A stretch of DNA of 37,250 nt from assembly GCA_003569365.1 (NCBI GenBank), contig BGOS01000014.1, positions 1 to 37,250 on the forward strand. Reading direction: 5' to 3'. Position numbers and translations under genes: made by a program. Below the pieces are notes generated by a model. That model made no database searches. It was not told the DNA's origin and saw only the letters and a program-made list of their open reading frames with translations. Positions 1 to 37,250 of the stretch are shown piece by piece (position 1 is the stretch's first letter; each line of letters opens with the position of its first letter). Origin of the DNA: Anaerolineaceae bacterium (GTDB lineage Bacteria > Chloroflexota > Anaerolineae > Anaerolineales > UBA11657).

Positions 1-1031
1 GCGTGGCTGCAAGCTTATCTACCGCACTGGCGCACGCTGATTGCTGCCGGCATGCCGCTTTTACTGGCCGGTGACTTCAACACTCCATCGCATCGCGACT
101 GGACTATGGCAGCTGTTGGCACGCGCGCGCATGTCTTGTACCCGGTACAGTGGCCGGTAACGCTGGCAGTGGAGCAGCTGGGCTTTGTTGACACTTACCG
201 GGCAGTGCATGTGAATGCCAAAGCGAAACCCGGCATCACCTGACGTATGGCTACCCGCATCCGCGCCTGCGCGCAAATGAAGTGCAGGACCGCATCGACC
301 TTGTGTTTGCGGCCGGCGCTGTGCACATCATAGACAGCCGCATAGTTGGTCCCGCCGGTGAACGCGATGTGGATGTGGCGGTGAACCCATATCCATCCGA
401 CCACTTGGGGGTTGTTTCCACTGTTAGTGTGGATCCGGTGGAGCCGCCTGTGTTTGTGGCGGTGGCAGCCGTGCGCGTTGAAGCTGGCACACCGCTGGGT
501 GTGCACTATCACGCGCCCGGCGGCGAAGGCACCGACCGGCTGGTGCTGGTGCGCGCTGGCGCAGACCCGCAGACAAGTGCGCTGGCTGCATTGCCGCCGC
601 AAGAAGCTGGCCACTTTGGCCGCGTCAACTTTGGCACGGGCGGGCTGCTTCCCGGCGAGTATGCGGTTGTACTGATGGGCTCCACAGACATCGAGCTGTC
701 ACGCAGTGCGTTTTGGGTGGTGGCACCTGGCGCCGTGCCGTCCGTATCCGTGGATAACGCGCTATATAAGCCGGGGGCGCCCGTCACTGCGGCATGGAGC
801 GCAGCACCCGCGCGCAAATTTGACTGGGTGGGGATTTACAAGGCGGATGATCCGGACTTGTTAAATTACTTGGGCTTTGCGTACACCAACGCCACCGTTG
901 CTGGCACTTTTACTTTTGGTGCGGCCGAACTGGGGGCTGGGCTGCTGGCCCCGGGCGAGTATGTGATGCGCCTCATGTCTGATGACGGGTATGCCTGCCT
1001 GGCTGCGGCGCGATTTGCTGTTGTTGAGTGA
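1..1031 (+). pseudogene. Endonuclease/exonuclease/phosphatase family protein, 5'-truncated and frameshifted
   Basis: The reading frame is open from base 1, so the N-terminus lies outside the window. Frame 1 carries the catalytic segment LLAGDFNTPSHRDW (the D-x-N motif of the EEP fold) and stops at a TGA at 241-243. From 243 the same protein continues in frame 3 (TYGYPHPRLRANEVQDRID, then SDHLGVV with the catalytic SDH). Restoring one G between 242 and 243 gives TGG for Trp and joins the frames, so one base has been lost in nature or in the assembly. After the nuclease domain come two related beta-rich modules of about 100 residues (about 432-720 and 721-1028), each ending in a PGEY motif, as in SKICH/Ig-like extensions of secreted phosphoesterases. 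The substrate is unknown; a phosphodiester or phosphate ester is the family expectation. Confidence 0.8.
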
Positions 1032-1130
1032 ATGGCACTGGTGATACACTGTCGGCTTGTTCCTGGGCTGGCAATCTTCAGCCTGGCTTGGCTCCAAAAA
1101 ACTTCTGCCTGTGTTCGAAAGGAGTATGAA

Positions 1131-4100
1131 ATGACAAATCAAATTTTGCGAAGGTTGCACGCGTTGCAATCCCTCCTGGTTGCCGGCGCCATTATTCTGG
1201 GTGCTTGTGCGCCAGCTGCCGAGCCCACTGCAGTGCCCGCTGCAGAAATTGCAGCGCCGGCAACTGCTGTGGTTGCACCGGCAGCGGATGACGCGCCCGC
1301 CAAGCAGGCAGAAATCAAACCGACGCTGGCTATCGCAAACGCATCTGGCGTGGAAGTTTGCGAAATCTATCTGGCTGCGAGCAAAGCCAAAGAATGGGGT
1401 GCACCCCTGGCACTTGAAGCACTGCCAGACGGTGGAGTGGACTTGTACTTCCCGCCCGAGCCTGGTGTTTATGATGGCGCGGCGGTGGACTGTGACGGGG
1501 AGCTTGTGGAAGAGCAAGCCGGGATGGATCTCAATAGTGAATTCATCTGGGTAATTGGCAAACAAGCGTTTGCCAGGCCGGCGGCGGAGGAAGCGGCAGA
1601 AGCGGCGCCAGCGGCGGCAGCGCCTGCGCCGCTCGTGGTAGAGGAAGTGCTTGCAGCCGCTGCGGCGCGCGGCCTGGTATGGGACACCGGTTTTCGGGCA
1701 ACCGCTAACGGGTTTGGTTTTGAGAACTACGGCGGTGATTTTCCAGAGGGCAACTTCACCGCAGCGGATGCAGCCGGGTTCTGGGGTGACGCAGCAATCT
1801 GCGCTACGGGCTCGGGTGAAAGCTGCGTTCCCAAGCCGTCTGCGCAAGCATGGATTGACGCAGCCAATGCAGCGGGGGATGGCGGCCATTGCGCGGGCTT
1901 TACAGTAGCTGCGTTTCGCTTGTTTGATGGCGCGCTGGATCCGGCTCTCCTGGGCGCGGCTTCCACGCCACAACTTGAGCGAAGCGTGCCGGTTATGCGC
2001 CGCCTTGCGCTGGACTTTCAGATGCAGTTTCTGCCTGAAATCTATGCGGCTACGGTGAATGGCACTCCACTCGAAATCGTACAGAAACTTCAGAAGGAAA
2101 AAGGCCCGGTGGATATCGGCATTTATGCACCAGATGGAGCTGGCGGCCACTCCGTGGTGGGCTACGGGCTGGAAGACCTGGGCAGCAACCAATACAAAAT
2201 TTTGGTATATGACAATAACTGGCCGGGGCGCGAGAACTACATTGAGGTTGATGGCACAGCTAACAAGTGGATCTATTCGCTGTCCGCCACCAACCCCAAG
2301 GAAGACTCCGGCGCCTGGTACGGCGATGCAGCAACGCAAACCTTGAACTACGTGCCACGGGCGGCCTACAAGCCCAATGGCACCGGCTACACGCTGCCGT
2401 TTGCAAAAGCGCCCGGCGCGCTGCGCTTGGCGCGCCCGGCAACTGCCGGCGCAGCAGGCAACACCAGTTTCAGCTTGAACACAAATAATGCTGCGGGCGC
2501 AAATGTTGCGCTGCTATTGTCCACGCCGGATGGCAAAACTGTGGGTGTGGGCAGTGACGGCGTTCTGCACAACGACATCCCGGGCGCAACAATTGTGCGC
2601 CCGAAGGGCGTGGTACAGCGCCGGCCGGTGGCCAGAAAATTTGACCCGGGAGTCAAGTTGACAGTTGCGCCGATTGTCTCAGTGCAGCCGCCGGTGATTA
2701 GTGTGCCGGCTGCAGGCGCATACAGCGTTGCGGTCACCGGTGCCGCAGCGGCCACGGCGGAGCTGCATGCCGTTGGGCCGGGGTTTGCATTTGCTGCCAG
2801 CGGGGTGCAGGCGGGCGCGGGCCAGACGGCTGGCGATGCAATCACCATCAACCCCGCAGCTGGCTCGGTAAATTACGCGCCAGCTGGCGCTGCAAAACCC
2901 GTGCTGACGCTCACAACAGCGGGCGCGGACGGCGAGACTGTTTTCACGTTGGGCGGCGTAAGCTTTGAAGCCGGGCAGCAGTTAACGGTGCAGGTGGATC
3001 CCATCGCTGGCACGCTGGGGCTGAGCGGCACCAACATCGGCAAAGACAACCTCGTGCTTGTGGCCACAAAAGTTGACAACGATGGCGCAATCAACACCTT
3101 TGCAACCGATGGCATTGTGCTGGCGGCGACCGGTTCGCAGGTGCTGGATTTTGGCGCGTGGGACGGCAGCGGTGCGATGAGCATGGGCATTGATGCGGAT
3201 GGCGATGGCACGCTGGAGTCCACCCGCGAGCTGGCCGATGAGCCGTTGGGTGCGGTGATCAATGACCTGGGCTCGGCCGCGCAGATCAGCGAAGGCATGG
3301 CGGCAAGTGCCGCTTATATGGATGATGCGGACACCGCATCCTTTCTTGCCGCGCTGGCCGTGGCCGGCTTTTCCGCCGACGAATTTGGCCGTGTGTTGCA
3401 GAGCCTGAACGAAGCGGACTTTTCCGCTGCGGAGCTGCAGGCATTTGTGGTTGAGGCCGGACTGGCAGATGACCTTGGCTTGTTTGCCGCGTTCGCACAT
3501 ACGCTTGGCTTGGACGCTGAAGAGTTTTCCGGCTTGACGGAAGCGCTGGGTTTTGATGCAGCTGCGCTGGAAACTTTGAACGGGTTGATGGACGAACAGC
3601 AGGTGCTGGACGAATCCGCCTACGAACTTGCGCGCGCGGACTTGGACCCTGCTGAGCAAGCGGAATTTATCGCTGCGTTGGGCTTGACCCCGGACCAGCT
3701 GGGCGATTTTCTTGACTTCAGCGATATTGATGGTGCAGAGCTTGCCGGGCTGGTTGCAGATTTGGAAGTGGATCCGCAGGAGTTGCCGGGCTTGCTGAAA
3801 GATTTGGATCTGGAGCCGGAAGATCTGGGTGCGGTACTGGATGGGCTTGATCTGCAGGGTGCGGCGGAGATCAGCCTGATAGATGGATTGGGTTTGGATG
3901 CTGCGGATCTGGGTGACTTGTTGGATGGAATGAATGTGGAAGGCGATGCGCTTGGCACACTATTGGAGGGCTTGGATCTGGATGCAGCCGAGCTGGGCGA
4001 TGTGCTTGGAAACATGGAGCTGCAAGGCGATGAGTTGGGCGCAGTGGTGGAGGGCTTGGGCTTGGATGCGGCTGCTTCGGATGCGCTGCAAGCTGACGTG

Positions 4101-4169
4101 GAAGCTGGGGAAGACAGCGCTGAAACTGGCGGAGATGAGCCTGCAGCGGAAGATACAGGCGGCGGTTGA
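1131..4169 (+). CDS. Large lipoprotein with papain-like Cys/His peptidase domain and 14-residue C-terminal repeats
   Basis: The start at 1131 is chosen over an upstream in-frame start at 1032 because it has a GAAAGGAG ribosome binding site at 1117-1124 and begins a lipoprotein signal ending in LGAC, with Cys26 as the lipidated residue. This gives 1012 aa. In order: an Ala/Pro linker; a small beta domain (about 61-143) with WGAPL and DCDGE motifs; a domain with GGHCAGFT (Cys254), GGHSVVGYG (His340) and YDNNWPG (Asp361/Asn362), which fits a papain/C39-like cysteine peptidase; a long beta-rich region with an EF-hand-like DADGDG loop; and eight 14-residue acidic Leu/Gly repeats (867-978) before an acidic tail. 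It should sit on the outside of the membrane. The catalytic assignment is inference from motif spacing, and the substrate is unknown. Confidence 0.8.
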   Translation: MTNQILRRLHALQSLLVAGAIILGACAPAAEPTAVPAAEIAAPATAVVAPAADDAPAKQAEIKPTLAIANASGVEVCEIYLAASKAKEWGAPLALEALPDGGVDLYFPPEPGVYDGAAVDCDGELVEEQAGMDLNSEFIWVIGKQAFARPAAEEAAEAAPAAAAPAPLVVEEVLAAAAARGLVWDTGFRATANGFGFENYGGDFPEGNFTAADAAGFWGDAAICATGSGESCVPKPSAQAWIDAANAAGDGGHCAGFTVAAFRLFDGALDPALLGAASTPQLERSVPVMRRLALDFQMQFLPEIYAATVNGTPLEIVQKLQKEKGPVDIGIYAPDGAGGHSVVGYGLEDLGSNQYKILVYDNNWPGRENYIEVDGTANKWIYSLSATNPKEDSGAWYGDAATQTLNYVPRAAYKPNGTGYTLPFAKAPGALRLARPATAGAAGNTSFSLNTNNAAGANVALLLSTPDGKTVGVGSDGVLHNDIPGATIVRPKGVVQRRPVARKFDPGVKLTVAPIVSVQPPVISVPAAGAYSVAVTGAAAATAELHAVGPGFAFAASGVQAGAGQTAGDAITINPAAGSVNYAPAGAAKPVLTLTTAGADGETVFTLGGVSFEAGQQLTVQVDPIAGTLGLSGTNIGKDNLVLVATKVDNDGAINTFATDGIVLAATGSQVLDFGAWDGSGAMSMGIDADGDGTLESTRELADEPLGAVINDLGSAAQISEGMAASAAYMDDADTASFLAALAVAGFSADEFGRVLQSLNEADFSAAELQAFVVEAGLADDLGLFAAFAHTLGLDAEEFSGLTEALGFDAAALETLNGLMDEQQVLDESAYELARADLDPAEQAEFIAALGLTPDQLGDFLDFSDIDGAELAGLVADLEVDPQELPGLLKDLDLEPEDLGAVLDGLDLQGAAEISLIDGLGLDAADLGDLLDGMNVEGDALGTLLEGLDLDAAELGDVLGNMELQGDELGAVVEGLGLDAAASDALQADVEAGEDSAETGGDEPAAEDTGGG
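3729..4064 (+). repeat. Eight tandem 42-bp (14-residue) coding repeats
   Basis: Inside the lipoprotein gene, eight consecutive 42-base units start at 3729, 3771, 3813, 3855, 3897, 3939, 3981 and 4023. Typical units are DAADLGDLLDGMNV, EGDALGTLLEGLDL, DAAELGDVLGNMEL and QGDELGAVVEGLGL. Units starting D or E alternate with units starting E or Q plus G, so the last six also read as three 84-base pairs. The consensus is four variable residues, then L-G-x-[LV]-[LV]-x-x-[LM]-x-[LV], which suggests one short amphipathic helix per unit. Upstream, from about 3330, looser copies of the same theme are visible. Confidence 0.85.
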
Positions 4170-4579
4170 TATCAGGTGTGCCTAGCTTGCGTTAGCCACG
4201 CTAATTTGGTGAGACTTCTGAATGGGAATGCAGCGCGGGTTTAAAGCCGGCTAACTGCGAGGCAGACTAAACGGCTTAGAGGAACATCACTGCGGTGGGA
4301 GCTATTGGCGTTTATCAGTTGCAGCCGTCCGCGCCCTGTCCTGCCGATAGTACAGGGTGCGGACTTAAGGCTCACACTGCAAGCCCAATTACAGGCATTG
4401 CGGCAGCGCAATCCGTGCGTAAACGGTGGTGTGCTCTCGTCGTAAACTTTCCGGATTTAGCGATCATAATTTTCTCAAAAGCTGCTGTTCATTTCTGCAC
4501 CAGTTAAAATTGGCGCCACACTTGGTATTGCATTCGCGTGTAAAACCAAGCTTTTTTCCAAACCCGGAGACCCCAACAA
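4170..4579. other. 410-bp intergenic region with one strong stem-loop
   Basis: I see no gene here; the short open frames have no start signal or recognisable protein. The clearest structure is an inverted repeat at 4328-4339 and 4352-4363, listed separately. A small 5-bp hairpin (TTAGC-CAC-GCTAA) lies at 4193-4205. The final 80 bases before the peptidase gene are A/T-richer and probably hold its promoter, but no convincing -35/-10 pair was found. Confidence 0.5.
4328..4363. other. Stem-loop, 12-bp stem with one G-U position
   Basis: TCCGCGCCCTGT at 4328-4339 pairs with ACAGGGTGCGGA at 4352-4363 around a 12-base loop. Eleven pairs are Watson-Crick and one is G-T. It lies about 160 bases after the lipoprotein stop and is not followed by a T run on either side, so it is not a standard Rho-independent terminator. 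It could stabilise the 3' end of the transcript or be a dispersed extragenic palindrome. Confidence 0.5.
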
Positions 4580-5872
4580 ATGAAACTTGCAACCCATCGC
4601 ATTTCACAGCTTGTGCTGACCGACCACGAGTTTCAAGTGCCGCTGGATCACGGCAAGCCTTCCGGTGCCCAGATCACAGTCTTTGCACGCGAGGTAAACG
4701 CTGCGGGCCGCGAGCATGCCAACCTGCCGTGGCTGCTGTTTCTGCAGGGCGGGCCGGGCATGGCCGCCCCACGCATTGACAATAACCACGGGCAGTGGTG
4801 GACGCGCGCCACGAAGGACTATCGTGTGCTGCTGCTAGACCAGCGCGGCACCGGCCGCAGCTCACCCGTCAACTATCAAACCCTTGCTTGCCTGCCATCG
4901 CCGCAGGCGCAAGCCGACTACCTCAAGCACTTTCGCGCTGACTCGATTGTGCGCGATGCCGAGCTGATCCGCTTACAGCTGGCGGGAAAGGATAAGTGGT
5001 CGACACTCGGCCAGAGTTACGGCGGCTTCTGCACTGCTACGTATCTGTCGTTTGCGCCGGAGGGCCTGCGCGAGTGCATCATCACCGGCGGTTTGCCGCC
5101 CATTAACCAAACCGCCGATGACGTCTACCGCGCCACCTACCTGCGCGTGCTGGGCAAGAACCGGCAGTACTACGCGCGCTACCCCGGCGATGCTGTGCGC
5201 GCGCGGGAAATTGCCGACCATTTGGCAGCGCACGACGTGCGCTTTCCAGCCGGGAATCGTTTCACCGTGCAGCATCTGCAAAGCCTCGGAAAAAATTTTG
5301 GCGCCAGCAGCGGGTTTGAGGTGGTGCACTACATGCTGGAGACGGCGTTCGTGGATGGTGCGCATGGCCGCGAGATCAGCCACGGCCTGCTGCATGCAAT
5401 GGAGGCGCAATCAATCTACGGCACCAATCCCATCTACATCATGCTGCAAGAGGCGTGCTATACCGGGCACAACGCCTCAAACTGGTCAGCGCACCGGCTG
5501 CTTGCTGAATATCCGCAGTTTGATGCAGCAAAAAATGAGCAGGTGCTTTTCACTGGTGAGATGTTCTACCCGTGGGATTTCGACGCGCACCCGGCGCTGC
5601 AGCCCCTGAAGGCGGCTGCCCAGCTGCTGGCTGAATTTGCAGCGTGGCCGGAGCTGTATGACCGCAAAGTGCTGCAGGCCAACACGGTGCCGGTCGCGGC
5701 CACCATCTACTGGGATGACATGTATGTGGAACGGGCGTTTGCCGAGCAAACGGCCGGTCTAATTCAAGGCTGCAAAGTTTGGGTTACCAACGAATACGAG
5801 CACAATGCCTTGCGTGCGGATGGTGCGCGCGTGCTCGACCGGCTGCTGGGAATGCTGCACGGCGAAGTGTGA
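4580..5872 (+). CDS. pip: Prolyl aminopeptidase-type alpha/beta hydrolase (S33)
   Basis: This 430-residue protein is expected to release N-terminal proline from peptides in the cytoplasm; there is no signal peptide. Visible motifs are LQGGPG (oxyanion loop, normally HGGPG), DQRGTGRSS, the nucleophile elbow GQSYGGF with Ser146, and the segment TATYLSFAPEGLRE followed by a TGGLPP stretch that is typical of the longer (about 425-430 aa) prolyl aminopeptidases. The catalytic Asp is probably in YWDDMYVE and the His in YEHNALRADG near the C-terminus. The ATG at 4580 has a CCGGAGA ribosome binding site 9-10 bases upstream. It stands alone, convergent with the purine-type cluster. The fold is sure; strict specificity for proline is a family inference. 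Confidence 0.85.
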   Translation: MKLATHRISQLVLTDHEFQVPLDHGKPSGAQITVFAREVNAAGREHANLPWLLFLQGGPGMAAPRIDNNHGQWWTRATKDYRVLLLDQRGTGRSSPVNYQTLACLPSPQAQADYLKHFRADSIVRDAELIRLQLAGKDKWSTLGQSYGGFCTATYLSFAPEGLRECIITGGLPPINQTADDVYRATYLRVLGKNRQYYARYPGDAVRAREIADHLAAHDVRFPAGNRFTVQHLQSLGKNFGASSGFEVVHYMLETAFVDGAHGREISHGLLHAMEAQSIYGTNPIYIMLQEACYTGHNASNWSAHRLLAEYPQFDAAKNEQVLFTGEMFYPWDFDAHPALQPLKAAAQLLAEFAAWPELYDRKVLQANTVPVAATIYWDDMYVERAFAEQTAGLIQGCKVWVTNEYEHNALRADGARVLDRLLGMLHGEV

Positions 5873-6051
5873 GAGCCGGCCATAGCAGCTCCGCACTGGA
5901 GTGAGTTAGCGCTCCCAACCGCACCCCTGATGTTGACCGGCAGCGGCGCGGCTGGGCTATTGCTGCGAGAGCTGGGATACCCTCGGGCTGCGTGTGCAGT
6001 TGCCACAGCCGAACGCTTGCAAACCAGCGAGTGCTCTACGGGCAGTCAAAG

Positions 6052-7305
6052 TCAGGCCGGCGCCCATTCGCGGGTGCGCGCCAGCGCCTCCATCATTGTG
6101 CGGTCAACAAGTTTTCCATGGCTGATTACATAGCGCGGCGGTGCGTGGTCGCGCATTGCTTCGATCACATTTGGCGCTTCCAAGACCACCAAATTTGCGG
6201 TCGCGCCCGCTACTAACGTGTGCCCTGGCACATTCATCGCGCGCGCTGCTTGCGTTGTGACCATATCGTACAGCGTCTCAATCTCCTGCCTGGTCGTCAT
6301 CCAGAGCAGGTGCGATGCCAAAAACGCCACCTCCAGCATGTTATTGCGCCCGAACGGGTAATACGCATCTGAGATGTCATCCTGCCCCAGGCACACGTTC
6401 ACGCCCTCTTGCAGCAGTTCCTTTACCCGTGCATGCAGCGGCCCGGTGTGCGGGTCGCTCACTACTGCCATGTCCGCGCGCTTCAATAGCGCAGCCAGTT
6501 TTTGAAAGTAGGGCTGGGGGTAAAGCGCCATTGCCCGGGCGTGGTGGGCCAGAGTGCGCCCCTGCCAGCCGCGCCGAATTGCCTCGACCGCCAGTGTCTC
6601 CACCGATCGCAAACCAGGATCGCCGGCATCGTCCACCAGCATGGATACATCTTTGTTAAATTTCTGGGCAAGGTCAAACACCTCGCGCACATGCTGTTGC
6701 TGGTCAGCTTCGGTGTATTCAATCCATGGTATTCCACCAACCACATCCGCGCCGGCCTCCATAGCCTGGTGCATTAGTTCGTTTGCGCCGGGTTCGCGCA
6801 CCAGCCCGTCCTGCGCAAATGCACACACCTGAATTGCAACGATGCCTTTGAATTCCTCGCGGGCCCGGATCAGCGCCCGCACGCCTTCAAGCCGTGCTTT
6901 GTTATCCACATCTGCAAATGCCCGGATGTGCGTGTTTCCATGCACTGCCGCAAGTGCCACGGCCCGGCGCACATTTTTTATGATCCAGGCTTCGTTGTAC
7001 TGCTGCTTCACGTTTGCCGCCAGCTCAATGGTGGTCATTGCCTTGCCCATGCCCGCGGCGTGATAGCCGGTGAGCAGCTGGTCGTCCAGCATCTCGCGTG
7101 TGTACACCTTGCACAGGTGCAGATGCGGGTTCACAAATGACTCGCTCACCAAGCCGGCCTGTGCATCCAGATCGGCTGCGCTGCCAGCGTTGAGCTGCGC
7201 TTCAATTGCCGTGATCTTTCCGCCGCTTATGCCAATATCCACCAGCGCTTCCGGATTTCTGCGCAAGCGTGCACGGCGAATCACAATTTCATATTTACTG
7301 GACAT
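6052..7305 (-). CDS. CodA-like amidohydrolase (cytosine deaminase family)
   Basis: This 417-aa cytoplasmic metal-dependent hydrolase would act on a ring or exocyclic C-N bond of a nucleobase-like compound. The ATG at 7305 is preferred over an in-frame TTG at 7308 because AAGGA lies 7 bases upstream. Family landmarks are NPHLHLCK (His61, His63, the same numbers as the E. coli CodA metal ligands), GGIPWIEYT (CodA has GGIP-HFE), LAHHARAM (about 252-259) and CLGQDDISDAYYPFG with the metal Asp (309/310). Two key positions differ: where CodA has the ligand His214 and catalytic Glu217, this protein reads SMLVDD, with Leu223 and Asp226. It may therefore not deaminate cytosine. It is the last gene of the (-) cluster, separated from the permease by a terminator-like hairpin, so it may have its own promoter. 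Confidence 0.85.
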   Translation of the reverse strand: MSSKYEIVIRRARLRRNPEALVDIGISGGKITAIEAQLNAGSAADLDAQAGLVSESFVNPHLHLCKVYTREMLDDQLLTGYHAAGMGKAMTTIELAANVKQQYNEAWIIKNVRRAVALAAVHGNTHIRAFADVDNKARLEGVRALIRAREEFKGIVAIQVCAFAQDGLVREPGANELMHQAMEAGADVVGGIPWIEYTEADQQQHVREVFDLAQKFNKDVSMLVDDAGDPGLRSVETLAVEAIRRGWQGRTLAHHARAMALYPQPYFQKLAALLKRADMAVVSDPHTGPLHARVKELLQEGVNVCLGQDDISDAYYPFGRNNMLEVAFLASHLLWMTTRQEIETLYDMVTTQAARAMNVPGHTLVAGATANLVVLEAPNVIEAMRDHAPPRYVISHGKLVDRTMMEALARTREWAPA

Positions 7306-7485
7306 CAAGGCATCCTTTTACACTTTGGGGTGCGCACATTGCGGATTACGCATTGACTTAGAGTTGATCGCCATTAGTTCGATGGTCAACCCGAGGCTTG
7401 CAGCCGGCAGAAAACCGGGCTGCCTGTGTGTAAGCCCAATCCGGTGCGGGCACCGCGCCACCGTTTGCACAAGCTCAGAATGAGA

Positions 7486-7515
7486 GAAGGGATCAGGTGC
7501 TGCTCTGATCCCTTC
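7486..7515 (-). terminator. Terminator-like hairpin after the permease gene
   Basis: GAAGGGATCAG at 7486-7496 and CTGATCCCTTC at 7505-7515 form a perfect 11-bp stem with an 8-base loop, 17 bases beyond the permease stop. On the (-) strand the stem is followed by TCTCATTCT, which is pyrimidine-rich rather than a clean T run. It probably ends or attenuates the permease transcript before the CodA-like gene. Confidence 0.6.
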
Positions 7516-7531
7516 CAAGGCGTAAAAAATC

Positions 7532-8872
7532 TTAATCGACTGCGGGTGGTTTCACCAGGACGAACACCAGATTGATCAGGATGCCGAGCACGGCTGCGGT
7601 GGCGATGGCCGGCAGTCCCTGCGGAAAGATTCCCTGCAGAATGGGGATCGGCAGGAAGCCGCCCGGATAGCCGATGTTGCCACCGATACCGACGACCATG
7701 ATCGTGGCGCCAATGGCAAGATTCTTGGGGTCGAACATGCTGACCTTCTTCTCTTGCATTAGTGCGATGCCCTGCATGCCAATCACACCAAACAGGTAAA
7801 TGGCGAGCCCGCCGCTGACTGCCACCGGGATGCTGGCTACCAGTGCCTCAAACTTCCCGATGAAGGCCAGCAGGATTGCGATTACACCGGCACCGATCAG
7901 TGCCGGGCCGGAGTAGTTGCGCGTGATGGCCATCAGTGAGTTGTTCTCGCCGTAGTTGGTGCCTGCAGTTGCACCGATCAGGCCGTTTAGGAAATCTCCG
8001 ATGCCATCAAGGATCAGATTAAACCCGATCGCCTCATCCAGCTTGTACGGCGCCTCACCTTTTTCTGCTGCCAGCCGGTCCACATACAGGCTCACCTGAT
8101 AAAGGTGCGCCGTCGATTCCGGAATGGTGGCAATTGCCATGATCGAAATAGAAAAAACTGCCGTGGCCACTAAAGGTCCGCTAAACGAGGGAAAGGTGAT
8201 GTTAGGCATCGCCAGCAATCCGGCAGATGCGACGCCCGAAAGATCCACCAGTCCGAGGGGTATCGAAATCAGGTAACCGAATAACCCACCCAGCAAAATC
8301 GGCAGCATGCCAATGAAGCCGCGGTTCTGCAGGTATACCGAACAAAGAATCGTAACGATCAGGGTCAGTATAGACACGGCCCAGTTGCCGCCGGCCATAC
8401 CCAAGGCTGAAAAGCCCAGTCCAAATCCAATGATGGCGGCGACTGAGCCGGTCACAATTGGCGGCAGAAATCTGTCAATTACATCCTTGCCCAGCGCGCG
8501 GATGATGAAGCCGACAATGATATTGAGGATGCCTGTTACGACAATTCCCGCTTGCATTGTGCTGATCAGCTCATTGCTGGCTGGCACGCCAAACTTGGCC
8601 TGACTGATGGACATGTACGCTGCAATGTACGCGAAGCTGGAACCGTAGTAGAGCGGGATAAATTTGCCAATTTGGTTGCGCGAGAGCACCAGCGCCACGA
8701 TTGTGGAAATGCCGGAAGCCAGCAGAACCGTACTTACGTGGAAGCCAGTCAGCAGCGCCACCAAAACCGTTGCGGGAAACATGGTGAGGACATGCTGCAG
8801 CGACAGCAATACCAACTGTCCCATCGGCGGCGTGTCGTTGGGCAGGTAGCCCATTGCCTTGGTTGTAGTCAT
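7532..8872 (-). CDS. NCS2-family (uracil/xanthine-type) nucleobase permease
   Basis: This 446-aa inner-membrane protein with about 14 hydrophobic segments belongs to the nucleobase-cation symporter 2 family. The two family signatures are present: ATIPESTAHLYQVS in TM8 (UraA has the substrate-binding Glu in IPEHVGHL) and GTNYGENNSLMAITRNYSG in TM10. The ATG at 8872 is preceded by GGAG about 9 bases upstream. It is expected to import the heterocycle that the surrounding (-) genes break down. The family spans uracil-, xanthine- and urate-specific members, and the sequence alone does not fix which base is carried. It lies behind a 638-base gap with an A/T-rich leader, so it may be transcribed from its own promoter. 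Confidence 0.9.
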   Translation of the reverse strand: MTTTKAMGYLPNDTPPMGQLVLLSLQHVLTMFPATVLVALLTGFHVSTVLLASGISTIVALVLSRNQIGKFIPLYYGSSFAYIAAYMSISQAKFGVPASNELISTMQAGIVVTGILNIIVGFIIRALGKDVIDRFLPPIVTGSVAAIIGFGLGFSALGMAGGNWAVSILTLIVTILCSVYLQNRGFIGMLPILLGGLFGYLISIPLGLVDLSGVASAGLLAMPNITFPSFSGPLVATAVFSISIMAIATIPESTAHLYQVSLYVDRLAAEKGEAPYKLDEAIGFNLILDGIGDFLNGLIGATAGTNYGENNSLMAITRNYSGPALIGAGVIAILLAFIGKFEALVASIPVAVSGGLAIYLFGVIGMQGIALMQEKKVSMFDPKNLAIGATIMVVGIGGNIGYPGGFLPIPILQGIFPQGLPAIATAAVLGILINLVFVLVKPPAVD

Positions 8873-9510
8873 GATTTAGAAATCTCCAGTATTAAAATAA
8901 AAAACAATTCACAGCCAGCTAAAACTTGGGGGTGGTTTTAATTTACGTGCATAAACACCAATTCAAAGTGTTCACTGCGAAAGCAGCGTTCACGGTGGGT
9001 TGCGGGATGGTATGAGCGCTCGCATTCATCAGGGAGCACTTGCTCTGGAAGTTGAGACGGAGCTGTGGGCCTGGGCCCAGCCCATGGCGGGGTTAACAAT
9101 CCACAGAGTGTTGAGCATCTCTCTAACTTGTGGTCTGTGCTGCGGGCTTGGCCGGGTTCCGGCTTGCACCCGTTTGCAGGAGCGGACGGGCGATGGGGCG
9201 GTGCCAAAGCACACCTGGCGCGAATGGCAATTGCAAATCTGCCAAGCTGCGGCGGCAGCCCGGTTGGGTGCCGCAAGCTGGGCGCATCTGCCCCAGCGGC
9301 TTTTGGCATTTACCCGGGTGCACAGCGCGCACCATAAACTGTATGCAGGTGATCCGAATTAATTACGGCCTCCACAGCATGCTAAAAGATCAGGATTGCA
9401 ATTACTTATCGACGCCTACTGTACTAGAAGTGCTGGCTGTTGTCAAACTGTGCCGGCTTTACTTGGGCGCAGGCGTTTGCTTCAGGCGCCGCGCCCCTTG
9501 GTTCGCGACT
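8873..9510. other. 638-bp gap inside the (-) cluster, probable permease leader
   Basis: No believable gene is present; short frames on both strands lack homology or start signals. The 100 bases next to the permease are A/T-rich, unlike the rest. They contain a 6-bp inverted repeat (TAAAAC at 8920-8925, GTTTTA at 8935-8940) and, read on the (-) strand, a possible TTGAAT at 8966-8961 with a poor -10 17 bases on (8943-8938). The 9020-9330 part is G/C-rich with local palindromes such as CTGGGCCCAG. I found no purine riboswitch core. A structured leader RNA remains possible. Confidence 0.4.
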
Positions 9511-10395
9511 TCAGCAATTTGTGGCTTCAAGTTGTTGTGAAATCCTAATGTCTTTCCAATAGCAGCTTGCAATGAAGCCTGCGAGTGCATCTGCACCGGA
9601 TGTGTGCCCAATTTTTAGCACTGCGCCCAGTGCAGCCGGAAGATTGTCCGGGCAGGCCAGTGCCGCAAACAGTGTATGCCATGCGGACATGGCTTCTCCG
9701 CGGGCTGTGGCGTGCAGAAAGGCTGCAGAGAGTGAGGTGGTTCGGGGCGCAGCGGCATGAGCCAGCGCAACGCAGAATTCCTCCGCGGCGGCGCCGTACA
9801 AGCCGGCCCAGGCGGCTAACATCACACCGATGATGAAGTCATCGCCACTCGGCGTCAAGCCCTGGCCGAGGCCGGCCAGTTGGAGCGCGCCATCAATCGC
9901 TAGATCGAGTGTGCGTGTCCGCACTCCGTTCACCAAGGCGGCAGCACCAAGTGCGGACTGTTTTAGTACTGGATTTGACCCGGGCGCGCTGTAAAGTTCC
10001 ATCAGGCTTTCGGGCGGACAGGAGGCAAGTGCCTGCTGAGAAAGTGAGTTGAACAGATCCGGATTGGTTGTAAGTGCGCGGCGCACGGTGGCCCAGTCCG
10101 GCACCGGATTCCATAACTGTGCTGATGCGGTGAGGATGTGCCATTGCCCCAGATATAGCTCGGAGCCCAAAACGTGGACGGCGTCAGCAGCTTTCAGCCC
10201 GTGAAAATCGGCGGCTTCGATTTGCAGGGCGAACGGTGCCCGCGGGAGTAATTGTGTTGCCAGTGCCATGATGGCGCCGTTTTGGTTAACCAGATTGCAG
10301 GCATGTTCAAACACATTTAGCAGGCGCGCGTGTGTGGTGCCTGCCAGCCACTGTTGGGCAGCAGGCGTGATGGTGATCGCATTAATGCAAATCAT
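9511..10395 (-). CDS. allH: DUF2877 protein (AllH/YlbF-like, oxamate transcarbamylase component)
   Basis: This 294-aa soluble protein carries the two DUF2877 signatures, GLGQGLTPSGDDFIIG near the middle and GHTSGADALAGF near the C-terminus. In E. coli the DUF2877 protein YlbF (AllH) works with FdrA (AllF) and YlbE (AllG) in the carbamoyl transfer that splits oxalurate to oxamate and carbamoyl phosphate during allantoin breakdown. Both partner families are encoded upstream in the same direction. Its ATG at 10395 overlaps the stop of the NmrA-like gene by four bases (ATGA), which implies translational coupling. The family call is firm. Whether the substrate here is oxalurate or another carbamoylated acid is open. 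Confidence 0.85.
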   Translation of the reverse strand: MICINAITITPAAQQWLAGTTHARLLNVFEHACNLVNQNGAIMALATQLLPRAPFALQIEAADFHGLKAADAVHVLGSELYLGQWHILTASAQLWNPVPDWATVRRALTTNPDLFNSLSQQALASCPPESLMELYSAPGSNPVLKQSALGAAALVNGVRTRTLDLAIDGALQLAGLGQGLTPSGDDFIIGVMLAAWAGLYGAAAEEFCVALAHAAAPRTTSLSAAFLHATARGEAMSAWHTLFAALACPDNLPAALGAVLKIGHTSGADALAGFIASCYWKDIRISQQLEATNC

Positions 10396-11288
10396 GGCGC
10401 CGAGTGTGGTTTGGCAGCCCGGCGCGCTGCAACCGTATTGCGCTGCACAAACGCCGCCAAGGTTGTGGGTTCGCGTGCCAACAACCAGCGCAGCACATTG
10501 GGGCTGCCGCTGAGACCGTGCAGTGCATAGTACCGGAACATTGCCAGCAGCGAGGCCAGGGCGTAGTCATTCAAGCCGCGTGTGCTGGCCGCTGCCGCCC
10601 AATCGTTTAGTGATACCACTTCTATGCGCACCGGCTGCTTCAGTTGCCGGCTGAGCAACTCGGCCAGCTGCGTCTGCGTCAGGCCGGGTGTGCCGCACAG
10701 CTCGTATGTAGCGCCGAAGTGGCCGGGCTCTGTTAGCACTTTGGCAGCTACTGCTGCCAAATCAGCAAGATCAATCAAGCTCAGCCGCGTTTCTGGCGGA
10801 TACGGCACACTGTGCACGCCGCGCCCTGTAATTGCGTGCCAGTCCGTCAGAAGATTTTGCATGTAGGCACAGGGCTGCAAAATTGTGAACGCCAGCTGCG
10901 CCGCGCACAGCATTTCTTCCACGCGCAGTTTGTTCCAGTGGTGCGGCATCATTTCCACCTGCGGGTGCAGCACGGAATGATAAACAAAATGGGGGACGCG
11001 CGCGGCGCGGGCGGCTGCGATAACATGGCGGCCAATCGCAACTTCCTGCGGATGCATGTTCGGGCAGATGTGATACAGCGCCTGTACTCCGCTGCAAGCG
11101 GCAGCCAGCGAATCCACATCCAGCAGATCGCCGATCATAATTTGTGCCTGGGTGGCAATTTGTTGCGCTGCAGCGCTGCTTTGCCGGGCGGGTTGGACTA
11201 ATGCGCGCAGCTTGTGGCTGCCGCGCGCAGCGAGCGCGGCAATTACGGCCTGGCCCGTCTTGCCGGTGGCGCCAGTGATGAGAATCAT
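10392..11288 (-). CDS. NmrA-family NAD(P)-binding protein (atypical SDR)
   Basis: This 298-aa Rossmann-fold protein opens with MILITGATGKTGQAVIAAL, the GxxGxxG dinucleotide-binding motif of NmrA/QOR2-like short-chain dehydrogenases. HFVYHSVLHPQ and the following HHWNKLRVEEML take the place of the usual YxxxK active-site region, so a classical Tyr/Lys catalytic pair is not clear. It could be an NAD(P)H-dependent reductase or a redox-sensing regulator. The gene sits between the molybdenum subunit (88-base gap) and DUF2877 (4-base overlap), so it is co-expressed with the catabolic genes. No strong ribosome binding site is visible at the ATG. Confidence 0.8.
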   Translation of the reverse strand: MILITGATGKTGQAVIAALAARGSHKLRALVQPARQSSAAAQQIATQAQIMIGDLLDVDSLAAACSGVQALYHICPNMHPQEVAIGRHVIAAARAARVPHFVYHSVLHPQVEMMPHHWNKLRVEEMLCAAQLAFTILQPCAYMQNLLTDWHAITGRGVHSVPYPPETRLSLIDLADLAAVAAKVLTEPGHFGATYELCGTPGLTQTQLAELLSRQLKQPVRIEVVSLNDWAAAASTRGLNDYALASLLAMFRYYALHGLSGSPNVLRWLLAREPTTLAAFVQRNTVAARRAAKPHSAP

Positions 11289-11376
11289 TGGTGGGCGATG
11301 CTTGAGAGCCGAAGGCGAACTTGTGGCGGCCAGCAGCGGGTGCAGCTTGTCTGCCGCGGGCAGCCAGCGACTGGCA

Positions 11377-13719
11377 CTAGCGGTTCTTGGCGGCTTCCAC
11401 TAATTCCCACAAGCGGTTGGGGCTAAGCGGAATCTCCAGCACTTCGAGGCCGGTGCCAGCCAGTGCATTTTCCACTGCCTGCGCAAACAGCGCACCAACC
11501 GGAATTGCGCCCGCTTCACCGGCGCCTTTTACGCCAAGCGGGTTTAGCGGCGACGGCGTCACCTGATGCGCGACCGTGACCGCCGGCACATCCAGCGCAG
11601 TTGGCAGCAGGTAGTCAATGAAGGAGCCGTTCACCAGCTGCCCGTTTTCGTCGTAGATCAACTGCTCATAGAAAGCATTGCCAATGCCCTGCGCCACGCC
11701 GCCCACCACCTGCGCTTCCAGAATTAGCGGATTGATCACCTCGCCGCAATCATGCACCACCACATATTTCTGCACTTCCACCAGCATTGTTTCCGGGTCC
11801 ACCTCTAAAATCATGGCATGCGCGCCGCTGGCAGTGGCGCCGCGCTCCGGGCCGAAGTAGTTGGTGGATTCCAAGCCCGGTTCTGTGCCTGGCTTTACGG
11901 CACCACGCAGCGGGTTCGCGCGCTGTGCCAGCGTGCCAAGCTTGATGCTGTTGGCCGGCACGCCGCGCACGTGCACTGCACCATCCGCAATTTCCAAATC
12001 ATCCTCAGCGCACTCAAAAATTTCACCGGCCAGTTTCAGAATCTTGCGCCTGACATCTTTCGCAGCTTCGTTGACGGCATTGCCGGCCACCACTGCGCCG
12101 CGGCTGGCAAATGTGCCAGCCCCCCAGTAGAACTGGTCGGTGTCGCCGGTTACCACCTCCACATCGCGCACATCCACACCCACTTGATCGGCTGCCAATT
12201 GTGCCAGGCTGGTGAAGTGCCCCTGCCCCTGAGTGCCAATGCCGGTCGCCACGCTTACCTTGCCGCTGGCTTGCACTTGTACGCGCGCACCCTCGTACGG
12301 GCCGATACCGGTGCCTTCCACATAGCACACCACACCAATGCCAAGCTGCCGGCCCGCAGCCCGCGCTGCCGGCTGCACTTCAGTAACAAAATTCTGGTAC
12401 CCGATCAGCTCCAATGCCTTTTCAAGAATCGGTGCGTAGTTGCCGCTGTCGTACACCAGCGGCGCAAAGTCCTGGTAAATGATTTCATTGTTGTACGGAA
12501 ATGCGTCCGGCGCGATGAAGTTGCGGCGGCGGATTTCATTGCCATCCATGCCAAGGGCCGCGGCGGCAAGATCCAGCAGGCGTTCCATTACAAACACGCC
12601 ATGCTGGCGGCCGGCGCCGCGGTACGGCGTAACGATGGTTTTGGTGGTGAAGACGGCGGTGAACTCGCTGTAATAGTGGGGCACGTGGTAGACGCCCAGC
12701 AGCGTGCACTGGCTGTTGAGAGGCACCGTCAGACCGTACGGGTCGTAGGCGCCGGTGTCATGCAAAAAGACATCGTGCACACCAATGATGCGGCCATCTT
12801 TGCTGACTGCGATTTCGGCGTCGTGCACCTGGTTGCGCTCGTTGGTGGTGGCATAGAAATGCTCAGCGCGGTCTTCAATCCATTTCACGGGGCGGTTGAG
12901 CTGCAGCGCAGCCCACGGCACCAGCACTTCTTCCGGATAGAACATCATGATCTTGGGGCCGAAGCCGCCGCCAATGAACGGCGCAATCACGCGCACTTGT
13001 TTCTCGCTCAGGCCCAGCATGGCGGCCAGTCCGTTGCGAATTACCACCGGTGCCTGCGTGGTGTCCCACACGCTCAGCTTGGCTGCGCGCGCATCCCAGT
13101 GCGCAACCACGCCGCGCGTCTCGATCGGTGCCGACGCACCGTGATCGTAGAGAAAGCGGCGCTTCAGCACCAGGTGCGCATGCTGCTTGGCCGCGGCATA
13201 CTCGCCCTTGCGCTGGATGACATGCGCCGCCACGTTTGAGCCAACGTCTGCATGCACCAGTGCCGCGTCTGGTGCGAGCGCCTGCTCCAAATCCACCACG
13301 GCTGGCAGCGGTTCAAAATCCACTTCGATATCAGCCATTGCATCTTCGGCAATATAGCGGCTCTCTGCAATGACAAGCACAATCGCCTCGCCCGCGTGGC
13401 GCACTTTGTCTTTTGCCAGCGGCACCTGTGTGCGGGCATTGAAGACGATGCCCGGAACCGGCGGCGGCGGCACCAGCAGCGGGCCGGGCTGCCAGTAATC
13501 TCCAAGGTCGGCAGCGGTGTAGGCCGCAATCACACCAGGCCGCGCCAGCGCCCGCGTAACATCCACATGTTTGATGCGCGCGTGCGCGTACGGGCTGCGG
13601 TAGAACGCCGCATGCAGCAGGCCGGGCAGCTCCACATCATCCACAAACAGCGCCTGCCCAGCAAGCAGGCGCGGGTCTTCATTGCGGGTAACGGGCGCGC
13701 CAAAGTAGCGGGTGGCCAT
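11377..13719 (-). CDS. Xanthine dehydrogenase-family molybdopterin-binding subunit
   Basis: This 780-aa large subunit of a molybdenum hydroxylase would hydroxylate a heterocycle or aldehyde carbon using water. It opens with GAPVTRNEDPRLLAGQA, typical of the CoxL/aldehyde oxidase group. Further landmarks are the GGGFGPK cofactor loop (250-256), TPYRGAGRQ (365-372) in the active site, a GTQGQGHFTS Mo-cofactor segment and GVKGAGEAG with the catalytic Glu at about 735. It lacks the AYxCSFR loop of true CO dehydrogenases, so CO is an unlikely substrate. Its FAD and 2Fe-2S partners are encoded separately about 5.4 kb upstream at the front of the same gene run, with the amidase, FdrA, DUF1116 and cyclase genes between them. 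The substrate cannot be read from sequence; an N-heterocycle is the inference from the neighbours. Confidence 0.9.
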   Translation of the reverse strand: MATRYFGAPVTRNEDPRLLAGQALFVDDVELPGLLHAAFYRSPYAHARIKHVDVTRALARPGVIAAYTAADLGDYWQPGPLLVPPPPVPGIVFNARTQVPLAKDKVRHAGEAIVLVIAESRYIAEDAMADIEVDFEPLPAVVDLEQALAPDAALVHADVGSNVAAHVIQRKGEYAAAKQHAHLVLKRRFLYDHGASAPIETRGVVAHWDARAAKLSVWDTTQAPVVIRNGLAAMLGLSEKQVRVIAPFIGGGFGPKIMMFYPEEVLVPWAALQLNRPVKWIEDRAEHFYATTNERNQVHDAEIAVSKDGRIIGVHDVFLHDTGAYDPYGLTVPLNSQCTLLGVYHVPHYYSEFTAVFTTKTIVTPYRGAGRQHGVFVMERLLDLAAAALGMDGNEIRRRNFIAPDAFPYNNEIIYQDFAPLVYDSGNYAPILEKALELIGYQNFVTEVQPAARAAGRQLGIGVVCYVEGTGIGPYEGARVQVQASGKVSVATGIGTQGQGHFTSLAQLAADQVGVDVRDVEVVTGDTDQFYWGAGTFASRGAVVAGNAVNEAAKDVRRKILKLAGEIFECAEDDLEIADGAVHVRGVPANSIKLGTLAQRANPLRGAVKPGTEPGLESTNYFGPERGATASGAHAMILEVDPETMLVEVQKYVVVHDCGEVINPLILEAQVVGGVAQGIGNAFYEQLIYDENGQLVNGSFIDYLLPTALDVPAVTVAHQVTPSPLNPLGVKGAGEAGAIPVGALFAQAVENALAGTGLEVLEIPLSPNRLWELVEAAKNR

Positions 13720-13792
13720 AAAGCAGACTTTACCGGCAGCAGTTACAGGTTCAGTAAGTTTTCAACGCGCTGCATAACTGCCAACGCGCTGC

Positions 13793-14638
13793 TTATTTGC
13801 CACGCTTGCGGGCAGCCGGCTTGCTTTTGGCAGCGCGGGCGGCAGGCTTGGCATCTTCATCCAGCCAGGCTACGGCGCGGCAGAAAGCAGCCTCGCCGCC
13901 TTTGAAGTTCCACGGGAACGCGCCCAGCGTGATGCGCTTGTTGTGCAGTTCCGGCCGGCTGATGTCGCCGCCCAAGTTCTCCACGTGCATGCAGTCATGC
14001 GGGAAGAGTGCGTTGTGGGTAAGCTGGTAAGCCGAGTCCGGGAACAGCGTACCCATGTTTTTCTTGCCAAATTTTGCCTCGCTCTTGGCGCGCACTTTTT
14101 GCCAGTGCTCCAGGCCGCCACGGCCCAGAAAGCGGCCGATGGGCAGATTCATGGGATGGTCGGTGGAAATCATATCGACACCCCAGATATGAATCTTCTT
14201 CTTCAGCAGCCAATCACAGATGCTGAAGTGCGGCCCGGGGTGGCGCTGAATGTAGCGCTCTTCGTCACCTTCCGGGCTAAGGAAAGAGTACTTGTGCCAG
14301 CCGGTGTGAATGAAAAGAATATCGCCCTCGCGGATGTCTGCGCGGGCTTCCAAGTCCTTGGGCGTGAAGAGCGCCAGATCGTCGCAGATGTCGCTTACAT
14401 CCACAATCACGCCCGGGCCCCACATCCACTCCACCGGGATTTGGTCGATGGTGCGGCCGTGCGTCACAAAATGGCGTGGTGCATCCAAGTGGGTGCCCAT
14501 ATGGTTGGAGGTCATGATGTATTGTGCATTGACGCCATGCTCGGCCTTGCGCTTAATGTACTTGACCTCAAACGGCGGATAGAACGGCCAAAAGGAACAA
14601 TCCTGGTTGAGCGGCTGGGAAAGGTCGTAGATTTTCAT
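13793..14638 (-). CDS. Cyclase-family metal-dependent hydrolase (isatin hydrolase/kynurenine formamidase type)
   Basis: This 281-aa enzyme has the PF04199 metal-binding signature HMGTHLDAPRH, giving His46, His50, Asp52 and His56. The family hydrolyses cyclic or N-formyl amides using manganese or zinc; isatin hydrolase and kynurenine formamidase are members. Ring opening of an oxidised heterocycle would suit the neighbouring hydroxylase and carbamoyltransferase genes. The ATG at 14638 is preceded by AGGAG 6 bases upstream. The C-terminus ends in a short strongly basic tail (KPAARAAKSKPAARKRGK) that is not part of the catalytic domain and is unusual for the family. It follows DUF1116 by 124 bases and precedes the Mo subunit by 73. 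Confidence 0.88.
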   Translation of the reverse strand: MKIYDLSQPLNQDCSFWPFYPPFEVKYIKRKAEHGVNAQYIMTSNHMGTHLDAPRHFVTHGRTIDQIPVEWMWGPGVIVDVSDICDDLALFTPKDLEARADIREGDILFIHTGWHKYSFLSPEGDEERYIQRHPGPHFSICDWLLKKKIHIWGVDMISTDHPMNLPIGRFLGRGGLEHWQKVRAKSEAKFGKKNMGTLFPDSAYQLTHNALFPHDCMHVENLGGDISRPELHNKRITLGAFPWNFKGGEAAFCRAVAWLDEDAKPAARAAKSKPAARKRGK

Positions 14639-14762
14639 GAAAGACTCCTGTGGGGAATGTCGGGTACCTTGGGATTATGGTGCAGTAACAATCGGCAGGC
14701 TACCCGCAAGTGTAGCCGAACCATGCTGCGTGCTTGCGGGTGGTTGGCCCATTAAAGCTTTG

Positions 14763-16013
14763 CTACAGACCGTACTTCTCTGCGTATGCCAAGAGCGCCT
14801 GCTCAAAGATTACCATCGGCGGCCGCACCAGCCCGGCGCCAACCTGCCCAACGCCGGCGTTCTTGTGCGCGATGCCAGTGTTGATGCGCGGCGCGATGCC
14901 CAGTTCCACCACCTTGCGAATGTCTATGCCCGTGGGCGTGCCGCGAAAATCCAGCGCGGGCATTGTAAAGTGCTTGTGTTCGGTGGTGGTGATTTCATAC
15001 ATCTCCAGCGTGGCATTGAGGGCATCGCGCGGTGTGCCGCCTACAAAAGTCACAATCGCCGGCGCTGCTGCCATTGCAAAGCCGCCAATGCCAGCCGTTT
15101 CCGTGATGGCACTGTCGCCAATATCGGGGTTGGCGTCTGCTTGTGAAAACCCGGAGAAGAACAAGCCCACCGGAATTTCCGCCGGCGCAGTGAACCACTG
15201 GCCGGGCAGGCCGCTGATGCGGATGCCAAAGTCTGTGCCGTTGCGGGCCATGGCGGTCACCAGCGTGCTGCCTTCAACGCCGTGCGCCGCATCTGTCATT
15301 GCTTTGCAGGCCGCCATCACCGGGTTCAGCACACTGAGTGCATTGTCCCCCAAAAACTTGAGCACTTCCGATTGGCCATCTGCAGCGCCATTGCCTTGCG
15401 CTATCAGCGGCGCCAGCGCCTTCAAGAACAGCAGCGAGCCGGCCTTGTTGCGGTTGTGGCCTTCGTCCCCCATGTGCAGTGCCTCGGCAATCAGGGCGCG
15501 CAAATCAATGCCGTCGCTGCGCGCGAGCGCTGCGCCCACAGTGGGGCCGAGCACAGTGTTCATCCAGCGCAGGCGCGTGAGCACCTCGGCACTGTAGGCG
15601 CCGTAGCGCAGCACCTTGCCGTAGCCCTCATTCAAGTTGGAATATGCGGTGTTAGTGCTGCCTGTGCCCGCTTTGTTTTCCACCACATACACCAGCATCG
15701 ATGCGGAAGTAACGCCCGCCATCGGCCCGACTGTGTTGTGTTCGTGGCACGGCTCAAACTGCACGCCGCCGCTTTCAGCAAGCGCGATGGCCGCGGCTTC
15801 AGTGTGCGCCAGCTGCTCAAACAGCATGGCGCCAATCATGGCGCCGCGCAGCGGGCCGGACATGCGCGCCCAGGCAATCGGCGGGCCGGCGTGCAGCAGC
15901 AGATTGCTGTGCATGCCCGGGATCACATCGCGCGCGGCAGCCACCCCGGTCAGCATCGGCCGCGCCTCGATCATGCGCGTGACAGCAGATTGATTGGCCT
16001 GTTCAATATCCAT
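14763..16013 (-). CDS. allG: DUF1116 protein (AllG/YlbE-like, oxamate transcarbamylase component)
   Basis: This 416-aa protein belongs to the DUF1116 family. Characteristic stretches are LLHAGPPIAWARMSGPLRGA near residue 50, EPCHEHNTVGPMAGVTSASM, a GDEGHNRNKAGS motif in the middle and AHKNAGVGQVGAG near the C-terminus. The E. coli member YlbE (AllG) is one of the three proteins required for oxamate transcarbamylase activity; FdrA is encoded immediately upstream here and DUF2877 further down. The start at 16013 is used because AGGAG ends 5 bases before it; an in-frame codon at 16028 has no such site. The gaps are 88 bases to FdrA and 124 to the cyclase gene. Confidence 0.87.
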   Translation of the reverse strand: MDIEQANQSAVTRMIEARPMLTGVAAARDVIPGMHSNLLLHAGPPIAWARMSGPLRGAMIGAMLFEQLAHTEAAAIALAESGGVQFEPCHEHNTVGPMAGVTSASMLVYVVENKAGTGSTNTAYSNLNEGYGKVLRYGAYSAEVLTRLRWMNTVLGPTVGAALARSDGIDLRALIAEALHMGDEGHNRNKAGSLLFLKALAPLIAQGNGAADGQSEVLKFLGDNALSVLNPVMAACKAMTDAAHGVEGSTLVTAMARNGTDFGIRISGLPGQWFTAPAEIPVGLFFSGFSQADANPDIGDSAITETAGIGGFAMAAAPAIVTFVGGTPRDALNATLEMYEITTTEHKHFTMPALDFRGTPTGIDIRKVVELGIAPRINTGIAHKNAGVGQVGAGLVRPPMVIFEQALLAYAEKYGL

Positions 16014-16101
16014 GCTTGCTCCTGTCATTCTGGCTTACAAGTGCGCTTGCACCCGGTGCGCCTTGAGATTGGCTGCCGCCAAAAGTTTTGCTGGCATGCT
16101 G

Positions 16102-17775
16102 CTAACGCTTGTTCATCTTCGCCAAAATATCCGCCAGCTTGTCGTTGCCGGCTGCCGGCGGGCGCCAGTCCAGCTGCAAACACTGGGCACCCTGCGCGAC
16201 CATGCTGGTGTAAAAAGTTTCAACGCCGGCGTTCAACGCTGCCATGGGCTGGGTCAGGGCGGTGAGCTCCACCGGTGCAAAAGCAGTGGCGGCTGCGGCG
16301 CCGAAGCGGCTGCACACATAAGCCAGCGCTGCACTGGGATTGGTAAACAGCCGGCACCCCGCTGTTTCAAGGCGTTCTTTCTGTGACTGCATGTCCTGCG
16401 GATCTTCATCGGTGCCGATCAGCATCACCACAAACTCCAGGCCGGTGCGCCGGCTTGCGGCAATCACGGGCGCCAGTTCCGCAGCCGGGTCCGCGTGCAC
16501 GCCTTCGCCCAGTACCACGTCCAGCAATATCATGCCCACCTGCGGGTCTGCGGCTTCCTGTCGGATGCGCCGCAGCCGCAGGTCATTGTCCAGCAACGGA
16601 TGCAGGCGTCCCACGGTAAATTCATCGCCGCCCAGATCCAGCAGCGTGTGCGCCTGGCTGTGCAATGCATCCGCCAGCTGCTGGCTTTTGTGCACCGGCG
16701 CATTGGAGAAGAGCGGGTGCAGCGTTGTTTGCAGCACAAGCATGGCTTCATAGGCAAGCGTGCCACCGGAGAACAGGCCGCGCAGCCACATGCCGGTTAG
16801 CGCACTACCAGGTTGCTGCGCCGGCTGACTGCTGCCGGCCAGCTGGCTAACGGCCAGCTCGGCTGCCTCATTAAGCGACGTGGCAAAGTGCAGGTTGCCC
16901 AGCTGCCGCGCTGGCGCGGGGTAGCCAATGAAGTCGACCACAACCGGTTTGCCACAGGCCTGCGCGGCAGAAAGCAGCTGCGCCGCAACTTCGGGCGCGG
17001 GTGGCTTGGAGATCAGCACAATCACCTGAGTGGCGGGATCACGCGCCAGCAGGTGCAGCGCTTGGTGGGCTGTAATTGCACCGACAGCAGTATGCAGGTC
17101 ACGGCCGCCGGTGCCCAACGCGTGCGAGACGCCTGCTCCCAGCTGGTGAACGCGGCTCGCCACCGTTTGCAGCCCGGTGCCGGAAGCACCCACAATGCCC
17201 ACCGCGCCGCGCCGCACGCGGTTGGCAAAGCCCAGCCCAATGCCATTGATGATGGCAGTGCCACAGTCCGGGCCCAGCAGCAGCAGTCCCTGCGCACGCG
17301 CCGTCTGCTTCAGCTCAATCTCATCTTCCAGCGCCACATTGTCGCTGTACAAAAATATATGCTTGCGCAGCTTGAGCGCTGCGCGGGCCACACCCGCTGC
17401 AAACCGGCCGGGCACCGAGATCAACACCCAGCCGGCTGCGGGCAGCTGGCGCGCAGCAGCTTCCAGGCTGCGCGGGCGAAACTCCGCGTCAACTGCTGCG
17501 CGCTTGCGGTTGAGCAGGCTGTCCACCTGTGCCAGCGCCTGCAGCGCCGCACTCTCACTCTCGGCTTTCACCACAATCAGGGTGTCATCCGCTGCCGCAC
17601 TGCGCGCACTTTCGGTGAGCAGGCCGCTTTGCTGCAGCAGCGCGCAATTGGCAGGCGTGGCCATCACCACGCCGGCATCATGCACGCCCGGCAGCAGCAG
17701 CAGCTCACGCTGCAATTGCATCAGCACCACTGAGTCAAAGTAGCTGCCCTTGCGAATTTCGCTTTGAATGTTCAT
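16102..17775 (-). CDS. fdrA: FdrA family protein (AllF-like, oxamate transcarbamylase component)
   Basis: This 557-aa protein is related to the alpha subunit of succinyl-CoA synthetase. It begins MNIQSEIRKGSYFDSVVLM, the usual FdrA N-terminus, so the ATG at 17775 is chosen over an upstream TTG at 17796. It carries GPDCGTAIINGIGLGFAN, GAVGIVGASGTGLQ and SHALGTGGRDL, all hallmarks of the family. In E. coli FdrA (AllF) acts with YlbE and YlbF in the phosphorolytic transfer of a carbamoyl group from oxalurate, making carbamoyl phosphate that a carbamate kinase turns into ATP. No carbamate kinase is encoded in this window. The start shows no clear ribosome binding site. The role is strong by family; the exact carbamoylated substrate is unknown. 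Confidence 0.9.
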   Translation of the reverse strand: MNIQSEIRKGSYFDSVVLMQLQRELLLLPGVHDAGVVMATPANCALLQQSGLLTESARSAAADDTLIVVKAESESAALQALAQVDSLLNRKRAAVDAEFRPRSLEAAARQLPAAGWVLISVPGRFAAGVARAALKLRKHIFLYSDNVALEDEIELKQTARAQGLLLLGPDCGTAIINGIGLGFANRVRRGAVGIVGASGTGLQTVASRVHQLGAGVSHALGTGGRDLHTAVGAITAHQALHLLARDPATQVIVLISKPPAPEVAAQLLSAAQACGKPVVVDFIGYPAPARQLGNLHFATSLNEAAELAVSQLAGSSQPAQQPGSALTGMWLRGLFSGGTLAYEAMLVLQTTLHPLFSNAPVHKSQQLADALHSQAHTLLDLGGDEFTVGRLHPLLDNDLRLRRIRQEAADPQVGMILLDVVLGEGVHADPAAELAPVIAASRRTGLEFVVMLIGTDEDPQDMQSQKERLETAGCRLFTNPSAALAYVCSRFGAAAATAFAPVELTALTQPMAALNAGVETFYTSMVAQGAQCLQLDWRPPAAGNDKLADILAKMNKR

Positions 17776-17860
17776 GCGGGCATGCGCCACAAGCAAGCAT
17801 GGCGCGCGCAGTGGCCGTAAGCCGGAAAGGCGGGCGCTGGTTTCAGGGCATGCGCCTGCA

Positions 17861-19157
17861 TCAGATTATTTTTTCAACCGCCACGGCGTGCTTTAGCAGC
17901 AGCTCGTCTGCCTGCCAGCCGCCCGTAAGCTGTAAGCCCACTGGCAGACCATTAATCGTTCCAGACGGCAGGCTCAGCACCGGCAAGCCCGCATGGGTCC
18001 AAGGTAGATTCATCACCGGATCGCCAGTGCTGTCCAAGCCGGCCGGCGCCGGTCCCTGGGCGGCCGGCGAAAGCCACACATCAATTTGTTCGCGCTCCGT
18101 CACTTGTGCCAACTCTGTGCGCAAGGCGCTACAGCTTGCCAGTGCTTGGGACAATTGTGCATCGGTAATCTCCGCGCCGCGCTTAAGCAGCTCGACAGTT
18201 TTAAAATGGTACAGGTCGCGGTATTGTGCAAACCAGCTGGCATGCACACGCGCGGCTTCGGCAGCGGTGATGAGGTAGTGCCGCTCGCGCAGCGCTGCAA
18301 AATCCTGCATCACGTTGACGTGTTTCAGCTCACAACCGGCAGTCTGCCAGTTTTTGGGCAGTTGCGCGGAAGTGCGCCAGCATGTTCGGCGCGGCGCGTT
18401 CCAAATACGGCCCTTCGGGAATTCCAAACACCGGCTTGTGCGCCACCGCAGGTTTTGTGTTCCAACTGTTAGCCAGCAGGCTGGCTGCAAGCTGCACCCC
18501 AGCAAGATCAGCTGCAAATACACCCACATGATCGAGCGATGGCGCGAGTGCAATTACGCCCGCACGCGGGATGCGATCGTAGCTGGGCTTAAAGCCAACT
18601 ACTCCGCAGTATGCCGCGGGGCGCACGATGGAGCCGATGGTTTGGGTGCCGAGCGTGAGTGGTGCGAGGCCGGCGGCAACGGCCGCAGCCGAACCGCTGC
18701 TGGAACCGCCGGGCGTGTGCGGCTGGCCGGCGGGGCTGTGCGGGTTGCAGGTGGCGCCCGGCCCAAAATATGCAAACTCGGTGGACACTGTTTTGCCAAG
18801 CACGAGCGCGCCCGCCTGTTTCAGGCGCGTCACGCTGGGTGCTTCTGTGCCGCGCAACACTTCCACAGGCAGCCGGCTGCCGCCGGTTGTCGCAAACCCG
18901 TCCACATGAAAAATGTCTTTGATCCCCATGGCCACGCCAAACAGTGCGGGTCGCGCGGCCGGATTTGGAAAGCGGGCTTGCAGCTGTTGGGCGGCGTGCA
19001 GCAAGCGCTCAAAGCGCCCGGGCTCTGGCATGAACGCGTGCACATCTGGTTCGCGGGCAGCAAACCGCGCTGCCAGCTGCGCAATGTATTCGGGCAGCGG
19101 CAGCGCGCCGGACCGCAGGCAATCAGCCAGTGCGGGCAGGCTGGCGGGCAGATTCAC
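17861..19157 (-). pseudogene. Amidase (amidase signature family), apparent 1-base frameshift
   Basis: The gene starts with GTG at 19157-19155, overlapping the FeS-subunit stop as GTGA, and would encode about 431 aa. Amidase-signature catalytic residues are all visible: Lys80 in AMGIKDIFHVDG, the cis-Ser in PGGSSSGSAAAV (about 152-154) and the nucleophile Ser176 in GTQTIGSIVRPA. The first frame stops at 18330 after FRATAQKLADCRL. The second frame carries the continuation CELKHVNVMQDFAALRERHY down to a TGA at 17861. Removing one base near 18343, in the TGCCGG context, joins them as LADCGCELKHVNV. An assembly insertion is likely, because both halves are otherwise intact and the coupling to neighbours is kept. 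It would hydrolyse a carboxamide, perhaps a linear pathway intermediate such as a ureido amide. Confidence 0.82.
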
Positions 19158-19666
19158 GGTTGTGGCGTTGAATCTACGGGCTGCATTTGTTCCGCAGCCA
19201 GCAGCGCCGCGGCAACAATGTTCTGGTAGCCGGTGCAGCGGCACAAATTGCCGGAGAGCGCAGTGCGCACTGCATGCTCGGTGGGCGTTGGGTTGTCCTG
19301 CAGAAATGCCGTCAGTGTCATCAAGATGCCGGCCGTGCAATAGCCACACTGCAGGCCGTGCTTTTCCCAGAATGCGGATTGCAGCACGTTTAGTTTGTCT
19401 GGCGTGCCGAGGCTCTCGACTGTGAGCAGCGCATGGCCGTCAGCCTGCACCGCCAGCATCAGGCACGCGCGCACTGGCTGGCCGTCAAACAAGATGGTGC
19501 ATGCGCCGCACGCGCCCTGCTCACAGCCCACATGCAGGCCGCTCAGCCCAAGGTCATGCCGCAAAAAATCGCTGAGCAGCTGGCGCGCTTCTGTGTGGCG
19601 TTCGTAGGCCTGGCCATTTACAGTGGTTTGAATCAAATGCGTTTCCGGCATGGTTTCACGCTGCAT
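19154..19666 (-). CDS. 2Fe-2S subunit of xanthine dehydrogenase-family hydroxylase
   Basis: This 170-aa small subunit passes electrons from the molybdenum centre to FAD. The plant-ferredoxin-type cluster is bound by Cys48, Cys53, Cys56 and Cys68 (GCEQGACGAC...C). The second cluster is bound by Cys107, Cys110, Cys142 and Cys144 (CGYC...CRC). All eight ligands are present and the length is typical. The start could also be Met6 at 19651; neither has a clear ribosome binding site. It lies 51 bases after the FAD-subunit gene, and its TGA is embedded in the GTGA that starts the amidase gene. Confidence 0.92.
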   Translation of the reverse strand: MQRETMPETHLIQTTVNGQAYERHTEARQLLSDFLRHDLGLSGLHVGCEQGACGACTILFDGQPVRACLMLAVQADGHALLTVESLGTPDKLNVLQSAFWEKHGLQCGYCTAGILMTLTAFLQDNPTPTEHAVRTALSGNLCRCTGYQNIVAAALLAAEQMQPVDSTPQP

Positions 19667-19717
19667 GATGGGTGCGGGCGATGCGATTGCGGTATGCCCA
19701 GTGCAAGCTGCACATTT

Positions 19718-20584
19718 TCAATTTGCGCGTTGCACAGCAAGCCGCAGTGCGCGGCGCGCGAGTACGCGCGCCAAATGGCGCTGGTAGGCAGGCGTCGCAT
19801 GTACGCTGCCCATCGGCTCCAGCTCTTCTGTGGCGCTGCTTGCTGCCGCTTCAATTGCAGCGCTGCCGGGCAGCTGGCCGAGCAGCGCTGCGGCGGCGCG
19901 CTGCGCATTCATCGGCCGGTCGCCAGCGTTCAGAAAAATGAGCCGCGCTGCGCTGCACGCGCCGGCGGCGTCCAGCGTCACAACAACCGCCACCCCCAGC
20001 ATCGCGTAGTCGCCGTGGCGGCGCGCAACTTCCATGAAGGCCGTGCCGGTGCGCGCGGGTGCTGCCGGTATAGCCACCTCCACCAGCATCTCGTCTGTTG
20101 CAATCGCAGTGGTAAACAGCGACACAAAAAAGTCATCCGCGCCCACCCAGCGTTCGCCGGTGGACGACTGCAGCCGCAGGCGCCCGCCAAGTGCCGTGAG
20201 AATTACCGGCAGCTCAGCGGCCGGATCGGCATGTGCCAGCGAGCCGCCCACCGTGCTGCGGTTTCGGATTTGCGGGTGCGCAATGTGTGGCACGGTTTCC
20301 GGCAGCAGCGGCCAGTGCGCGCGCACCAGCGGATCATGCTCCAAGCGCTGCACGCGCGTGAGAGCGCCAATCCGCAATTCGCCAGCCACCACATGTATGT
20401 AATCCAGCGCGGCAAGTTTGTTCACATCCACCAGCAGGGCCGGATTTGCGATCCGGAAATTCATTGCCGGGATCAGGCTTTGTCCGCCGGCTAAGAACTT
20501 TGCCTCGTCGCCGTGCTCGGCTTTAAGCATTAGTGCTGCGCCAAGCGAGGTGGGCGCGTGATAAACAAAGGGTGCAGGTTTCAT
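19718..20584 (-). CDS. FAD-binding subunit of xanthine dehydrogenase-family hydroxylase
   Basis: This 288-aa medium subunit has an N-terminal FAD_binding_5 domain (KFLAGGQSLIPAMNFRIANP, then TVGGSLAHADPAAELP) and a C-terminal CO_deh_flav_C domain. It takes electrons from the 2Fe-2S subunit and hands them to NAD or another acceptor. It is the first gene of the (-) cluster. No ribosome binding site is evident before the ATG at 20584, and the upstream 250 bases contain a 10-bp palindrome at 20737-20762 that could be regulatory. Confidence 0.9.
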   Translation of the reverse strand: MKPAPFVYHAPTSLGAALMLKAEHGDEAKFLAGGQSLIPAMNFRIANPALLVDVNKLAALDYIHVVAGELRIGALTRVQRLEHDPLVRAHWPLLPETVPHIAHPQIRNRSTVGGSLAHADPAAELPVILTALGGRLRLQSSTGERWVGADDFFVSLFTTAIATDEMLVEVAIPAAPARTGTAFMEVARRHGDYAMLGVAVVVTLDAAGACSAARLIFLNAGDRPMNAQRAAAALLGQLPGSAAIEAAASSATEELEPMGSVHATPAYQRHLARVLARRALRLAVQRAN

Positions 20585-20736
20585 TGCAGCTGCTGTGGCA
20601 GCAGATGTTGGCTGGTGCAGATCCTAGTTGATGCAGAGGCTGGCATTGCGCTGCGGCAATTGTAGACCACTTGCGCATGCCGTTTTGGCGGCCGGAGTTT
20701 CGCGAGCCGTTGGCGTGGCCGGGCTGGTGAATGGAG

Positions 20737-20762
20737 TAGCCTGCAGTTAAGGCTGCAGGCTA
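20737..20762. promoter_or_regulatory. 10-bp inverted repeat upstream of the catabolic cluster
   Basis: TAGCCTGCAG at 20737-20746 and CTGCAGGCTA at 20753-20762 form a perfect 10-bp stem with a 6-base loop. It sits 153 bases upstream of the FAD-subunit start and 74 bases beyond the corrected stop of the histone-like gene. There is no T run on the (-) side, so it could be either a weak terminator for the histone-like gene or an operator for the cluster. Nothing else in the 20585-20835 gap looks like a gene. Confidence 0.5.
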
Positions 20763-20835
20763 TCAGTAACGGTGAGGTGTGCGGTGCAGAGTGCAGGCGC
20801 AGAATTTGCGCCAGCGCAGCACAAGAGCCACCGGA

Positions 20836-21302
20836 TTAACGACGGCGCGTTGGCTTGCGCTTGGGCACGGCCTTCTGCTTGCGAGCCGGTTTGGCCTTGC
20901 TTACCGGCTTGCGCTTGGGCACTTTAATTTTCGCCGCCGCTTTGCGTTTCTGAACAACCCTTTTCTTTTGGCAGGCTTTGCCTTCGCCGTGGGCTTCGGG
21001 GCAGCTTTCTTCTTGCTAGCTGGTTTAACTTTGCGCGCGGGCTTGCGCTTGGGCGCAGCGTTCTTCTTTTTTGCTGCGGGCTTCTTTGCGGGCGCTAGCT
21101 TTGCTTTTTTGGGCTTGGGCCGCGGCTTTACGCCGTGCAGCGCGTCCTCATCGCCTGTGTCGTCAGCAGCACCCAGAAACTCCACCCATGTATCGGGGTC
21201 GTTCGCGGTTGGCTCTTCTCTTTCGTAATCCTCGTCGGCAGCGTCCAGGTCGTCCAACGGCTCATCGTCAGGCTCTTGCGGCTCGGGTGGAAACTGGTGC
21301 AT
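20836..21302 (-). CDS. Histone H1-like Lys/Ala/Pro-rich protein, apparent 1-base frameshift
   Basis: The N-terminal half is very acidic (PEPQEPDDEPLDDLDAADED). From about residue 60 the protein becomes a low-complexity Lys/Ala/Pro/Arg tail like that of histone H1 or bacterial AlgP/Hc-type nucleoid proteins. As given, the frame ends at 20901 after an untypical FRNAKRRRKLKC sequence. If one A is added to the A run at about 20962, the tail continues as RVVQKRKAAAKIKVPKRK to PTRRR and a stop at 20836-20838, giving about 155 aa. The composition change makes that reading far more natural. GGAGG lies 7 bases before the ATG, the best ribosome binding site in the window, so it is probably well expressed. 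DNA binding and compaction is the inferred role. Confidence 0.7.
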
Positions 21303-21541
21303 GTTATTACCTCCAGACGGGCAGATTATGGCAGCTCGGGCTGGCCGGTTCTGCTAGGTTAGATTTCGGCCGGCACTTGTTATTCTTGAGGTGCCAGAGT
21401 TTAGCCGGAATGCCAGTGCGCCAGCATGCGTGGCATGCGCCATACTATTTCTGGCCGGCAAGCGGGCAGCACCGGCTGGATTTTCCTGCCTGTGGCCCGG
21501 ATGGCAATGCAGGCCGCCGCCCGGTGTTTCGCGGTGCAGGC

Positions 21542-23008
21542 TTACCATGCCACAAACGATGCAAACTGCCAGACGTCTTCCGGCGCCGGGCGCGGTTTGT
21601 TGCTCCAGCGCTCGAAGGGGTCGAAGCGATTCTTGTGCGGGGTCCAGTCCGTTTGTATTGAAGGGCACGGGCCCAGGTAGGGGTTGGCCACCGCCAGCAC
21701 ATCGCGGTGCGGCAGGTCGTCCGGCACACACACGCCGCGGCGCGGGTTGCGAATCATCCACACCAGCGCCCCCAGCACGGACGCAGCCACCTGCAGCGTG
21801 GTGGCGCTCTGATGCGGCACAAGCGCGCGCGCTGCGTGGATGTCCAGCTGCGATCCGGTCCACCAGCCGGTCAAGTCGTGGCCCAGCAGCAGCACACCCA
21901 GCTCGTCCATGCCGCTGGTGATTTCATCGTTCATGATGCGCTGGCGCGCTTGCAGTTCGCAGCCGCTCATCTTCAGCTCGTGCAGGGAGGCCAGCGCTGC
22001 ATCGGTGGGCATGTAGGCGTAGTGCACGGTGGGGCGGTAAAGCGCGCCGGCTTGCTGCGCGTTCCACACCGTCAGGTGGTCGCAAATGGTAAAAGCCTCG
22101 CCATGCCGCACCACCATGCCGATGATTTCGCCACCCTGCGGCACCCACGAGCGCACATAGGTGTTCATGCCCATCTGCGCCAGGCAGATCTGGTTGCACG
22201 GGCCGGATTGGTGCACATGGGCGTTGGGCGGCAGCAGCTTTTCGTGCGTGCCCCAGCCCAGCTCGGCCGGCGCCACGCCTTCCTCGTGAAAGCCGGCCAC
22301 CGACCAGGTGTTTACAAACTCGCCAACCTCCTTCGGCTGGCTGCTGATCTGCGTGTCGCGCTCGGAGATGTGAATTACTTTCACGCCGGTTTGCATCGCC
22401 AGCTGCGCGTAGTTCTCGTCGGCCAGCGCGCGTTCGATTGCAGCAGCGCGCGCTTTTTCTTTGGGCCGGCGCTGGCTGAGCAGCGCGGCGGCCATATCCA
22501 GCAGCGCCACCTTGGTCCAGTGGCTCACCAGCCCGGGGTTGGCGCCGTGCTCCACCACTGCGGTTGCGCCCGGCTCGGCCCAGCCGGCACGCAGGCGCCG
22601 CAGCGCCATGTGGCGCACATACAGCGTGCGCTCTGCGGGCGGCACACCGGCCGCATCTTCATACGGATCCCACATCTCAACCGAGGTGTTGAGGTACAGC
22701 ACATTTTGCTCGTGGCACCACTGCACAATTGTGTTGCAGTCAATATTCCACGCGAGGTCAATCAGCAGATCGCCGGGCCCCACATGTGCGCCCAGCGTTG
22801 CGGCCAGGTTTTCGCGTGTGATGCGCGCTTGCACATACTGCGCGCCACCCGCCAGCGTGTCCGGAATTAGGTGGCGCAGATCCTCAAAATCCATGATGGT
22901 CAGCCGCGCCGGGTCAATGGCCAGATGGCGCAGCAGCAGCGGCTGCAAACAGCGCGAAACAGAGCCGCAGCCCAATACCAGGACCTTTCCGGAAAAGGGT
23001 ATCTTCAT
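21542..23008 (-). CDS. hss: Homospermidine synthase
   Basis: This 488-aa cytoplasmic enzyme makes sym-homospermidine from two putrescines (or putrescine plus spermidine) with NAD as a catalytic hydride shuttle. An N-terminal saccharopine dehydrogenase-like Rossmann motif (SGKVLVLGCGSVSRC) is followed by VEHGANPGLVSHW and the family-specific WGTHEKLLPPNAHVHQ and GPCNQICLAQMGMNTYV stretches. These separate it from lysine-pathway saccharopine dehydrogenases. The length matches bacterial Hss with a small extension. GGAG lies 12 bases before the ATG, rather far. It is single and has a candidate promoter upstream. The polyamine may work with the histone-like protein next door in nucleoid packing, which is speculation. 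Confidence 0.9.
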   Translation of the reverse strand: MKIPFSGKVLVLGCGSVSRCLQPLLLRHLAIDPARLTIMDFEDLRHLIPDTLAGGAQYVQARITRENLAATLGAHVGPGDLLIDLAWNIDCNTIVQWCHEQNVLYLNTSVEMWDPYEDAAGVPPAERTLYVRHMALRRLRAGWAEPGATAVVEHGANPGLVSHWTKVALLDMAAALLSQRRPKEKARAAAIERALADENYAQLAMQTGVKVIHISERDTQISSQPKEVGEFVNTWSVAGFHEEGVAPAELGWGTHEKLLPPNAHVHQSGPCNQICLAQMGMNTYVRSWVPQGGEIIGMVVRHGEAFTICDHLTVWNAQQAGALYRPTVHYAYMPTDAALASLHELKMSGCELQARQRIMNDEITSGMDELGVLLLGHDLTGWWTGSQLDIHAARALVPHQSATTLQVAASVLGALVWMIRNPRRGVCVPDDLPHRDVLAVANPYLGPCPSIQTDWTPHKNRFDPFERWSNKPRPAPEDVWQFASFVAW

Positions 23009-23139
23009 CTAATTAGTTATCTCCATAAAAGAATTGCCGGGGCGGCAGTTGGCAGCGCCTTGGCGCGGCGGGCTGCCCGCCCGCCAGCTGCTGCCGGGAA
23101 TGTGCATTGCGCACAGAAAATAGTTAGGCATCGCCTCAT

Positions 23140-23167
23140 AGTTTAGGACTCCGGCTAGTTTCGTCAA
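23140..23167 (-). promoter_or_regulatory. Candidate sigma70-type promoter for hss
   Basis: Read on the (-) strand, TTGACG (23167-23162) is followed after 16 bases by TAAACT (23145-23140). This would give a leader of about 120-125 bases before the hss start. The -35 matches 5 of 6 consensus bases and the -10 matches 4 of 6. No other signal in the interval between hss and the divergent small gene is better. Confidence 0.35.
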
Positions 23168-23249
23168 GGGTTCAAATGGTTAAATCTCCCACTCTGCCAG
23201 CCCGCAAGTGCGCTGCCCGCCGGCGGGAAATTTCGGCACAGGCAATTTG

Positions 23250-23255
23250 TATACT
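23250..23255 (+). promoter_or_regulatory. TATACT -10 box implying a near-leaderless transcript
   Basis: TATACT at 23250-23255 matches 5 of 6 consensus -10 bases. Transcription would start about 23262, three bases before the ATG of the small membrane protein. No matching -35 hexamer is visible 16-18 bases upstream. Confidence 0.35.
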
Positions 23256-23264
23256 AGAGCTATT

Positions 23265-23477
23265 ATGGAAAGTCTGGTGCGGTTGGTTGTGCTGATGGCG
23301 TTGGTTGCCACCTTGATTATTATGGGTGGTTGTGCGCTGTTGTGGGCAGCGGTGCTGCGGCGCAAGTTTCCCACGCTGTCGGTGCGCTGGTGGTTTCTGT
23401 GGGTTCCGCTGCTGTTCGGCCTCTCATTTATGCTGGCACTGGTTTTGCTGAATGTGATGGTTTACTTCAACAGCTAA
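23265..23477 (+). CDS. Small two-helix membrane protein, function unknown
   Basis: This 70-residue protein consists of two hydrophobic segments (LVRLVVLMALVATLIIMGG and WWFLWVPLLFGLSFMLALVLL) joined by a short basic loop (RRKFPTLSVR). I do not recognise the family. The ATG at 23265 is chosen over an upstream in-frame start at 23208 because it begins the first helix. A TATACT -10-like box at 23250-23255 would also place the transcript start only a few bases before it. There is no Shine-Dalgarno sequence. The gene lies divergent from hss and 59 bases before the end of the convergent GNAT gene. Confidence 0.6.
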   Translation: MESLVRLVVLMALVATLIIMGGCALLWAAVLRRKFPTLSVRWWFLWVPLLFGLSFMLALVLLNVMVYFNS

Positions 23478-23536
23478 ACGTGACTGCGGCTGCCAAAACA
23501 AAGTTGCGCGGCCGCAATTCCTTCCGCAGTTGCGGT

Positions 23537-24046
23537 TTAAATGCTGACGGAGTACAGCGCGCGTTCGCTGCCATCTGCCGGCAGGGTGATCATGCGCTCA
23601 AACGCAAAGCCGAGTTTCCCCAGCAAACTAAGCGAGCGTTGATTGTCCGGGGCGACGATCGCCACAACCCGTTTTAGTCCGGCGCTGGTTTTTGCATAAG
23701 CCATCACAGCGGCCGCTGCCTCAAGCGCGTAGCCGTGCGCGGTAAATTCGGGTAGCAACGCGTAGCCAATATCCACATCCGGCAAAAAGTCGCGCTGTAT
23801 CAATCCGCAAATTCCAAGTGGCGTTGGCGCATGCTTTAGCTCAACCAGATACAATCCGAAGCCATGGGTGCGGTAGCTGTTAATTGGCCCCTGCAGCAGG
23901 TAATCGCGCGCCTGCGCAAGCGTGCGCACCCCACGGTCTCCCACAAAGCGCACAAAAGCGGGTTCGTTTAGCAGGCCGAGCATAAACGCTGCATCGGCCG
24001 GCGTCAGCTCGCGCAAAGCCAAGCGCGCGGTGTTAATAATATTCAT
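23537..24046 (-). CDS. GNAT-family N-acetyltransferase (RimJ/RimL type)
   Basis: This 169-aa cytoplasmic acetyltransferase starts MNIINTARLALRELTPADA, the usual opening of the Acetyltransf_3 (RimJ/RimL-like) group. Beta strands 2-3 carry GFGLYLVELK and GICGLI. The acetyl-CoA site is around VDIGYALLPEFTAHGYALEA, and the C-terminal APDNQRSLSLLGKLGF motif is typical. The ATG at 24046 is chosen because the family starts just before the first strand. An in-frame ATG at 24127 has a better AAGG site but would add 27 unrelated residues. Targets may be a protein N-terminus or a small amine; the context gives no hint. Confidence 0.85.
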   Translation of the reverse strand: MNIINTARLALRELTPADAAFMLGLLNEPAFVRFVGDRGVRTLAQARDYLLQGPINSYRTHGFGLYLVELKHAPTPLGICGLIQRDFLPDVDIGYALLPEFTAHGYALEAAAAVMAYAKTSAGLKRVVAIVAPDNQRSLSLLGKLGFAFERMITLPADGSERALYSVSI

Positions 24047-24185
24047 GGGCGCTGCAAATTTAGCGCAGTCTCTGTTCTGTGGAGCACCCGGCATTTGCAG
24101 GCTTCTGGGCTGTTGCATCACGGGCATTAAACCTTGCCCGCTTTAATTTTGCGTGCCCGTTTGGTTGCCGGCGCTGCGGTACATG

Positions 24186-24938
24186 TCAGCTGCCGCCAAC
24201 TACGTGCAGCGCAATGTCGGCGCAGAAATGGGCTAGCATGCAGTGTTCCAAGCCCCATTGCCAGTAGATGTAACCGAAGACTATGCCCCCAAGGGTGTTG
24301 AGCGCAACGGTTCTTGCTATTACAACCGGAGTTAGGGGCCAGATGCCGGCTGCTGCTGGCAGGTGCCCAATGCCAAACAAGACAGCCGCCGCCACAATCG
24401 CTGCCCGGAAAACGATTGCATGCGGCGGCAGTTGCGCTTTGTACGCGGTCCGCCAAATGACCCAGGCGATCAGCGTCATTACAAAAAGGCGCAGCAAAAT
24501 TTCCTCGGTGATGCCGCCGTAGAAAGCAGCCAGCAATCGTTTCCAGAGTTCAATGCCGGCCGGCAGCGGCTGGATTGTTGGCGGCATCAGAGGCTGCAGC
24601 AGCCGGTCCAGAACCAAGAGCAGCAGCCCGGCAGCAGTGCCGGCTAGCATTGCGCCAGCCAGCGCGCGACGGGACACTGCGGGAAGTTTGTGCCGGTACA
24701 CCATGGCGCGTGCAATCGGCGCATCAAGGCCGAGGGGTTGCCCGAGGCGCAGGCCAATCCAGCATAAGAGCAGCAGCAGAATGCCGGTCTGGGCGGTTTG
24801 CGCCGCCACCAGCACCGGCAACGGCATTGGCAGTTGCGCAATCAATGTGGGATTGAGAGCTAGGGCGTAAGGAAACACCGCCAGCGTACCAAGTACTCCG
24901 GCAACGGTCCAGAAGGCGGCCAACCGAGCGTGGTGCAT
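24186..24938 (-). CDS. CPBP-family intramembrane metalloprotease (CAAX protease-like)
   Basis: This 250-aa protein has about seven to eight membrane segments and the three CPBP motifs: EEILLR (Glu145, Glu146, Arg150), FGIGHLP (His192), and the C-terminal AHFCAD with His237. These residues form the intramembrane metal site in Rce1-type proteases. Bacterial members act in membrane protein processing or self-immunity. The start at 24938 leaves a 89-base gap after the M23-type gene. A start at 25109 would overlap that gene by 82 bases and add a non-hydrophobic stretch without homology. No clear ribosome binding site was found for either, so the true start is uncertain. Confidence 0.82.
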   Translation of the reverse strand: MHHARLAAFWTVAGVLGTLAVFPYALALNPTLIAQLPMPLPVLVAAQTAQTGILLLLLCWIGLRLGQPLGLDAPIARAMVYRHKLPAVSRRALAGAMLAGTAAGLLLLVLDRLLQPLMPPTIQPLPAGIELWKRLLAAFYGGITEEILLRLFVMTLIAWVIWRTAYKAQLPPHAIVFRAAIVAAAVLFGIGHLPAAAGIWPLTPVVIARTVALNTLGGIVFGYIYWQWGLEHCMLAHFCADIALHVVGGS

Positions 24939-25027
24939 TGCAGTAAGAGTTTCGTTTATATCCGCCGGGGTGTAAAGCAAAGACTTGCGATTGCGCCCAG
25001 TCAGAGAGAGGCAAACTTCCCGGGTTA

Positions 25028-25642
25028 TCAGTCCAGCTTGTTCAAGTAGGTAATAGGGTTGATCCAACCAAGCAGCATCATTTGGCGCATTGACGGGGCA
25101 TAGCCCCACTGGTTTCTGATGTAAGAGCGAGCCACACCGAAATGAAGGTGATTGTTGCCCGGCTGGTCAACGCCGGTGATCGACTCTGTGTCTGTGACCG
25201 CCTTGGACATGATTACATTCGCGAAGAGTTGACCGGCTGATACTTTCCAGCCTTCGTGAAATCTGGAGTAGACGTGGCCATAGTACCCGTAAATTTGGTC
25301 GCCATTGCAGTTGTGCTTGATGATGACGAAGGAATTATAGTAATTCTCAAAAGCCGTCGGATAGGTGTTGGTTGTCTTGTTGAGGAAAACCACGCCATCA
25401 CAGATTGCAAATACATCTGCATTTAACGGCAGTGCTATGTCGGTACCGGTGTGGTACGCCTTGAAGCCATAAGCGCCAAAGCTGCCGAAACTCTGCGTGA
25501 TGACTACGGGAGTTTGGGCGGGCCAGATTTTGGCGCGAGGGGGGGGCGGGGTAAAAGCTACACTAATGAGGTAACCCAGACATACAAATGCAGATAGCGC
25601 TGTGTTAGGTAGCTTTTTCGTAGTGATATTTCCCCGTCTCAA
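25028..25642 (-). CDS. M23-type peptidase domain protein, exported
   Basis: This 204-aa protein has an N-terminal signal sequence (KKLPNTALSAFVCLGYLISV) and a LytM/M23 beta-domain. Zinc ligands are visible as HTGTDIAL (His64, Asp68) and HLHFGV (His165, His167), with a further His123 in YYGHVYSRFH. It would cleave peptide cross-links in the cell wall or a related periplasmic peptide. The start appears to be TTG at 25642, since no ATG or GTG precedes the signal sequence, so the exact N-terminus is uncertain. A run of eight G (eight C in the coding strand) at 25539-25546 lies between the signal sequence and the peptidase domain and encodes a Pro stretch. Confidence 0.8.
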   Translation of the reverse strand: MRRGNITTKKLPNTALSAFVCLGYLISVAFTPPPPRAKIWPAQTPVVITQSFGSFGAYGFKAYHTGTDIALPLNADVFAICDGVVFLNKTTNTYPTAFENYYNSFVIIKHNCNGDQIYGYYGHVYSRFHEGWKVSAGQLFANVIMSKAVTDTESITGVDQPGNNHLHFGVARSYIRNQWGYAPSMRQMMLLGWINPITYLNKLD

Positions 25643-26402
25643 AGTATATTTTTATTTGTGGTCGCACACTTAACGTTGTACAGCAGCGGTGGGAGTGAAG
25701 CGCCAGCCGATTTGGGCGCTGCGAGCGCCAAAACGGGCGCAGTTGCCGGCGCGCAGCTAAGTGGAGTTTCCGCTCAAGCAGAGCGGGTGCAAGTGGGCGC
25801 TTGGTTGGATTCTTTACAGAGCTGGAGCTGGCCTGGCAGATACTGAAACATGCAGGTGAGCCAACTCCAGATCCGGCAATCGCACCCGCACGCTCACCAC
25901 CGTTGAAGACGAATGGTCAGCAGATGGCTGCTCCAGTGGCGGTGTACGAGTCAGGCCCCGTACTCAAGTTCGACGAGGCGGCAAAACTGACGGTGGCAGG
26001 CGGGCATACTCAGTGGCTGCACAAAATTTGCTTGAGAGCGGAGCCTCTCCCGAAACTGGGCTTGGTCAGGCAGTGCGCTGTTGATTCTATCCCGTGGAAA
26101 TGAAAGATACGGCGGAGCGTGGATAGCTGTGGTTGCGGCGCAGCCCGTTTGCAGCGAATGTGTTGACTGATAATGCTGCCGTAAGAAAGTGGTGCCCTTG
26201 GCCTGTGGGGAGTGGATGAAATCTCTTTCGATACCGAACAAATACCAGCATTGCCCGTGCGACAATGGGGAATTAGATGGTAGCGCAAGGTGAAGTTCAA
26301 CCCGCGCGGGGTCATCAGGTAACATGTGCGTATGTGCCGTGGCTTGAGTAGCCTGTCTGCCGGGTGGCGCTGGCCGGTTTGTCGGCCAGGGCGTTGCTAT
26401 CA
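25643..26402. other. 760-bp region without a convincing gene
   Basis: This stretch separates the M23-type gene from the divergent CoA cluster. The longest frames (25801-26103 on +, 25951-26403 on -) encode no recognisable protein and lack ribosome binding sites. A 6-bp hairpin (CTGGCC at 26370-26375, GGCCAG at 26384-26389) lies just before the thioesterase start and could influence its translation. Promoters for both flanking genes should be here, but I found no strong -35/-10 pair. Confidence 0.4.
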
Positions 26403-26927
26403 ATGATCCTGCAAGTCACGCCGCTCGCAGATGGCGCTGCGGTGCCGGCGCCGCTTGATATGTACCAGTGCGGCGTTATCGCCGAATGGGTTGACTACAA
26501 CAATCACATGACTGAAGCGGCATATCTCACTGCGTTTGGCTGGGCTTCAGATGTTTTGTTTCAATACATCGGCATAAACGACAACTACCGCGCTGCTGGC
26601 AACTCGTATTACACAGTTGAGACGCACATTATATTTGAGCGCGAGGCTGCACTCAACGACAAGTTGCGCATTACCACGCAAGTCTTGGATTTCGACTCTA
26701 AGCGGCTGCACTTTAATCACGAAATGTTCAATGCTGCGAAGCAGGAGCGCCTCGCGACTTGCGAGCAGATGTTGTTGCATGTCAATTCGCGGGCGGCCAA
26801 AGCCGCACCAATCCCCGAGTCGGTAGCCAAGGCACTCAAGGCGATTAGACTGAGCCATATGCGACTTGCGACCCCGCCGGAAGTCGGCCGAACGATGAAA
26901 ATTATCCACAAGGAACCGGGAGGTTGA
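26403..26927 (+). CDS. Hot-dog fold thioesterase (betainyl-CoA thioesterase-like)
   Basis: This 174-aa cytoplasmic protein resembles the thioesterases that accompany or are fused to bacterial carnitine dehydrogenases. The diagnostic segment is VIAEWVDYNNHMTEAAYL (the catalytic region of 4-hydroxybenzoyl-CoA-type hot-dog enzymes), followed by HIIFEREAALNDKLRITTQ and DFDSKRLHFNHEMF. It should release a free acid from a CoA thioester, plausibly betainyl- or butyrobetainyl-CoA. The ATG at 26403 has only a distant AGGG. An upstream GTG at 26364 is possible but less likely. The gene ends 3 bases before the acyl-CoA dehydrogenase gene, so the four-gene unit is one operon. Confidence 0.8.
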   Translation: MILQVTPLADGAAVPAPLDMYQCGVIAEWVDYNNHMTEAAYLTAFGWASDVLFQYIGINDNYRAAGNSYYTVETHIIFEREAALNDKLRITTQVLDFDSKRLHFNHEMFNAAKQERLATCEQMLLHVNSRAAKAAPIPESVAKALKAIRLSHMRLATPPEVGRTMKIIHKEPGG

Positions 26928-26930
26928 ATC

Positions 26931-28091
26931 ATGGACTTCGCGTTAACCCGGCAACAGGAAATGATCGTCGACACGACGCGGCAGTTCACCGAGCGGGAGT
27001 TGATGCCACACGAGGCAAAAGTTGAGCGGGACGGCGAAGTCGCGCCGGATCTGGTCAAGCAAATTAAGCAGCGTTCAATTGCTGCAGGCATCTACGCCTG
27101 CAACATGCCGGCTGAACTTGGTGGCGGCGGGCTTAATTCTTTCGAGACAACGCTCGTGGACCGGGAACTTGGGGTGACCGCGTATGCGCTGCAATATATT
27201 GTGGCACGACCCAGCAATATTTTGCGGGCGTGCAAAGGCCGGCAAATTGAGCAGTATCTGACCCCCACAATCCGGGGTGAGCGCGTCGAGTGCTTGGCGA
27301 TGTCTGAACCTGGCGCCGGCTCAGATGTGCGGGGAATGAAGTGCACTGCAACGCGTGATGGCGACGACTGGCTTATCAATGGCAGCAAACATTTCATATC
27401 CCACGCCGATCTGGCTGACTATGTGATTCTGTTTGCAGCGAGTGGTGAAGAACAAACCGCGAAGGGCGTAAAAAAGAAGATCACCGGGTTTCTTGTCGAT
27501 TTTGATTCCAAGGGCTGCGAGCGCGTTAAGGGCTACAACTGTGTCTCGAACAATGGGTATCACAACCTGATAATTAATTTCGACAACTGCCGCGTGCCGG
27601 CAGGCAATGTACTGGGCGAGGAACACCGGGGTTTTGATACTGCCAACGAGTGGCTTGGGTCCTCCCGCCTGCAGGTGGCTGCAGTGTGTGTTGGTCGCGC
27701 CCGGCGCGCATTGCAGCTTTCGGTGGCGTGGGCGGCAACCCGCGAACAGTTCGGCCAAAAAATCGGCAAGTTTCAGGGTGTGTCGTTCAAGCTGGCTGAC
27801 ATGCAGATGCGCCTGGACGCGGCCGAGCTGCTGACTTTGCGGGCTGCGTACAACGATGCGCAGGGCAACTTCAGCGACACTGAAGTTGCGATGGCCAAGG
27901 TGTTTGCCAGTGAGATGTGCCAGTTTGTGACGGATGAGGCGATCCAGATTTTTGGCGGCATGGGCCTGATGGACGAACTGCCACTTGAGCGCATGTGGCG
28001 TGACACGCGGGTCGATCGCATCTGGGACGGCACGAGTGAGATTCAGCGGCACATTATTTCGCGCGCACTGTTGCGTCCCCATGGGGGCTGA
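26931..28091 (+). CDS. Acyl-CoA dehydrogenase, CaiA-like
   Basis: This 386-aa FAD enzyme has the standard N-helical, middle-beta and C-helical domains. LAMSEPGAGSDVRGMKC and the TREQFGQKIGKFQ motif are typical, as is IQIFGGMGLMDELPLERMWRD near the end. In the position of the usual catalytic Glu (YEGT) it reads IWDGTSEIQ, with Asp366, and the alternative helix-G position has Ser-Arg rather than Glu. In its context it would act as a crotonobetainyl-CoA reductase or butyrobetainyl-CoA dehydrogenase. GGGAGG ends 8 bases before the ATG. Its end overlaps the following ligase gene by 11 bases. The family call is firm; the substrate is inferred from the neighbours. Confidence 0.87.
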   Translation: MDFALTRQQEMIVDTTRQFTERELMPHEAKVERDGEVAPDLVKQIKQRSIAAGIYACNMPAELGGGGLNSFETTLVDRELGVTAYALQYIVARPSNILRACKGRQIEQYLTPTIRGERVECLAMSEPGAGSDVRGMKCTATRDGDDWLINGSKHFISHADLADYVILFAASGEEQTAKGVKKKITGFLVDFDSKGCERVKGYNCVSNNGYHNLIINFDNCRVPAGNVLGEEHRGFDTANEWLGSSRLQVAAVCVGRARRALQLSVAWAATREQFGQKIGKFQGVSFKLADMQMRLDAAELLTLRAAYNDAQGNFSDTEVAMAKVFASEMCQFVTDEAIQIFGGMGLMDELPLERMWRDTRVDRIWDGTSEIQRHIISRALLRPHGG

Positions 28092-30117
28092 TCGGCGGCT
28101 GGCGCGCACGCTGCACCCGCGTTCCATTGCGTTGTTTGGCACGGGGCCCGCGCAAAGGGTGATTGTTCAATGTCAAACTTTGGGTTTCGGCGGCGGGTTG
28201 TGGCCAATTCACCCAACGCGCGAAACCATTGCCGGCGTGCGGTGCTTTAGGGCAGTTGCGGACTTGCCGCACGCCCCGGATGTTGCATTCGTCGCTGTCA
28301 ATCGCCATGCAACAATCGATGTGGTGGCGCAGTTGGCTAAGGCTGGCGCGGGCGGGGCTGTGTGTTACGCGTCCGGCTTTGCTGAATCGGGCACACAGGC
28401 TGGTGTTGACGGCGCTGCCCTGCAACAACAGCTTGTCGAGGCGGCGGGCGCAATGCCGTTGCTGGGCCCGAATTGCTACGGATACATCAACGCCCTTGAT
28501 GGTGTTGCGCTGTGGCCTGACCAGCACGGCTGCCAACCGGAACCGGGCGGCTCGGCGATTGTCAGCCAAAGCGGCAATGTGGGGCTCAACCTAACATTGC
28601 AGCAGCGCGGCCTTAATCTCGCTTACATGGTGACCGTTGGCAATCAGGCAAGCGCGGGAATAGAAGACTGCCTGGAAGTGTTCATTGACGACAGCCGGGT
28701 TACCTCCATTGGATTATTCGTCGAAGCGATTGTTGACCCGGTGCGGTTTGCACGACTGGCCGGCACTGCGGCACAACGCAACCTGCGGATTGTGGCATTG
28801 CAAACCGGGCGCAGCGCAGCTGGCGCATTAATCGCCGCGTCGCATACCGCGGCGCTGGCGGGCCGGCGCAGCGCATACGCGGCGCTTTTTAAGAGATGCG
28901 GTGTGGCGATGGTCCAATCACCCGCAGAACTGATAGAGGCGCTGAAATTGCTCAACCAGGGGGGTGTGCTTACGGGCAGCAAACTTGTGTCACTTTCGTG
29001 TTCGGGCGGTGAAGCGTCGCTGATGGCTGACCTAAGCGAGCAGACCGCGCTGCGCTTTGAACCGTTTTCTTCCGAACACTGCCAACGCATTAGCGCAACG
29101 CTGACCGAGCTTGTGACGGTGGGTAATCCTTTTGACTATCACACCTTCATGTGGGGTGATCGCGAGGCCACAGCCAATACTTTTACCCAGGTGATGAATG
29201 GCCCGCAGGATGCAACGCTGCTGCTGCTTGACACCCCGCCGCGGCCCGACCAGCAATCGGACGCGTGGGTTGGTGCTGCGCAGGCGCTTGGCGCTGCGGC
29301 GCAGGCGACGAACAGGCGCGGCGTGGTGGTGGCAACACTGCCGGAGTGCGTGACTGCTGATGTGCGCGCTGCAGCCCGCGCTGCGAAGCTGGTAGTGCTG
29401 CAAGGTTTGCACGAAGCGCTTGCCGCGCTTGATGCGGCTGCGTGGCTGGGAGCCAATGCTCCCGGGGCAGAGCCTGCTGCGGTGGTTGCACCAGTGCAGA
29501 CCAAATTGATCGACGAAGCAGATGCAAAAGTTCTGCTGCAGAAAAATGGGGTCACTGTGCCAAAAGGGGCGCGCTGCCGGTGCGCAGATGTTCTCGCGAC
29601 AGCAAAAAATATTGGCTACCCCATTACATTGAAGGGGCTGGGTCTTGCGCATAAGAGCGAGTCTGGTGCCGTCCACGTCGGCCTTAGAAATGCGGACGAA
29701 CTCAGCGCAGCAGTCAAGAAGCTGCCCCAAAAAATTACTGAGTGTCTTGTGGAACAGACGATCACTAATGTTGTGGCCGAAATTCTGGTCAGCGTCCGGC
29801 GCGATGCCCCGGTGGGATGGCTGGTCACGCTTGGCGCAGGCGGCGTCTTTACCGAACTCTGGCGCGACACGGCCTGTTTGCTTGCTCCAGTGAGCGCCGC
29901 GGATATTCGGCGGTCGCTCGAATCCCTTCGAATATTTCCGCTTTTGACGGGGTTTCGCGGACAGCCGGCTGGCGACATCAATGCGCTCGTGGCCCTGACT
30001 CAGAGCGTGATACTCCTGGCGCTTGGTAACAACCTGGCCGAGATTGAAATAAACCCGGTGCTTGTAACGCCCAATGCTGCAGTGGCCGCAGATGCCTTTA
30101 TGGTTGCGGAGCAATAA
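28081..30117 (+). CDS. Acyl-CoA synthetase (ADP-forming), fused alpha-beta type
   Basis: This 678-aa protein joins a CoA-binding domain (HPRSIALFGTGPAQRVI), a succinyl-CoA ligase-like domain (AIVSQSGNVGLNL, then AASHTAALAG with the phosphohistidine candidate His255) and a C-terminal ATP-grasp domain (from about residue 475, LLQKNGVTVPKG, ending in AEIEINPVLV). Such enzymes interconvert acyl-CoA plus ADP and phosphate with the acid plus ATP. The ATG at 28081 overlaps the dehydrogenase stop by 11 bases. Its TAA shares one base with the next start (TAATG). Placed between CaiA- and CaiD-like genes, it may activate carnitine or crotonobetaine, a task done by CaiC or CaiB in enterobacteria, or harvest ATP from the product CoA ester. 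Confidence 0.88.
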   Translation: MGADRRLARTLHPRSIALFGTGPAQRVIVQCQTLGFGGGLWPIHPTRETIAGVRCFRAVADLPHAPDVAFVAVNRHATIDVVAQLAKAGAGGAVCYASGFAESGTQAGVDGAALQQQLVEAAGAMPLLGPNCYGYINALDGVALWPDQHGCQPEPGGSAIVSQSGNVGLNLTLQQRGLNLAYMVTVGNQASAGIEDCLEVFIDDSRVTSIGLFVEAIVDPVRFARLAGTAAQRNLRIVALQTGRSAAGALIAASHTAALAGRRSAYAALFKRCGVAMVQSPAELIEALKLLNQGGVLTGSKLVSLSCSGGEASLMADLSEQTALRFEPFSSEHCQRISATLTELVTVGNPFDYHTFMWGDREATANTFTQVMNGPQDATLLLLDTPPRPDQQSDAWVGAAQALGAAAQATNRRGVVVATLPECVTADVRAAARAAKLVVLQGLHEALAALDAAAWLGANAPGAEPAAVVAPVQTKLIDEADAKVLLQKNGVTVPKGARCRCADVLATAKNIGYPITLKGLGLAHKSESGAVHVGLRNADELSAAVKKLPQKITECLVEQTITNVVAEILVSVRRDAPVGWLVTLGAGGVFTELWRDTACLLAPVSAADIRRSLESLRIFPLLTGFRGQPAGDINALVALTQSVILLALGNNLAEIEINPVLVTPNAAVAADAFMVAEQ

Positions 30118-30881
30118 TGAGTATTGAGATCGTGCCCAATGGCGAGATTTTGGAAATCACAATCAATCGCCCAAAAGCCAACGCGATTGATGCGGCGACG
30201 AGTCGTGAGATGTCATCAGTGTTCGAGGCGTTCATGAACGATTCGAGCTTGCGCGTGGCAATCGTGACCGGAGCCGGCAACAAGTTTTTTTGTGCCGGCT
30301 GGGACCTGAACGCGGCGCGTGCAGGCGAAGCTTTTGAATCGGACTATGGCGCAGGCGGTTTTGGCGGCATCTGTGAACTGAAGCACCGTCCCAAGCCAGT
30401 GATTGCTGCGGTCAACGGCATGGCTGTCGGTGGCGGTTTTGAGATTGCATTAGCGGCGGACCTGATTGTGGCCGCTGAGCACGCCGAGTTTTTCCTGCCT
30501 GAGGTAAGTCTTGGTTTGATTGCCGACAATGCCACCATCCGACTGCCGCGAATGGTGCCGCCAAATATTGCCCGCGAAATGCTGATCGCCAGCCGGCGCA
30601 TGGCGGCGCCCGAAGCGCAAACATGGGGCATCGTCAATCAGGTGGTGACAGCTGAAGATTTGTTGCCTGCCGCGCGCCGGCTTGCGGAAAGAATATGTGC
30701 TGCTGCGCCGCTCAGTGTCGCTGCCGTGCTTGAGTTGATTCGGGAACTTGAGGCCGTGCCAATCGCTGATGCGATGCAGGTGTTGCGCAACAATCAGACT
30801 TACCGCGCAGCGATCAACTCGCAGGACGCCCAGGAAGGCGCAAGTGCTTTCGCCGAAAAGCGCAAGCCGAAGTGGCTGTGA
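30117..30881 (+). CDS. caiD: Enoyl-CoA hydratase, carnitinyl-CoA dehydratase-like
   Basis: This 254-aa crotonase-fold enzyme matches CaiD closely in motif order: FFCAGWDLNAARAGEAFESD, VNGMAVGGGFEIALAADL, FFLPEVSLGL, LPRMVPPNIAREML and a C-terminal GASAFAEKRKPKW. The two catalytic acids are Glu109 and Glu129, corresponding to Glu111 and Glu131 of E. coli CaiD. CaiD hydrates or dehydrates carnitinyl-CoA/crotonobetainyl-CoA. The ATG at 30117 overlaps the ligase stop by one base. It is the last gene of the unit, followed by 146 bases and a convergent gene. Specificity for carnitine is strong by similarity but not proven. Confidence 0.85.
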   Translation: MSIEIVPNGEILEITINRPKANAIDAATSREMSSVFEAFMNDSSLRVAIVTGAGNKFFCAGWDLNAARAGEAFESDYGAGGFGGICELKHRPKPVIAAVNGMAVGGGFEIALAADLIVAAEHAEFFLPEVSLGLIADNATIRLPRMVPPNIAREMLIASRRMAAPEAQTWGIVNQVVTAEDLLPAARRLAERICAAAPLSVAAVLELIRELEAVPIADAMQVLRNNQTYRAAINSQDAQEGASAFAEKRKPKWL

Positions 30882-31027
30882 AAATACCCGGGTCTTTCAC
30901 CTGAGGGTTTGAGCGTTAATCTCTGCCGGGCTGCCGCTATCGCCGCTAACAAAGGCAACATATTCCCGCCCGGCAAGCAACCTGAAGTGTTTGTCGAGGC
31001 TGTTATTGCAGGGGCATTTGTGGACGC

Positions 31028-32038
31028 CTAATCACCCGTTGCCGCGGCGCTGGCGGGCTGCTGGAACTGGCCGGCCACCCAGCTCACAAGCAGGTAGATG
31101 CCATACAGGAAGAAGATGACCATGTAGTCCAGCAGTGGGATGCGGATAATTTCATGGATTTGGGCCAGGCGCCCGGTCACTGCATAAGACACCACCGCGC
31201 CAACAACAAACAGCGCCGCCAGCAGGCGCTGCGACAATGCGTTCAGCCCCAGGCCGTACATTTGCGTCAGCACCACAAGTGAACCAAAACCAAACGCAAA
31301 CATTGGCCAGAGCGTGTTGCCCTGCAGTATGGCAACCACCACGCCGTGGATCAGCACAAAAAATTCGAGCGCGAAGGTCCAGTATTTGTTGATGTGGGCG
31401 CGGTTGAAGATGAGCGCGCTCTGCACGAAGAGCATAAACATGTAGAAGAAACCCATCAGGTGCCCCCATGTGCCTTCGGTGGGGTGGTACCAGAAGGTGT
31501 AAATGATGGCCCACGAGAAGAGGTAGCCGTGGTACTGGCGCGCTGCCTGCATAAAGCCGGGCTTGAACTTAAACTTCTTGCCGAAGATCAGGCCACGGCG
31601 CGGAGTTTCAAACAGGATCACAATCATCAGCATCAGCGCCACCGAGCCCAGCGCTGTGGCCTCGTGCACATCTGCGGCCAGGCCGTCGTAGTACAGGTGG
31701 CTCTGTGCAAAGTGCAGACCGATTGCAGCCAGAGTGACCGCGATCATGGCCCAGTTAAACCAGCGCAACTCTGTGCCAAAAGCCGGCTTTTCGCGGCGTG
31801 CGCGATAGATGATGGCCCACACAATGATGTTGTGCAGCAGGTAACCCGCCCACGCTGTGAGGCGCGCAATGGCAGTGGGCTCGGCCAGCCGCCACGGGTA
31901 AGCAAACGGTACTGTGGGACCGACAATGCTAAACGCCGTGAGGTTGGCGGCCGTGGCCGCAATGATGATGGTGAACGCCGCAGCCAGCGCCACCCCGGGC
32001 ACCACCAGCTTGGCAGTTGGGTTCATTGTCATTTGCAT
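31028..32038 (-). CDS. Polytopic membrane protein of unknown function (about 10 TM)
   Basis: This 336-aa protein has about ten hydrophobic segments and a short polar C-terminus. His and aromatic residues cluster near the membrane faces (GLHFAQSHLYYDG, YHGYLFSWAIIYTFWYHPTEGTWGH, LIHGVVVA), which could bind haem, metal or quinone, but no recognised motif proves it. A basic loop (GKKFKFKPGF) should be cytoplasmic. The ATG at 32038 has GGGAG 8 bases upstream. I do not recognise the family. It is transcribed in the same direction as the photolyase gene but 209 bases apart, so it may be separate. Its stop overlaps the end of the region downstream of caiD. Confidence 0.75.
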   Translation of the reverse strand: MQMTMNPTAKLVVPGVALAAAFTIIIAATAANLTAFSIVGPTVPFAYPWRLAEPTAIARLTAWAGYLLHNIIVWAIIYRARREKPAFGTELRWFNWAMIAVTLAAIGLHFAQSHLYYDGLAADVHEATALGSVALMLMIVILFETPRRGLIFGKKFKFKPGFMQAARQYHGYLFSWAIIYTFWYHPTEGTWGHLMGFFYMFMLFVQSALIFNRAHINKYWTFALEFFVLIHGVVVAILQGNTLWPMFAFGFGSLVVLTQMYGLGLNALSQRLLAALFVVGAVVSYAVTGRLAQIHEIIRIPLLDYMVIFFLYGIYLLVSWVAGQFQQPASAAATGD

Positions 32039-32247
32039 AAATCAAGCTCCCTGTTTTTTAACGGTGAAGACGCGGGCAGCCAGTTCCGCCCGGGCGCACA
32101 GCTGGTGCAATGCGGGCGGCACGGGAACGCGCTGTAGTGCAGTTATAAATCATTTTTGTGAAGGGTGTACGCCCGGTTCTGCAGCCAAGTGGGCGGGCAC
32201 TGGCGTTGCCGCGGATTTACAGGCGGCGTTGCGGTGCGGCGGGCTGC

Positions 32248-33783
32248 CTATTTGTAGCCGGTTTCCAGCCCGTCCAGAAACGCCTCGGCTTCCGTGATGA
32301 TCTGCTGCTTGTTTTCCGCCGGCATGCGCGCCAGCGTGCCATAGGGCAGCGCCATGCGCGGGTTGGGCTTTAACTTTTCCGCATTCACAATCAGGAAATA
32401 CCAATAGAGATAATTGAAAGGGCAGGCCTTTGGCCCCAGTTTAATTTTCGGGCTGAAGGCACAACCGGCGCAATAATTGGACATGCGATCGATGTATGCA
32501 CCGGAGGCTGCATAGGGCTTGGAGCCCAGCCGGCCGCCGTCGGCATGCAGCGCCATGCCATGCGTGTTGGGCAGCTCCACCCACTCAAACGCATCGGCGT
32601 ATACGCTCAGGTACCAGTCTTCCACTTGCGCCGGCGCAATGCCGGCCAGCAGCGCAAAATTTCCGGTGAGCATCAAGCGCTGAATGTGGTGGGCGTAGGC
32701 ATTGCGGCGCGTGGCACCAATGGTCTCGCGCAGGCACTGCATGTTTGTTTCGCCCGTCCAGTAAAAGTCCGGCAGGGCGCGCCGCGCCTTTAAAAAGTTG
32801 GTGCGGGCGTAGGCGGGCATATCCAGCCAGTAGATGCCGCGCATGTATTCGCGCCAGCCCAAAATCTGGCGCACAAACCCCTCCACCGCTGCCAGCGGCG
32901 CGGTGCCCGCCTTGTAGGCTGCCAGTGCTGCAGTGCACACCTCTTGCGGGCTCAGCAGCCCGATGTTGATGTACGGCGACAGCACCGAATGGAAAAGGTA
33001 GTCGGCACTGCTGTTCATTGCGTCTTCGTAATCGCCAAACTTGGGCAGGCACTTGGTGCGGAAGTGCTGCAGCGCTTTGAGTGCATCCGCCCGCGTCACG
33101 GCCCAGCCAAAGGGCTCCACGTCACCAAAGTGGCCGGCAAAGCGCTGTGCCACCAATTCCATTACGGCACGCGTGATTGCGTCCGGCACAAAACGCTTTA
33201 GCGGCGGAATGGCAATGTGCTTGGGCAGCGCCTTGCGATTCTCCGCGTCATAGTTCCACTCTCCGCCTTCGGGCTGGTCCGCATTCATCAGCCAGCCGGT
33301 TTTGCGGCGCATCTCACGGTAGAAGAGCTCCATGCGCAAGCTTTTACGGCCGGCTGCCCAAGCTGCAAACTCGGCGCGGGAGCACAAAAAGCGGTCGTCA
33401 GCGCGAATCTCCACCGGCAAGCCGAGCTCCGCGCTCCAAGCTTGCATCATTTCCTGCACGCGCCATTCGCCGGCCTCGGTGGCCACCACGCAGCCCGCTT
33501 TGTGGCGCGCCAGCGCGCGGCGCAGCTCGCCGCTGAATGTGCCGGTGTTGGCGGGGTCATCCAGCTGCACATAATCCACGCGGATGCCTTCGGCGCGCAG
33601 CGCGGCTGCAAAGTGGCGCATGGCCGCGAGCACCAGCACAATCTTCTGCTTGTGATGGCGCACATAGGTTGTCTCTGCCTGCACTTCCAGCAGCAGCACC
33701 ACATCCTTGGCGCTATCAAGGCCCTGCAGCGCGCTCACAGAGCGGCTAAGTTGATCGCCCAGCACCAGCCGCAGCGTCTTCAT
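32248..33783 (-). CDS. FeS-type (6-4) photolyase / cryptochrome (PhrB class)
   Basis: This 511-aa protein belongs to the FeS-BCP photolyases that repair (6-4) photoproducts with light. It begins MKTLRLVLGDQLS, the photolyase-related N-terminal domain. The four [4Fe-4S] ligands are Cys350, Cys438, Cys441 and Cys454, exactly the numbering of Agrobacterium PhrB. The C-terminal FAD domain contains QILGWREYMRGIYW and the NTHGMALHADGG loop. The group also binds a ribolumazine antenna, which cannot be read here. The ATG at 33783 overlaps the stop of the DUF2256 gene by four bases (ATGA); a longer start at 33903 would run through that gene in another frame. Confidence 0.92.
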   Translation of the reverse strand: MKTLRLVLGDQLSRSVSALQGLDSAKDVVLLLEVQAETTYVRHHKQKIVLVLAAMRHFAAALRAEGIRVDYVQLDDPANTGTFSGELRRALARHKAGCVVATEAGEWRVQEMMQAWSAELGLPVEIRADDRFLCSRAEFAAWAAGRKSLRMELFYREMRRKTGWLMNADQPEGGEWNYDAENRKALPKHIAIPPLKRFVPDAITRAVMELVAQRFAGHFGDVEPFGWAVTRADALKALQHFRTKCLPKFGDYEDAMNSSADYLFHSVLSPYINIGLLSPQEVCTAALAAYKAGTAPLAAVEGFVRQILGWREYMRGIYWLDMPAYARTNFLKARRALPDFYWTGETNMQCLRETIGATRRNAYAHHIQRLMLTGNFALLAGIAPAQVEDWYLSVYADAFEWVELPNTHGMALHADGGRLGSKPYAASGAYIDRMSNYCAGCAFSPKIKLGPKACPFNYLYWYFLIVNAEKLKPNPRMALPYGTLARMPAENKQQIITEAEAFLDGLETGYK

Positions 33784-33944
33784 ACTTGCGCAGCCGGCTT
33801 GCCGCCGCCGGTTTGGCGGCATTTGTCTGAGCAGTACCGCACGGCGGCCCAGTTGTTGCGCCATTTCTTGCGCCAGCTGAACGGGCGCGCACAAGCAGGG
33901 CACATTTTTGTCGGCAGGTCAGATTTTTTGCGCATCGCGGGCAT
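33780..33944 (-). CDS. DUF2256 small zinc-ribbon-like protein
   Basis: This 54-aa protein has MCPACARPFSWRKKW followed by AAVRYCSDKCR, the full DUF2256 signature with two Cys pairs likely to bind a metal. DUF2256 genes are commonly found next to or fused with photolyase-related genes, and here the two overlap as ATGA. The start at 33944 is chosen for the GGGAG site about 9 bases upstream. Its function is unknown; a chaperone or cluster-assembly role for the FeS photolyase is a guess from the coupling. The 295 bases upstream to 34239 hold no recognisable gene. Confidence 0.85.
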   Translation of the reverse strand: MPAMRKKSDLPTKMCPACARPFSWRKKWRNNWAAVRYCSDKCRQTGGGKPAAQV

Positions 33945-34239
33945 CAGGCGTGGCTCCCGGCTTGGGATGCCAGCTTGTAGGCCGGCGCAGGCTGCTGGGT
34001 GCTTGCAAAGCAAACTGCAACAGGCGTGGCACCGGCGCGCGCAGCGCTGGCGCTTGCAACTAACGCATGCAGCAGCGCTGTACGCGCCGGAACCGGCACA
34101 GTGCACAACTGAAAAATAGCAGCGGGAAAAGCATGCATCGGCGCAGCTTGGTTACACGATGGCACAAAGCAGCGCGCGTATGCGCGGACAGAGGGCGGCG
34201 GATGTGCGCTGCAGCGCTGCTCGCATTGCCGCCGCTGCG

Positions 34240-35722
34240 CTAGCGCGGCGCCTGCAGCGCTGCGCGCGCAATGCCGCGCAGCATGTCTCTAAACACCAGC
34301 TGGTGCAGCGGATAAAGCGCGTACCAGTAAATCCGCCCGGCGAGGCCCACGGGATCAAAGGTGGCAGTCTGGCGGATTACAGTTTGGCGGCCGTCAGCCG
34401 TCACTTCAAACTCCAGCCAGGCGCGCCCGGGCAGCTTCATCTCCGCTGCCAGGCGCACATGGTGGTTGGGCTCAATTGCCTCCACGCGCCAAAAGTCCAC
34501 GGCATCGCCAATGTGCAGCGTGGTGGGGGAAGGCCGCCCGCGCCGCGTGCCCACGCCGCCCACCAGCAGGTCCAGCACGCCGCGCAAGTTCCACAGCCAG
34601 TTCCATGCGTACCAGCCGGTTTCGCCGCCAATGCTTTCAATGGGCGCAAAGGCTGCAGCCAGCGGCGCGCTTACGCGCAGCGTGCGCGAGTCCACCAGGC
34701 GCGAGCCAAACTGCACGCCGCCCCACGCGCGCTGGTCGCCGGCAGAAGAGAGCGCATCGGACCAGCGCGTGGCCGCAAACTGGCGGTCTTCATTGGCCAG
34801 TGCGCGGCGCAGCGCCTCCGCCACACCGCGCGGGCGCACGCTGAAAGTTTTGAGTGCGGCCGGGTCGCGCACCACCGTGGGATGCACAATGCTTTCAATC
34901 AGTTTGCGCCCGATGCGCGCGTACAACGGCGTGATGAAGCCCAGCCACAAGGCTGAGAGGAACGGCGTGAGCACCGGCACCGGCAGCATGCGCAGGCTCA
35001 GCTTGCGCTGGCGCGCATACTCGCGCATGATGTCCGCGTAGGACACCTGGTCTGCGCCGCCAATTTCAAACACGCGGTATTCAGAAACGGGCAGGCTGAG
35101 CGCAGCCAACAGGTACTCCAGCAGGTCATCGATGGCGATGGGCTGCGCCGGCACCTTCACCCACTTGGGTGTGATCATTACGGGCAGATGCTCCACCAGC
35201 GATCGAATCATTTCAAACGAAAGGCTGCCGGAGCCAAGCACAATGGATGCGCGGAACTCCAGCACGGGCACGCCAAACTGGCGCAAAATCTGCCCCACCT
35301 CCTGCCGGCTGCGCAAATGCGCAGAGAGGCGCACGGTATCGTCGCCCAAACCGCCAAGATAAATGATGCGCTGCACACCGGCCGCCTGCGCAGCCGCGCC
35401 GAAGTTCAACGCTGCTTGCCGGTCGGCTGCTTCAAAGGAGCCGCTTGAACCCATCGAGTGCACCATGTAGAAGGCGGCTTGCACGCCTTGCAGCGCGGCA
35501 TCCAGGCTGGCGCGGTCAAGCACATCGCCTGCCAGCACTTCTGTGCCGGGGCCAATCTTCTGCAGCACCACGGCCGGCCGGCGCGCCAGGCAGCGCACGC
35601 GGTAGCCGCGCTGCTCGAGCAATGGCAAGAGGCGCCCGCCCACGTATCCGCTGGCGCCGGTCAGCAGAATGCGCGCGCCGGCTGGCAGGGCGGCTGCTGT
35701 TTGTTGTTTGTGAGTCAGTCAC
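34240..35722 (-). CDS. SDR (NAD(P)-binding) - DUF2867 fusion protein, apparent 1-base frameshift at the N-terminus
   Basis: This protein of about 490 residues has an N-terminal NAD(P)-binding domain (ILLTGASGYVGGRLLPLL, then AAFYMVHSMG and RIIYLGGLGDD) and a C-terminal DUF2867 (SRPBCC-like) domain ending in YWYALYPLHQLVFRDML. In the given sequence the Rossmann frame has no usable start before a TGA. A GTG at 35722 with GGAG 7 bases upstream opens MTDSQTTNSSRP in the adjacent frame. Removing one C from the CCC near 35687 joins it to LPAGARILLTGASGYVG. I therefore annotate from 35722; a caller would otherwise begin at an internal GTG at 35643 and lose the nucleotide-binding loop. The substrate is unknown. 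It is 107 bases downstream of the SulP gene. Confidence 0.82.
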
Positions 35723-35829
35723 TTAGAAACTCCATGCATTGATTTAGTTTGCGCAGCGCGCAAGCTGCGCGCTGCGTTTTGCTAGCAGTCAGCAACGGGC
35801 AGCTGCCGGCAGGCCGGGCCGGGGCTTAC

Positions 35830-37250
35830 TTAGGCGGAGCTGCTTGCGCAGTAGGCGCAGGCCCGCTGCTCAGCTGCCACAATCGCCTCGTCAGCACCCC
35901 AGAAAATATTCTCCGCCCCGATCGCAGTCAGCAGGCCGCTGCGCTCCAGCATGCGCTGCACGTCTGCGTGCATTCCCGTCAGCATGAGTGTACCGCCACT
36001 GCGCTGTACGCGGGCGTGCAGCGCACTCAGGGCTTGCAGGCCGGAAGTGTCGATCAGCGGCATGCCGCGCAGCGAAAGAATGAGGGCATGTGTGCCTTTG
36101 ACCTGTGCAAAAGCTTCATGTAACCGGCCAGTGGCGGCAAAAAAGAGCGGGCCGGTAAGGTAGGCCACACGCACGTGGCTGCACTTGCCCGCGTGTTCGA
36201 TGCCGCGCTGGCGCAGGCGCGCGGGGTCGACTGCCTGCACGTCAATTTTTATGCCGGCAATCTGGTTTACGAACGCCGCGCCGGAAAGGAAGGCGCCGAT
36301 CAGAATTGCCTGCGTGAGGTCCAGTGTGATGGTGGCGGCAAATGTGAGCAAGTAGGTGATGATGGCGGTCTTGAAGCGGTGGCCAAAAATGTAGCGGATG
36401 GAAGACCACTCATTCATGTGCCAGGTAGTTACCAGCAGCACGCCGGCCAGCGCTGCAAACGGTATGCGTGCCAGCAGCGGCCCCAGCACAAACATGCACG
36501 CAGCCACCGCGGCTGCATACGTAAGGCTGACAACGCGCGTGTGACCGCCGGCATGGATGCCCACGCTGGTGCGTGCAATGGCGGATGTGGCTGGTACTCC
36601 GCCAAAGAATGGAATGAGCAGATTGCCCACGCCTTGCGCAACCAGCTCCTGGTTTACTTGCAGGCGAATGCCCGTCAGGTTGCTGGCAACTGCGCCGCAC
36701 AGCAAACCCTCCAGTGCGCCCAGCGCGGCAAGGGCCATGGCTGGTGCCACATACTCCCCCAAGCCGGCCCAGGGGATGGAGCTGAAGGACAAACGCTCGG
36801 CGAGCAGAAAAGTTTGCGGAATGGCGCCGATAACCTTTACCGGCCATTGCAGCACAGCATTTAGCGCAGTGGCGGCAATGATGGCCAGCAATGAAGCCGG
36901 CACGCGCGCAGCCCAGCGCGTGGGCCACAGCAGCATGCCAGCCATCACCAGCCCGCCCAGTGCCAGCGTGTGCCAGTCCGGCTGCCAGCCACCATGAAAG
37001 TAGCCCAGCAGTTTAAGGGCAGCGGAGGGCGCGCCGGCAGTCTTTACGCCCAGCAGGTTATCCAGCTGCCCAATGGCGATGATGAGCGCAATGCCGGTTG
37101 TGAAGCCGGTGATGACTGGCGCGGGGATGAACAAAAAGAAGCGCCCCAGCCGCAGCAGGCCCACCGCCAGCAGCGTGGCGCCGGCCATTGCGCCCGCAAT
37201 CCAAATGCCGGGCATGCCGTGCGATTGCACCAGCACCAGCATCACCGCCG
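35830..37250 (-). CDS. SulP-family anion transporter with STAS domain, N-terminus outside window
   Basis: The frame is open to the window edge, so the first roughly 80-100 residues are missing. The visible 473 residues include the SulP membrane region (IPAPVITGFTTGIALIIAIGQL, PFFGGVPATSAIARTSVGIHAGG) and a cytoplasmic STAS domain with GMPLIDTSGLQAL. Family members carry sulfate, bicarbonate or other anions with Na+ or H+. No linked carbonic anhydrase or sulfate gene is visible, so the ion is undecided. It ends in a Cys-containing tail (RACAYCASSSA). The sequence shows no frame break. Confidence 0.9.
   Translation of the reverse strand, partial: AVMLVLVQSHGMPGIWIAGAMAGATLLAVGLLRLGRFFLFIPAPVITGFTTGIALIIAIGQLDNLLGVKTAGAPSAALKLLGYFHGGWQPDWHTLALGGLVMAGMLLWPTRWAARVPASLLAIIAATALNAVLQWPVKVIGAIPQTFLLAERLSFSSIPWAGLGEYVAPAMALAALGALEGLLCGAVASNLTGIRLQVNQELVAQGVGNLLIPFFGGVPATSAIARTSVGIHAGGHTRVVSLTYAAAVAACMFVLGPLLARIPFAALAGVLLVTTWHMNEWSSIRYIFGHRFKTAIITYLLTFAATITLDLTQAILIGAFLSGAAFVNQIAGIKIDVQAVDPARLRQRGIEHAGKCSHVRVAYLTGPLFFAATGRLHEAFAQVKGTHALILSLRGMPLIDTSGLQALSALHARVQRSGGTLMLTGMHADVQRMLERSGLLTAIGAENIFWGADEAIVAAEQRACAYCASSSA

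Follow-up and report, generated by a model that had tools for sequence, protein, structure and literature searches.

Gene content and organization of the operon

The operon at positions 26403-30881 of the window (the whole stretch analysed here, 37,250 nucleotides of an Anaerolineaceae contig) consists of four genes on the plus strand:

26403-26927, plus strand: thioesterase, a stand-alone hot-dog enzyme (4HBT_2 in the domain scan)
26931-28091, plus strand: acyl-CoA dehydrogenase (ACAD), short-chain type, with Acyl-CoA_dh N, M and 1 domains
28081-30117, plus strand: ADP-forming synthetase (ACD), fused, with CoA_binding_2, Succ_CoA_lig and ATP-grasp_5 in a single chain
30117-30881, plus strand: CaiD-like hydratase (crotonase), ECH_1 in the domain scan

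All four open reading frames were verified at these positions, and the tight packing described in the initial annotation, with genes overlapping or at most 3 bases apart, is confirmed (spacing +3, -11 and -1 bp). A 3 bp gap separates the thioesterase from the ACAD, the start of the ACD overlaps the end of the ACAD by 11 bp, and the ACD and hydratase overlap by 1 bp (TAATG). The thioesterase start at 26403 agrees with the N-terminus of a relative in locus L030, and the ACAD is complete as an acyl-CoA dehydrogenase in the domain scan.

The initial annotation placed a fused ADP-forming synthetase in a carnitine-type CoA operon, and the domain composition is consistent with this assignment. The CoA-binding, succinyl-CoA ligase-like and ATP-grasp domains of the ACD family (PF13380, PF13607 and PF13549) all score above cut-off within one chain. 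The phosphohistidine, His255, aligns with His292 of DddX and is invariant in 87/87 ACDs, as is Trp358. Identity to the ACDs of the corresponding alphaproteobacterial modules is 43-45%. The ACD is a predicted gamma-butyrobetaine/crotonobetaine:CoA ligase and is the sole plausible substrate activator of this operon. Since ACD families vary in substrate, its true substrate could be D-carnitine, crotonobetaine or another trimethylammonium acid.

The ACAD had been described as CaiA-like. It is an acyl-CoA dehydrogenase, but the label is loose: the protein is 30% identical to E. coli CaiA as against 56-61% to alphaproteobacterial module ACADs, and it reaches 177 bits with the CaiA NCBIfam model, for which the curated equivalog cut-off is 540. 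The position of the catalytic base is occupied by an acid, Asp366, within WDGTSEIQ. This column, which aligns with the Glu of the short-chain acyl-CoA dehydrogenase YEGT motif, holds an acid in every aligned row having a residue there (51 Asp, 29 Glu). The enzyme is predicted to be a gamma-butyrobetainyl-CoA dehydrogenase.

The best NCBIfam family of the hydratase is crotonobetainyl-CoA hydratase, although at 308 bits the protein lies outside the curated CaiD equivalog (cut-off 500). It shares 54% identity with E. coli CaiD and 50-52% with the module hydratases, and both catalytic glutamates, Glu109 and Glu129, are present and invariant in 80/80 hydratases.

The best-matching NCBIfam model for the thioesterase is carnitine 3-dehydrogenase PRK07531, which it matches over the C-terminal thioesterase half (158 bits, profile positions 341-491), and the enzyme is predicted to act on L-carnitinyl-CoA (or betainyl-CoA). 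In a tree of thioesterase domains, it groups with the ACAD-adjacent enzymes of Acidimicrobiia-type loci, separate from the domain fused to the carnitine 3-dehydrogenase of the same genome. Two thioesterases occur in 15 loci, and they may divide the labour by serving two CoA esters.

Conservation and distribution of the ACAD-ACD-CaiD module

We scanned GTDB species genomes, kept 80 loci, annotated them by tblastn, and counted them jointly with plasmid loci. The gene directly preceding the ACD is an ACAD in 80/81 loci, and the one directly following it is a CaiD-like hydratase in 77/80, so the arrangement is far beyond chance. BKACE and carnitine 3-dehydrogenase genes share the locus in 46 of the 58 loci with wide flanks. 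The combination is not an unusual one: the module ACAD is found in 155 plasmid records and, within one Rhizobium family, in 76/151 sampled genomes.

On plasmids of Ruegeria, Rhizobium, Paracoccus and Sinorhizobium, the ACAD, the ACD and a 'carnitinyl-CoA dehydratase' are lined up in this order. The Rhizobium, Sinorhizobium and Paracoccus clusters also hold carnitine 3-dehydrogenase, BKACE and an ABC transporter. Their ACAD-ACD-CaiD order and their partner enzymes recur in the genome studied here, which differs in that the set is split over two contigs, a separate stand-alone thioesterase is present, and no transporter adjoins. Among the loci of Rhizobium relatives, the ACD is a single fused reading frame in 11/12, with separate alpha and beta frames in the remaining one (L159).

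Several local variations were observed. The ACD and CaiD-like genes of Ruegeria pomeroyi are separated by a DJ-1/PfpI family gene (L014:12011-12616), and two loci (L062, L165) carry a tandem pair of CaiD-like hydratase genes beside the ACD. Many proteobacterial loci, L014-L018 among them, carry a GlxA-family regulator close to the module, often divergent.

The nearest relatives are freshwater Acidimicrobiia-type metagenome-assembled genomes (L029-L034), in which the ACAD is the most conserved module member (79-88% identity, against 61-77% for the ACD). In these relatives, a single run comprises BKACE, carnitine 3-dehydrogenase, thioesterase, ACAD and ACD, joined by CaiD wherever the contig extends far enough. 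The order, including the stand-alone thioesterase, is that of the window, with the difference that BKACE and carnitine 3-dehydrogenase are contiguous with the rest in these relatives and separated in our genome. The window operon therefore corresponds to the second part of this six-gene run, split from the first. One such run (L030) belongs to a record titled Bifidobacterium breve; it is close to the Acidimicrobiia-type versions, and the record is probably mislabelled or contaminated.

Within the window's own class, the ACD was detected in 2/298 sampled genomes, and in 0/9 other genomes of the family, which are mostly incomplete. Together with the Acidimicrobiia-type nearest relatives, this rarity is suggestive, and only suggestive, of horizontal transfer.

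Partner genes in the rest of the genome

Searching the assembly that contains the window, we recovered the carnitine dehydrogenase that the initial annotation had proposed to look for. A carnitine 3-dehydrogenase-thioesterase fusion is encoded at C21:48629-50080 (662 bits, NCBIfam cut-off 592), with a BKACE gene directly upstream. The module itself is located on contig C14, so that the genome combines adjacent and ordered ACAD, ACD and CaiD genes with carnitine 3-dehydrogenase and BKACE genes elsewhere, and not the contiguous Rhizobium-type module. After the carnitine 3-dehydrogenase, near the end of C21, comes the gene of a Rieske oxygenase (L010:14301-15212) that carries a VanA_C domain and shows weak similarity to glycine betaine monooxygenase.

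CaiB and CaiC, stated to be missing, are indeed not in the operon, and their best-scoring matches genome-wide are distant homologues of only about 28% identity. No PF02028 match, the signature of the CaiT/BCCT antiporters, occurs anywhere in the genome. A complete caiTABC set of the E. coli type, which together with induction of the operon by another substrate would have spoken against the initial interpretation, was considered and rejected on these grounds. Paired class III CoA transferases are likewise not encoded in the operon, and the CaiB query returned one distant match in the genome. As for betaine/carnitine transporters, no BCCT protein was found and no dedicated transporter adjoins the operon; one OpuAC-type and many SBP_bac_5 binding proteins are at most candidate carriers.

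Proposed route from gamma-butyrobetaine to glycine betaine

Our interpretation starts from what was observed, namely the gene content, the families of the proteins, their synteny and their conserved residues. We postulate, with a probability of roughly 80%, that the four genes are the feeder half of an aerobic degradation pathway for gamma-butyrobetaine and carnitine, leading through CoA esters to L-carnitine. For the substrates and the reaction direction, we infer the following. The ACD would convert gamma-butyrobetaine (or crotonobetaine), ATP and CoA into gamma-butyrobetainyl-CoA (or crotonobetainyl-CoA). The ACAD would oxidise gamma-butyrobetainyl-CoA to crotonobetainyl-CoA, to which the CaiD-like hydratase would add water, giving L-carnitinyl-CoA, and the stand-alone thioesterase would release free L-carnitine. 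The enzymes encoded on C21 would then take over: carnitine 3-dehydrogenase would oxidise L-carnitine, and BKACE cleavage would yield betainyl-CoA and subsequently glycine betaine. Activation of the ADP-forming kind consumes a single high-energy bond instead of two.

A finer distribution of roles can be drawn, to which we attach a low probability. The thioesterase joined to carnitine 3-dehydrogenase would hydrolyse betainyl-CoA and the one beside the ACAD L-carnitinyl-CoA, while relatives with a single thioesterase would free L-carnitine by running the ACD in reverse, regaining ATP.

The pathway is already known in outline from the literature. Gamma-butyrobetainyl-CoA has been prepared from ATP and CoA with BcoAB of Sinorhizobium meliloti, an enzyme termed a gamma-butyrobetaine:CoA ligase (PMC8364193). 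In its predicted function, the ACD resembles BcoAB in its ATP- and CoA-dependent activation of gamma-butyrobetaine; BcoAB is named as two genes, whereas the window ACD is fused. An industrial strain resembling Rhizobium turns gamma-butyrobetaine into L-carnitine along a path analogous to the breakdown of fatty acids, and it possesses an L-carnitine dehydrogenase (PMC2131755). A passage citing Bazire 2019 attributes two functions to the S. meliloti carnitine dehydrogenase, which is reported to act on betainyl-CoA as well, yielding glycine betaine (PMC12482172). The operon is thus a further member of this system in a different lineage: the gene set is widespread, the chemistry is largely known, and the pathway is an ordinary one. 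Its value is a useful correction of annotation and no surprise. The fused ACD, for which 'acetate--CoA ligase family protein' is usually the sole annotation, can now be tied to the putative activation of trimethylammonium acids in several bacterial lineages, and the gene set points to a gamma-butyrobetaine/carnitine pathway in freshwater bacteria.

Alternative substrates and directions

There is an outside chance that D-carnitine or crotonobetaine, and not gamma-butyrobetaine, serves as the main substrate and is turned into L-carnitine via CoA esters, with the ACAD in a secondary role. Judged by their families, the hydratase and ACD would serve equally well, as the CoA intermediates are the same. 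However, the ACAD's high conservation and its place directly upstream of the ACD in 80/81 loci indicate that the oxidation step matters.

An E. coli-like use of the operon is less probable still. Carnitine would be activated and dehydrated, crotonobetainyl-CoA reduced as electron acceptor, and ATP recovered from the product ester by a reversible ACD. The reaction types match CaiA and CaiD, the CoA intermediates are those of the caiTABCDE system, and reversibility is a general property of the ADP-forming synthetase class. Against this stand the low identity of the ACAD to CaiA, the co-occurrence of carnitine 3-dehydrogenase and BKACE, the lack of a CaiT/BCCT antiporter in the genome, and the operon thioesterase, which would waste the thioester. 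The net direction we propose is opposite to that in E. coli. The initial annotation had suggested an energetically different carnitine or crotonobetaine respiration or fermentation; this is not supported, as the genome also encodes an oxidative L-carnitine route, with which the module usually shares a locus in other genomes. The accompanying idea that ATP is conserved when the product CoA ester is cleaved also loses its footing, because the thioesterase would let the route leave the CoA ester irreversibly and make ATP recovery needless.

The closest solved structure to the ACD is DddX (7cm9), an ADP-forming synthetase superfamily member that matches it over nearly the full length (E about 1e-60). 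The ACD might accordingly be read as an ATP-dependent DMSP lyase, with the operon handling DMSP and acryloyl-CoA, and the top NCBIfam model of the ACAD is acryloyl-CoA reductase, though far under its cut-off. A DMSP lyase is nevertheless very improbable because the DddX recognition residues Trp391 and Glu432 are replaced by His354 and Gln392 in the ACD; in the module at large, the first of these columns is His with few exceptions and the second is mostly Asp or Ser. The synteny, too, is with carnitine genes.

Equally improbable is elimination of trimethylamine from gamma-butyrobetainyl-CoA by the ACAD: BbuA of Emergencia timonensis, likewise annotated as an acyl-CoA dehydrogenase, acts on that ester and is encoded in a cluster with a thioesterase, but activation there relies on two class III CoA transferases (PMC8364193), and here the CaiD-like hydratase and carnitine 3-dehydrogenase would continue the route without trimethylamine loss.

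Other features of the window

Upstream of the operon, the minus strand of 9511-20584 encodes oxamate carbamoyltransferase subunits of the AllFGH type amid xanthine dehydrogenase-like subunits, a putative cyclase and an amidase:

16102-17796, minus strand: FdrA/AllF, oxamate carbamoyltransferase subunit
14763-16028, minus strand: AllG, oxamate carbamoyltransferase subunit
9511-10395, minus strand: AllH, oxamate carbamoyltransferase subunit

A Xan_ur_permease gene at 7532-8872 lies just past these genes. The region at 9511-20584 is likely a purine or allantoin-type nitrogen cluster. Finally, positions 1032-4169 on the plus strand encode a lipoprotein-like protein of 1045 residues with no Pfam match, in which degenerate Leu/Asp/Glu-rich repeats are visible by eye toward the C-terminus.
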